From Hemerocallis citrina (lineage: Eukaryota > Streptophyta > Magnoliopsida > Asparagales > Asphodelaceae): a stretch of DNA of 64,000 nt. Every line of letters begins with the position of its first letter. Position 1 is the first letter of the stretch. The position numbers and the translations under genes are program-made. Shown one piece after another: positions 1 through 64,000 of this stretch. Location: assembly GCA_017893485.1 (NCBI GenBank), contig CM030366.1, positions 53,338,568-53,402,567 of the forward strand, written 5' to 3'. Below the pieces are notes generated by a model. That model ran no database searches. It saw only the letters and a program-made list of their open reading frames with translations, and was not told the origin of the DNA.

Positions 1-829
1 GCTAAAGTCCGATCATTACTGAGTAGTGGCCACGCCATGTCTTGACTCATCAAGCATGCATTCTGTGGCTCACCCCCGCATCGTAAACTCTAGCTCTCAT
101 ACTTGTGTTTTTCTCTCACTTTCATCACATCCCCATTATGTACTAATTTTAATTTAATAGAAATCATGAACAAAACCAATATTTTAGAGTTAGTCCTCTC
201 ACTACTACCGGTCTCATTACTTTCATTTCACAATGACCCAACCTGGTCTTTTCAATTTCAATAATCATAATTATTCATCACTTTCACTTGTCGGTGTGAG
301 TTTGACTACACTCTAATTTTCAATTTCAATTCATAATCCATATGTTTGAATTTTCATGCTCAATAACATTCTCCTTTCCAATAACATGATTTCTAATTTA
401 TTCATGAGTCCATAGCCATACATGGAATTCAATTATTCCTTATGTATTTCATCAAATATCATTTCCACATTAAAATCACATCACTAAATGAATATTCACA
501 TTTCATAATTTTCACACTATTCTCCAATGAGAATAATTCACATCACATCACTACATATAATTTCTTTCTTTATTATACTTCCATTCTAGCACTTTATTTC
601 AAGTTCCTTTGCGAATTATAAACTCCACGAAATACAGATGTAGAACCATAGTTCTATTTATACATTTGTTCTCACAAATATACTCTATTTTATTTTGATA
701 ACTCCCAAATTATTTTTCATAAGTCCCACATATTTTAGAATAATAAACATAATTTTTTCATAATTTTTCAATCATCAAAACACCCAAAAAATATTTTTTT
801 CCCACAACTTAAATACAGGCCGAGACCAA

Positions 830-883
830 GGATCGAACCAGCAACCACAGGGAAACAAGCCACAGGCACAGACCACTAGGCCA
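830..883 (-). other. tRNA-like module 1 (A and B boxes) inside LTR
   Basis: On the minus strand TGGCCTAGTGG (883-873) matches the tRNA A-box consensus and GGTTCGATCC (839-830) matches the B box, about 34 bases apart. It is not a tRNA gene: I see no acceptor stem or anticodon arm that folds. The same arrangement recurs in related LTRs. Confidence 0.55.
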
Positions 884-984
884 CTTGCGCCAGCGGTATA
901 CAAGAGCGCTGAGAGCATTAAGTGCTCTCGGCTGCAGTTCATTTAATCTTTTAAAAACACGAAACAAAATATGTGGTGCTACTG

Positions 985-1059
985 GGAATCGAACCATCGA
1001 CCCCTGAGGAAACCCGCACAACACTGTAGCAAATAAGAGTATCCCGACCGCTTGAGCTA
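985..1059 (-). other. tRNA-like module 2 (A and B boxes) inside LTR
   Basis: TAGCTCAAGCGG (1059-1048, minus) resembles an A box and GGTTCGATTCC (995-985, minus) is a consensus B box. It is the first of the tandem pair in the direction of LTR transcription. Confidence 0.55.
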
Positions 1060-1979
1060 CATGCTCAAGTTGTCATAGTACAACTCGAACTTTAATTAAA
1101 TTAATTCCCTCTATTTAATAGAACATTTCGATGTTCAAGAAGCTCTCATTTGATTTTACTCTTATTAAACTTCCTGTAAATTTTCAGATTGACTATTCCC
1201 ATCATAAATTATACTCCAGTATATAAAAATAATTTTTCTAATAATTAAATATATATTCCTCATACAATTTGGTTAAATTGCAAGTTACTACTACCACATT
1301 TTCTTTTTCGACTTTCTTATCCAATTTTGATTTCAATAATCTCTACATCAATTTTCTGTTTTTATTCGTTTCACAACACACAAATTATATCTTTTTAGTC
1401 ATCTATTACAACATTATCACAAGAGTCCATTCAATCACATAAAGCAACATTGTCAATTTACTAACTTTTGCATATAGTCCTTGATGTTAATAATAAAGTT
1501 TTCTTCAAACAATCCATGGTTATAATCAATTTACACACAACTTAAATTTAATGATAGAACCACATGCAATTTGCATACCAACATTTCGATCAATCAATAA
1601 GCTATATTTTTTTTTCAATTAAAGTATACTCTTATTAATCTTTTTCATGCATCACCATTTTAATTCAAATCTAGCATGCTTCCTAATTAGAAATACGGAA
1701 AATTACCCACCTTATTTGGAGAGAAGTACAATTAGCAACACCTCCTAAACAAATGTCCTTGCCAAGAGAGCGGTCCTCCGCGTCGACACGCACACGAGCT
1801 CCAAGAATGTCAAACCCGAGCCTCCCTTATTGATGCCGGCCTCTCCTCTTTGTTGATGCAAGCACAAATTCCCCACACAACTCTCAATCTTTTAACTCAC
1901 TTACTAAACTACTTATAATGTATTTTAAACTATAGGTTTGGAGGAATAATTAGGACAAGAATAACTAGGCTAGGGGGGG

Positions 1980-1987
1980 TATTTATA
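1980..1987 (-). promoter_or_regulatory. LTR TATA box (TATAAATA)
   Basis: The plus-strand tatttata is TATAAATA on the minus strand, followed by CCCCCC. The same TATAAATACCCCC context occurs in the solo LTR (23325) and both Tekay-A LTRs (27260, 35373), marking the U3/R promoter. Confidence 0.6.
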
Positions 1988-2543
1988 CTAAAAATTTAGA
2001 AAAATGGAAGGCTAGGATTAACTTAGGAGTTAGAAAACAAAGGGCTAGGATTCAAGGAGGAGTTACAATAACCAACCATGATCAAGTAACCACCACCCAT
2101 GACTCCACTTGAATTTTTATTTTCCCTCCTAAAGATCAAAATCGGCCTAGCATGAATGGATTCAATTGCACGTGTACGTGCAATGCACGTGCATGCATTT
2201 GTCTCCAAAAATTTGTACATTATATTTTACATAAAAATAATCTTTAAAATGTATTTTACATTACAAGTTGTATTTAAAATAAAAATAGCTCATGGGCTTT
2301 AGTTTATGGGCCAAAATAATAATTTATAAAAAGAAAATAAATAAATTCAATTTGGGCTTTAAAAAGAAAGGCTTTTGTCTATTTGAAAAAGGCATTATAT
2401 AAAAATGATTAAAGAGCACATATATAAATATCTATACTCATCATAATGAAAATAATTATAGATTTAATTCTACCAAAAATGTTGCACGTGCACACTACGG
2501 GCAAAATTAAATAATTTTCATAAATGAAAATCGGGGCATTACA

Positions 2544-2876
2544 ATTTATTACTATACTCTCATTATTTATGGTTATTGTTATTTTTTCTTTTTGTATTAA
2601 GTAAGATTGTACTGATGTAAAGAAGTCAGTTCCAAATAATATTTTATTAACATTGTGTTCTGGATCTACATGTAGATGTAATAGCATTTCATTTCTACTA
2701 TTTATCCTTAGTGGTAATATTATTTTATGGACAATTGGATGTCTATTGTTATAATTGTCTAAATAGTTATATGGGTTTTCTAATGGTATTAATTCTTTTG
2801 TTTTTATCTTTGTTTATTTAATATGTGAATTAGTAGCTCCTGTATCTACAAGGGCTATTTGTTTATTCCATTTACC
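2544..2876 (-). pseudogene. Pararetroviral aspartic protease, truncated
   Basis: The minus strand shows the retropepsin active-site triad DTG within an ALVDTGATNS context at about 2860-2830, followed downstream by an ILFGTDFF-type motif near 2640-2610, which fits the flap-distal part of pararetroviral proteases. The frame is lost at 2543 where LTR sequence begins, so the end of the protease and all reverse transcriptase and RNase H are absent from this side. Stops separate it from the movement-protein frame upstream. Confidence 0.6.
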
Positions 2877-2918
2877 ATTGTCATAGTATTCTATTTCTAT
2901 TTTAAATTGATTATTATT

Positions 2919-3637
2919 TTAATTGTCTAATGTATTTATTATTAGTATTAGTTCCAATACTTGTTGTTTGTTTCTTACTGATAGTGATCTCTTTCCGAAC
3001 ATTATTTGTGGTGTTTTTTCTTTTGCAATATCTTTTGAATTATTAATGTCAAATTCTATATAATTTGGTATGGTCATTTCATGATTTTCTCTAGCTGGTT
3101 TGTATCTTATTATTTCTCGGAATAACTGTTCTATTTTAAAGTTATCAGTATTTCTGTTTTTTACTTCAAGCTTACTTGTGAAAGCATAAATATTTCTTAT
3201 TTGAATACTCATAACCTTACTCTTCTCTATCAGTTCTATTCTTGATAATCTGTGATACATGACCAAACTTTTGTCCTTGTTTTCTTCTGACATACTTATA
3301 GAGAAATTAGTTTTTATTGTAAATTTTATTTTTTTGTACAATAGATTTTTTGTACTATTCTTATTAAGGCATATTGTGTATTTGATTTTATTTTATCATC
3401 CATTAGGTATATTTCTAAGGGTGTATTTATTCCTTCCTTAAAATAAGCTTTTATTGTTATTTGTACTGCTCCAAGATGTATGTGTCTTAATGTCTTTTGG
3501 GTTTTCTCACTTATTCTTTCTATTTCTTGTATTATTATACATTCTGTTATCAATGAAAATATAGTTTTTCCTTGAGTTTGTTCTATGTCTATAGGTTTAT
3601 TTCTAGCTATTATTATTGTATTCTTTTTTTCTTTCAA
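2919..3637 (-). pseudogene. Pararetroviral movement protein remnant
   Basis: Two overlapping minus-strand frames (3637-3326 and 3341-2919) together cover the 30K-superfamily movement-protein core, recognised by a HLGAVQITIKAYFKEG segment followed by an acidic DD dipeptide. In the living virus such a protein lines plasmodesmata for cell-to-cell spread. A frameshift near 3330-3340 separates the two halves, so no functional product is possible. It lies directly downstream of the coat-protein region, which argues for a fused coat-movement ORF as in cavemo-/solendoviruses. Confidence 0.65.
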
Positions 3638-3959
3638 ATATTAGATGTTTAAATATCTCTTTCGGGTTTATGTCTAGTTTGGTTACTCTTATTTTATCGT
3701 ATTTTTTTATGTTAAAACTTATTCTTTCTCTTACTTCTTCATTATTTTATTCTCATTCTAATTGTTCTCCTATTTCTGTTATTTATGTCATCATATTTAT
3801 TTCACATTCTTCTGTTTAATCTTCACTACTTCCACTATCTTCTTCCATTACCATTATTTTCTCATCTTCACTATTTTTTTACCAGTCTACCTCATATTCT
3901 ATGCGTTCATAGTTTATGTTATTCATTTCTTCAATTTCTTCTAGGTATTTTACATTCTC

Positions 3960-4514
3960 TTTTTTCATTCTGTTCGGGCAATTTGGTGATATATGTCCTA
4001 CTTCTCCATATATATAACAATTACATTTCTTTGGGTTTTTCGGATATTATTTGTTCCTATTTATTCTTTTGAAATATCTTTTGTAGGATTATGCCTCTTA
4101 AAAGCTTTTTTGTATTTTGGTTTATATTTTTGGAATTTGTGTTTACGTCTTTTTATATAATTACTGCTATTATTACATCCCCAATTATTTGGTTTTGCTT
4201 CCTCACAACAAATTCTTTGTTTATATGTTCTATAATATTTAATAGTTGATCTACCTTCTTGGCATACTTTATCTCTATAATCTTTTACAAATTGTGTCAT
4301 ACCCTAAAGTATCTATTTCTGATTTTACTTTCCCATTTACATATGCAATATATATGTTTATACTCCATGGATCCGGTAATTTTAGACAACATGAGTCAAG
4401 AATTGGACCATTTTCTTCTTTTGTGTAATAATTATGTTGAAAATATTCTCTGAATTCACACGCATAGTTATCAAAATAACACATATCACAAATTTCTAAA
4501 TTGTTTGTCTCCAT
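3960..4514 (-). pseudogene. Pararetroviral coat-protein region with degenerate zinc knuckle
   Basis: The frame at 4514-4275 has the Cys- and Pro-rich LPDPW neighbourhood typical of the capsid core, and the frame at 4300-4061 is strongly basic (Lys/Arg/His-rich), as expected for the nucleic-acid-binding tail. At 4025-3978 a C-x-C...GH...C knuckle is readable, but the expected third cysteine reads as tyrosine. Frames shift at about 4290 and again near 4060. Assignment rests on motif and position; the capsid core itself is only weakly recognisable. Confidence 0.5.
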
Positions 4515-5400
4515 CTTACTTAGTTCTTTTTATATATATTATGTCCTTTTGATTTTTCGTAGAAACTAAATTCTGTTCTTATTGCCTTCTTGTAATTTCT
4601 AACTATTTCCTTTTAATCCTAGAGTTCTTTGTGTTGAAGTTTCTTGTGTTCCTCTAATCAATTGGTTTCGGATTCTTGATATTACTCCTTTCTTCTTCTG
4701 TTTGTCAATTCCACTATTTCGTTACTACTCCTATAAATGTTGCTTCTATAAATTTCTCAAATTTATTTTCTGAGAGGTTTTGTCTAAATCCTACTATTAT
4801 TGATGCTTTTATCTATTCTTCTATTGTTCTATCTACATTTTTTACACAGTCTAAATCTAGCATTTCTGTATTTCCTGTTATTTCTTTTTCGTAGTGTTTG
4901 GTGGGTTCATATTTTGGTGTTTCTTTTTCTTTTTCTTTCCCCAACATACTTCTTTCTTTATTTTACCATTTCCATGGTAAGTTATACGGTCTTTATTAGG
5001 TGGTTGTCTTAAGTATTCATACATATTAGTTGGAATTTTTGTAGGTTTTGTTATAATCTTGTCTTTTTCTTGCCATTTTAATTTTTTAGTTTGTTATATG
5101 TAGATTTTTTAAGGTTTCCTCTACTTCCTGAGAATTGAGATTTTCCATTAAATCTTCTATTACTAAATTATTTATATTAAGTTTTATTATGACTTCTAAC
5201 TCCTTCATTTGTTCTTCTGTTATGCCTAATTCTTATCTTATTTTGAATTTTGAGAGTTTTGTTATTAGTCTACTATTAACGTATCTTATTTTGAATTTTG
5301 AAAGATTTTTTAATCTTAGTTTCTTCATTTTCTGTGAAATATCCAGATTTTAAATAGGGTAGTGAGTTATGTAAAATTTTAGTTTTGATGTTGTGTATAT
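4515..5400 (-). pseudogene. Probable N-terminal part of the pararetroviral ORF, very decayed
   Basis: No single minus-strand frame stays open for long, but the composition (A-rich on the minus strand, Lys/Glu/Asn-rich in translation) continues that of the coat-protein region without a visible break. I recognise no domain. The left limit is where the coat motif begins; the right limit is simply where the bias fades near 5400. Confidence 0.3.
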
Positions 5401-5611
5401 ATCTTCAAAGGCAGGGTCCTTTTTAGAAAATTATTTTCAACTGCTCTATTATTGTAAATAGTTTGGGAGATGTACTTATATTCGCAAATACTTTCTAAAA
5501 ACGTTATATATATGCAAATGACTCCCCATCTTTAATCTCTTCACGTTCCTCATTACATCTCAAAAAAATTCAATCATTTTCGAAATTCAAATTCCCAAAC
5601 CATAATCTATA

Positions 5612-6051
5612 CTCCCTCCGTTTCACTTTAAGTGATATTTAGGGCTTTTTTCTTGTTTCACTTTAAGTGATATTATCCAATTTTCCCCTTTTTTTTCCAA
5701 GAAAAAACCTTATTTAAGTTGAAATTTTGTCTTAATTACTCATCTTAATCCTATCAAATATTCTTAGAAAATTGTAGTTTCAACTTTCTAGATTTTATTT
5801 TTTTCCAAAAATTTAATGCCAACTATATTGGAAAAAGAATTAGTAATTATATCTTCTCTTGAAAACAGAATTTGTATTGAGAAAACATTAATTACAATTT
5901 CTTGAATCCAGAATCTGAATTGGAAAAAGAATTAGTAATTAAATCATGGAGACTTATTAATAAAGGTGTAGAGGGAAACAAATGTTTATCTCACCCTTCC
6001 TTAATCTGTGTGCAAAACTCCTGAATATCACTTAAAGTGAAACGGAGGGAG
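5612..6051. mobile_element. Stowaway-type MITE (Tc1/mariner), 440 bp
   Basis: Perfect 28-bp terminal inverted repeats start CTCCCTCCGTTTCACTTT and end with the exact reverse complement, flanked by the TA dinucleotide at 5610-5611 and 6052-6053. CTCCCTCCG ends with TA duplication are the hallmark of Stowaway MITEs. An extra direct copy of the inner terminal repeat (TTTCACTTTAAGTGATAT) sits at about 5656-5673, 37 bases inside the left end. No coding capacity. Confidence 0.92.
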
Positions 6052-6222
6052 TAATATAATTAGAACTTATAGTTGATAAGAGACATTTTAGGTTAAAAAA
6101 ATAGCCAAATGCAGCACATACAGTCACGTGATCCACTTAAGTATTAAATGATTCCTCATTAATAAATGTTTATAAATAGAGGGAGCCTCATTGATGCAAA
6201 ATAAATATAAAAGGATTTCTAA

Positions 6223-6890
6223 GAGCATTCACTATCGTTTTCTAATTACTCAAAATTTAGCAATCGAAATAGAAAATTGCTCACAGTTGTTTGCTAAAAA
6301 CCCAAAAAATTAGAATAGAAATGAACAATGCTTCCCTAAACTTAGGAGAAGCTTTAGCGAAATGCTAAATATAGAAGACGGAATAAGTTCCTCCGTTTGA
6401 GAAATTTTTAAGAACGGACGGATGAAGATGAACCGTCTGCCGTTAAAAAATTAAATAGGCTTAGATGAGATCATCCGTCTCACTTTTCCTTTATTAAATT
6501 ATTTTTTTAATGACTTGTTTACCCCCTCACCAAAATTAAATAGGTATTACGCTAGTGGGGAAAAAGGTAATTTCAATTTTCCATAATAAAAATAAAAAAA
6601 GGAAAAAAGGCACAAACGGATGAGCATCATCCGTTTGACCTTTTCTCCTCCTTTTTAGGCCCAGTTTGGGGGAAAAAACCGTGAGACGGATGAAGAACAT
6701 CCGTCCGACATTTCAGAACATTTAAAAAAAAATTCAAATGGAGGATCATCATCCGTCCTATTTGGAAAAAAGAAAAGAATCTTTCGCTTTTAGCAATGAC
6801 AATAGCAGTAACGATAGTGGCACCCACCTATAGTTTCTAAATCCTAATTGCTAAAAGTAGAAAATTTAAAAGAAACGATAGTGGATGCTC
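6223..6890. mobile_element. Tourist-like (PIF/Harbinger) MITE, 668 bp
   Basis: Ends are GAGCATTCACTATCGTTT and the near-perfect reverse complement AAACGATAGTGGATGCTC, flanked by TAA at 6220-6222 and 6891-6893. A 3-bp TAA duplication with GAGCATYCAC ends fits PIF/Harbinger MITEs. The interior holds several short hairpins built on ACGGATGA / TCATCCGT, the clearest at 6615-6638. No transposase is encoded. Confidence 0.82.
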
Positions 6891-6956
6891 TAATAATGGG
6901 TCAAAACTGGGTGCGAGGTGGTTTCTTGATAAAGGTCTCTATGTGTAAAAAGGCAG

Positions 6957-7121
6957 TCTTCTGCTCCCTCCGTGAAACTTGAAATTGGAAGTAGTTCAGG
7001 TCAGTAACCAAATGCCAACTCTCATCTTATCCCAAAATCTTCCTTTATACTTCAATTTTGCTCACTTCTTGTTAGGCTTTCAGACTGATTCGTTGATGCT
7101 CAATCTAGGCATTAGTATGGT
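6957..7121 (+). other. Candidate host exon-intron-exon segment
   Basis: A 43-nt segment (6957-6999) preceded by GGCAG and followed by CAG|GTCAGT could be an exon; a 76-bp AT-rich stretch ending TTCTTGTTAG (7000-7075) fits a plant intron; the next open segment (7076-7121) continues after the hAT insertion at 8305-8327. Joined in phase the pieces stay open until a TAA just after 8328. Coding potential is short, there is no recognised domain, and the upstream neighbour is transposon. Low confidence. Confidence 0.25.
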
Positions 7122-8296
7122 TAGGCCGGCCCCCCTTGAGGTAAGTAAGGCGGTTACCTCATGCCCCCATATTTTTTTGCAATTTTAGGGTTCCCCAAAT
7201 TTGTATTTTCCTTGTAAATATAAGAACATATTTTGCATGTAAAAAAATTATATTATTATTAGGGGCCCCCAAAAACAATTATTTGGGCCTTTAGAATTTT
7301 TTTAAAAAAATTATTTGGGTTTGGGCTTGATTGAATTTAAGGCTTTAAATTTGGGTGATCTAAAACAAATCCACATTCAAATCAATAGAAACTCAAACCC
7401 GAAACCCACATTCAAATCCGCATTCAAACCCAACAACTCAAACCCGACCCAATCACTTATACCCTTACCCTCTTTCTTCTCCTCAAATTTTCAACTCGAC
7501 CTTATCCTCTTTCTTAGCCTGTGCCGCGTTCTTCTCCTTTCTTTATTCTCCCAATCTCTAACTCTCAAAATCCTAATCTCTCAATCTCAATTCCCAAATC
7601 CAATCAACTCAAATTCTCCAATCCATGTTTTCTTCTTCTCAAACTTGTGGATTTTTACTCAACTCTAAATCCAATCAACCCATTTCCTTCAAAATTTGAA
7701 ACCTTAACCCTAAAATCTAAATCTAAATCTCAAAATCGTGGGACAGTGGCTAGTGGGTCTGTGGGTGTGGTGGACTGTTGGTGCTTGGTGCCTGGTGGGT
7801 GTGGTGCAGTGGGTCATTGGTAGCTATTTCTTACTCAGTTTTGTGTTAGGGCTTAATGAGTTGAATATTGAGTTCAATTTTTTGTTAGGGCTATAACTTA
7901 ATGAATTCAATTTTATGTTATTGGTTTTTATTTCTTAAAGAGTTCAATTTTTTGTTAGGACTTATTGGTAGCTATTTCTTCATTTCTTATTGAGTTACTT
8001 AATTAAGTTAAATAGATGAAGAATTAATTATATGATTTGCATATCTGAATAGTTTTATGCATGATTTGTATGCTTCTTGTGTGGATACTTATGTGGATAT
8101 ATATCTGATTGATGATTTTCACTCTATTTTACATATCTGATTGATGCTTATGAGTAAACTTGTTATTTGAAGATATATATTTTGCATATTTTTGTCGTGA
8201 ATAATGTGCAAAAATTTTATATACATTTTTTTGTAATGTATGGGGGCTCCATTTCGAGAGTCGCCTTGGGCCCCTGGGAACTCAGGGCCGACCGTG
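7122..8296. mobile_element. Non-autonomous hAT element, 1175 bp
   Basis: An exact 8-bp target duplication AGTATGGT flanks it (7114-7121 and 8297-8304). The ends are imperfect inverted repeats: TAGGCCGGCCC on the left and the reverse complement of CACGGTCGGCCC on the right, with a further shared inner block (AAGGCG...GCCCCCATA) in opposite orientation. Eight-bp duplications plus GC-rich short ends indicate hAT. The reading frames inside (for example 7315-7668) are low-complexity and show no transposase. Confidence 0.85.
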
Positions 8297-8304
8297 AGTA
8301 TGGT

Positions 8305-8601
8305 GCCAACAGAGACAACTTCTGAAGGTAAATAAGTAAAGGAAATCAATTGATTTGAACCTTTCTTTAATGAATTAAAACAATACATTAACATGCATTA
8401 TTTTATCAGCGTATTGAATTATATCAATTTAAATGCATTGCTTTCTTGTTGTGAATGAATGTAATGTTTTGCGGTCTTAAATTTGATAAATGGGTTGGTC
8501 ACTTGGTTGTCTACAATTAACAAAACTCCGAATCTCTAGTTATAATAGTAGAAATTGTCGGGAAAAAAAACAAGGTTAATGGAGATAAGTTAAAGAAAAG
8601 G
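8305..8601 (+). other. Possible exon end and 3' UTR-like sequence
   Basis: This continues the sequence interrupted by the hAT element: GCCAACAGAG to about 8327, then GTAAATAAG, which is either a splice donor or a stop codon (TAA at 8332-8334). The remaining 270 bases are AT-rich with AATGAATGTAATG near 8453-8466, compatible with a polyadenylation region. No TE similarity noted within the window. Confidence 0.2.
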
Positions 8602-8822
8602 TGGTGCGGTTCTGATGCAGCCATCACCACAACTATAGCTTTCGGCGCTTTCTTAGCCATGGATTAATGGTGAGATTGGTAGAATTGGGATTATGAGGAA
8701 GAAGGAGACAGTCATGGATTGGGGAAGAACCCGAACTCTTAATGGAATCTAGAAAGGAGAAAGAAACATTTAGCTCAAATGATCGATGACGCTAATGGTG
8801 CCATCCCCTTCTTATTTATACT
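8602..8822 (-). mobile_element. Chromovirus E1, 3' LTR, distal piece
   Basis: About 220 bp matching 18364-18585, the other LTR of the same element, at roughly 85-90 percent by eye (shared ATAGCTTTC, GCCATGGATTAATGGTGAG, CTAATGGTGCCATCCCC). It starts with TG at 8602 and is interrupted after TTATACT by the solo LTR at 8823; it resumes at 13454. The minus-strand TATAAATAAG at about 8820-8811 is its likely TATA box. Confidence 0.8.
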
Positions 8823-9419
8823 TGTCACGCCCCGCATCCCAAAAAGAAATACGGAATACGAGTACGCGACACAAGTCCAGCGAATGCCTTTCACTATTCA
8901 TAAATTGTCAGGATCTTTACAACATATAAAAGAATAAACAAGAGTTATACAAGAAAAATAGTCAACCACGCATACATAACTTAATTAATATAGTCAACAG
9001 GATTACTTGAAACAAAAAACAGGAATACTAAATTTCAAATAATCAAGTCTGGAATAAAACACAAGTCTGGGACAAAATATCCAATACAAAATAATCCATG
9101 TAACAAGTTACAAATTATTCAAGAATAAGCAACAAGAATAAATAAATGTAGCAAGAATCCAGCCAACTAGAATCTTTGATCACTTACTCCGTCGGGCAGC
9201 TGGTCACCAAAGTCTGCAAGAGACAAGTTTGCAGGAAAAGGAAAGAGAAAATAAACGCCCGTCAATACAAGTTACGAGCCGCTTGTATTGCAGGCAACAA
9301 GTATAGGGAAGCAAATAGACAAGAATAGAGTAACAGCAGAAGCAAGTATAGCATGGAAAGATGTAACAGTAAAATAGAGTAACTAACTCTAAGTCAAGAA
9401 CAGAACAAGTAGCATGGCA

Positions 9420-9785
9420 AGATAAACGGGTGCAAGTAGCGTGTAACAAGTGTCAAGTAGCATGTAAACGAGTAACGAGTAACAAGTGTCAAGTAATCAA
9501 GTATCATGTACAAGTAACAAGTAGCAAGTGTCAAGTGATCATGTTATTTTCAAGTCTTGTATCTAGTCCTATCTAGGTAGCACTTCATGCATCCCAGATT
9601 TTACCACATGGTTGCTACATTCATGCAAGTTACGTATTAGATTTCATAGTGGATCATAGAGGCAAGTATACTCGAGGACAAGTATCAAGCTCCAAGTATC
9701 AAGTATAAAGTATCAAGTATTACGTGTCAAGTGTGCAAGTGTCGAGTAATCACGTGTCAAGCTCCATGTATCAAGTATCATGTAG
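9420..9785. repeat. Degenerate CAAGTRTCAAGTA short-unit array
   Basis: Two stretches (about 9420-9545 and 9663-9785) consist largely of variants of caagtgtcaagta and caagtatcaagta in irregular tandem. The related LTR tail at 53725-53805 shows the reverse-complement words (gatacttgatac, gacacttgacac), so the array is a family feature rather than random AT-rich drift. Confidence 0.55.
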
Positions 9786-11912
9786 AATCTATAGATCATC
9801 TTCTGAGTACATGTTTCTATATTTTCCACTATTAGATCTTTCCCCTTAACCCTGGCTTGGTTTCTTGTTATTATTACTTAAAGCAAGCATGGACGTGTAC
9901 AAACAAGTCAAGAAACATGGTAAGACAACAAGGGACAAGTACAAGTTGAAAGAAGGATAAGAACGGATGCCAAACGACACATCAAGGGCTAGGACAACGA
10001 AACTTCTAGTTCTGGACAGCAAGACACTACTGTACCAAATCTGATATTCACGTTGCCACAAACATCCAAATGTGGTTCCGTCAGAAAATCTATAAAATAG
10101 ACCCTCGGCCGAATCCAACACATATATACAAGTCAGATAATAATCACAGAAACATGACTCAAAACAGAATTATATACAAAAATCATGTTCAGCCAGAAAT
10201 CACAAGGTTGTATTTCCAAGCATCAAAATGGCATAAAAACTTACTGATTAAATTCAAGAAAATCTGGAGTATTCCCCAGTATGTCTAGCACCAGAAAATA
10301 TAATTTCATAATATTCTAACATGGATAGTATAGCCAAAGAAATTCGGGAAACAGCAAGATACAGCAATTTTGTGAATATGAAATGCTTGACACAACAATA
10401 CTAAAACAACGATATTTTACAAAGTATAACTCGAAATCCAAATCCGTTAAAAGGATGATAAAGTAGATATAGGAGGATACATTTTATGTTTACAAAGTTT
10501 TTACCAACAGCAACTAGAATCAGGTCGAAAACATGGTTATTTACTGAATAGCATGCAAAACTGGAGATATAGTACTTTGTTCACAAGTATAGAATAGTTT
10601 ATAAATGACATCAAATAAATCCACAAAAATTTGGAGTTAATTCCAGTCAAGTCTAGTCATAGCCAGCAAAGTATTAGATCCAAATATTATCTTTAGCATC
10701 AGTATTAAAATAATTAATTACACAGAAATTGCATAAAACAGAATCTGGAATTTCTAACACATTTGTAGAAAAATAGCAATAACTCGAAACTAAAAATTTG
10801 AAACTGAGATTTGTCAAAAACTCTGAAAAATAGATAGCGAGGTCTTCGATTTATGTTCATAAATTAAATTGATTTACTGACCTCAACAAGGTCTAAAATA
10901 CTGAAACAAAACGGGTCAACCGCAAAAACAGAAATCTCTTCTTATGCATTAAATCAAATAGTTCATATGCAACAAATCCAAATTATAATAAAATATAAAA
11001 CATGGTATAATAGATGTCCAAAACAACATGGTATGGTTGTTTCACAAATTTACCACAAGCGATTACAACAAACACATCTAGCATGCAACAAGAGTACAAC
11101 ACATCATGAATCATGAACAACATATATAAATGCATCAAATATCTAGATTATTTCTAAATTATTTTCATGTCATGTGTGTAACAAAGACGACTACGGATGG
11201 ATCAACAAATAGAGACAAGATCTAACAAGGATTTTCATGAGGATGAATCTAGAATCAAAAGTGGCACTACATGCGGTATTTAGTACTTGTATATTCAACA
11301 AAATTTAATACAAGTTACTTGTAATTGACGATGGATCTGACGAGAAAAAGAGAATAACTGGAACAGGTTCCCGTGCACGAACTCAATGCAACGGATCACG
11401 AACACAACGCACGTATCGCCCACGTGCACACAAACCCAAAACTTTGAGAGGTAAAACCACAAGCAACCAAAGACACTATGGCAGCCGGGGGAGGAGGTGT
11501 TCACACCGAGGAGGAACGACAGCGGCCAAGGGACAGCGACGAGGGTTGTCGTGCTGGCTGTGCTGGCTGCTGTCGATGCTGTTTGCCTGGCGCTCGGGAG
11601 AAGGCAGGGAAAGAGGCAGGGAGGCTGTTGTCACTGTTGTTGGGTGCTGTCGCTGTTGTCTTCAGGAGGGAGACGCGACACAGGGGCTGTCACTGGTGCT
11701 TCGCTGGCATCGTGGGGTTGCGGTAGACAGAGGGGGGTACTGGAGTGTGGTCGGCAGGCGGTAGGAGGATCGGGAGATGAGCGGGAGGTCGGGGGGTGCA
11801 CACAGGAGGGTAGAAGGGAGAGAGATATTGGGTGTTGCAGGAGGTAGGAGAATAAGTGAGAGGCTAGGGTTTGATGAATGGGGTAAAAAAATATGAATAT
11901 ATATAGGAGACT

Positions 11913-12535
11913 AGATTTGCCCGTGGGCATGTGCCGTAGCACGTCTTCAGAACGATACAGCATATGAAAAGCTTTGTAAACAGTAAATCAACAATTATTT
12001 AGCTCAAGTTTGAATAGAATGACAATAATAAGTTATAAATAAAAGTCCATGTTTCTATATATATCTATATAATAAAACACAAAGAAAGCTATCAAGTGGC
12101 TCACCTTCATTCCCCCCAAAATCAAAGGTCCAGATCTAACCTCACAAAACATATTTTTCCTCCCAAAATTTCAAACCCCAAAACCAAATTTTTTTCCCCC
12201 AAAACTAAAAAACTCATTACTTTATTACTCTCTCTCTCTCTTTCTCTCTTATCTTTTCACTTTTTCATATTTCTCTCTCCCTACCTCTCCCTCCCATTCT
12301 TTCTTTATTTACTTAGAAATTTAGATTTTCAGATTTCAGGTTTATAAATTTTCAGATTTTTATTTTTTTTATTGCACATGTTATATTGAAAATAGTAAAT
12401 ATATCTCTTCAAATGATAAATTTCATCATTTTCCATACTTAATGTTCTAAGAAGTTAGATTTACACCCCCATTTATAATTATTTTTCAACATATACTAAT
12501 GGAAACATGTAGGCACGTGTCCATGGGCAAATCTA

Positions 12536-12536
<1 letters not shown>
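11913..12536. repeat. Inverted-repeat pair ACTAGATTTGCCC...
   Basis: ACTAGATTTGCCCGTGGGCA at 11913 onward is matched in inverse orientation by TGCC...GGGCAAATCTAGT ending near 12536, with variants at a few bases. The arms (about 25-28 bp) suggest a MITE-like unit inside the U3 of the E2 LTR. No clean target duplication could be fixed because the right flank is a TA microsatellite. Confidence 0.45.
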
Positions 12537-12538
<2 letters not shown>

Positions 12539-12584
<46 letters not shown>

Positions 12585-12593
12585 TAGATAGAT

Positions 12594-12661
<68 letters not shown>
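12539..12661. repeat. Compound microsatellite (TA)n-(TAGA)n-(GA)n
   Basis: About 44 bases of TA, then TAGA units, then about 48 bases of pure GA. Collapse or length error in assembly is likely here. Confidence 0.95.
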
Positions 12662-12665
<4 letters not shown>

Positions 12666-12712
12666 GTTAAATAAATAAAGGAGTTATTTTGGGGGATTTG
12701 AACTTGAGTTTT

Positions 12713-12720
<8 letters not shown>

Positions 12721-12743
<23 letters not shown>

Positions 12744-12813
12744 GAATGTTAGATTTGGGTCTTTGATTTTGGGGGGATTGAAGGGGAGCCACTTGATAGC
12801 TTTCTTTGTATTT

Positions 12814-12852
<39 letters not shown>
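12721..12852. repeat. Poly-G tract and second TA microsatellite
   Basis: A run of about 22 G (12723-12744) follows a T run; a (TA)n tract of about 35 bases lies at 12818-12852. Another G run occurs near 12864-12878 and at 12945-12961. Confidence 0.9.
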
Positions 12853-12855
<3 letters not shown>

Positions 12856-13453
12856 CGAGAGAGGGGGGGGGGGGGGGAGAGAAATAGTTAAATAAATAAA
12901 AGAGTTGTTTTGGGGATTTAAATTTGAGTTTTGTGGGGAAACTTTGGGGGGGGGGGGGGGGAGGGGGAATGTGTTTTGTGAGGTTAGATCTAGGCCTTTG
13001 ATTTTAGGAGGATTGAAGGAGAGCCACTTGATATCTTTCTTTGTGTTTTATTATATAGATATTAGGGTTTAGGGATAAAACGGGTTGGGGATATTTGGGT
13101 TTAAGAAAAAGGAAACCAATAAGAATAGAATAGGGTCTGTTGGGTATTAGGGTATATGGGAGATCCAATAAGAGGTAGGATTATAAGGTTATAGGATTAA
13201 ATGACAATTAGATAGGCCATGAAACAATAATTATAATTAAAAAATTTAGTAGAAGACAATAATTGGACAGAAATGTTAAATCAAGAAAATATCCAAGGCC
13301 ACAAAATAGAATCGAAGGCAAGACAGATAGATTTATATAGAACAAAGAACAATACATGGTTCAGTAGGAAAAGAAGAATACAATAGAACAATTACATAGA
13401 AAAGATAAATACATCCAAAATACAAGAAAATGGAAAACAAGGGTTACAATACT

Positions 13454-13744
13454 GCAAACTACGTGCTCTGCACGTGAATGATCTTTCTACAGTGAATCAA
13501 TTAGGTAGTTACTTTGTGGATCCCACAATTATCCTACCATTGATTACACATCCAATGGTTCTTAAACACCATATCGATTCACACACACTTTTACACAAAA
13601 CACCTCATACATCACTTATTACATTACTACTGAAACATTCACTATTTCATATATCAGATACAATCCAAAGCTGCTACTCGACTCCTCTCTTTAATTCTTC
13701 GATCATTCTATGATCACTCTGCATTGTGGCGTGTATCAACTCCA
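13454..13744 (-). mobile_element. Chromovirus E1, 3' LTR, proximal piece
   Basis: Continues the LTR split by the solo LTR: GCAAACTACGTGCTCTGCA here equals GCAAACTACATGCTCTGCA at 18586 in the other LTR, immediately after the shared ATACT. On the minus strand this LTR begins TGGAGTTGATACACG at 13744, directly behind a polypurine tract. Confidence 0.8.
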
Positions 13745-13758
13745 CCCCCCCATCTTTT
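13745..13758 (-). promoter_or_regulatory. Polypurine tract of E1
   Basis: The minus strand reads AAAAGATGGGGGGG just before the LTR start TGGAG. It would prime plus-strand DNA synthesis. Confidence 0.6.
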
Positions 13759-13759
13759 G

Positions 13760-13989
13760 AGACATTGACTCAAGGTCGAAAAGAGAAAATCGATGCACCA
13801 AATCCCAATATGGCTCCTATGTGGCTAAATCTGCACTTTGATTTTTCCACTTAATCAAAACCTCTGAAACCAATCTCTTCCCTTTGATCATAGCTCTCCT
13901 ATCCAAAATCAACTCTGGCTCCATGAGGGCTTTGTATACTGTAGGTGGTCCAGACCTCTAAACTTCTACGGCAACACCCAAATGCTTCC
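13760..13989 (-). pseudogene. E1 chromodomain at the C-terminus of pol
   Basis: The minus-strand frame reads ILDRRAMIKGKRLVSEVLIK followed by the W and K of a chromodomain beta-sheet, then a second tryptophan context before the polypurine tract. A C-terminal chromodomain identifies the element as a chromovirus; such domains bind histone marks and steer integration. The frame holds a stop where a tryptophan codon is expected (about 13823) and is not contiguous with the integrase frame. Confidence 0.55.
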
Positions 13990-15412
13990 TCAAATGAGAA
14001 ATATGAAACACTTGATGGATTCTCGCATCCAATGGTAGATCCAACTTATAAGAAACTGTCCCAATTCTCTCAAGGACCCTAATGGTCCATAGTATAATGG
14101 TGGAAGTTTTTGTATAGCCCTTGCAAACACTGGCATCTGTCTATATGGATGCAACTTAAGATATACCAAATCACCCACTACAAATTCCTTCTCCACCCTA
14201 CGAGCATCAACATACTTTTTCATTCTTTGTTGAGTTGCTTTCAAATGATCCTTCAAGAGTTGTAGGTGAATATCTCTCGAAAGTAATGCCTACTCCACTT
14301 GTGGGTTAGTAGCAGTATAAGGAACATAAGAAATCAATATGGGGGGAGCTCAACCATACAAAATCTCATACAGAGTAGTTTTGGTAGAGCTGTGCCAAGT
14401 TGTGTTATACCAATATTCTGCCCACAACAACCAACTACTCCACCCCTAGGGTTGTGATGACAAAAACATCGAAGATAGGTCTCTAAACACGAATTAACTA
14501 CTTTGGTTTTTCCATCAGTCTGAAGGTGGTACACAGTGGAAAATTTCAGCTAAGTTCCTTGCAGTTTGAGGGTCTCCTTCATCAAATTGCTTGTAAAGAC
14601 TTCCCCTCTATCACATATAGTTGAAATTGACATTCCATACAGCTTGAATGCAGCTGTAGTCAGTACTTGCACTACTGGTAGCTATATATGGATGTTGTAT
14701 AGGGAAGAAGTTGGCATAATTACTCAACCTATCTGCGACCACCAAAATGACTGAGAATTTGTGACCGAGTGGAAGGCCCTCAATAAAATCCATACTCGCA
14801 TGCTGCCACACTTTACCGGGGACTGATAAGGGTTGTAATAACCCTGATGGAAGTTAAGAAACATACTTGCTAGTTTGGCATACAGTACATTCCCGAACAT
14901 ATGCTTTAACATCTCCTTCAATTCCTTTCCACCAAAAAGATCTGCGGAGGCTCTACATTGTCTTATCATAACCTAAATGGCCACTTATAAGAGAATCATG
15001 GTGTTCATGTATCAAAAGTTGTCTAAATGGAGAGGTAGGACTGGTTAATACCTTTGATTCTTTTGTACCAAACCCCCCGAACCTGATGAAACTTGCCATA
15101 AGAAGAATTTGCAACCGTGAAAACTAACTCTTTGAAATATTCATCCACCTCATTCATCTTCACTATTTCTTTCCACCAATCAGCAACTAATAAGAACAGT
15201 TGTGCAAAATAACAATCCATGTCCCTTCTCGACAACCTATCAGCCAGAATATTATCCCTTCCTTTTTTATATTCAACCTCAAAATTGAATCCATAAAGCT
15301 TGACTAACCATGAATGTTGAGCTTCAGTAGATAACCTCTGGTCCAAGAGGTATTTTATGGTTGGTGATCTATTCGAATGACAAATTTCCTTCCAAATAAG
15401 TATTGTTTCCAC
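13990..15412 (-). pseudogene. pol: E1 RNase H end and integrase remnant
   Basis: Successive minus-strand frames at 15412-15023, 14969-14724, 14811-14611, 14534-14334 and 14256-13990 carry, in order, the RNase H tail (KGRDNILADRLSRRD), the Cys pair of the integrase zinc finger, the first catalytic Asp context (MDFIEGLPLG), an HLQTDGKT motif and the [13 protein letters not shown] motif of the C-terminal integrase fold. Five frames and many stops show long decay. The order matches a Ty3/Gypsy pol and its neighbours. Confidence 0.8.
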
Positions 15413-16461
15413 TTCTTCACCGCAAGCAATATTGCAAGCATTTCATTCTCGTATGCAGACCAATGCAAGCTCTTCCCTTTAATGCCTTGACTAATATAAG
15501 CAATAGGATGCTTGTTTTGGAAAAGTACAACCCCATTGCCCTCCTTGCAGGTATCACATTCCTCTACAAATGTATCTTCAAAGTTTGGTAGTTGCAATAC
15601 ATGAGCAGTAGATAAGGCATTTTTTAGTTGTTCAAAAGCTTCCTGAGCCCTGTCATTCCACACAAATCCATCCTTCTTCGTTAGAGCAGTGAGAGGAGCT
15701 GCAATGGACCCATAATTCCTGATAAATTTTCTATAATAACCAGTGTAACCCAAAAATCCACGAAGTGCTTTGATAGTCTTTGGCTTTGGCCATTGTTGTA
15801 CTGCAACAACTTTCTCAGGGTCAACTGCAATTCCCCCATCAGAGACCACATGACCCAAGTATTCCAACTTTGTTTGGCCAAAATTACATTTAGATCGTTT
15901 AACAAAGAGTTTATTTTGTCTAAGGATCTCCAAAACCTTGCTGAGATGTTGAAGATGATGAAGATGATCCTACCAAGTGTGACTAAACACCAATATATCA
16001 TCAAAAAATACTAAAACAAACTTGCACAAATGAGGCCTAAATATGTCATTCATCAATGATTGAATAGTAGATGGGGCATTACTTAATCCAAACGACAGGA
16101 CCAGAATTTCATAATGAACACTATGAGTTCTAAAAGTTGTCTTTGCAACATCAGCTGCAAACATTCTAATTTGATCATACCCCGATCGTAAATCCAACTT
16201 AGTGAAAAACTCTGAACCATGTAATTCATCTAAGAGATCATCAATAATTGGAATCTATTACTTATCTTTGACAGTTTGATGGTTTAATGTCCTGTAGTTA
16301 ACACACATACTCCATGATTCATCATATTTCTTGACTAGAACAAATGGTGAAGAATAGGAGCATGTGCTGGGTCGAATAACACCTTGAGTCAGCATATCAT
16401 CAATTATCACCTCAATAGCATTCTTTTGCTCAAAGGAACGCATATATGGCTTGATGCACAC
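15355..16461 (-). pseudogene. pol: E1 reverse transcriptase and RNase H
   Basis: Frames 16461-16258, 16197-15970 and 15933-15355 (192 aa, the longest) cover reverse transcriptase: [32 protein letters not shown], the catalytic box FFDDILVFS (normally F/YxDD), then KCNFGQTKLEYLGHVV and GFLGYTGYYRKFI. RNase H follows, where the catalytic Asp is recognisable in VEECDT and SLHWSAYENEMLAILLAVKK. Breaks at about 16255 and 15960 make it non-functional. The sequence clearly belongs to a plant chromovirus; I do not assign a sublineage. Confidence 0.88.
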
Positions 16462-16620
16462 AGGCTTTACCAGCCACTAATGGAATCTGATGATCACATG
16501 ATCTGTTGGGTGGTAGTCTGTTTGGTTCTTCAAATGTATACTGATAACTCTGTAACAATGAATTCAAATATGGAGGCAAAACTTGTTTGGGAGGCTGATT
16601 AGTTGTTGAGGAAATGAACA

Positions 16621-17020
16621 TTACAAATCCCCTATGAGTTTGGAATGCAGTTTATTTGCTTCTTTCACAGGCAGCAGTTGTGTGGAGCTTGGTTGAAGAC
16701 CCTTTAAAACCCAATTAGTGCCTTGATGTAAAAATTTGAGCTGCTTCTCAATCAAGTTAACCGTAACTTCTTTAACTTGTTTAATCCATTTTTCACCCAA
16801 CACAGCATCATGACCCCCAATAAGGAATACAAGAAAGTCATCTACAAATTCATACCCTTGACAAGCTATCTTAACTCCTGAACATAAGCCACTACCTTCA
16901 ACTTCTCTTCCTCCAGCCACCCGTACATTAAAATATTGCTTAATGGAAAGCTACAACCATGTCTTTTCCAAAACAAATAGATCAATATAGTTGTGGGTCG
17001 CCCCACTATCCATCAGAATG
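16621..17020 (-). pseudogene. pol: E1 aspartic protease remnant
   Basis: MDSGATHNYID, read on the minus strand at about 17015-16983, holds the retropepsin D-S/T-G triad. The following frame (16920-16621) shows FVDDFLVFLIGGHDAVLGEKW, matching the I/VLG-xxW end of plant Ty3 proteases. Stops separate the two parts. Confidence 0.7.
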
Positions 17021-17189
17021 TGTATATCATGACCATTGAGTTGTCCCTTTAAAATGAGACACTCAGTGTTGACTCCAGTACTCAAAGTTGTGCACAATTG
17101 GTTGCTCTGCATATCTGTAGGCATCTTGGTAGAATCATAGCAACTATGAACTGATTTAATGCCTCTTCATCCTGAATAGAGAACATATC

Positions 17190-18227
17190 TCACTCACCCT
17201 CAATGCACATATAAGTTTTATTCTTATACACATGCCCTGGTAAAAATTTCTCATCACAACCAAAGCACAATCCCTTCTTACGTCTCTCCCATATCTCATT
17301 TGGGCTTAGCTTCCTCAAAGTTGGAGTAGCAGTGACTGTTTGAGGTTTCGGTGGTGGGTGTGTTGATGAATTTGGTGTAAGTGAGGAGGTGGAACCCTGT
17401 GAAAATGCAGGACTATACTGAGGTCTAAAGGAGCTTCTACTCATTTGATTCAAAGAATTGAATTTCTTTTCATATTTGAGTGCAACTCTAAAAACTTCTC
17501 CCAATGATTGTGGTTCAGCCATGTCTACATGATGCTGAATTTCTTTCTTGAGGCCACTAAGAAATTGTTGCACTAAATATGACTCACTCACTCCATCAAC
17601 AAGACACTACAACCTCTCAAACTTTTGCTGATACTCCAGAACTGTAGTAGTCTGCTCTAACCTGCAAAGTGTTTTAGCTGCATTTTCATAAATCCCCGAA
17701 TCAAACCTATTGCAGATACCTTCTTTAAATTGCCTCAATGTTACAACACCCTCATCGATCTTAAGAAACCACCGACACCATTACACTGCCTCTTCTTTAA
17801 GAAAGAAATATGCTACCCACACCTTTGCATCACCCATAATACGGTATATCTCAAAATAATGCTCCATTTGGAACAACCAGTTAAGAACATCTCCACTACC
17901 AGAGAAATGAATCACATCCAATTTTGGGGGTTTAGGAAAAAAATTCAGCACCAAATTGATAAGATCTTCTCCCTATTCATTATAGTTTATACTCCTATGC
18001 TCTGAACCAAAATCTGCTTCTAAAGAAAATCGATAAAGATCTTGCTTACCTCCAACTTTGTATGGTGAAATTGGCCCTACTGGACCAGGATCTTCTTTAT
18101 TTAGCTTCCCTGCTGCAATAAAACTCACCACCTGATGCACCAAATGCTGTAATTGGACAAGAACAGCTTGCAATTGCATCACAACCTCTTGAACTTGATT
18201 CTCAACCCCCAACATTCTTTCTTCCAA
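17190..18227 (-). pseudogene. gag: E1 gag remnant
   Basis: The 18227-17973 frame begins with a leucine/glutamine-rich coiled coil. The 17591-17190 frame carries the end of the gag capsid fold (VQQFLSGLKKEIQHHVD) and a nucleocapsid motif LCFGCDEKFLPGH in which the last expected cysteine reads tyrosine. The stretch between (17970-17600) is the capsid core in broken frames. The normal start is not readable because stops precede 18227. Confidence 0.7.
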
Positions 18228-18349
18228 GAATTGTTATCTCTAATGCAAATCCAACTACGGAGCTCCACCCAAAACTCCATTAGTGACCCGTGGTCCTGTT
18301 TCTTGATGGACATCGGCATCATTCTTCAAGTTCACCTGAGAATCGAACT

Positions 18350-18361
18350 AATCTGATACCA
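18350..18361 (-). promoter_or_regulatory. E1 primer binding site (initiator tRNA-Met type)
   Basis: Minus strand TGGTATCAGATT lies two bases downstream of the LTR end ...CCCCA. TGGTATCAGA is complementary to the 3' end of plant initiator tRNA-Met. Confidence 0.75.
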
Positions 18362-18363
18362 GT

Positions 18364-18649
18364 TGGGGCGGTTCCGTTGGAGCCATCACTGCAACTATAG
18401 CTTTCTGCAATTTGTTAGCCATGGATTAATGGTGAGATTGGTATAATTGGGATTATGAGGAAGAAGGAAAGAGTGGAGGATTGGGGAAGAACACGGACTC
18501 TTAATGAAATCAAGAAAGGAGAAAGAAACAGTTAGCTCAAATGATTGACGACGCTAATGGTGCCATCCCCTTCTTATTTATACTGCAAACTACATGCTCT
18601 GCATGTGAACAAACTTTCTATAGTGAATTAGTTAGGCAATTACATTGTG
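18364..18649 (-). mobile_element. Chromovirus E1, 5' LTR, truncated
   Basis: Matches 8602-8822 plus 13454-13520 and then stops matching at 18649, where a Copia LTR begins. The remaining roughly 220 bp of this LTR expected from the other copy are missing from the window. Confidence 0.78.
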
Positions 18650-19341
18650 TGTTAGGAAAACTGAGGATCTTGTTGAATCTTTGACACAATCAATACAAAC
18701 CACCAAGCAAAACTAGATCACACCAATGACACAAAGCACACAAAAATTGTTCCGGTTGGGGCTTTCGCCTTAATCTGGGGGAGGAAGAATTGATATATTA
18801 TTTTAACTAGAGAAGATACAAGAATATTGTAATTCTCACCACGATCCTCTCTCAAGCCTAACTGGAACTTGGTTTATGCTTACAATGGAGAAACTCTCTC
18901 ACCCTCTTATATTAGGTACTCTCTTCTTCTATTCGACACTCAATAGAATCATCTCGTTCTATGAGCCGTTTACATTGCATTTACAGATATAGAGAAATCC
19001 TAGTTTAGATATCTTGATAAAATAGCCATCCGATGTATACTGAAGAGATAAACATACAATTAGAGCCGTACGATCTAATCAGAAGATGAAGTGGGCTTCA
19101 ATCAAATCAACAAACCCGCACCCAAAAAATTCCATCAGCGCTGCGGACGGTTTACTGCACATAATTGCGGTCGACTGCAAATCCCAGACCATCAACTCGA
19201 GAAGGTGACAGTCCCTTTCTCTGTTGGCTGCTACTGCTGCTGATTATTTCTCCTTCTCTTTGATCATTCGCTTCGAACCCTCTACTTGTATCACCATCTT
19301 CTTTTCACACCGAATATGTATGCAAGACATAAAACCCAACA
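18650..19341 (-). mobile_element. Copia-type 3' LTR, 692 bp
   Basis: Termini are TGTTAGG at 18650 and CCCAACA at 19341 on the plus strand, i.e. TGTTGGG...CCTAACA on the minus strand, with an adjacent purine-rich AAGGTGGAGAT. Short TGTTRGG...CCYAACA LTRs with this polypurine tract are typical of Ty1/Copia. It cuts into the E1 LTR; a matching target duplication on the right is not found because the rest of the element is gone. Confidence 0.72.
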
Positions 19342-19532
19342 ATCTCCACCTTGGAATGCATACTCATTAATCCATACCTGTGTGTTTTAAAATTCTTCTA
19401 GATCTTTCTTCTTCGCTTTGTAAATAACACGTTTCTATGGCTTCTTCTGCTAGTTGAACAAACCTCCACCTATTTTTCTCCAGCTGTATGCCCCCCCTCA
19501 AGGGCACAGTTACCATTTGTAATGCTCCACCC
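19342..19532 (-). mobile_element. Copia 3' tail and internal part of a small LTR element
   Basis: 19342-19353 is the polypurine tract of the Copia LTR. Next, up to about 19480, the minus strand is a purine-rich tail without recognisable domains. 19480-19532 seems to belong to the small LTR element whose primer site follows. The exact junction is not visible. Confidence 0.4.
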
Positions 19533-19545
19533 TCTTTGATACCAT
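19533..19545 (-). promoter_or_regulatory. Primer binding site of the minus-strand small LTR element
   Basis: Minus strand TGGTATCAAAGAG, two bases after the LTR terminus ...GCGTTACA. Similar to the initiator tRNA-Met complement. Confidence 0.6.
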
Positions 19546-19547
19546 TT

Positions 19548-20017
19548 GTAACGCTCTGCCCCAATACTCAGATAATTTTTATTAATTTTTTGTATTATTT
19601 ATAGTACAATTGCCCACCACATGCTGCCTCTCAAAAGGTGGTTAACCAATTAGGTGACTGTTGATCATGGGAAATTATATTTATTATTTATTAATTCTTG
19701 TTAACTCCTGATATGGGACAATTTCAACTCACATCCCCCTCTCTCTCTCTTGCGTTGAAGTCACCAGCACAGCAAAGCCCGAGCGAGCCCCATGTGATGT
19801 CAGCACCCAAAAAGCACATAGCGCCCAACTGAGCTCTCAATTCTTTGCGTGGCCCCCCCTCTTCTGACACCCCCACGTGAGCACAGCAACCCAACACCCC
19901 CATCTTAAATATTTCCAATTTCATTTAATTCCATGTAACACCCCCCATAGGAAACTCCTATAGACCACCTACTTACTTTATAAATAATTCTTATATATAT
20001 TCTATATATATATAATT

Positions 20018-20096
<79 letters not shown>

Positions 20097-20114
20097 TTAA
20101 CACGGGGTGTTACA
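19548..20114 (-). mobile_element. LTR of a small non-autonomous element (copy on minus strand)
   Basis: On the minus strand it starts TGTAACACCCCGTGTTAAG at 20114 and ends ...GAGCGTTACA at 19548. The segment GCCCACC...CTACCT...GATRTGGGACAA is shared with the reverse complement of the plus-strand LTR at 20201-20672, with strong divergence. It includes a TA tract of about 70 bases (20023-20092). Confidence 0.65.
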
Positions 20115-20200
20115 GAGTGTATGTAACACCCCGTAATTTAAAAGAGATATAAAAGAGTAGTATATATATATATTCTTAACACGGGGTGTTACAGAATGTA
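20115..20200. repeat. Palindromic hinge between head-to-head LTRs
   Basis: A 72-bp unit (20122-20193) with ends TGTAACACCCCGT and ACGGGGTGTTACA, flanked by GAGTGTA (20115-20121) and GAATGTA (20194-20200). It fuses the start of a plus LTR to the inverted start of a minus LTR and repeats the pattern of the neighbouring LTR starts. Confidence 0.75.
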
Positions 20201-20238
20201 TGTAACACCCCGTAATTTCAAAGAGATATAAAAGAGTA

Positions 20239-20292
<54 letters not shown>

Positions 20293-20672
20293 GATATATG
20301 AAGAGTTCCATGGGATTTGTGCATGGAAGGGGGCCCACGGGAAGGCAACAGCAAGTTGGGTTGTGTTTGCCTGCTGGAGTGTGATGACGATAGCTGGGGC
20401 CCGCTCGGGATTGAGGCAGCGTGCAGCTGCACCTGCTGATGTCACATGGTGACATGGAGAGTGGTGGGGACCATGCCAACTGCTACTGTTTGTCCTGCAG
20501 GAGAGAGTAGGAGGTGTGGAATTTGTCCCACATCGGGAGTTTGCAAAAATTAATTAAATATATATATAGTTTCCTAGGATTAAAGGTCACCAATAAGCTA
20601 TAACACCTTTACGAGGTAGCCTGCGGTGGGCAGTTATTTGCTAAAATCGCTGATCGAGGCCCGGGCGTTACA
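20201..20672 (+). mobile_element. 5' LTR of a TRIM/LARD-like element, 472 bp
   Basis: Starts TGTAACACCCCGTAATTT and ends GGGCGTTACA, followed after two bases by a primer site. It contains a TA tract at about 20243-20284 and no coding sequence. Confidence 0.75.
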
Positions 20673-20906
20673 AATAGCATCAGAGCCGACTTTCGACACC
20701 GATGTGGGTAAAAGTGGAGTGTGTCATGTATGTCTGAGAGGGAATCGTGGTCAGTACGCTGGCGGTGTAGCCAGGGGCAGTACGCTAAGATTTGATTGAA
20801 TCAGGTGTACGCCACTCCACATCAATTAGAAAGGAGGATCCTGCGCTATGTTGCAAGTCCCGGCTTCAGCGAGGACGTTGAATGCTTAAGGGGGGGGGGG
20901 GGTGTC
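20673..20906 (+). mobile_element. 234-bp internal region of the TRIM/LARD-like element
   Basis: The entire distance from LTR end to polypurine tract is 234 bp, with no gag or pol. AAGGGGGGGGGGGGGG at 20887-20902 is the polypurine tract. With so little interior it must have been mobilised in trans. Confidence 0.72.
20675..20687 (+). promoter_or_regulatory. Primer binding site (initiator tRNA-Met-like)
   Basis: TAGCATCAGAGCC differs by two bases from the TGGTATCAGAGCC seen in Tekay-A at 29676. Confidence 0.65.
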
Positions 20907-20924
20907 TGTAACACCCCGTGTTAA

Positions 20925-20984
<60 letters not shown>

Positions 20985-20996
20985 TTCAAAGATATA
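20907..20996 (+). mobile_element. 3' LTR of the TRIM/LARD-like element, truncated at 90 bp
   Basis: TGTAACACCCCGTGTTAAG followed by a TA tract, then cut at 20997 where another LTR begins. Confidence 0.68.
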
Positions 20997-22753
20997 TGTA
21001 ACATCCCGTAGTAAAATTATATATTTTTTTAAAATAGAAATACATTTTTCATTTTTGCACGTGGAACGCACGTGCAATTTTATCTCAATTTTTGTTCCAA
21101 AATTTTATTAAAATATGCATAAGTTTCTTTTATTTTCTTTTGTCTCATTTATTTTTCTTTTTCTCTAATTTAAAAAGACCATAGGCCTAAAAGACTAATT
21201 TAGATCCAGTGGAAATAAATTAAATAAAAAATATAATGAAGCCCACAATGAAAAGCCCACCTAATAAATCTACATTTATTTTGTACACTTTTACACTTGT
21301 CTTGTAACAAATGGTAGCTACTAACAAATTAACAAAATATAAAAATGAATGAGAGTGTGCATGTGCACTACACGTGCACGTGCTTGACCCCCTAGGAGTA
21401 ATGGCCGGCCAATGAGAAGTGGGAGAGTGGAGAGAGTGGGGTGAGATCATGAGTAGTTATTTGGGTAGTGGAGTTAATCCTAGCCACAAAATTTTCTATT
21501 GTATGTCATTTTCACCTAAACTAAAGAATCAAAGAGAGAGGAAAAGAAAGAGATATAGAGATTTCGGTTTTGCATTCTATGGAGGTTGGAGTTTGCTTTT
21601 GCTAGGAGGAGAAGTGCTAGGCCTTTGGAGTGGAGCTAGGAGCTTTCCTTTAGGAGATTTTCATTTGTGCAACAAGAAGAGGTGAGTGTCTTGCTTGTTT
21701 TCTAATTAGTTTAGAAACCATGATTAGGTATTATGTAGTAAATTTTAGTCTAGTTTTAATGATTCTTGCTAATTTTGATACATGTTGAAATGATGAAATT
21801 TACTATCATGAGTTACATTGTGTGTTAAATTAAGGTATATGATTTGAATGATATAATAGAATAAGGGAAGGGATAATTAAATGCATGTATATAAGTGCTA
21901 GGCACAATTGCAAAAAACTGAGTTTCTTTTGTTGCATGATTGTTGTCTTGTATAAAATTAGACAAAAAATATATATAAGAAATGTGATAATTAGTGAAGA
22001 GAAATTAGAAACAAATTGGGAAAATAAAAGGGTATGGTTGAAAGATGAAGAATTTCATTAACATGCTTAAGACACAATTGACATAGTTGCATTTGTATTA
22101 AATTTGTTCCAGAAGAGAAAAATGGCTAATTTGGGAAAGGAGGGTTAAATTCTCAAAAAAGTAAAATCAGTAAGTTGTTATTTTTTGTGATATATGAATG
22201 CAAATTTATATCATTATTAAAAAGAAAATAGAAGTTTCAAAAAAATTTCGTGTATATATGTTTCAGAAAGTGAATATGTGTAAAAAAGTGGGTATAAATC
22301 CCATTAAAAATAATTAAACCAGTAAGTGAAGAATTCTGGAGCTTAGGAATGTATTTTTCATAATACTAATTCGAGGAAGAAGAGTGAGAAACCAAATAGT
22401 TGAAAAAAAAAAAAAAGAAAAGAGAAATAAACAGAGAATGGGTACTTACAGTAAATAACCCATAGTATATCAGGTTGGGCACTTGCCCAGAGTGGCTAGC
22501 GCGTGTTTGCTGCGCCTATGCACGCCACATGGCGTCGCTGGGGTTCAGGGGTTCTCAGGGTTCGAGGCTCGCTAAGCTTTTTCTTAATATTTGAAGTTCT
22601 TTCTTTTTTGTTGGGATTTAAAAATCCAGAAAATTGTGCAAATATTTTTAAAATATTATGGGGATATTACAAATATTTCTCACTGTTTAAAATATATTTT
22701 TGGAGATTTAAGAGTTATATTCTCGTGATAGATATGATTGATGTGCAATGTGT
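20997..22753 (+). mobile_element. Old Tekay-like LTR (L3), part 1 of 3
   Basis: Begins TGTAACATCCCG with the CACGTG-rich zone common to the other Tekay-like LTRs here. It is interrupted at 22754-22758 (ATAAT) by a solo LTR, continues at 26224, is interrupted again at 26773 by Tekay-A and continues at 37791. It contains a tRNA-like module near its middle. The frame 21419-21685 has no recognisable domain. Confidence 0.65.
22484..22570 (+). other. tRNA-like module in LTR L3
   Basis: TGCCCAGAGTGGCTAGCGCG resembles an A box and arm; GGGTTCGAGGCTC at 22558-22570 resembles a B box. Confidence 0.4.
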
Positions 22754-23324
22754 ATAATTGTAATACCCTAAACTTTCATTTTAATAAAAATGTTGATTTT
22801 CACGTGTTGTGCACGTGCAAATTTCATGTGTATATTTTTTTATTTATTTTTATATATAAAATTTCATTTTTATAGTATGAACAATTATTTTTCCTTTCCT
22901 TTGTTTTTGTAAAAACCTATTTTGTAAAGCCTAAAACACTATTTTCTTAGTTTGAGCCCACTTAAATAATTGATTATTTTATTATTTTGGCCCACAACTC
23001 TAAGCCCACTATTTGTGAAGCCCACAAATTTAATTAATCATTTAAATGGTCACACTTGTCATGTAGACACAAAATGTGAACAATTGATTAATTAAAAATT
23101 GTACAAACTTCAAATAGGGGGTACTAGGGGGCACGTGCATGCACGTAGTGTGCAATGCACACCATTTGGAGGCCGGGTATGCATGGGAGTGATGGGGAGT
23201 GGGTATGTGTGTGCATGGGTAGTTATGTGAGTGTGGGTGGTTGCTACAACTTCCCCTCCTATCCTAACCATCCATCCTTTAACTATCTAATGAATCCTAG
23301 CCCTCCAATCCATCCTAGAATTAG

Positions 23325-23332
23325 TATAAATA
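23325..23332 (+). promoter_or_regulatory. LTR TATA box TATAAATA
   Basis: TATAAATACCCCC context, shared with the other Tekay-type LTRs. Confidence 0.6.
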
Positions 23333-24400
23333 CCCCCTACCTATTTGTATTCTACACTAAGAAACTATTGAAAGAAAGAAAACTATATAGGAGAAATATA
23401 TTAGAGTGAGTGTGAGTTGTGTGTGTGTTCCCCCATTGGAGGCCGGCCCATTCTTTCCCCAAGGAGCTCTCGGTTTGGCAAGGAAGCAAGGAGAAGGAGC
23501 TTTTGCATCGCAATCTAGGAGGAGAAGGCACTCTCTCGCATTCTGGGGACTCTAGGAGATTCTAATTGGCTTTTGCTTCAAAGAGGTGGGTATTTCTCAT
23601 GACTTCTAAAGTAGAAATCATGTTAGGAATGAATTGAATTGTTATTATAAAGCAACTAGTTGAAATGAAATGCATGTTTGCCTAATTAGAGGAGAATTGA
23701 TAAACTATTAGATGTGTGTTAATTTGGTTGCTAGATTGGTTAATTATGAGTAAAAGTAAATGTTCTCTTTGCTTCTAATGTTAGTATGCATGCTAAGTAT
23801 GTTTTAAATGCAATTGTGTGAATTAATTAGTAAAAGATTAGAACCATGTTTGTTAATGAAAGTATTAAAGTAGAATAGCATATTAGAGATGAATTGATGG
23901 AATGAATTACTAAGAAATAATTGTAAATTGTTGTAGTAGAATTCTCCATTTTGTATGCCATATGAATGTTAGATTATATGAAAGAGAATGTATTTTGCAA
24001 ACAAATGATTGAATGCATCATGTGTAAATTAGTGGATAAAAATATAAGTTTTATTCATTAAGAAAGATGATTTTGTGTTCTAAAAACATCATAGTTATAA
24101 GAGAACATTAATGTAATGAATTTTTGTGGAAAACTATCTTTAATTGTGAAGAAGTATGTTTTAGTTTTCAAATGTCGAAATTGTGATTATGAAATACAAA
24201 CTAAGGCTAAAATATATGTTTTGAAGAGTTAAAAATACCCTTAAAAATACTGGTTAATGTAGAATTAAATGTACTTTTATTCTGGAAAATTTTGTTTTCA
24301 AAAGAGGAGAAAAAGAGACAATTTTGTTTGAGATTTCATGAATTAAAATTATGAACAGAGAGTAGAATTAAAACCCAAATTATTTACTATCAAAATGAAT

Positions 24401-24470
24401 TGGCCACTTAGACCAACTGGTTGGAAGAGCCTTGGGTCGCTACAGTAGTCGGAGGTCTCGGGTTCGATAC
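24401..24470 (+). other. tRNA-like module 1 in solo LTR L4
   Basis: TTAGACCAACTGGTTGGAAG resembles a tRNA D-arm/A-box and GGTTCGATAC (24461-24470) a B box lacking the final CC. Confidence 0.5.
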
Positions 24471-24558
24471 TGTGTCTTGGTTTTTATTTTTTTGTTAAAA
24501 ATCCAAACAGCCGAGAGTCAATACTTAGAGAATATAACCCTTAGTTATATCGTTCGGC

Positions 24559-24618
24559 AACTTTGGCGTGTTGGTCTTGTGCGCTGTCTGTTTCACCGCT
24601 GGTTGTGGGTTCGAATCC
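24559..24618 (+). other. tRNA-like module 2 in solo LTR L4
   Basis: TGGCGTGTTGG (24564-24574) resembles an A box; GGTTCGAATCC (24608-24618) is a perfect B box. Spacing is about 33 bases. Confidence 0.55.
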
Positions 24619-26223
24619 GGTTGGGGGATTTGAGTTTAAAAAAATGTTTTTTGTGGATTATTTTTGATTATTTGAGTTTTAAAAATAAATAAAAATTGGA
24701 AAAATTATGGATTAATTACAGAAAAATTATTAGGACTTTATAAGAAAAATTTATATAGCTTTTGATAAAGTGTGAATAAGAAATTGGGGTTTTTGCAAGA
24801 AAGGACTTCTTTTTGAAATTAAATTATTTTTTTAAATAAAGGAAAAATAAATGAGAAATTTTTGAGTTATAAAGATGAAAAATTAGTAATGAGGAATTTT
24901 TGAAAGTGTGATTGGTGTAATTAATTGGACTTCTAATTTGTGCTTGTAGTAAGATTTTGAAATGAGAATAATGAAATTGTGGAATACATGATTTATTGAT
25001 TACTACTAGTTAGAATTTATTCTTACACATAAATTGTACGTGAAATTGAATTATTGATTGTGATGAGTTATGAAAGATGTGAATACATGAATGCTATGCC
25101 TATGAAAACATGAATTGTGATTAATCATGAAATGACCTTATGAGCATGAAAAGCTCGATGTTGAAATTATGAGTTGAAATTGAGAATTAGGGTATAGTCA
25201 AGCCTTATACCGGCAATAAAAGAAATGTGAAAATGATTATTGAAATGAGAAGACCAAGGTTTGGGTCATGTGAATTAAATGAATAAGACCGGTATAGTGG
25301 GAGGGCTACACTCTAAGGGTAGATTTTATTCATGATTCAATTAAACTAAGGATTAGATACATAGTGAAGATGTGATGAAAGTAAGAGAAAAACGTTAAGT
25401 ATAAGGGCCATTAGATTGGCGGCGTGAGAGTATTCACAGGATGTCCCATGATGCGTCATGATAGGGCGTGGATACTGCTCCAGAGTACCGTTCCGGTGGC
25501 GACGCTCGTGGGGTGTTTGACGACTGCGGGTGGTGTCATGTCTATGGTAGGAGCTGAATTACCACAGGATGCCTGCATGATGAGTCATGTGACAGTGCGT
25601 TGGGATTTCCTCCAGGGCGCCTAGACATGAGTTCGTAGGTCAGAAAACATCTAGGATACTTACTGTAGTTACAGCAGTAGATTAAGTCATGACGAGGGAT
25701 TGAACCCTACAAGATGAAGAACGGTTAAGGGCTTGCCCTCGGACCTATGTAGTATGGGCTGCATAGACTCTGAACAAGTGCGCATTAGTGTCATATAATA
25801 CAAATAATTGCATTAAGGGCTAAGTGCACGTTCACAACACGACATCAATACGATAGTCCCTTTAGCTTTGTTTGTGACAAGTTTGTGGTTTGCTAAGTAT
25901 TGAGAATCGTTATACTGTTTCGGCATAGAGAGGATAACCGTGTATAATATTTCGTCAGTTGAATGAATTGACGCGCCCACAGTTTTAAGTGCAGGGTAAA
26001 GATGCTTGACACATTTGAAGTATACATGCTGTGCAAGATTATTTTAAATGTTGTTTCATGTAAATTATTGTAAAATTGCTTCCGTTGTCACAATGTAAAA
26101 GTGTAATGTAACTCTGATATAAGAAATTTTTTTATTTCCTTGTAAAATTGTACGAAAGAAGTGTAAAGATCCTGTGGAACTTCGAATTCAGTTGTATTTT
26201 GGAATTCGGGGTGTTACAATAAT

Positions 26224-26772
26224 TAAGGGGATAAAAATTGATTTGTAAAGTGATGGATTTTTGAATAATAAATTTATAGGGATGAATCTCAAGAGTTGAT
26301 ATTTAGATCACTAATAAATATTGGGTTGGAAGTTAGATGAACATGAAAGAAAATAGTTTTGTGAGAAACAATAAATTGAGTTTGTTCTTCATGAATGATG
26401 AACACAAGAATAAGATGAATTGATTAAGATGTAAATAAATAGAGTTGAAAATGTGAATAAAGTGAATTTTAATACATGAATATTAAATGGTATTAGTATC
26501 CATGATTATGGAACAGGAAAATATGTGATTCGAGAGGTTTAGTAGAACCCAAGTACCGGCAAATGGAGAAAAGAATTAATTGATTTGAGATTTGGCTATT
26601 TAGGTTATCTCAGTATTTTTGTTTTAGTCTGGTAAGAGGGGGAGCTAACTATAGGTGGTGTAACTTATTCGTGTTTTAAACTTACGGATTAGGCACTAGG
26701 AGAAGATGTAATAGATCTTGGGCAAACGTAAGTGGAGTGTCTCTGTATAGTATGACGGTGGATTCCTGGACT
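26224..26772 (+). mobile_element. LTR L3, part 2 of 3
   Basis: Sequence between the two nested insertions. It shares vocabulary with Tekay-like LTRs (TACCGGCAA, then a gagaggctaa-like region) and ends just before the ATAGA duplication of Tekay-A. Confidence 0.55.
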
Positions 26773-27259
26773 ATAGATGTAATACCCTGATTTTTCAAAT
26801 ATATGAAAGATTATTTATTTTTACATATGGTATGCATGTGTAGTATGTTGACTATTATTTCTCAACATGATGAATAAAGAGTATTGTTTTCTATAAAGCA
26901 TTTTCCTAAAGCCCAATGTTAGTTTGCTTATTTTTCTTTTAAAATATTTATTTTGGCCCAACTAATTTAAGCCCATGGTTTAATTCTTTTATTTTTGCAA
27001 CTTGTATTGTGTAACACCCTTTTTTTTCATAAGACTTGTTATGAGTGTACAAGTTTTATTAGTGTGGCTTGTGCTTACACGTGCACTCCATGTACACGTG
27101 CATAAGCACACACTTCTTGGCCGGATTGTGGAGAAGTGGGATCAAGTCATGGGTAGTTTTGTAGAGTGTGGGTAGTTATTTCAACCTCCTAGTCCATCCT
27201 AGTCCTTGATCCTTCAACTCCCTAGTGCATCCTAGCCCTCCATCTCACTCTAATTGGTG

Positions 27260-27267
27260 TATAAATA
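27260..27267 (+). promoter_or_regulatory. TATA box of Tekay-A 5' LTR
   Basis: TATAAATA followed by CCCCCTCTCC; transcription would start about 30 bases downstream. Confidence 0.65.
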
Positions 27268-27640
27268 CCCCCTCTCCTTCATTATTCCTCTTACACTAAA
27301 ATCCTATTGCAAGAGAGTATATTGTGAGAGAGTTGTGCGTGCTTTTTCTGTGGAGGCCGAGTAGCACTTCTGGAGTTTCGGCGTGGAGCAAGGAGCAAGA
27401 AGTCGTCCATTGCATTAAGGAGTTTCCTGGATTTCGATTACTTTCGTCAATATGGGGGGTTCAATTTTCTTTATTTCTAACTAGGAAATATATGGAATTA
27501 AATAATGATGCATGAAAAATGATTAATAAGAGTACACATTTAATTGGAAAATGATCTATTGATTGATTCATGTATGGATGGGAATTTCATGTGACTCTAT
27601 TGGTAAATGACATTGTAGAAAGAATCGAAAATGGTCTGTG

Positions 27641-28405
27641 CAGTCGACTGTCCAGGGGACAAGTCGACTGGTACGAGGCAAATGTTTTTCATGATTTCTA
27701 AATTAGAATCCTTATTAAGACTAAAGATTTATTGTGTATATGTATGCAAATAAAGGGATAGATCGATTGCTAGATCAATATTCTCCATGTGGTACACAAC
27801 CTAGAAAATATGAATGATTGATAATTGAGAAACTGGAAATGACATATACAGTCGACTGAGAATGTTAACAGGCGACTGGCCTATTGAAACAGAATATGAA
27901 CAGTTCAAAATTCTATGAAACGATGCATTTTAATATGATGTCTAGAATGGTAAATTGAGATTAGCATTTACCTCTGACAGTAAATGACGAGTAAATGAAA
28001 GTGCATGCTTAGTAATTTCTTGAGAAAAGAAACATTAGCTATGTGTTATTTACGCTAAATCGAAATGATGTTATGATGAGAATTACATGCTATGTTGACA
28101 CGATTTTAATGTGATATGGGTAATGAAGAACAGAAAGAAAGATAATTCCTCAAAGTGAAATTTAACCTGTTCAGTCGACCGAATGCTTGAAGAGTCGACT
28201 GTACCGAACATGATAAGTGTATAATTGAACTACACAGTACAGACGACTGATTTGTGGAACAGTCGACTGTTAACTGTATGATATTTTTTAATGTGGAAAC
28301 TGCGGAACAGCCGACTGACCATGTGCAGCAGTCGACTCTTCCGAGTGTTATTAATGAACTGTATTTGACTGGATAAGTCGACTGGTGGAGTTCCAAGTCG
28401 ACTGT
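27641..28405 (+). repeat. CAGTCGACTG palindrome array in the 5' LTR
   Basis: About eleven copies or one-base variants within 765 bp: exact at 27641, 27849 and 28260; AAGTCGACTG at 27661 and twice near 28375-28395; variants CAGTCGACCG, CAGCCGACTG, CAGACGACTG, CAGTCGACTC and AGGCGACTGG. Extended forms GTCGACTGTCCAG and GTCGACTGGT recur. Confidence 0.85.
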
Positions 28406-29675
28406 CCAGAGTGCTTTTTGGTATGTCTGAAATCGTATGATTTGTTTGTGGTAAAGATTGTGAATCTGGATATTGGTAAACTCTATTGTTCTTGCATGAT
28501 TGTACATGAAGTAAATCATTTATTGTGAATTATGAGAATTAAATGTATATGGAAGCTATGACATGAAAAAAAAAGAAAATCTTTGAGATCATGAAGTGAA
28601 CTCATGAGTTGGAAATGCTCAGATTTTAGAAATTGTGAATTTGAATTGAAATGAAAAGAGTAGCTAAGTCTCCCCCGGCGATTGAAAGAAATGAAATGAG
28701 AATTTGAAATGAAAGACCAAGGTTGGTCATGTGAATAAATGAATAAGTCCGGTTGAGTGGAGAGGCTAACTCTAGAGCTTTGATTTTTATTCATGATTCT
28801 AATAAAAACTAAGGATTTAGCACATAGTGGAGATGTGATGAAAGTAGGAGAAAAACATGAGTGAGAGCCATTGGGTAGCGGCGAGAGCGTATCCCAGGAA
28901 TTCCCATGATGAGTCTGGGTGAGGATGCGGCTCCAGAGTACCGTCCCGGTGGTGACACTCGTGGGATGTTCGAAGACTACGGGTGGTGTCATGTCTACGG
29001 TGAGAGCTGAATTACCACAGGATGTCTGCATGATGAGTCATGTCAGCGATGGGATTCCCTCCAGAGTGCCTAGGCATGAGTTCGTAGGTCAGAAGACATC
29101 TAGGATACTTACCGTAGTTACAGTAGTAGAGTAAGTCATAACGAGGGGTTGAACCCTATAAAGTTGAAGTACGATTAAGGGCTTGCCCTCGGACCTATGT
29201 AGTATGGGATGCATAGAATCCGAACAAGTGCGCATTAGTGTCATGTAACATAACTAATACATTAAGGATTAAGTGCACAATCACAACACGACATCATTAG
29301 GGTATTCCCTTTATTTGGAATGTGACAAGTTTGTGTTTGTTAAATATGGAAAATTGAGTTATACTATTTCCGGCATAGAGAGGATGGCCGTGTATAATGT
29401 TCGTCGGTTGAATAAACTGACGTACCCACAGTCTTATATGCAGGTATGTTAAAGATTAAAGAGGAACAAATGCTTAAGGATTCATTCAATGTTGATGTAT
29501 AATTGTTTCATTGTTGTAAATTCTACTTCTGCTGTGCAATGTAAATGTAATATTGATGTAAACTCTGATGTAAAAAGAAAAGTTTAAATTCCTTGTAAAG
29601 TTGTACTAAAGAAAGTGAAAAGATCCTGTAGAACATCTCGAATTCAGTGTATTTGGAATTCGGGGCGTTACAGAG

Positions 29676-29688
29676 TGGTATCAGAGCC
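29676..29688 (+). promoter_or_regulatory. Tekay-A primer binding site
   Basis: TGGTATCAGAGCC, the canonical complement of initiator tRNA-Met, three bases after the LTR end. Confidence 0.92.
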
Positions 29689-29840
29689 ACGCTTTCTACG
29701 CTTTCCTGTTGGTACAAATTTATAAGGAACAACACCCTAGAAGTGGACATTAGAGTGTGTGTCTGAGTTTGGAGATTTAAATGTAAGTGACTTACATTTG
29801 TGTTGCTTTATGACTTATGCTCCTTCCTCTCTATTCTAAG

Positions 29841-30266
29841 ATGGCTGATCACTTTGACCCTGCTGGAGATGACGACTGGCATATCATTGAGGAAGAGTAC
29901 CATCCTGGACAGGCTGACTCCGAGGATGAGTATCACCCTGGGCAAGCAGATTCTGATGAGGAGGAGTGGCCTGAATCTCGAGAGATTACCCCACCTCCAG
30001 ACTCGTCTGACGATTCTTCTACCGATGAAGAAGAGTGACCAGCTCTGAGTAGCACTGTGGCTTCTCTTCAGAGGCAGGTGAAAACACTGCGAGAGAGAGT
30101 TGGAGTATTGGAAGCTCAACTGGCGAAGCGAAAGGACGATTTTTCTGTTCTCAGTCACCGGGTATGGGAACTTGAGAAGAGAAAGAACTTGGCAGATGTG
30201 TTGAAGGATGAAGTTGATGAACTACGGGAAGAACTTCGAGCAGCGAAGAGGACCCGTAGGAGTTAG
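29841..30266 (+). pseudogene. Pre-gag ORF1: acidic plus coiled-coil protein
   Basis: Starts at ATG 29841 (MADHFDPAGDD) between the primer site and gag. The first 65 residues are very acidic and include a tandem EYHPGQADS repeat; the rest (from about 30057) is a clear heptad coiled coil (VASLQRQVKTLRERVGVLEA) ending in a basic tail KRTRRS. A TGA at 30036-30038 splits the two halves in this copy; the reading frame is the same on both sides. A homologue lies at the same place in the Tekay-B copy (62839-62434) without that stop, though with a frameshift. No known domain. Ogre/Tat elements also carry an ORF ahead of gag, but I see no reason to call them homologous. Confidence 0.65.
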
Positions 30267-30390
30267 ATTGTTGTAGCTTCTACTTTTCTTCCGTTCTGAT
30301 GTTAAGAAATGTTTTTAATTCGAATGTATAAACTTTGGAATTCAATGAAGTGCAAGTTGATTTAAATTCTTGTCTTATACTTCGAATTTA

Positions 30391-31416
30391 ATGGATCTTT
30401 TACATCAGAATATGTCGAGAAGAGGAGCTAGGAATGGGGAAGGTTTGGATCTGGAGACCGAACTTGCAAGGGTCAACCAGACGCTGAATGCAGTGGCTAT
30501 GAACCAAGGAAGGGGGCCAGTGAATCCAGTGCCCGAGGCGATTAAGCTGGTGGAATTGTTCAAGAGAATGAAACCACCTGTATTCGAGGGAAGGTCAGAC
30601 CCAGATGCGGCTGACGACTGGATTCGACAAGTGGAGACAATCTTTGAGGTGTTGGAGACACCGGAGGGCAGCAAAGTCAAGTTGGCGACTTTGCAACTGG
30701 AGAAGGATGCGGCTGTTTGGTGGCAGTCGATGAAGAGGACCATGGGAGGTATAGTGCTTGGATGGGAGGAATTTCTAGAAGAATTCCGCAGTCATTATTT
30801 CCCCTCCGATGTTCAGGAGAAGAAGGCGATGGAGTTTCTGTCGCTACAGCAAGGTAGCATGTCGGTGAGAGCGTATGAGACCAAGTTTACTCAGCTCTCT
30901 AGGTATGCTCCAGAACTGGTGATGGATGAGGCGAAGAAGGCCCGAAAGTTCGAGCATGGACTGAGGCCAAGCTTGAGATCCCGGATGATACCTCTTGGTA
31001 TCAGGCGATTTGACAAGTTGGTCAAGAGGGTGGCAGCGACGGAGGCAGATATGGAGCAGTTCCATGTTGCTCAGAACCGGAGGAACAACTGGCAGTCCGG
31101 GAAGAGGCCCGCCAATTCTGAGAGTTTCAAGGGCCAACCATCTGCATAGAGGTTCAAACCGACAGGGGCGAACACTATCAGTGTAGCTGGAGGACCTGGA
31201 AGCACTATGGTGAGACCTTCTACAGTCACTTGCTACAACTATGGTGAGGCGGGACATTACAAATCTCAATGTCTCAAACCACGGGCTGGCAATCACAATG
31301 TGCCAATACAGCAGACTGGGAAAAGGCCGTATCAACCAGGGCGAGTATTTGCCTTGACGGAAGCTGATGCTGAGGAGGCAGATCAGGTCATCTCTGGTAC
31401 GAGGGCTGATGTTTAG
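30391..31416 (+). pseudogene. gag: Tekay-A Gag polyprotein
   Basis: ATG at 30391 (MDLLHQN). The retrotransposon gag core is at about residues 60-200 (PPVFEGRSDPDAADDWIRQV, AAVWWQSMKRT, MEFLSLQQGSMSVRAYETKF). The nucleocapsid motif near 31234-31275 reads CYNYGEAGHYKSQC, so the second zinc cysteine is tyrosine. A TAG at 31147-31149 replaces a glutamine codon that is CAA in the Tekay-B copy. The unspliced frame ends at TAG 31414-31416, inside the putative intron. Functions in particle assembly when intact. Confidence 0.88.
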
Positions 31417-31486
31417 TGGTTCTTGTCATTTCTTCTCCCCATTCATATTGTGAAACTGTTATGTAATGGTGTGTATTATGTAACAG
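31397..31486 (+). other. Putative 90-bp GT-AG intron between gag and protease
   Basis: Donor CTG|GTACGAG, T-rich interior, acceptor TTATGTAACAG|GA. Removal joins VISG directly to ELYLNG, giving the usual spacing ahead of the protease DTG, and removes the in-frame TAG at 31414. Length is 90, a multiple of three. The Tekay-B copy has a 99-bp equivalent at the same phase with well-conserved last 35 bases. Splicing is inferred, not shown. Confidence 0.6.
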
Positions 31487-33519
31487 GAGAACTCTATCTT
31501 AATGGAATGAAAGCTGTTGTATTGTTCGATACTGGATCCTCTCATACTTTTGTGTCTCCTAAATTTGATAAAGTGTTGGGAGTTGAACCGAAGATTTTTC
31601 CCGGCAAGATCTTAGCAGTAGCTACTCCGTCAGGGGAAACTTTAACCACTGATCAGTATTATGTTGATTGCGAGATTGTAATTGGAGATCGAATCTTTGG
31701 CATTGATCTGATCGAGCTGACTATCTTAGGAGTCGATGTTATCATTGGCATTGATTGGATATCGGTGTACAGTGCAAGCATCGAGTGTAAGACCAAGACG
31801 GTGACAGTGAAGGCTCCAGGTGGACCTGAAGTCACTTTCCAAGGGAAGCAGAAGTGTTCTAAGCTGGTGGCAACTATCCGCAAGGAAGAGACTCCTGTGG
31901 AATTGCAAGGGATTCCTGTGGTTCGGGACTATCCAACTGTGTTCTTGGAAGATTTTCCTGGGTTACCTCCACATCGTGATGTAGAGTTCAGCATCACTGT
32001 TCAACCGGGAAGTGCACCCATTTCTAAGGCACCGTATAGAATGGCTCAAGTGGAACAGGATGAGGTGAAACGGCAGATTGAGGAACTGTTGGAGAAAGGC
32101 TTTATTCAACCTAGTGCGTCCCCTTGGGGAGCACCAGTGCTTTTGGTAAAGAAGAAGGATGGATCGATGAGAATGTGCATCGATTACCGAGAGCTGAATA
32201 AGGTCACTGTTCAGAATAAGTATCCAATTCCTCGAATTGATGATTTGTTCGATCGTCTACAAGGAGCAGCTGTATTCTCCAAAATAGATCTTCGATCAGG
32301 ATATCACCAGGTTCGAGTGAAAGCTGAAGATGTGCATAAAACTGCATTTAGAACTCGACATGGGCATTACGAATTCTTAGTTATGCCATTCGGAGTGACG
32401 AATGCACCCGCAATCTTCATGGATTTGATGAACAGAGTTCTGAGGCCGTTTATTGATTCTTTCGTCGTGGTGTTTATCGACGATATTCTCGTGTACTCCA
32501 AGTCAGAGGCGAAGCACACCGAGCATCTAGCAGCAGTTTTGCAGAAGTTGGAAGAGCAGAAGTTGTATGCCAAGTTATCCAAGTGTGATTTCTGGAAATC
32601 TGAAGTGGCATTCCTAGGTCACATCCTTTCTAAGGAGGGAGTGGCAACTGACCCTCAGAAGATAGAGGCAGTGAGAGATTGGGCTAGGCCTACTACAGTG
32701 AAGGAAGTCAGAAGTTTTCTTGGGATGACTGGATACTACCGGAGATTCATTCAAGGTTATGCTCAGATAGCTGTACCGCTTACTGGACTGACCAAGAAGA
32801 ATGTGAGCTTCAAGTGGACTAAGCAATGTGAGGCGAGCTTTCAGGAGTTGAAAGATAGACTGACTACTGCACCTATTTTGGCTCTTCCTAGAGCAGGTGT
32901 TGAGTATGATGTCTATAGCGATGCTTCACATCGTGGGCTTGGTTGTGTCCTAATGCAAGAAGGAAGAGTAATCGATTATGGGTCTAGGCAACTACGACCA
33001 CATGAAAAGAATTACCCGACTCATGATCTGGAGTTGGCTGCGATTATCTTTGCCCTGAAGCAATGGAGGCACTATGTGTACGGTGAGAAGTTGAACATGT
33101 ACACGGACCACAAGAGCTTGAAGTATATATATCAGCAGAGGGATCTGAATCTGAGGCAGCGGAGATGGTTGGAAGTGCTCGAGGACATGCGACCTGAGAT
33201 CAAGTATCATCCTGGAAAGGCTAATGTTGTTGCTGATGCACTTAGTCGCAAGAGCAGTTTGGCCAGTTTGATTACAACTCAGAGGCATCTGATTGAGGAG
33301 CTGGACCGAGCAGGTATTGAAGTTGTCTTGCAAGGATTGGGAGCATCTTTGGCTCAGTTAAGGCTTCAGCCTACACTGAATGCAAGGATCATTGCAAGTC
33401 AAGAGGTTGATGCTGATATCTTGGAGATGAAGGAGCAGGTTGGTGCTGGCAGGTTGCCCGGATTTCAAACCAGGGACGGAGTGCTGTGGTTCGGAGATAG
33501 ACTGTGTGTTCCAAATTAG
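31487..33519 (+). pseudogene. pol: Tekay-A protease, reverse transcriptase and RNase H
   Basis: Open from the putative splice acceptor to TAG 33517-33519. Protease active site [11 protein letters not shown] has DTG at 31528-31536. Reverse transcriptase: [35 protein letters not shown] and the catalytic FIDDILVYS at 32473-32490. RNase [11 protein letters not shown] with the first Asp at 32920, then [18 protein letters not shown] and [15 protein letters not shown]. The residues needed for catalysis look intact. The TAG at 33517 replaces the CAG seen in the Tekay-B copy (VPDQSN versus VPN-stop-T), so integrase is cut off. Sequence is typical of the Tekay/Del clade. Confidence 0.95.
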
Positions 33520-34800
33520 ACGGACTTGAAAGAGAGTATTCTTCAGGAGGCGCATGCTACTCTTCTGTCTGTACATCCTGGGAGTACTAAGATGTACAAA
33601 GACATCAAACAGCATTTCTGGTGGTCAGGTTTGAAGCGGGATGTGGCTGAATTTGTTGCGAAGTGTGAGGTTTGTCAGCAAGTCAAAGCCGAAAATCAGA
33701 GACCCGGAGGTCTATTACAGCCGTTACCTATTCCGGAGTGGAAGTGGGATAACATCAGTATGGATTTCATCACGGGGTTGCCTAAGAGTTCTATGGGCAA
33801 TGATGCGATTTGGGTTATAGTCGATCGACTGACCAAGTCCGCTAACTTTTTAGCGATAAAACTCACTGCTTCGATGGACAAGTTGGCTGAGTTGTATGTT
33901 GGTGAGATTGTCCGACTTCGTGGTGTTCCGTCAACTATTGTGTCTGATCGAGATGCGCGGTTTACTTCGCATTTCTGGGGGAGTCTTCAGACAGCTTTGG
34001 GTACCAAGGCAGATTTCAGCACTGCTTTTCATCTGCAAACCGATGGGCAGACCGAGAGAGTCAACCGTATTCTTGAGGATATGCTTCGGTGTTGTATGCT
34101 AGACTTTGGAGGCAGTTGGGAAAGGCATTTACCTTTGGTAGAGTTTGCCGACAACAACAATTTTCAGGCTAGCATCGGGATGGCGTCGTACGAAGCTTTG
34201 TATGGTAGGAAGTGCAGGACTCCTGTTTGTTGGTATGAAGTTGGGGAGCGTCAGTCGTTTGGTCCTGAGCTTGTGCAGCAAACTTCTGAGAAGATTGTTC
34301 TGATCAGGAAGAGGTTGGTAGAAGCTCAGAGCAGGCAGAAAAGCTATGCAGACAACCGGAGAAGGGACCTTGAGTTTGAGGTTGGTGACTTTGTCTTTCT
34401 GAAGATATCGCCCAGTAAAGGTGTGGTCCGATTTGGCAAAGGCGGGAAGCTAGCCCCGAGGTTTATAGGCCCGTACAAGATATTGAAAAGGATCGGGAAA
34501 ACTGCTTACCGGCTTGAATTACCGGAAGAGTTATCTCAGGTGCACAATGTCTTTCATGTGTCTATGCTGAGAGGTTATATTCCAGACCCGAGTCATCATC
34601 TGCCTGAAGTGCCGGAAGGTTTGCATTTAGACCTGAATTACATCGAGTCTCCTGTCGAGATTGTTGATCGTCGAGAGAAAGTCTTGAGGAATAAGACGAT
34701 ACCGATGGTCAAGGTGGTCTGGAGAAACCACTTGGTTGAAGAGGCTACTTGGGAATCTGAGGAGAAGATATTAAAGGACTATCCTGAGCTTTTTGCTTGA
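33520..34800 (+). CDS. pol: Tekay-A integrase and chromodomain
   Basis: Same frame as the upstream pol. The HHCC zinc finger is at about 33553-33690 (HATLLSVHPG...CEVCQQVK). DDE core: SMDFITGLP, IVSDRDARF and NRILEDML supply the three acidic residues. The C-terminal fold has VGDFVFLKISP and the conserved VHNVFHVSMLRGYIPDP. It ends with a chromodomain (RNKTIPMVKVVWRN, EEATWESEE) and stop TGA. The chromodomain type fits Tekay, which targets heterochromatin. Readable only if the TAG at 33517 is bypassed. Confidence 0.93.
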   Translation, partial: TDLKESILQEAHATLLSVHPGSTKMYKDIKQHFWWSGLKRDVAEFVAKCEVCQQVKAENQRPGGLLQPLPIPEWKWDNISMDFITGLPKSSMGNDAIWVIVDRLTKSANFLAIKLTASMDKLAELYVGEIVRLRGVPSTIVSDRDARFTSHFWGSLQTALGTKADFSTAFHLQTDGQTERVNRILEDMLRCCMLDFGGSWERHLPLVEFADNNNFQASIGMASYEALYGRKCRTPVCWYEVGERQSFGPELVQQTSEKIVLIRKRLVEAQSRQKSYADNRRRDLEFEVGDFVFLKISPSKGVVRFGKGGKLAPRFIGPYKILKRIGKTAYRLELPEELSQVHNVFHVSMLRGYIPDPSHHLPEVPEGLHLDLNYIESPVEIVDRREKVLRNKTIPMVKVVWRNHLVEEATWESEEKILKDYPELFA

Positions 34801-34877
34801 TTGTATTTTTTGTGTGTGTGTTGTATTTTTTTTGTTTTCCTCGTTCTTGACTGTAGTTCCGGGGACGGAACTATTCT

Positions 34878-34887
34878 AAGGAGGGAG
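34878..34887 (+). promoter_or_regulatory. Tekay-A polypurine tract
   Basis: AAGGAGGGAG ends three bases before the 3' LTR. The same word appears inverted at 57818-57830 in the Tekay-B copy. Confidence 0.85.
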
Positions 34888-34890
34888 TGA

Positions 34891-37785
34891 TGTAATACCC
34901 TGATTTTTCAAATATATGAAAGATTATTTATTTTTACATATGGTATGCATGTGTAGTATGTTGACTATTATTTCTCAACATGATGAATAAAGAGTATTGT
35001 TTTCTATAAAGCATTTTCCTAAAGCCCAATGTTAGTTTGCTTATTTTTCTTTTAAAATATTTATTTTGGCCCAATTAATTTAAGCCCATGGTTTAATTCT
35101 TTTATTTTTGCAACTTGTATTGTGTAACACCCTTTTTTTATATAAGACTTGTTATGAGTGTACAAGTTTTATTAGTGTGGCTTGTGCTTACACGTGCACT
35201 CCATGTACACGTGCATAAGCACACACTTCTTGGCCAGATTGTGGAGAAGTGGGATCAAGTCATGGGTAGTTTTGTAGAGTGTGGGTAGTTATTTCAACCT
35301 CCTAGTCCATCCTAGCCCTTGATCCTACAACTCCCTAGTGCATCCTAGCCCTCCATCTCACTCTAATTGGTGTATAAATACCCCCTCTCCTTCATTATTC
35401 CTCTTACACTAAAATCCTATTGCAAGAGAGTATATTGTGAGAGAGTTGTGCGTGCTTTTTCTGTGGAGGCCGAGTAGCACTTCTGGAGTTTCGGCGTGGA
35501 GCAAGGAGCAAGAAATCGTCCATTGCATTAAGGAGTTTCCTGGATTTCGATTACTTTCGTCAATAAGGTGGGTTCAATTTTCTTTATTTCTAACTAGGAA
35601 ATATATGGAATTAAATAATGATGCATGAAAAATGATTAATAAGAGTACACATTTAATTGGAAAATGATCTATTGATTGATTCATGTATGGATGGGAATTT
35701 CATGTGACTCTATTGGTAAATGACATTGTAGAAAGAATTGAAAATGGTCTGTGCAGTCGACTGTCCAGGGGACAAGTCGACTGGTACGAGGCGAATGTTT
35801 TTCATGATTTCTAAATTAGAATCCTTATTAAGACTAAAGATTTATTGTGTATATGTATGCAAATAAAGGGATAGATCGATTGCTAGATCAATATTCTCCA
35901 TGTGGTACACAACCTAGAAAATATGAATGATTGATAATTGAGAAACTGGAAATGACATATACAGTCGACTGAGAATGTTAACAGGCGACTGGCCTATTGA
36001 AACAGAATATGAACAGTTCAAAATTCTATGAAACGATGCATTTTAATATGATGTCTAGAATGGTAAATTGAGATTAGCATTTACCTCTGACAGTAAATGA
36101 TGAGTAAATGAAAGTGCATGCTTAGTAATTTCTTGAGAAGAGAAACATTAGCTATGTGTTATTTACGCTAAATCGAAATGATATTATGATGAGAATTACA
36201 TGCTATGTTGACATGATTTTAATGTGATATGGGTAATGAAGAACAGAAAGATAGATAATTCCTCAAAGTGAAATTTAACCTGTTCAGTCGACCGAATGCT
36301 TGAAGAGTCGACTGTACCGAACATGATAAGTGTATAATTGAACTACACAGTACAGACGACTGATTTGTGGAACAGTCGACTGTTAACTGTATGATATTTT
36401 TAATGTGGAAACTGCGGAACAGCCGACTGACCATGTGCAGCAGTCGACTTTTCCGAGTGTTATTAATGAACTGTATTTGACTGGATAAGTCGACTGGTGG
36501 AGTTCCGAGTCGACTGTCCAGAGTGCTTTTTGGTATGTCTGAAATCGTATGATTTGTTTGTGGTAAAGATTGTGAATCTGGATATTGGTAAACTCTATTG
36601 TTCTTGCATGATTGTACATGAAGTAAATCATTTATTGTGAATTATGAGAATTAAATGTATATGGAAGCTATGACATGAAAAAAAAAAGAAAATCTTTGAG
36701 ATCATGAAGTGAACTCATGAGTTGGAAATGCTCAGATTTTAGAAATTGTGAATTTGAATTGAAATGAAAAGAGTAGCTAAGTCTCCCCCGGCGATTGAAA
36801 GAAATGAAATGAGAATTTGAAATGAAAGACCAAGGTTGGTCATGTGAATAAATGAATAAGTCCGGTTGAGTGGAGAGGCTAACTCTAGAGCTTTGATTTT
36901 TATTCATGATTCTAATAAAAACTAAGGATTTAGCACATAGTGGAGATGTGATGAAAGTAGGAGAAAAACATGAGTGAGAGCCATTGGGTAGCGGCGAGAG
37001 CGTATCCCAGGAATTCCCATGATGAGTCTGGATGAGGATGCGGCTCCAGAGTACCATCCCGGTGGTGACGCTCGTGGGATGTTCGAAGACTACGGGTGGT
37101 GTCATGTCTACGGTGAGAGCTGAATTACCACAGGATGTCTGCATGATGAGTCATGTCAGCGATGGGATTCCCTCCAGAGTGCCTAGGCATGAGTTCGTAG
37201 GTCAGAAGACATCTAGGATACTTACCGTAGTTACAGTAGTAGAGTAAGTCATAACGAGGGGTTGAACCCTATAAAGTTGAAGTACGATTAAGGGCTTGCC
37301 CTCGGACCTATGTAGTATGGGATGCATAGAATCCGAACAAGTGCGCATTAGTGTCATGTAACATAACTAATACATTAAGGATTAAGTGCACAATCACAAC
37401 ACGACATCATTAGGGTATTCCCTTTATTTGGAATGTGACAAGTTTGTGTTTGTTAAATATGGAAAATTGAGTTATACTATTTCCGGCATAGAGAGGATGG
37501 CTGTGTATAATGTTCGTCGGTTGAATAAACTGACGTACCCACAGTCTTATATGCAGGTATGTTAAAGATTAAAGAGGAACAAATGCTTAAGGATTCATTC
37601 AATGTTGATGTATAATTGTTTCATTGTTGTAAATTCTACTTCCGCTGTGCAATGTAAATGTAATATTGATGTAAACTCTGATGTAAAAAGAAAAGTTTAA
37701 ATTCCTTGTAAAGTTGTACTAAAGAAAGTGAAAAGATCCTGTAGAACATCTCGAATTCAGTGTATTTGGGATTCGGGGCGTTACA
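34891..37785 (+). mobile_element. Tekay-A 3' LTR
   Basis: Same length as the 5' LTR. The TATA box is at 35373-35380 and the CAGTCGACTG array at 35754-36520. Most differences from the 5' LTR are transitions. Confidence 0.95.
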
Positions 37786-37790
37786 ATAGA

Positions 37791-38063
37791 CCCAGTCAGA
37801 CGGTGGTTTCCTGGACTATGATTACTTGTGGGGTGAGACGATCCTCAATTAAATCCGGGACTACAATTGGTTTGACAGGTGGATTCCAGGACCATGAATA
37901 GTCGGGCGGATGGGAGGTAGTTCACCATTATATATGTATATACCGGGGCCGGAGCGGCACTTACAGGATCTTCGCACGACGAGGATTTCCATATAGCTTG
38001 ACGGGGGATTCCAGGGCAGGGGTCCGTACTCGTGGGATGTCTAAAACTTGACTCTATTACTGT
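37791..38063 (+). mobile_element. LTR L3, part 3 of 3, end missing
   Basis: Continues L3 after the second ATAGA and shares GTACTCGTGGGATGTCTAAA with the R/U5-like part of other Tekay LTRs (compare 29015 region). It stops without a GGGGTGTTACA end where another LTR starts at 38064. Confidence 0.5.
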
Positions 38064-38259
38064 TGTAACCCCCATTCCCGTAAATACGTATTTTCTGATT
38101 ATTTTCTGTATTTCGATATTTTAAATTCATTATTTGCTAAAATCATTTTGGATTTCAAATTATAGTGTTTTTCTAATCGAAAATTTATTCATTTCAAATA
38201 ATGGTGTGTTTTGATCTTATTTTCTAGATCTTATTGATCAACTATTTGTATTTGAGTCC

Positions 38260-38300
<41 letters not shown>

Positions 38301-38340
38301 TGGGTCATTTTAGTAAATTGTTAAGCCCGGATATTATTTT
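38064..38340 (+). mobile_element. LTR L5 start, interrupted by the Sirevirus
   Basis: TGTAACCCCCATTCCCG start, AT-rich, with a TA tract at about 38267-38296. It is broken at 38340/38341 by the Sirevirus LTR. The tail at 52637-54345 may be the other end of the same LTR. Confidence 0.5.
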
Positions 38341-39735
38341 TGTTGGATCCTGTAGGCGAGGCAACAAACACTAGAGGGGGGGGGGGGGGTGAATAGTGTT
38401 TATTAAATTAAAATTGCGGAATAAATAATTTTTCTTCGGCGCAGTCGACTTAGAAGTGCACCAGTCTACTGAGTTAACCCAATAAGAGATAATTCAAACA
38501 AATCTGTGAAGTCGACTTAAAGCAGAAACAGTCGACTGATTTAAACAATAAACTAACAGAGTACAGGTTTGACCAGTCGACTTATAAAGGAGTCAGTCGA
38601 CTGTCCAGACAAGTTTCACAGTAATAAAACAAACAGAAAAATGTAAATGCAATTTCAAGAGATACAACCACGAGTACACACGATGTATCCTGTTTCGGTC
38701 CTTCCGACCTACATCCAGTCCCCAAGCAACCCACTTGAGATTTCCACTATTCTTGAAAAAAATTTACAAGAATACCCTACGGCGTTCAGACAACAACCTT
38801 GTCTAACCCGTAGTCCTTTCTCTCAACCAGAGAAAGCACCCCACTCTTCCACCAAGAGTGAAACCACTGAGTCTACACCCTAGAGTCTAACTCTCCAACC
38901 GAGAGGAAAAGAAAACAATAAAATGTTTACAATCAACCTATAGCCTTGTATGTGATTTTTGATGTAGTACGTGGCTAAAAGAGGTTGACTTCTATATCCA
39001 GTCCAGAACGAAATCAGATGTTATACTGGATTGAATGTAGAGAACCAAGACTTAGAGATTTGAAAGCTTTGTCTCTTGAAGAATGTAACACTTAGAAAAT
39101 CTCAAAAGAATGCTCGGAAATTGTTAGATCTTTTAATAGTGAATTCTGAACTCTATTTATAGAGTTAGAGTTACTGGACGTTGGGAGGCAGTTATTCCAA
39201 CTATCAACCAACGGATCTAAACAGCTTTGAATTTGAAAAACGATTTTAAAAACAGAAAACGGTCAAATGCACTCGAACAGTCGACTGGGTTGCCATAATG
39301 AGTCGACTGGTCAGAGTTTGAATAAGTTTAGTCAGTTTTGTACTGACAGTCGACTGGTATGAGTATCGGTCGACTGGTACTCAACAGTTAAACTATTTCA
39401 AACTGTTTTGACCTTTTGATGTTTTGAAAAACACACATTTGTAAAAGAGTGAGTGTATGTGTGTGTGACAAGGCTTTACATCATACTAAGACCCAAATAA
39501 AGAAAGATTACATTTGTTTACAAGACATAACAATAAATGACACTTTAAGCATAAATCTTGGCTCGAGTCTTGAGTCTTGAGTGAAGCTTTGCCATTGTCT
39601 TTATCTGGAGCTTTGTGATTATTCATTTGTTCAGCTGTATAGTAATGAAACCTTTGTGTATACAACCTGCAATTATAAAGTATAGCATAGATACATATTG
39701 CAGTGTGTTGTGATCATCAAAATCAAGAATCAACA
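38341..39735 (-). mobile_element. Sirevirus LTR, left (3' LTR of copy A), 1395 bp
   Basis: Minus-strand ends TGTTGATTCTTG and GGATCCAACA. A TATA box (CTATAAATAG on minus) is at 39153-39162 and a G run near 38376-38389. About nine CAGTCGAC-type sites. Confidence 0.9.
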
Positions 39736-40174
39736 TTCTCCCCCTTTTTGATGATGACAACATAATAGCTGATAATAACATAAATAATACAAGCATAGCA
39801 ATGATATGCTCCCCCTATTAAAAGCACAATATGCATACATGAAGATATATCATAAAACCTTAAACAGACTATGTATCAGTCGACTTATAATGTGATCAGT
39901 CGACTTAACAGAAAAAAAGATAAACACAGAAACACAGAAATATCAGTCGACTTAATAGCGAAATAAATTACAGCAAATATAGTGAACATAAGATAACCAG
40001 TAAACACAATAAACACATAGAGGGTATTTCTCCCCCTTTGTCATCAACAAAAAAATAAGAGAACCAATAATGATAAAGGAAATAACAAAGTCTCTTACAG
40101 AAATAAACAAAGTCTTTTGCAAAAACAAAAAAAAAAGTAATAAGGAAAATACATAAATAAATCTAAAAAAGTCA
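39736..40174 (-). promoter_or_regulatory. Copy A 3' noncoding region with repeated polypurine tracts
   Basis: Three purine runs on the minus strand: AAAAAGGGGGAGAA at the LTR edge (39736-39749), AGGGGGAGCA (39808-39817) and AAAGGGGGAGA (40029-40038). Multiple polypurine tracts before the 3' LTR are a Sirevirus trait. Three CAGTCGACTT sites lie among them. Confidence 0.75.
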
Positions 40175-41239
40175 TCAATCTTCATCTTCGGTGTCTTCAT
40201 CAACAGCTTGAGACGGTGGGGGAAATTGAGTAGTAAAGAGATGAGTTAGATTGGTGATTTTAGAGTTAAGAGAGTCAAGACGAGAATCAAGAGTGTCTTG
40301 ATGATCCATTAGATAGTTAACACATTCATAGAGAGTATGTGGATTATCAAAATCAGCACGAGGACGAGAAGAACTGGAAGCAGAAGATCGTCTAGCAGAA
40401 GTTGCTAGAGGAACCTGGGAAGGAGGAGGAGACCTAGGGGAAGTTCTAGGTGGAGGGTCAAGAAGCTTCATACGGGCTAAACTAGCACGATCGAAGAACT
40501 CATAATGTTTAACGACATTGGTCTCCGAGTCGAAATCAATATTATAAGCCATAAAGACACGGGTAAGGAGACCACCAAAAGATAAGAAATGAGTATGAGA
40601 CTGTTGAAGTTTTGAAAAAATGGCACGACCCCAATTGATATTAATTCTTCCAAAAATTGCATAAACTGCTTGTTGCAATTCCATAGAATACTGATCATAA
40701 CTCCCGCTTTTGGGAAGAATGTTATAAGCTAGTATTCGTGCAACTAGTTTTGCCACAGGTGTGATAGATTTACTAGTCATGGGGGGTCCATGATTTGGCA
40801 AATATATTTTGGAAAAAATAGAGGAATCATCTTGAATTATTTCTCCTAAATCAAGTCCCTCGTTATCAATACCCATAATAAGATTAATTCTCTCGGATGT
40901 AAGTTTAATCTTTGTATTTTTGACCGAGGAATAAATAATAATTTCTCCGTCCTCTTTTTGAACAACTTTCATGTTTGTATAAAAGAGATAGATGAGTTGG
41001 GGATAGTAATTAGGTTGATTGACCAAAGAAAGAAACTCATATAGACTACAGTTTTGAAAAATAGGGACAACATTGAACCTATCTAACTCATTGAAATTAA
41101 CAAATCGTCCTGGAAAAATCACCATGGTACAAATAAGATACCATCGTTCCAAAAGATCAGGACTCCTAAGGTATTGAGAATAATCTTGGGATGAAGAACT
41201 AGCATCACCATGAGATCTCTTAGATTTTTTTGGAGCCAT
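40175..41239 (-). CDS. Sirevirus ORF downstream of pol, copy A, 354 aa
   Basis: Start chosen at ATG 41239 (MAPKKSKRSHGDASSSS), 19 codons inside the longest open frame, because of its basic/serine start. The body (RFNVVPIFQNCSLYEFLSLV, LTSERINLIMGI) resembles the family annotated as putative plant transposon protein; the end has a Pro/Ser-rich linker, a short coiled coil (DSRLDSLNSKITNLTHLF) and an acidic tail. It sits where Sireviruses carry an env-like ORF, on the same strand as pol. I see no signal peptide or membrane segment, so env is unlikely. Fully open here; copy B has a frameshift. Confidence 0.75.
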   Translation of the reverse strand: MAPKKSKRSHGDASSSSQDYSQYLRSPDLLERWYLICTMVIFPGRFVNFNELDRFNVVPIFQNCSLYEFLSLVNQPNYYPQLIYLFYTNMKVVQKEDGEIIIYSSVKNTKIKLTSERINLIMGIDNEGLDLGEIIQDDSSIFSKIYLPNHGPPMTSKSITPVAKLVARILAYNILPKSGSYDQYSMELQQAVYAIFGRININWGRAIFSKLQQSHTHFLSFGGLLTRVFMAYNIDFDSETNVVKHYEFFDRASLARMKLLDPPPRTSPRSPPPSQVPLATSARRSSASSSSRPRADFDNPHTLYECVNYLMDHQDTLDSRLDSLNSKITNLTHLFTTQFPPPSQAVDEDTEDED

Positions 41240-41744
41240 TAAGAGAAATGCAAGGAACGAGATTTTACCAACAGGGCAGAGGGAAACAAACAGCAAAATG
41301 AGAGACGAGAATCAGCAGCTCCAAAAAGATTCGGCAGTCGACTCTTCGGGATTGATCTTCTTCTTCTCTCCTTAGGGTTTTAGATTTGGGGTAAAAGTAA
41401 AAAATGGGAGATGGAGGCAGTGGAGAAGGTTTTTAACAGAAGACAGATGGCTGAGATTCAATAGGAAAGAGATCAACGAATCATAGAGAAGTCACGGGTG
41501 AGTAAAGAGATAGACATTTGTCTCAAAATCTGTGTGATGATTCGACGCTGAAGACAGATTAACTCGCGACAGTCGACTTATAGTATAGAACAGTCGACTT
41601 AGTCGAGTAGAAAATAAGTTTTTATATCAACTGATCAGTCGACTTGGAAAAAATTCAGTCGACTGGTCAAAAAAGAAAATAAGTATACAGAAAATACGAG
41701 ACAGTCGACTTAATGAAAACACAGTCGACTTGACAGAAATATTT
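41240..41744 (-). other. Spacer between pol and the downstream ORF, rich in CAGTCGACTT
   Basis: No open frame. It holds seven CAGTCGAC sites (41334, 41570, 41591, 41637, 41656, 41702, 41722), often spaced about 20 bases. Confidence 0.7.
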
Positions 41745-43634
41745 TCAACAAATATCAATAAAATTACATATTCCTAGTTCTCTTCTTAAAGTAATAAAAG
41801 TATCTTCTTTAAAGGGTTTTGTAAAGATATCAGCTACTTGTTTATCAGTAGAGATAAAGTCTAAAGATATATCTCCTTTTAAAACATGATCACGTAGAAA
41901 ATGATGTCGAATATCAATATGTTTCGTACGTGAATGTTGAACCGGGTTTTTAGATAGATTAATTGCACTGGTATTATCACACAAAATTGAAGGTTTTTCA
42001 AAGGAAATACCATAATCTAATAAGGTTTGTTTCATCCACAAAATTTGTGCACATGCCAAACTTGCAGCGATATATTCAGCTTCTGTAGTAGATAGGGACA
42101 CTGAATTTTGCTTTTTACTACACCAAGAAACTAGTGAATGTCTCAAAAAGTGACATGTCCCACTAGTGCTCTTGCGATCAGTTTTACTACCAGCAAAATC
42201 AGCATCACTATACGACAAGAGTTGGAAATTATCGGTGCGTGGATAAAATAAACCATAATCAGATGTGCGTTTAATATATCTTAAAATTCGTTTCACAGCT
42301 TTTAAATGAGACTCTTTAGGACTAGACTGATATCTAGCACACAAATATACACTGAACATAATATCTGGTCTACTTGCGGTAATATATAAGAGTGAACCAA
42401 TCATACCTCGATAGAGTTTTTGATCAACACTCTTACCTAATATATCTTTGTCAAGGGTATTAGTAGTAGCCATCGGTGTGGATTTACTACTTGTACTATC
42501 CATGTTAAACCGTTTGAGTAATTCCTTTGCATATTTTCCTTGATTAATAAATATGCCATTTGAAGACTGTTTAATTTGTAGTCCAAGAAAATAATTGAGT
42601 TCACCCATGTGACTCATCTCAAACTCGTTTTTCATGGTGTTAGCAAACTCTTGACATAGATTATTATTAGTAGAACCAAAGATTATATCATCAACATATA
42701 TTTGTATGATTAAGATATCATTCTTAATTCTCTTAATAAACAAAGTAGTATCTACTTTACCTATCTCAAATCCTGTTTCTAAAAGAAAAGTTTTCAGACG
42801 ATCATACCAAGCACGTGGTGCTTGTTTAAGACCGTATAAAGGCTTTTTCAATTTATAAACATGATTTGGGAATTGTTCATGTTCAAAACCTGGTGGTTGT
42901 TTAACATAAACATTCTCTTTAATAAACCCATTAAGAAAAGCACTTTTAACATCCATTTGATAAAGTATAAAATTCATAAAACAAGCAAAAGATAATAAGA
43001 TACGAATTGATTCTAATCTAGCAACAGGAGCATATGTTTCATCAAAATCTATGCCTTCTTCTTGATTATATCCTTGAGCAACTAGTCTAGCTTTGTTCCT
43101 TACAACTTGTCCTGATTCATCTAACTTATTTTTAAATACCCATTTGGTACCAATAATAGTATGATCAGGAGGTCGTGGAACTAAATCCAATACATCATTC
43201 CTTATAAATTGGTTTAATACATCTTGCATGGCATTCATCCAAAATTCATTCTCACATGCTTCTTGTATATTTTTCGGTTCAAAATCCGACAAGAATGAGG
43301 TATGAGATATCATATTAATATGTGATCGTGTCTGAATACCATGGGAGATGTCACCAATTATTAGGTCATGTGGATGATCTCTAACTTCAACAAAAGATTT
43401 TGGTAAAGTTGAAGATATCACAATAAGATCAGTCGACTTGACAGGTTCTTCAGTCAACTGCTTTGCTTCAGTCGACTTGCAGTCCTTATCAGTCGACTTA
43501 TCCGCAAGACTAGTTTGTTCTAAAGATGTAATCACTTTATTTAAAGGTGATGAATCAGCTTCATCATCTTTAACTAAATTTGATGAAGGCAGAGATTCAT
43601 CGAATGTAACATGCATTGACTCTTCAATAGTCAT
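41745..43634 (-). CDS. pol: Sirevirus copy A reverse transcriptase and RNase H
   Basis: A 629-residue open frame. It starts in the integrase-RT linker, which includes [13 protein letters not shown], a direct translation of CAGTCGACT repeats. Reverse transcriptase: [48 protein letters not shown] and catalytic YVDD at 42698-42687. RNase [52 protein letters not shown]. Stop at 41745. All catalytic motifs look intact; the frame is separated from integrase by a 74-bp deletion relative to copy B near 43706. Confidence 0.93.
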
Positions 43635-43698
43635 TGTAGACTTGTTGAAAATTCTATATGCTTTACTCCTATTTGAGTATCCTAAAAAGATACCCTCA

Positions 43699-44742
43699 TT
43701 AGATCACTTTAGGAATTTTGTTAAAAAACAACTCATAACAAGTCTTCTTTAGCTTAGGTCTTATTAGAATCCTATTTAAAACATAACAAGCTGTAGCAAC
43801 GGCTTCAGCCCAAAAATACTTTGGTAAATTGCTTTCAACAAGCATGGTACGTGCGCATTCTTGCAAAGTCCTATTTTTCCTTTCGACCACTCCATTTTGT
43901 GGTGAAGCTCTAGGAAATGCAAATGAATGTGTTATACCATTCTTGTTGCAATATTCTGTAAATGTTTCATTCTCAAATTCTCCACCATGATCACTTCTAA
44001 TAGTGACTATGGTTAGAGATCTTTGGTTTTGAATACGTTTAGAAAAATTTGCAAATTCATCAAAAGCATCATTTTTATGTTTTAAAAAAAATGTCCAAGT
44101 GAATCGTGAAAAATCATCTACTAAAACAAATATATATCTACTTTTATTTAAAGAAGCAACTCTAGTAGGGCCAAATAAATCCATATGAATTAATTCGAGC
44201 GGCCTATTAGTAGAAATTACTTCTTTTGTTTTAAAAGTGGATTTGATTTGTTTTCCTAGTTGACATGCATCACATAACTTATCCCTTTTAAAGGATAGTT
44301 TTGGCAGTCCTTTAACTAGGTTATACTTAGATATCTTCGAGAGATTTTTCATATTCACATGGCCAAAACGTCTATGCCAAAGCCAAGAATCATTATTAGA
44401 AGCTATTAAACAAAAATCATTTGAAAACTCATTTGTGTTCAAACATAATTCATAAATATTGTTTTTGCGAAAACCTTGAAAAATGATATTTTGCATAGTA
44501 GAATCATAAATTAAACAAGCATCTTTTTCAAATACAATTTTATATCCTTTATCACACAATTGACTAATACTTAACAAATTATGTTTTAATCCACTAACTA
44601 ACAACACATTTTCTATAGTGGGGTTAGAATTTTTACCAACCATGCCGATTCCTATGACTTTTCCTTTGTTGTTATCACCAAAGGTAACTGTTCCTCCATC
44701 GATGCTTTGTATGGTGGATAGGAGATTGGCATGACCAGTCAT
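43699..44742 (-). pseudogene. pol: Sirevirus copy A integrase
   Basis: The HHCC finger (WHRRFGHVNMKNL, LCDACQLGKQ) is followed by the DDE core: [49 protein letters not shown]. The frame closes at IPKVI because 74 bp present in copy B (51962-52035) are missing at about 43706, shifting the frame into reverse transcriptase. Confidence 0.9.
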
Positions 44743-45033
44743 ATGTTTTGAACACCCGCTGTCAAGTATCCAGCGATCTTTCTTTGGTACCTATAAAATA
44801 TTCAATGTAAATATGGTACCCTTTTTATTGGGTCCAAAACATATTAGTTTGGGGGAAACCAAACCCATAATGAGTTTGATTTTCCTCCATAAGCAGGAAT
44901 AAAATTAATAGAATTACATACATTTAACATATATGAATTGATATACGCAGTTCTATCATTCAGATTTAAGTTAACTGGAACCCATACAAATTTGTTCTGT
45001 CCAGTCGACTTTATAGTATCCTTCAGTCGACTT
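44743..45033 (-). pseudogene. pol: Sirevirus copy A protease region
   Basis: The active site WILDSGCSKHMTG is read at about 44775-44735 (DSGC at 44763-44752). Upstream to 45033 several stops break the gag-protease join, and CAGTCGACT sites are embedded (45002, 45024). Confidence 0.7.
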
Positions 45034-46532
45034 CTACTGTAAGTCAGTCGACTGGATGATGGTATAGGTCGACTTATATGAGGTTCTGGTCTTGTTGAAT
45101 AAGGACACAGTTCCTCTGGATAGATGACTGGTGGATGGACTCAGTCGACTCACCCGAACGTTAGACTTGCTTTTATCACTAAAATTTATAACCTTAGGCT
45201 TTTCAAAGAATTCATATAGTTTATGTGTAACACTAGAAATAGATTCAGGTTTATTTCTATTAGTGTTTTTAGAAGAAGATTCTTTTACAAGAGAGTTTTT
45301 GAAACCAAGACCATATTTTTGACTAGATTTCACTTGATTATGAAGAACATCATTTAAATTCTCTTTGCCTTTATTGAACTTAGATACGTTCTTGAATATC
45401 TCTTCATAATTCTTTTTTAGAGATTCAAGATCAGTATCTAAACTTGCAATACGAGAATTTAAAGATTTCACTTCCTTATCAAGGTTAAGATTTTCTTGAG
45501 AAAGTGTTTGATTAACTTTCTCTAGATTCTTAACTCTAATCTTTTCCTTTTTCAACTCTTGAAAGATTTCATTAAAAGCATCAAGTAAATCTTCTGAATC
45601 AAAATCATTACTTACTTGATCTTGTGAAGCCATAAAACACATGTTTGCAACTTCATTGGTTTCATCAGTTTCTTCTTCAGAGGAAGAATCACTATCATCC
45701 CAAGTTGCTTGATAAGCCTTTTTGTTCTTGGCAAACTTGTTCTTTGTGTACTTGTCCTTCTTGAAGTTGGAGGTCTTTCCCTTATTCTTTGTATTTTCTA
45801 GGGGACAATCCTTCTTCATGTGACCTGTTTTATTACACCTGAAACAAGTTGGAGGATCATTAGAATCTCTAAATTTAGAATTGAACTTACCTTTCTTTAG
45901 AAATTTTTTAAATCTCCTTGTGAACATGGCTATCTCCTCTTCATCTTCTTCTTCATCTTCTGAATCTGTCATGGCTTTAAAGGCTAATGATTTCTTCTTT
46001 GCCTGTTGTGGTTCTGCATCCTTCTTCCGTTCTTCAATTTGAACCTCGTATGCCATTAGATTTCCCACAAGATTCTCAAGAGAAAGTTGTGATAAATCAT
46101 TTGCTTCTTCTATTGCAGTGGTCTTCTTTTCCCATTCAGGAGTGAGTGCACGAAGGACTTTTCTCTCCATCTCTGCTTGTGTATATATCTTTCCAAGTGC
46201 CACAAGCGAGTTTGTAATGTCAGTAAATCTAGTAATCATCTCGGACACAGTTTCATTTTCCTTCATGCGGAACATTTCAAACCTGTGAACAAGAACATAT
46301 ATTTTAGATTCTTTCACTTTGTTTGTTCCATCATGTCATCATTCCATTGTGCATATGGAATAGTCGGAGCAGTGTATTCCGTTTTCGTCATTTGCCATAT
46401 TTCATAGTTAATGGATTGAAGGTAGATCTTCATTCTGCACTTCCAATAGTTTTAGTTTGTTCCATCGAAGAGAGGTGGCCTTTGTGTAGATTGGCCTTCA
46501 TGGTACTGATTTGCATTCGAAGTAGTTGCCAT
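45034..46532 (-). pseudogene. gag: Sirevirus copy A gag
   Basis: True start is ATG 46532 (MATTSNANQYHEGQ), 14 bases after the primer site. Codon 27 is TAA (46454-46452) where a tyrosine would fit (FDGTN-stop-NYWKCRMKI). A frame change with an apparent internal deletion near 46320 fuses the N-terminal domain to VKESKIYVLVHRFEMFRMKE. From there the frame is open to 45034: an acidic stretch, zinc knuckle CFRCNKTGHMKKDCP and a long coiled coil (VKNLEKVNQTLSQENLNLDK). The acidic/KKSLAFKA context is Sirevirus-like. Confidence 0.82.
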
Positions 46533-46545
46533 AGCCTTTAACCTC

Positions 46546-46557
46546 GCTCTGATACCA
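46546..46557 (-). promoter_or_regulatory. Sirevirus primer binding site
   Basis: TGGTATCAGAGC on the minus strand, two bases after the LTR end CCAACA. Initiator tRNA-Met complement. Confidence 0.9.
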
Positions 46558-46559
46558 AG

Positions 46560-47969
46560 TGTTGGATCCTGTAGGCGAGGCAACAAACACTAGAGGGGGG
46601 GGGGGGGGGGTGGGAGGGGGGGTGAATAGTGTTTATTAAATTAAAATTGCGGAATAAAGAATTTTTCTTCGGCGCAGTCGACTTAGGAGTGCACCAGTTG
46701 ACTGAGTTAACCCAATAAGAGATAATTCAAACAAATCTGTGAAGTCGACTTAAAGCAGAAACATTTGACTGATTTAAACAATAAACTAACAGAGTACAAG
46801 TCTGACTAGTCGACTTATAAAGGAGTCAGTCGACTGTCCAGACAAGTTTCACAGTAATAAAACAAACAGAAAAATGTAAATGCAAGTTCAAGAGATACAA
46901 CCACAGAGTACACACGATGTATCCTGGTTCGGTCCTTCCGACCTACATCCAGTCTCCAAGCAACCCACTTGAGATTTCCACTATTATTGAAAATTTTTTA
47001 CAAGAATACCCTACGGCGTTCAGACAACAACCTTGTCTAACCCATAGTCCTTTCTCTCAACCAGAGAAAGCAACCCACTCTTCCACCGAGAGTGAAACCA
47101 CTGACTCTATACCCTAGAGTCTAACTCTCCAACCGAGAGGAAAAGAAAACAATAAAATGTTTTCAATCAACCTATAGCCTTGTATGTGATTTTTGATGTA
47201 GTACGTGGCTAAAAGAGGTTGACTTCTATATCCAGTCCAGAACGAAATCAGATGTTATACTGGACTGAATGTAGAGAACCAAGACTTTGAGATTTGAAAG
47301 CTTTGTCTCTTGAAGAATGTAACACTTAGAAAATCTCAAAAGAATGCTCGGAAATTGTTAGATCTTTTAACAGTGAATTCTGAACTCTATTTATAGAGTT
47401 AGATTTACTGGACATTGGGAGGCAGTTATTCCAACTATCAACCAACGGATCTAAACAGCTTTGAATTTGAAAAATGATTTTAAAAACAGAAAACGGTCAA
47501 ATGCACTCGAACAGTCGACTGGGTTGCCATAATGAGTCGACTGGTCAGAGTTTGAGTAAGTTTAGTCTGTTTTGTACTGACAGTCGACTGGTATGAGTAT
47601 CGGTCGACTGGTACTCAACAGTTAAACTATTTCAAACTGTTTTGACCTTTTGATGTTTTGAAAAACACACATTTGTAAAAGAGTGAGTGTATGTGTGTGT
47701 GACAAGGCTTTACATCATACTAAGACCCAAATAAAGAAAGATTACATTTGTTTACAAGACATAACAATAAATGACACCTTAAGCATAAGTCTTGGCTTGA
47801 GTCTTGAGTCTTGAGTGAAGCTTTGCCATTGTCTTTATCTGGAGCATTGTGCTTGTTCATTTGTTCAGCTGTATAGTAATGAAACCTTTGTGTATACAAC
47901 CTGCAATTATAAAGTATAGCATAGATACATATTGCAGTGTGTTGTGATCATCAAAATCAAGAATCAACA
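46560..47969 (-). mobile_element. Sirevirus shared middle LTR, 1410 bp
   Basis: It is the 5' LTR of copy A and the 3' LTR of copy B. It is longer than the left LTR mainly because of the G-rich tract at 46595-46622. It differs from the left LTR by about 2 percent by eye. TATA box at 47387-47396. Confidence 0.9.
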
Positions 47970-48429
47970 TTCTCCCCCTTTTTGATGATGACAACACAAT
48001 AGCTGATAATAACATAAATAATACAAGCATAGAAATGATATGCTCCCCCTATTAAAAGCACAACATGCATACATGAAGATATATCATAAAATCTTAAACA
48101 GACTGTGTATCAGTCGACTAATAAAGTGATCAGTCGACTTAACAGAAAAAATGATAAACACAGAAACACAGAAATATCAGTCAACTGATAATGTGATCAG
48201 TCGACTTAACAGCGAAATAAATTACAGCAAACATAGTAAACATAAGATAACCAGTAAACACAATAAACACATAGAGGGTATTTCTCCCCCTTTGTCATCA
48301 ACAAAAAAAATAAGAGAACCAATAATGATAAAGGAAATAACAAAGTCTCTTACAGAAATAAACAAAGTCTTTTGCAAAAACAAAAAAAAAGTAATAAGGA
48401 AAAATACATAAATAAATCTAAAAAAGTCA
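47970..48429 (-). promoter_or_regulatory. Copy B 3' noncoding region with repeated polypurine tracts
   Basis: Same three purine runs as copy A: 47970-47983, about 48042-48051 and about 48284-48293. CAGTCGACTW sites at about 48111, 48130 and 48198. Confidence 0.72.
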
Positions 48430-49495
48430 TCAATCTTCATCTTCGGTGTCTTCATCAACAGCTTGAGACGGTGGGGGAAATTGAGTAGTAAAGAGATGAG
48501 TTAGATTGGTGATTTTAGAGTCAAGAGAGTCAAGACGAGAATCAAGAGTGTCTTGATGATCCATTAGATAGTTAACACATTCATAGAGAGTATGTGGATT
48601 ATCAAAATCAGCACGAGGACGAGAAGAACTGGAAGCAGAAGATCGTCTAGCAGAAGTTGCTAGAGGAACCTTGGGAAGGAGGAGGAGACCTAGGGAAAGT
48701 TCTAGGTGGAGGGTCAAGAAGCTTCATACGGGCTAAACTAGCACGATCGAAGCACTCATAATGTTTAACGACATTGGTCTCCGAGTCGAGATCAATATTA
48801 TAAGCCATAAAGACACGGGTAAGGAGACCACCAAAAGGTAAGAAATGAGTATGAGACTGTTGAAGTTTTGAAAAAATGGCACGACCCCAATTGATATTAA
48901 TTCTTCCAAAAATTGCATAAACTGCTTGTTGCAATTCCATAGAATACTGATCATAACTCCCTTTTTTGGGAAGAATGTTATAAGCTAGTATTCGTGCAAC
49001 TAGTTCTGCCACAGGTGTGATAGATTTACTAGTCATGGGGGGTCCATGATTTGGCAAATATATTTTGGAAAAAATAGAGGAATCATCTTGAATTATTTCT
49101 CCTAAATCAAGTCCCTCGTTATCAATACCCATAATAAGATTAATTCTCTCGGATGTAAGTTTAATCTTTGTATTTTTGACCGAGGAATAAATAATAATTT
49201 CTCCGTCCTCTTTTTGAACAACTTTCATGTTTGTATAAAAGAGATAGATGAGTTGGGGATAGTAATTAGGTTGATTGACCAAAGAAAGAAACTCATATAG
49301 ACTACAGTTTTGAAAAATAGGGACAACATTGAACCTATCTAACTCATTGAAATTAACAAATCGTCCTGGAAAAATCACCATGGTACAAATAAGATACCAT
49401 CGTTCCAAAAGATCAGGACTCCTAAGGTATTGAGAATAATCTTGGGATGAAGAACTAGCATCACCATGAGATCTCTTAGATTTTTTTGGAGCCAT
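48430..49495 (-). pseudogene. Sirevirus ORF downstream of pol, copy B, frameshifted
   Basis: Start MAPKKSKRS at 49495. Nearly identical to copy A until one inserted base near 48671 (CCTTGGG versus CCTGGG) shifts the frame; the coiled-coil and acidic tail continue in the second frame to 48430. Confidence 0.82.
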
Positions 49496-50000
49496 TAAGA
49501 GAAATGCAAGGAACGAGATTTTACCAACAGGGCAGAGGGAAACAAACAGCAAAATGAGAGACGAGAATCAGCAGCTCCAAAAAGATTCGGCAGTCGACTC
49601 TTCGGGATTGATCTTCTTCTTCTCTCCTTAGGGTTTTAGATTTGGGGTAAAAGTAAAAAATGGGAGATGGAGGCAGTGGAGAAGGTTTTTAACAGAAGAC
49701 AGATGGTTGAGATTCAATAGGAAAGAGATCAACGAATCATAGAGAAGTCACGGGTGAGTAAAGAGATAGACATTTGTCTCAAAATCTGTGTGATGATTCG
49801 ACGCTGAAGACAGATTAACTCGCGACAGTCGACTTATAGTATAGAACAGTCGACTTAGTCGAGTAGAAAATAAGTTTTTATATCAACTGATCAGTCGACT
49901 TGGAAAAAATTCAGTCGACTGGTCAAAAAAGAAAATAAGTATACAGAAAATACGAGACAGTCGACTTAATGAAAACACAGTCGACTTGACAGAAATATTT
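49496..50000 (-). other. Spacer of copy B with CAGTCGACTT repeats
   Basis: Equivalent of 41240-41744 in copy A, with the same motif spacing (for example 49826, 49847, 49893, 49912, 49958, 49978). Confidence 0.65.
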
Positions 50001-52220
50001 TCAACAAATATCAATAAAATTACATATTCCTAGTTCTCTTCTTAAAGTAATAAAAGTATCTTCTTTAAAGGGTTTTGTAAAGATATCAGCTACTTGTTTA
50101 TCAGTAGAGATAAAGTCTAAAGATATATCTCCTTTTAAAACATGATCAAGTAGAAAATGATGTCGAATATCAATATGTTTCGTACGTGAATGTTGAACCG
50201 GGTTTTTAGATAGATTAATTGCACTGGTATTATCACACAAAATTGAAGGTTTTTCAAGGGAAATACCATAATCTAATAAGGTTTGTTTCATCCACAAAAT
50301 TTGTGCACATGCCAAACTTGCAGCGATATATTCAGCTTCTGTAGTAGATAGGGACACTGAATTTTGCTTTTTACTGCACCAAGAAACTAGTGAATGTCCC
50401 AAAAAGTGACATGTTCCACTAGTGCTCTTGCGATCAGTTTTACTACCAGCAAAATCAGCATCACTATACGACAAGAGTTGGAAATTATCGGTGCGTGGAT
50501 AAAATAAACCATAATCAGATGTGCCTTTAATATATCTTAAAATTTGTTTCACAGCTTTTAAATGAGACTCTTTAGGACTAGACTGATATCTAGCATACAA
50601 ATATACACTGAACATAATATCTGGTCTACTTGCGGTAATATATAAGAGTGAACCAATCATACCTCGATAGTGTTTTTGATCAACACTCTTACCTAATATA
50701 TCTTTGTCAAGGGTAGTAGTAGTAGCCATAGGTGTGGATTTACTACTTGTGCTATCCATGTTAAACCGTTTGAGTAATTCCTTTGCATATTTTCCTTGAT
50801 TAATAAATATGCCATTTGAAGACTGTTTAATTTGTAGTCCAAGGAAATAATTAAGTTCACCCATGTGACTCATCTCAAACTCATTTTTCATGGTGTTAGC
50901 AAACTCTTGACCTAGATTATTATTAGTAGAACCAAAGATTATATCATCAACATATATTTGTATGATTAAGATATCATTCTTAATTCTCTTAATAAACAAA
51001 GTAGTATCTACTTTACCTATCTCAAATCTGTTTCTAAAAGAAAAGTTTTCAGACGATCATACCAAGCACGTGGTGCTTGTTTAAGACCTGTATAAAGGCT
51101 TTTTCAATTTATAAACATGATTTGGGAATTGTTCATGTTCAAAACCTGGTGGTTGTTTAACATAAACATTCTCTTTAATAAACCCATTAAGAAAAGCACT
51201 TTTAACATCCATTTGATAAAGTATAAAATTCATAAAACAAGCAAACGATAATAAGATACGAATTGATTCTAATCTAGCAACAGGAGCATATGTTTCATTA
51301 AAATCTATGCCTTCTTCTTGATTATATCCTTGAGCAACTAGTCTAGCTTTGTTCCTTACAACTTGTCCTGATTCATCTAACTTATTTTTAAATACCCATT
51401 TGGTACCAATAATAGTATGATCAGGAGGTCGTGGAACTAAATCCAATACATCATTCCTTATAAATTGGTTTAATACATCTTGCATGGCATTCATCCAAAA
51501 TTCATTCTCACATGCTTCTTGTATATTTTTCGGTTCAAAATCCGACAAGAATGCTGTATGAGATATCATATTAATATGTGATCGTGTCTGAATACCATGG
51601 GAGATGTCACCAATTATTAAGTCATGTGGATGATCTCTAACTTCAACAAAAGATTTTGGTAAAGTTGAAGATATCACAATAGGATCAATCGACTTGACAG
51701 GTTCTTCAGTCGACTGCTTTGCTTCAGTCGACTTGCAGTCCTTATCAGTCGACTTATCCGCAAGACTAGTTTGTTCTAAAGATGTAATCACTTTATTTAA
51801 AGGTGATGAATCAGCTTCATCATCTTTAACTAAATTTGATGAAGGCAGAGATTCATCGAATGTAACATGCATTGACTCTTCAATAGTCATTGTAGACTTG
51901 TTGAAAATTCTATATGCTTTACTCCTATTTGAGTATCCTAAAAAGATACCCTCATTAGATCTAGGATCAAATTTATCTAGATTATCTTTAGTGTTCAGAA
52001 TAAAACACTTACAACCAAATGTCTTAAAATAAGAGACTTTAGGAATTTTGTTAAAAAACAACTCATAACAAGTCTTCTTTAGCTTAGGTCTTATTAGAAT
52101 CCTATTTAAAACATAACAAGCTGTAGCAACGGCTTCAGCCCAAAAATACTTTGGTAAATTGCTTTCAACAAGCATGGTACGTGCGCATTCTTGCAAAGTC
52201 CTATTTTTCCTTTCGACCAC
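50001..52220 (-). pseudogene. pol: Sirevirus copy B integrase end, reverse transcriptase, RNase H
   Basis: Frame 52220-51081 starts at integrase [11 protein letters not shown], passes the intact linker missing in copy A ([17 protein letters not shown]) and the [14 protein letters not shown] repeat, and ends after KKPLY because of one extra base near 51089. Frame 50999-50001 resumes with YVDDIIFGS and complete RNase H. A single missing base near 51028 adds to the break. Confidence 0.9.
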
Positions 52221-52636
52221 TCCATTTTGTGGTGAAGCTCTAGGAAATGCAAATGAATGTGTTATACCATTCTTGTTGCAATATTCTGTAAATGTTTCAT
52301 TCTCAAATTCTCCACCATGATCACTTCTAATAGTGACTATGGTTAGAGATCTTTGGTTTTGAATACGTTTAGAAAAATTTGCAAATTCATCAAAAGCATC
52401 ATTTTTATGTTTTAAAAAAAATGTCCAAGTGAATCGTGAAAAATCATCTACTAAAACAAATATATATCTACTTTTATTTAAGAAGCAACTCTAGTAGGGC
52501 CAAATAAATCCATATGAATTAATTCGAGCGACCTATTAGTAGAAATTACTTCTTTTGTTTTAAAAGTGGATTTGATTTGTTTTCCTAGTTGACATGCATC
52601 ACATAACTTATCCCTTTTAAAGGATAGTTTTGGCAG
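52221..52636 (-). pseudogene. pol: Sirevirus copy B integrase core, cut at 52636
   Basis: DNA closely matches copy A 43893-44309. One A is lost near 52480 and the element ends abruptly inside the zinc-finger region at TTTTGGCAG; everything 5' of it (gag, protease, primer site, right LTR) is absent. Confidence 0.88.
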
Positions 52637-54345
52637 CCCGTGCACAAGAAGCACGCAGGCTGAAGGTTGAGAGGTTATTTTGAGGACTTAGATGTTTGAA
52701 TTTAAGTTCATGATCAACTAGGAAAGTTGCAGCCTAGGATCTTACCTTTCCAGATTGCGCTCGTACACTCCAATCGGAGTTGTATCGAAAGAGTTATGAC
52801 CATTTTAAGATTCAGGCAGAAACCCCGTAGGTTGCTTAGTCTTGGTTTTGACTAAGTATTGTGAGGACATTGTTCCGTGTGAACTATCAGAGTTGATGAC
52901 TCTTGTCTAGGGAAGGTTGATATCTGTTATTGGGGTTGTTGACTCCCAGAGTGGGATGTGTGACTCGAGTTAGTCACTAGGGTAAGGGATACCCTGTACC
53001 TATCAACCCTATATTATAAGCTTCTGCCGAGCGTAGGACGTCTGGGCGTGCCAGTGAGATAAGTTCACAAGGGCGAACATACATTCACAGCCGGGGTAGT
53101 GGTGAGTTATGGCCATAATGCTGGACAATTCCAAGCCGAGAAAGTGGCGAACCGGACCGGTATCGCCAGGGCCAGAGGTTGATAGGCAAGCGTGGAAGCA
53201 GTTTTATCTTTACCCGAAGTAATTAGAGTAAGGCAGGGGTTAGAATGACATATTAAGGAGTTGGAAAATTGCATTAGTCCTAATAAACCATAGTCGGTGT
53301 TGTACCTTCTAGTCGTAGAGGTACGTTTTCGGCACTCATGGATTGAATCCTCGGCTCGTATCTTGATCTGTTAATTCCCAAAGCTTTGCCAAAGTAAGGT
53401 ACAGGAGGTCCGGAGGATTTGACCTCCCGGGGTGCTCATGTCCCTATGCACGGGGGTTTTTGTGTTTTGGTATATATAAGTTCATGACTCGATTTGGGAT
53501 GAACACGCATGCATAAGTCCATAGGGGACGTTGGGAATCAATTGGTCGAGGGACCGGATTCAATGCAGCTTTCTGAGGAGGTCCGTACGCGGGTACCAAC
53601 TGGCGGTGACTACTTGGGCACTGCAGGGGCGGAACTGTACCGACCCACTACAATCTCCTTGGGCGACGGACAATCTATTGGGAAGTGGAGTGAGTACAAG
53701 AGTAAGGTGCATGACGAGGTGCATGAAACATGATACTTGATACAAGATTACACGACACTTGACACTTGATGCATGTTTATAAGATACTTGTTTACCTGAC
53801 ACTTTTACCATGCTAGTTTGTCTAGGTTGACATCATACCTATACCATGTGCTAGTTAGTTTACCCCATTCCATGTGCTTGTATCATACTCTATTTGTGAC
53901 CCGCGACTTGCAATTGACGGATACTTGTGTTTTCTCTTTACCCCTTTTTCTGTAAATCTACTATTGCAGATTTTGGAGGACAGGTTCCTGAAGGTATTGA
54001 CAAGATGATGGGCTAGAGGCTGGAATTTTGTTTTTATCATTTCTTGTAGTTGCTTGAACAAAATTTGTAATCATGTACTTGTATTTATTCCTGTATTTGG
54101 GCGATGTGAACCAGAATTATTTGTGTATTTCAAATCATGATTATTTGAGATTAATACATTTTATTTCAAGTATTCTTGTTGTTATTTGGTTCATATGTGC
54201 ATGTGGTTGATTTTTCTGGCTTCCGACTCTGATTATACTGTGATATGTTATAAAGATTCATGAACAGCTTATGGATGATGAAAATCATTCGCTGGGCCAA
54301 TGTTACGTGCTCGTATTCCGTAATTTTGGGAAGCGGGGCGTGACA
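52637..54345 (+). mobile_element. LTR L5 tail, ending GCGGGGCGTGACA
   Basis: The end matches, in opposite orientation, the start of the E2 solo LTR at 8823 (GTGCTCGTATTCCGTA, GCGGGGCGTGACA). It contains CACTTGACACTTG-type words as in E2. The 5 bases after it (CCGCC) do not match those before 38064 (ACTGT), so a simple single insertion is not supported. Open frames around 53500-53800 have no recognisable domain. Confidence 0.55.
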
Positions 54346-54751
54346 CCGCCCGTTTCCCTTACCAGGAGAGACAGTGCCGCACGTGTCCTTTGACAGATGA
54401 GTACAACCACCCGACTATAGCTCGACCTAACCCTAGAACACTACCATGCCCAAGGGTACCAATGTTAACCAAACTATGGCCAGACTAAGCAGAAAATTGA
54501 CCACCGTCAATCGCCGCCCCGCCTTCCACACTTGGAGTTGATTATGACCTCGGCCCGACCCAAACATGTTGCTTCCGCTAATCATTATGCTCCACGATCT
54601 CTTGAACAAGTGGTAGCACCAATAACAACGGACATCCCTCCATGTACGGTGAGCACGCCAGCGCACCAGTCGTCTCCTCCAACACATTCAAGGCGACGCG
54701 GGCTACTAACTACAAAAAAGATTGAGTAGTAACGATAGGCCCCCTCTCCCC

Positions 54752-54788
<37 letters not shown>

Positions 54789-55282
54789 GTAAAATCCATT
54801 ACCCTAAGAAACACCAAGCAATACGCACACTGAGGTAGTAAGAATCACCCCAAACAACAATACAATACAATTATACTCTAACTTTAAGCAAGCTAGAAGA
54901 TTAGAGTAACAAGCGAATTTCACCAATGGAAACATAGGAAAAATAGTCAATCTACTCATTAAACATTATAGATATTAACAACACAACACCAACACGATTA
55001 ACAACACAACACCAACACGATCAAACACGATCCAAGAGTAAGAATAATTATCATTCTAAGACCATTCTAATGCCTTACTATGATGAAAACATACATTCAA
55101 TCAAAATAGCAACTTAGTCATCCAACATATACTTGGTGTTGCGAAAATCACCAAAAATCACAAACTTAATGAAAATCAAAGTGCTTAGGATTTTTGGAAA
55201 GATCATTAAGTCTACTCTAACTTCTTAGTTTAAAACTTTTTCAAAATACTTCATTTTGAAGGCGCAAATGGCCAAAAACTGT
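54346..55282. other. Unassigned sequence
   Basis: No similarity to other parts of the window. The first 400 bases are GC-richer. A 34-base C run lies at 54753-54786, and a 23-bp direct duplication (AACAACACAACACCAACACG) at about 54976-55021. No convincing coding frame. Confidence 0.5.
54753..54786. repeat. Poly-C tract, 34 bases
   Basis: Uninterrupted C run followed by GGG. Length is likely unreliable. Confidence 0.95.
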
Positions 55283-56108
55283 GAATACTCATGACGCACA
55301 TGGGACATCCTATGAATACTCTCACGCGCCAATCCAATGGCCCTCATACTCAATATTTATCTCTTACTTTCATCACATCTTCACTATGTGTCTAATTCTT
55401 AGTCTAATTGAATCATGAATAAAACAAATCCCTTAGAGTTTAGCACTCCCACTATACCGGTCTTATTCATTTATTTCACATGACCCAAACCTTGGTCTTT
55501 TCATTTCAAATATCATTTCCATATTTCTTTTATTGCCGGTATAAGGCTTAGCTACACCCTAGTTCTCAATTTCAACTCACAATTACAACATCGAGCTTTT
55601 CATGCTCATAAAGTCTTTTCATGATTAATGACAATTTACATTTCATAATTATAGTATTCATGTATCCATATCCTTCAAACTCATCATATTCAATATTTCA
55701 ATTCCATACACAATCTCATGCGGAAAAAAAAATCAACTAGTCATATTCAATAGTTCATTCATTCCACCAATCTCTTATTCTTATTTTCAATTCGTACAAA
55801 AAATCACAATTTATAATTTCAATTAGTTACACAAATCACAATTTCAAATTTCTCATTATTAATTCTTATTTTAAAAACTCATTTATTTTTCCTTTATCTC
55901 AAAAGACAATTTTAATTAAAAACAAGTCATTTCTTGCAAAATAGCCTCAACTTCTCAATTACACTTTACCAAAAGTTATAAAAATTTCTCTTATGAAGTC
56001 CAAATAATTTCAGTAATTTTTCCATATTTTTCTTGAATTTTAATTTATTTTAAAAACTCAAAAACTCTTAATTTCTCCAAAAAACTTTCGAAACCAGAGC
56101 CCACACTC

Positions 56109-56163
56109 GGATTCGAACCCACAACTAGCGGCCCAACGGACAGCGCCCAAGACCACTGCGCCA
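56109..56163 (-). other. tRNA-like module in Tekay-B 3' LTR (downstream)
   Basis: TGGCGCAGTGG (56163-56153, minus) and GGTTCGAATCC (56119-56109, minus) are perfect A- and B-box matches. Confidence 0.6.
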
Positions 56164-56259
56164 AGCCACCGAGGCGATATGATAGGGGTTTATTATCCCT
56201 ATGTATTGGCTTTCGGTGTTTGGGGTTTTTAACAAAAAAAAATGAAAAGCTTCTTCTCA

Positions 56260-56339
56260 GTATCGAACTCGAGACCAGCGACTAAGCCCCTGCTACTGTA
56301 GCGACTGAAAACCTTCCGACCAACTGGTCTAAGCGCCAG
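56260..56339 (-). other. tRNA-like module in Tekay-B 3' LTR (upstream)
   Basis: TGGCGCTTAGACCAGTTGG (minus) and GAGTTCGATAC. The B box is weaker. Matches module 1 of L4. Confidence 0.5.
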
Positions 56340-57817
56340 ATTGTTTTGAAACGGATTTAATTATTTTTGAACTAGTTCTCTGTTCATATCTATATTTCAT
56401 GATTCTCAAAAACAATTTTGTTTCTTTTTTCTTTTATTTTGAAAGCAAAATTTTTCAGATTATAATATGCATAAATCTACAGTAAACACGTATTTTATAA
56501 ATATTATTCGCTTTATAAAACATGTATTTTAGTCCTAATTTGTGTTCCATGTCCATAATTTCGACATTGAGAACAATAATACATTTCTTCATAATTTAGA
56601 GTTAGAATTCCACAACTACTATGTTCTTTTGTTCTCTTTCTTATTCACATCTTACTACATTTTTAGAACACAAAAATCTCATCTTTCTACAAAAAAAATA
56701 AAAAAAATCTATTTTTGGCAATTAACTACACATGATGCATTCAATCACTTTTTTTTTTTTACCATAACGGGTCATGTAGCACAACTATATGGAGATTTCC
56801 AATACATTAATCAACAATTATTCATTAGCAATCAATCCATCAATTATTCTCTAAATTACCACTCTACTTTTAATTAAACAAGCATGGTTCCAATTTTTAA
56901 CTAGTTGATTCATAATAATTTCATTAAAATCATTCCTAGCATGGTATCTAATTATAGAAGTAATGAGAAACACCCACCTCTTTGGAGAAAAAATGAAATG
57001 AAAGCCCCTAGAGTCTCCTAAAATGCAAAAGAGTAGCCTTCTCCTCCTAAATTGTGTTGCAAAAAGCTCTCCTTCTTGTTCCTTGGTGCAACCCGATGCT
57101 TCACTTGTGCTTGGGGATGGGGCCGGCCTCCTTTGGTTGGGACACATACACACTAATGCACACTCAATCTTTTACTCCCTAATATATTACTCACCTATAT
57201 AGTTTCTTCCTTTCAATTATTTTTTTCTTAGTGTTGTATACATGAAGGTAGGGGGTATTTATACTAGTTCTAGGATAGTTTGGAGGGCTAGGATTTCATT
57301 CGATGGTTGTAGATGGATGGCTAGGATAAGATGGGAAGTTGTAGCAACCACCCATAAGCAAATAACCACCCATGCCCACACACCCACTCTCCCACTCTTC
57401 TCTTATGCAATCCGGCCTCCAAGGGTGTGCAAAGCACACTACGTGCATGCACGTGCCCTTCTAGTACCCCCCATTTAAAGTTTGTACAAATTTAATCAAT
57501 CAATTGTTCATCAATTGTGTCTACATGAAAAGTTGTGAAAATTTAAAAGATTGATTAAGTTTGTGGGCTTCAAAATAGTGGGCTTAGGCTTATGGCCTAA
57601 TTAATAAAAATATTTAATTATTAGAGTGAGCTCAAAATAAGAAAATAATGTTTAGGCTTTATAAAATTGGCTTTTTAGAAAGATAAAGAGAAAGAAAGAA
57701 ATAATTGTTCATGTTACAAAAGGAAATTTTATAAAATAAATATGCATACGAAATTTGCACGTGCACAACACGTGAAAATCAACATTTCTTTTTTAAATGA
57801 AAATTTAGGGCGTTACA

Positions 57818-57830
57818 ACACTCCCTCCTT
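57818..57830 (-). promoter_or_regulatory. Tekay-B polypurine tract
   Basis: AAGGAGGGAGTGT on the minus strand next to the LTR start. Confidence 0.8.
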
Positions 57831-57905
57831 AGAATAGTTCCATCCCCGGAACTACAATTAAAGAGTGAGTAAACAAAACACAAGAAGAAGGAAAAAAAAT
57901 ACAAA

Positions 57906-59516
57906 TCAAATAAATAGCTCAGGATGATCCTTCATCATCCTCTCCTCAGATTCCCAAGTAGCCTCCTCGACCAACTGGTTTCTCCAGACTACCTTGACCA
58001 TCGGTATCGTCTTATTCCTCAAGACTTTCTCCTGACGATCAACAATCTCAACTGGAAGCTCAATGTAACTCATATCCAACTGCAAACCCTCTTGTACTTC
58101 AAGCAAATGATAACTTGGATCTGGAATGTAACCTCTCAGCATAGACACATGAAAGACATTGTGCACCTGAGACAACTCTTCCGGTAACTCAAGCCGGTAA
58201 GCAGTTTTTCCGATCCTTTTCAATATCTTATATGGACCTATGAAACTTGGGGCTAACTTTCCACCCTTGCCGAATCGGAGCACGCCTTTGTTGGGCAATA
58301 CCATCAGAAAGACAAAGTCACCAACCTCAAACTCAAGGTTCCTCCTCCGGTTGTCTGCATAGCTTTTCTGCCTACTCTGAGCAACCACCATCCTCTTCCT
58401 GATCAGATCAATCTTTTCAGAGGTCTGCTGTACAATCTCAGGTCCAAACATCTGACGCTCCCCAACTTCGAACCAACAGACAGGCGTCCTGCACTTCCTG
58501 CCATACAGAGCTTCGTACGGCTCCATCCCAATACTAATCTGAAAACTGTTGTTGTAGGCAAACTCTACCAAAGCTAACTGCCTCTCCCAACTTCCTCCAA
58601 AGTCTAGTACACAGCACCGAAGCATGTCCTCAAGAATACGGTTGACTCTCTCAGTCTACCCATCGGTCTGAGGATGAAAAGCAGTGCTGAAATCCGTCTT
58701 GGTACCTAAAGCCGTCTGAAGACTCCTCCAGAAATGCGAAGTAAACCGCGCAGACACAATGGTTAATGGAACACCATGAAGCCTGACGATCTCACTAACA
58801 TACATCTCAACCAACTTGTCCATCGAAACAGTGAGTTTCATTACCAAGAAATGGGCGGATTTGGTTAGTCGATCGACTATGACCCAAATTGCATCATTGC
58901 CTTTTGGACTCTTAGGCAAACTGTGATGAAATCCATACTGATGTTATCCCACTTCCATTCTGGAATAGGTAACGGTTGCAATAGACCTCCGGGTTTCTAA
59001 TTTTCGGCTTTGACTTGTTCAAATCTCACACCTTGACACAAATTCTGCCACACTCCGCTTCAAAAACGACCACCAGAAATGTTGTTTAATGTCCTTGTAC
59101 ATCTTGGTACTCCCAGGATGCACTGACAAAAGAGTAGCATGTGCCTCCTGAAGAATACTTTCTTTCAAGTTTGACTGATCCGGAACACAAAGCCTCTCTC
59201 CAAACCACAGCACTTCATCCCTGATCTGAAATCCGGGCAACTTGCCAGCACCAACCTGCTCCTTCATCCTCTGAATCTCTACATCTTCCTTCTGACTTGC
59301 GATAATCCTTTCATTCAGCCTTGGTTGAAGCCTCAACTGAGCGAAAGATGATCTCAAGTCTTGCAAAACTACTTCAGTACCAGCCCGATCCAACTCCTCT
59401 GCCAGCTGCCTCTGAGTTGTAATCAAACCCGCCAGACTGCTCTTGCAGGCTAAGTGCATCAGCAACAACATTAGCCTTTCCAGGATGATACTTAATCTCT
59501 GGACGAATATCCTCAA
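57906..59516 (-). pseudogene. pol: Tekay-B integrase and chromodomain
   Basis: Frames 59516-59019 (RNase H end, HATLLSVHPGSTKMYKDIKQ zinc finger), 58919-58656 ([23 protein letters not shown]) and 58625-57906 (VGDFVFLMVLPNKG, VHNVFHVSMLRGYIPDP, chromodomain RNKTIPMVKVVWRN). The second catalytic Asp context is shortened (IVSARF versus IVSDRDARF in Tekay-A), i.e. an internal deletion of the DRD. TAG at 58658-58656 replaces the CAG of Tekay-A. Confidence 0.9.
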
Positions 59517-60830
59517 GTACCACCAGCCATCTCCTTTGCCTCAGGTTCAGATCCTTCTGCTGATAGATGTACTTCAAGCTTTTATGGTCTGTATACATGT
59601 TCAGCTTCTCACCATACACATAATGTCTCCATTGCTTTAAGACGAAGATAATCGCAGCCAACTCTAGATCATGAGTCGGATAATTCTTCTCATGCGGTCT
59701 TAGTTGCCTAGACCCATAAGCGATTACTTTTCATTCTTGCATTAAGATACAACCAAGCCCACGATGCGAAGCATCACTGTAAACATCATACTCAACACCT
59801 GCTCTAGGCAAAGCCAAAATGGGTGCAGTAGTTAGCCTCTCTTTCAATTCCTAAAAGCATGCCTCACACTGTTCGGTCCACTTGAAGTTCACATTCTTCT
59901 TGGTCAAACTAGTGAGCGGTTCGGCTAACTAAGCATAGCCCTGGATGAATCTCCTGTAGTAGCCCATCAATCTAAGGAAACTCCTGATTTCCTTCACTGT
60001 AGTAGGCCTTGCCCAATTTCTCACTGCCTCTATTTTCTGAGGATCAGTTGCCACTTCCTCCTTAGAAAGGATGTGACCTAGGAATGCCACTTCAGATTTC
60101 CAGAAATCGCACTTGGATAACTTGGCATTCAACCCCTGCTCTTGAAGCTTCCTTAAAACTGCTGCCAGATGCTCCGTGTGCTCCTCCTCCGACTTGGAGT
60201 ACACAAGAATATCTTCGATAAACACCACGACGAAAGAATCAATGAACGGCCTTAAAACTCTGTTCATCATGTCCATGAAGATTGCAGGTGCATTCGTCAC
60301 TCCAAATGGCATAACTAAGAATTCGTAATGCCCGTGTCAAGTTCTGAATGCAGTCTTATGCACGTCTTCAGCTTTTACTCGAACTTGATGATATCCTGAT
60401 CGAAGATCTATTTTGGAGAAAATAGCTGCTCCTTGTAGACGATCGAACAAGTCATCAGTTCGTGGAATCGGATATTTATTTTGAACAATGACCTTATTCA
60501 GCTCTCGGTAATCGATGTACATCGTCAACGAACCATCCTTCTTCTTTACCAAAAGCACCGGCGCTTCCCAAGGTGACGCACTCGGTTGAATAAAGCCTTT
60601 CTCCAACAGTTCCTCAATCTGCCGTTTGATATCATCCTGCTCCACTGGAGCCATCCTGTACGGTGTCTTAGCAATAGCTGCACTCCTGGCTGAATAGTGA
60701 TGTTGAACTCTACATCACGATGCGGGGGTAACCCAGGAAAATCTTCCAAGAACACAGTCGGATAATCCCGAACCACAGGAATTTGCTGCACCTCTACAGG
60801 AATATCCCTCTTGCAGATAGCTACCACCAA
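59374..60830 (-). pseudogene. pol: Tekay-B reverse transcriptase and RNase H
   Basis: Frames 60830-60546, 60654-60337, 60312-59929 and 59661-59374. Motifs: [35 protein letters not shown] and catalytic FIEDILVYS, where the first Asp of xxDD is glutamate. TGA at 60339-60337 replaces an arginine CGA. RNase H lacks an open frame over its first third (59929-59661). Confidence 0.9.
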
Positions 60831-60833
60831 ACC

Positions 60834-61207
60834 AGATCATCTCTTCTTCCCTTGGAAAGTGACTTCAGGTCCACCTGGAGCCTTCACTGTTACTGTCTTG
60901 GTCTTGCACTCGATGTTCGCATTGTACACTGACATCCAATCAATGCCAATGACAACATCGACTCCCAAGACATTTAGCTCGATCAGATCAATCCTGAAAA
61001 TTCTATCTCCAATCACGATCTCGCAATCAGCATAGTACCGATCAGTGGTTAGAGTCTCCCCTGACGGAGTAGCTACTGCTAAAACCTTGCATGGAAATAT
61101 CTTCGGTTTGACCTCCATAACTTTAGCAAACTTAGGTGATACAAAAGTGTGAGAGAACCCAATATCGAACAAAACAACAGCTTTCTTTCCATTCAAATAA
61201 AGTTCTC
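60834..61207 (-). pseudogene. pol: Tekay-B aspartic protease
   Basis: ELYLNGKKAVVLFDIGFSHT: the DTG triad reads DIG, so it is inactive. It ends [20 protein letters not shown] then a stop. It lies directly after the putative intron acceptor. Confidence 0.85.
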
Positions 61208-61306
61208 CTGTTACATAACACACACTCGTTACATAACAGTGTACTAATCAACAGGAAAAGAGATAACAGAAAAGGAAAGAACACTCCTACACTCCCCTAC
61301 TTGTAC
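61208..61306 (-). other. Putative 99-bp GT-AG intron between gag and protease (Tekay-B)
   Basis: Minus strand ACTG|GTACAAG...TTATGTAACAG|GA. Same position and phase as in Tekay-A, 99 bases (3n), in-frame TAG after TSRGV. The interior is U-rich and diverged from the Tekay-A intron except the last 35 bases. Confidence 0.6.
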
Positions 61307-62311
61307 CAGTAATGACGTGATCCACCTCATCAGCGTCAGCTTCAGTCAAGACAAATACTCGTCCCTGCTGGTACAACTTCTTCCCAGTCAACTGAGTTGG
61401 TCCATTATGGACGACATCCTGCAGCTTGGGGCAATAAGACTTGTAGTGTTCTGTCTCCCCACAGTTGAAACAAGTCACCGGAGGTCTCACCCAAGTATTC
61501 CCTGGGTCTTCCTGCCACCTGAACAACGTTCGCACCCGTAGGCTTGAACCTTTGAGCCGGTGGCTGTCCCCTGACATTGCAGCAACTGCGGGCCTCTTCC
61601 CCACATTCTAGTTGTTCCTCCGATTCTGAACAGCGTGGAACTGCTCCATGTCCACCTCCATGGCTGCTGCTTGTTTGACCAGCTTGTCAAACCTTCTGAT
61701 ACCGAGGGGTATCATTCTGGATCTCAGACTTGGCCTCAAACCATGCTCGAACTTTCGAGCCTTCTTCGCCTCGTCCATCACCAATTCGGGAGCAAACCTT
61801 GAGAGCTGATTGAACCTTGTCTCATACTTTCTAACCAACATGCCACCCTGCTGCAGCGCCAGAAACTCCATGGCCTTCTTCTCCTGGACGTCTGAGGGAA
61901 AATAGTGATTGCGAAATTCCTTCAAGAATTCCTCCCATCCAAGAACCAAGTCTCCCATCGTCCTCTTCATCGACTGTCACCATACAACCGTATCCTTCTC
62001 GAATTGCAGTGCAGCCAGCTTCACCTTGCTGCCCTCCGGAGTTTCCAAGACTTCGAAGATAGTTTCTGTCGGATCTAATTGTCAGCCGTGTCAGGGTCTG
62101 ACTTCCCCTCAAACACCGGTGGTTTCATCCGTTTAAATGATTCCACGAGTTTGATTGCTTCGAGTACTGGATTCGCAGGCACGCTTCCCTGATTCTGATT
62201 CATGGCAACGGCATTGAGTGTCTGATAGACCCTCGCTAGCTCCGTTTCCAAGTCCAAACCTTCACCATTTCGAGCTCGTCTTCCAGCTATATTCTGATGC
62301 AAAAGATCCAT
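61307..62311 (-). pseudogene. gag: Tekay-B Gag
   Basis: ATG 62311 (MDLLHQN). Homologous to Tekay-A gag throughout. A small deletion near 62075 shifts the frame, TGG to TGA near 61979 and TGG to TAG near 61611 add stops. The zinc knuckle CFNCGETEHYKSYC keeps all three Cys and the His, unlike Tekay-A. Confidence 0.88.
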
Positions 62312-62433
62312 TAAATTCGAAGTATAAACATGAATTTCAAATCAACTTTTCCATTTCATTGAATTTCAAACTTCATACATTCGAATTTAAAATATTTCTG
62401 ACATCAAATGGAAGCAGTAGAAGATACAACACT

Positions 62434-62839
62434 CTAACTCCTACGGTTTCTCTTGGCTTCACGAAGCTCTTCCCGTAGTTCCTCGACTTCCTCCTTCAGT
62501 ACATCGGTCATATTTTTGCTCTTCTCGAGTTCCCAAACATGATGACTGAGAACTGCAATATCATTCTTGCGCTCCACCAACTGAGTCTCTAGTAGCCCAA
62601 CTCTTTCTCGTAGAGTCTCTACCCGCCTCTGAAGAGACACAATAAGATTTCCCGAAACTGGTTCTTCCTCGTCAGAAGAATCATCAGATGAATCCGGAGG
62701 TGGAGTGATCTCGGGACTCAAGCCATTCCTCTTCCACTTCTTTGGGATCTTCCTCGTCTGAATCAGCTTGCCCGGGGTAGTAATCTTTCTCAATGATGTG
62801 CCAATTGTCATCTCCGGCTGGGTCGAAGTGGTCCGCCAT
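62434..62839 (-). pseudogene. Tekay-B pre-gag ORF1
   Basis: ATG 62839 (MADHFDPAGDD). Acidic first half with a single YYPGQADSDEE unit, then a coiled coil (VSLQRRVETLRERVGLLETQ) and a basic end KRNRRS at 62434. One frameshift near 62715 separates the halves. The region holding the Tekay-A TGA is open here (DEEEPVSGN). Conserved architecture and sequence argue it was a real protein. Confidence 0.65.
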
Positions 62840-62980
62840 CTTAAAGAAAGAGGAGAAGAAGCATAAATCATAGAGCGACACAAATGTAAGTGACTTACAT
62901 TTAAATCTCTAGACTCAACACACGCTCTAATGTCCACTTCTAGGGTGTCATTCCTTATAAATTTGTACAACTTGGAAGCG

Positions 62981-62993
62981 TGCTCTGATACCA
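62981..62993 (-). promoter_or_regulatory. Tekay-B primer binding site
   Basis: TGGTATCAGAGCA on the minus strand, three bases after the LTR end GGGTGTTACA. Confidence 0.85.
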
Positions 62994-62996
62994 CTC

Positions 62997-64000
62997 TGTA
63001 ACACCCCGAATTCCAAAATACAACCGAATTCGAAGTTCCACAGGATCTTTACACTTCTTTCGTACAATTTTACAAGGAAATTGAAACATTTCTTACATCA
63101 GAGTTATATTATACCTTTACATTATTACAGTGGAAGCAATTTTACAGTAATTACATGAAACAATATTTAAATCAATCTTTGAGCAGCATGTATACTTCAA
63201 TTTGTCAAGCATCTTTACTCTGCATGTAAAATTGTGGGCATGTTAGTTCATTCAACTGACAAAATATTATACACGGCCATCCTCTCTATGCCGAAAACAG
63301 TATAACGATTCTCAATACTTAGCAAACCACAAACTTGTTCACAAACAAAGCTAAAGGGACTATCCTATTGATATCGTGTTGTGAATATGCACTTAGCCCT
63401 TAATGCAATTATTTCTGTTTATATGATACTAATGCGCACTTGTTCATAGTCTATGCAGCCCATACTACATAAGTCCGAGGGCAAGTCCTTAACCGTTCTT
63501 CATCTGGTAGGGTTCAATCCCTCGTCATGACTTAATCTACTACTGTAACTACGGTAAGTATCCTAGATGTTTAATGACCTACGAACTCATGTCTAGGCGC
63601 CCTGGAGGGAATCCCAATGCACTGTCACATGATTTATCATGCAGGCATCCTGTGGTAATTCAGCTCCTACCATAGACAAGACACCACCCGCAGTCACTAA
63701 ACACCCCACGAGCGTTGTCACAGGAACGGTACTCTGGAGCAATATCCACGTCTTACTCATGACGCATCATGGGACATCCTGTGAATACTCTCACATCGTC
63801 AATCCAATGGCCCTTATACTCAATGTTTTTCTCTTACTTTCATCACATCTTCACTATGTGTCTAATTCTTAGTCCAATTGAATCAGGAATAAAATCACTC
63901 CCTTAGAGTTTAGCACTCCCACTATATCGGTCTTATTCATTTATTTCACATGACCCAAACCTTGGTCTTTTCATTTTGAAATATCATTTCCACATTTCTT
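62997..64000 (-). mobile_element. Tekay-B copy, 5' LTR, partial at window end
   Basis: Minus strand ends GGAATTCGGGGTGTTACA at 62997. It contains the U5-side portion matching L4 26218 back to about 25200. Confidence 0.9.

Follow-up and report, generated by a model that had tools for sequence, protein, structure and literature searches.

Palindrome doublets with an outward box are shared by Copia and Gypsy LTR retrotransposons in Hemerocallis citrina

Introduction

The closest described system is the set of palindromic repeated motifs (RM) found in 13 Sireviruses, each with at least eight and up to 32 copies (Bousios et al. 2010, PMC2829016). According to the section of that paper devoted to them, RM lie near the TATA box, in the LTRs and, in Sireviruses that carry env, mostly just upstream of the env-like gene; they are termed Sirevirus-specific and absent from classic Copia, and no common factor was found. 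The RM closest to the palindrome described here, that of Vitis (CGGTCGACCG), differs from CAGTCGACTG only by two symmetric changes. However, RM have the form CGG...CCG, to which Tnd-1 is the exception printed in that section, whereas the sites described here are mainly CAG...CTG, with some CGG or CCG half sites. Nor are they confined to Sireviruses, as Tekay-type Gypsy LTRs and a third family share one geometry with them, and the same section mentions neither a doublet spacing nor an outward box. Sirevirus palindromes are already known; new, as far as the literature was searched, is a geometry common to superfamilies.

Helitrons readily capture foreign DNA. In maize, the Sirevirus palindrome CACCGGACNNNGTCCGGTG is the top motif in Helitrons too, according to the relevant part of PMC10760457, so that there, as here, one palindrome is common to unrelated kinds of transposable element. 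However, that part of the paper treats it as RNA secondary structure, and the carriers here are LTR elements without clear similarity in their flanks. A second parallel is found in VANC and the VANDAL elements, in which transposable elements hold dense arrays of short motifs and the VANC motifs co-evolve with their binding protein (PMC5735166, in the sections on these motifs). Those motifs, as described there, have one orientation, are largely family-specific and grow by tandem repeats, in contrast to the palindromic doublets found here across superfamilies.

Doublet geometry, the outward box and sharing with Gypsy lineages were not found in the parts of the literature searched, and among the matches listed for AGTCGACT by itself, titles and abstract openings name no plant transposable element; among those listed for it in combination with retrotransposons, they name no such arrays. 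The word GTCGAC, as we take it, resembles the DRE core, and we know of no DREB site for which a palindrome of 10 bp, a doublet of 20 bp and an outward box are all required. A DREB1D motif has been associated with plant LTRs (PMC11656987, in the part concerned).

Materials and methods

The window is the whole stretch of DNA that was analysed, 64,000 nucleotides of Hemerocallis citrina. A site is the 10-mer CAGTCGACTG, counted exact or within one mismatch, and the null consisted of thirty dinucleotide shuffles per stretch. The sample comprised the window and twenty 10-kb stretches around the first 12-mer matches on contig 1; loci L016-L035 were selected for holding the 12-mer ACAGTCGACTGT, and lineages were assigned by the window proteins and by LTR similarity. 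Genome-wide counts refer to an assembly of 3,775 Mb in 701 contigs and track copy number rather than independent origins.

The flanks of doublets were compared across lineages with 26 Sirevirus, 42 Tekay-type and 14 third-family doublets. Only doublets of 19-22 bp were used, a doublet was dropped when its identity to one included earlier exceeded 85%, and L026 and L041, which are weakly tied to Tekay, were grouped with Tekay.

Results

Elements and palindrome sites in the window

Two retrotransposons of different superfamilies hold nearly all sites in the window. The Gypsy element and its relatives are laid out as follows.

22758..26218, + strand: related Tekay-type solo LTR, with no array and 0 sites within one mismatch
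26779-37785, + strand: Tekay-A, a Gypsy element with 2.9-kb LTRs
26779..29672, + strand: 5' LTR of Tekay-A, TG...CA
27260..27267, + strand: TATAAATA box in the Tekay-A 5' LTR, about 380 bp upstream of the array start and within the block that is best conserved in the first part of the LTR
27641..28404: array of the Tekay-A 5' LTR, 12 sites in six doublets spaced 20-21 bp (27641/27661, 27849/27869, 28172/28192, 28240/28260, 28308/28329, 28375/28395)
30361..34800, + strand: gag, protease-RT-RNaseH and an integrase part with chromodomain of Tekay-A
34892..37785, + strand: 3' LTR of Tekay-A
55286..64000, - strand: Tekay-B, related internal region, with a 5' LTR that extends beyond the window

Tekay-A is bracketed by an ATAGA target-site duplication (26774-26778 and 37786-37790), and its two LTRs are 99.17% identical. 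Pfam matches to RVT_1, RNaseH, integrase zinc-binding and SH3 domains give it the reverse transcriptase and integrase parts of a Gypsy element, and a Chromo match of 24.9 bits falls just under the Pfam cut-off of 25.1. It is putatively a Tekay chromovirus, a lineage name carried over from the first sequence-only reading. The TATAAATA box would be a promoter element of the Tekay LTR. Each of the array-free Tekay-type LTRs (22758-26218 and 55286-57818) holds two GCACGTGC (G-box) palindromes, about 310-320 bp apart. An AT microsatellite lies in 1-22757, with ATATATAT counted 125 times.

The Copia element and its arrays follow.

38341-52650, - strand: Sirevirus, a first copy plus a truncated second copy, with an LTR common to both
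38341..39735, - strand: 3' LTR of the first copy
38442..38603: array near the 3' end of that LTR (38442/38462, 38509/38529, 38574/38594; period 65-67)
about 39162: TATA (CTATAAATA) of that LTR
39278..39376: array 116-214 bp upstream of TATA (39278/39300, 39347/39367)
39738-39745: polypurine tract AGGGGGAG of the first copy
39877..39953: linker array, upstream of the 3' LTR
40175..41311, - strand: extra ORF after pol, in env-like position, Pfam Transposase_32, no sites inside
41335..41731: array directly upstream of the extra ORF (41335 and doublets 41570/41591, 41636/41656, 41702/41722)
43430..43499: array in the coding region of the INT-RT linker, with KST three times in frame
45002..45151: array at the gag 3' end and gag-pol junction
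46560..47969, - strand: LTR common to both tandem copies, its upper boundary inferred from the polypurine tract
46675-46836 and 47512-47610: arrays in the common LTR
48111..51755: arrays of the truncated second copy (48111-48207, 49591-49987, 51686-51755)

Pfam matches to gag, integrase and RVT_2 place the Sirevirus domains in the Copia order gag, INT, RT. The primer binding site TATCAGAGC adjoins the 5' LTR (46554-46546, minus strand), and three AGGGGGAG polypurine tracts lie near the 3' LTR, with first bases at 39745, 39816 and 40037. The attachment site after the terminal tract reads AA/TG, not AT/TG. Since AT at this position is reported for 20 elements (PMC2829016, in the section concerned), AT/TG is a typical rather than a defining sign, and the element stays a Sirevirus on its other signs. 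The second copy (46560-52636) stops within the integrase region, as after unequal recombination.

The original prediction had put about eleven copies of the palindrome in 765 bp of the Tekay-A LTR and dozens across the Sirevirus, including its LTR and coding DNA, at a density above chance for a 10-mer. This observation holds and exceeds the size first given to it. The 5' LTR of Tekay-A has 12 sites within one mismatch (three exact) in 764 bp, 27641-28404, with a shuffle mean of 0.03, and the 3' LTR likewise has 12, at 35754-36516. In the 14.3 kb of the Sirevirus (38341-52650) there are 48 sites, 11 of them exact, against shuffle means of 0.13 and 0.00; in the first copy, four lie in the INT-RT linker frame and two in gag. 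The 74 sites within one mismatch in the whole window are made up of the 24 in the Tekay-A LTRs, the 48 in the Sirevirus and two elsewhere. The coding region of Tekay-A (30361..34800) has none, and the parts of the Tekay-B LTRs within the window have no array, its single one-mismatch site, at 61385, being internal. Given that Tekay-B and the solo LTR are array-free, the array is not essential for the clade.

The arrays take no fixed place relative to TATA. Upstream of it they lie at 116-214 bp in the Sirevirus and at about 190-340 bp in the third family described below; downstream, they lie at 559-720 bp in the Sirevirus and at about 380-1,150 bp in Tekay, and are found in the third family too.

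The doublet and its outward box

The first reading had not noted that the sites are arranged as doublets with an outward box, nor the third family or the extent of the motif across the genome. Most sites in the Tekay-A, Sirevirus and third-family arrays pair as doublets 20-22 bp apart, start to start. In the Tekay-A 5' LTR, no site stands alone: the 12 make up six pairs with a spacing of 20 or 21 bp, and the three shortest steps from pair to pair measure 67-68 bp. In the Sirevirus, pairing at 20-22 bp accounts for most sites, and successive pairs outside coding DNA are 65-69 bp apart. When sites were placed at random within the same clusters, the excess at 18-22 bp had p 0.007 in Tekay, and that of the Sirevirus was reached in 0 of 5,000 simulations. 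Across the genome, pairs of perfect AGTCGACTG words number 122,934 at 18-22 bp, 3,629 at 23-27 bp and 22,619 at 44-48 bp, against zero or one for each backwards control; several 25-bp pairs among the matches listed fall between adjacent doublets. A scan of IMG/VR for the doublet returned three contigs. Exceptions to the doublet rule, within one mismatch, are L027 (gaps of 32 and 72), L029 8666-8749 (12 and 62) and part of L026. A 10.5-bp period is absent across all site distances (0.11 at 10.5 vs 0.38 at 9.5). Thus, helical phasing is supported only within doublets.

The bases outside a doublet follow a pattern of their own. Of the 86 outward flanks of 43 pooled doublets from nine locus groups, 52 have C at +3, 56 have G at +5 and 41 have A at +6, a pattern that the inward flanks lack. 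With a leave-group-out matrix, the outward flanks beat shuffles in seven of the nine locus groups; the boxes of the other two, L026 and L023, were not significant. Between lineages, a box model derived from one predicts the outward flanks of another in all six train-test directions (z 4.1-13.4), and inward flanks in this test score like shuffles or lower. Genome-wide, the outward box CAGTCGACTGNNCNGA occurs 72,223 times on the two strands, against 7,879 for the base-swapped CAGTCGACTGNNGNCA.

This box also accounts for the extended words that the original prediction had named as common to both elements. Both words occur in both, CAGTCGACTGTCCAG at 27641, 35754, 38594 and 46827 and GTCGACTGGTA at 27663, 35776, 39349, 39369, 47583 and 47603, and that part of the claim stands. 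Exact sharing of flank words, however, is only borderline for words of four, five or six bases (p 0.07-0.08), and no pair shares seven; the words are instances of the outward box or its looser relatives.

Carriers across the genome

The 12-mer ACAGTCGACTGT occurs 30,420 times in the genome, against 42 for its backwards control; equal frequency in unrelated sequence, one of two outcomes that would have spoken against the original prediction, was therefore not seen. The other, that a single Tekay copy carries it, did not occur either, as ten diverged Tekay arrays have it.

Arrays of at least three sites number 44 in the sample. Of the homologous clusters that they form, that of the Tekay-A LTR is the largest, with 13 arrays, and several others are Sirevirus. 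Counting each non-alignable array as a separate family was tried and dropped, since L022, L032 and L035 adjoin the conserved part of Tekay LTRs (72-78% identity). L026, L027 and L041 are only weakly tied to Tekay, and L023 and the array at L029 8666-8749 were placed in no lineage. An array is also present in a gag-only Gypsy-type element (L031 2071-8940), whose 2.5-kb LTRs are 99.2% identical and whose gag is 62% identical to that of Tekay. ORFs with a FAR1 domain (L022 2564-3337) and an AP2 domain (L027 8078-9028), which may be host or transposon genes, lie no more than a few kb from arrays.

A third LTR family with a different primer site also carries arrays. The LTR-like insert of L021, about 1.6 kb long (TG...CA, target-site duplication AGTAT), lies within a Tekay leader, and arrays flank its TATA on either side. 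On contig 1, a relative is found repeatedly at intervals of 6.0 kb and runs on into a PBS-like TGGCGCCGCTGCCGGGGA and a protease frame, whose match (E 6e-5, 24.0 bits) is under the cut-off of 24.3; the gag-like frame has no Pfam match. This family is putatively a Gypsy of the Athila/Tat kind, for which a primer binding site TGGCGCCG...GGGGA, gag, an aspartic protease and a Gypsy RT are expected.

Selective retention of the sites

In ten diverged Tekay arrays, the site columns are 0.909 identical and the spacers 0.618, the site used to select many of the loci being excluded; the same layout shifted by 10-60 bp gives a mean of 0.667 and a maximum of 0.810. Gaps, counted over seven of the ten rows, amount to 0.0 in sites vs 0.08 in the other columns. 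Central CpGs are kept in 92 of 94 cases, as opposed to 29 of 99 for the region's other CpGs, and this count is the firmer figure because alignment programs tend to anchor on repeated words. Doublet spacing is 19-21 bp in nearly all Tekay rows, the exceptions being 17, 17, 11 and one deletion (L029, L033, L019), and the longer gaps differ by tens of bases. Sirevirus arrays show the same for sites vs spacers, 0.963 vs 0.808 in four LTRs and 0.950 vs 0.680 in three; since L016 and L017 most likely represent both LTRs of a single element, these comparisons cover three and two elements. Sites that stay intact while the surrounding DNA decays are, as far as such alignments tell, under selective retention.

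Discussion

It is fairly probable that the arrays are composite sites of one trans-acting multimeric factor, most likely host-encoded, on which unrelated LTR retrotransposons each depend. Binding by a protein, its being a single one and the host's, and a positive effect are suggested by the sequence patterns. A dimer would sit on each CAGTCGACTG palindrome, as palindromy calls for a dimer, and two dimers would lie two helical turns apart (20-22 bp) on one face of the DNA. The outward half-site (about TYCCGA) would extend the contact of the dimer, and two to six doublets per array could form a cooperative enhancer, which would turn the element on or prevent its silencing. Because arrays occur on either side of TATA, ahead of the extra ORF and within coding linkers, a role as enhancer or in chromatin is more fitting than that of a fixed promoter box. 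Several observations speak against the one-factor reading: arrays that depart from the doublet rule, the two locus groups whose boxes are not significant, the lack of a 10.5-bp peak across all distances, the differing array positions, some of them in coding DNA, and the array-free Tekay-B and solo LTRs.

Alternatively, though we consider it unlikely, the arrays could be bound by a regulatory or anti-silencing protein encoded by an element, of the VANC kind that binds its motif and removes methylation, for instance the product of the extra Sirevirus ORF with its Transposase_32 match; Tekay and the third family would then exploit it in trans. The Sirevirus arrays, placed in the LTR, the linker, just before the extra ORF and in linkers that code for protein, somewhat resemble the densely set VANC21 motifs in VANDAL21. 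Apart from the extra ORF, present in two copies, every ORF of at least 200 aa in the two window elements has a gag or pol domain. However, VANC21 motifs are rare outside their own family in the account cited (PMC5735166), whereas the palindrome arrays are common to three LTR families. The extra ORF itself gave an unusable structure prediction (mean pLDDT 40), its best PDB match has E 0.35, and none of 7,744 candidates in the protein collection is a relative. A host factor is preferred, as arrays occur in Tekay-A, in which no ORF of at least 200 aa is comparable to the extra one, and in the gag-only element of L031. Hairpins of RNA or DNA, acting through small RNA or RNA structure as has been proposed for the palindromes of maize Sireviruses, are improbable. 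Every doublet is able to form a 10-bp stem with a 10-nt loop, and those maize palindromes are described as small-RNA hot spots in the parts of PMC5311732 and PMC10760457 that treat them. Compensatory pairing within doublets was nevertheless rejected, as mismatches between the two sites number 63 vs 63.2 expected from a re-pairing null (43 doublets); this lack of covariation favours duplex DNA. In the ten aligned Tekay arrays, moreover, site 28240 is non-palindromic and its partner remains CAGTCGACTG, a weak point since the partner word selected many of the loci, and hairpins leave the outward box unexplained.

The sharing itself had been ascribed to either capture or convergent recruitment, an interpretation that is supported in part. 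A comparison of the third LTR family, the Sirevirus and the Tekay LTR with sites and outer boxes masked leaves a best match of E 0.088, and inter-doublet spacers of Tekay and Sirevirus, trimmed of their outer 7 bp, are no more alike than shuffles (p 0.16 and 0.50). With no clear residual similarity outside the units, recent capture is without support, and recruitment would fit the site, the spacing, the box and the retention. An older transfer, in which template switching or nested insertion moved an array between lineages and all but the sites then decayed, seems quite improbable. It would agree with the identity of site, spacing and box across lineages, with nested insertions such as the third-family LTR in the Tekay leader of L021, and with the maize palindrome that is also the top Helitron motif (PMC10760457, in the part concerned); yet no clear similarity is left outside the units, and retention would still require selection on the sites. 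That chance or tandem duplication produced the arrays is hardly credible. Inter-doublet spacers are alike in the Sirevirus, both whole (p 0.002) and trimmed of their outer 7 bp (p 0.0075), and in Tekay when whole (p 0.003) though not when trimmed (p 0.34), but the shuffle and genome-wide controls contradict such an origin, and spacers inside doublets are not significantly alike (p 0.07-0.33), which argues that doublets are not fresh duplications.

With a host factor as the preferred reading, a wider and more tentative one may be considered, namely that LTR retrotransposons of the same genome, though unrelated, use a common cis-regulatory grammar of arrayed doublets with outward half-sites and have one trans-acting reader, so that Copia and Gypsy elements would be regulated together as one guild, and their code would evolve jointly within each plant lineage. 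If so, the differing Sirevirus motifs of other plants would be dialects shared with their own Gypsy elements. Should unrelated elements obey one and the same factor, a burst of one retrotransposon family would be coupled to bursts of others, and this would bear on genome size, on silencing and on the spread of regulatory sites near genes by transposable elements. The composite site measures about 42-44 bp and its doublet core occurs more than 100,000 times in the genome; thus, the factor should be findable with a single DNA probe.

The Sirevirus palindromes at 43430-43499 encode repeated Lys-Ser-Thr in the INT-RT linker, and the DNA sites therefore seem to shape the polyprotein there.
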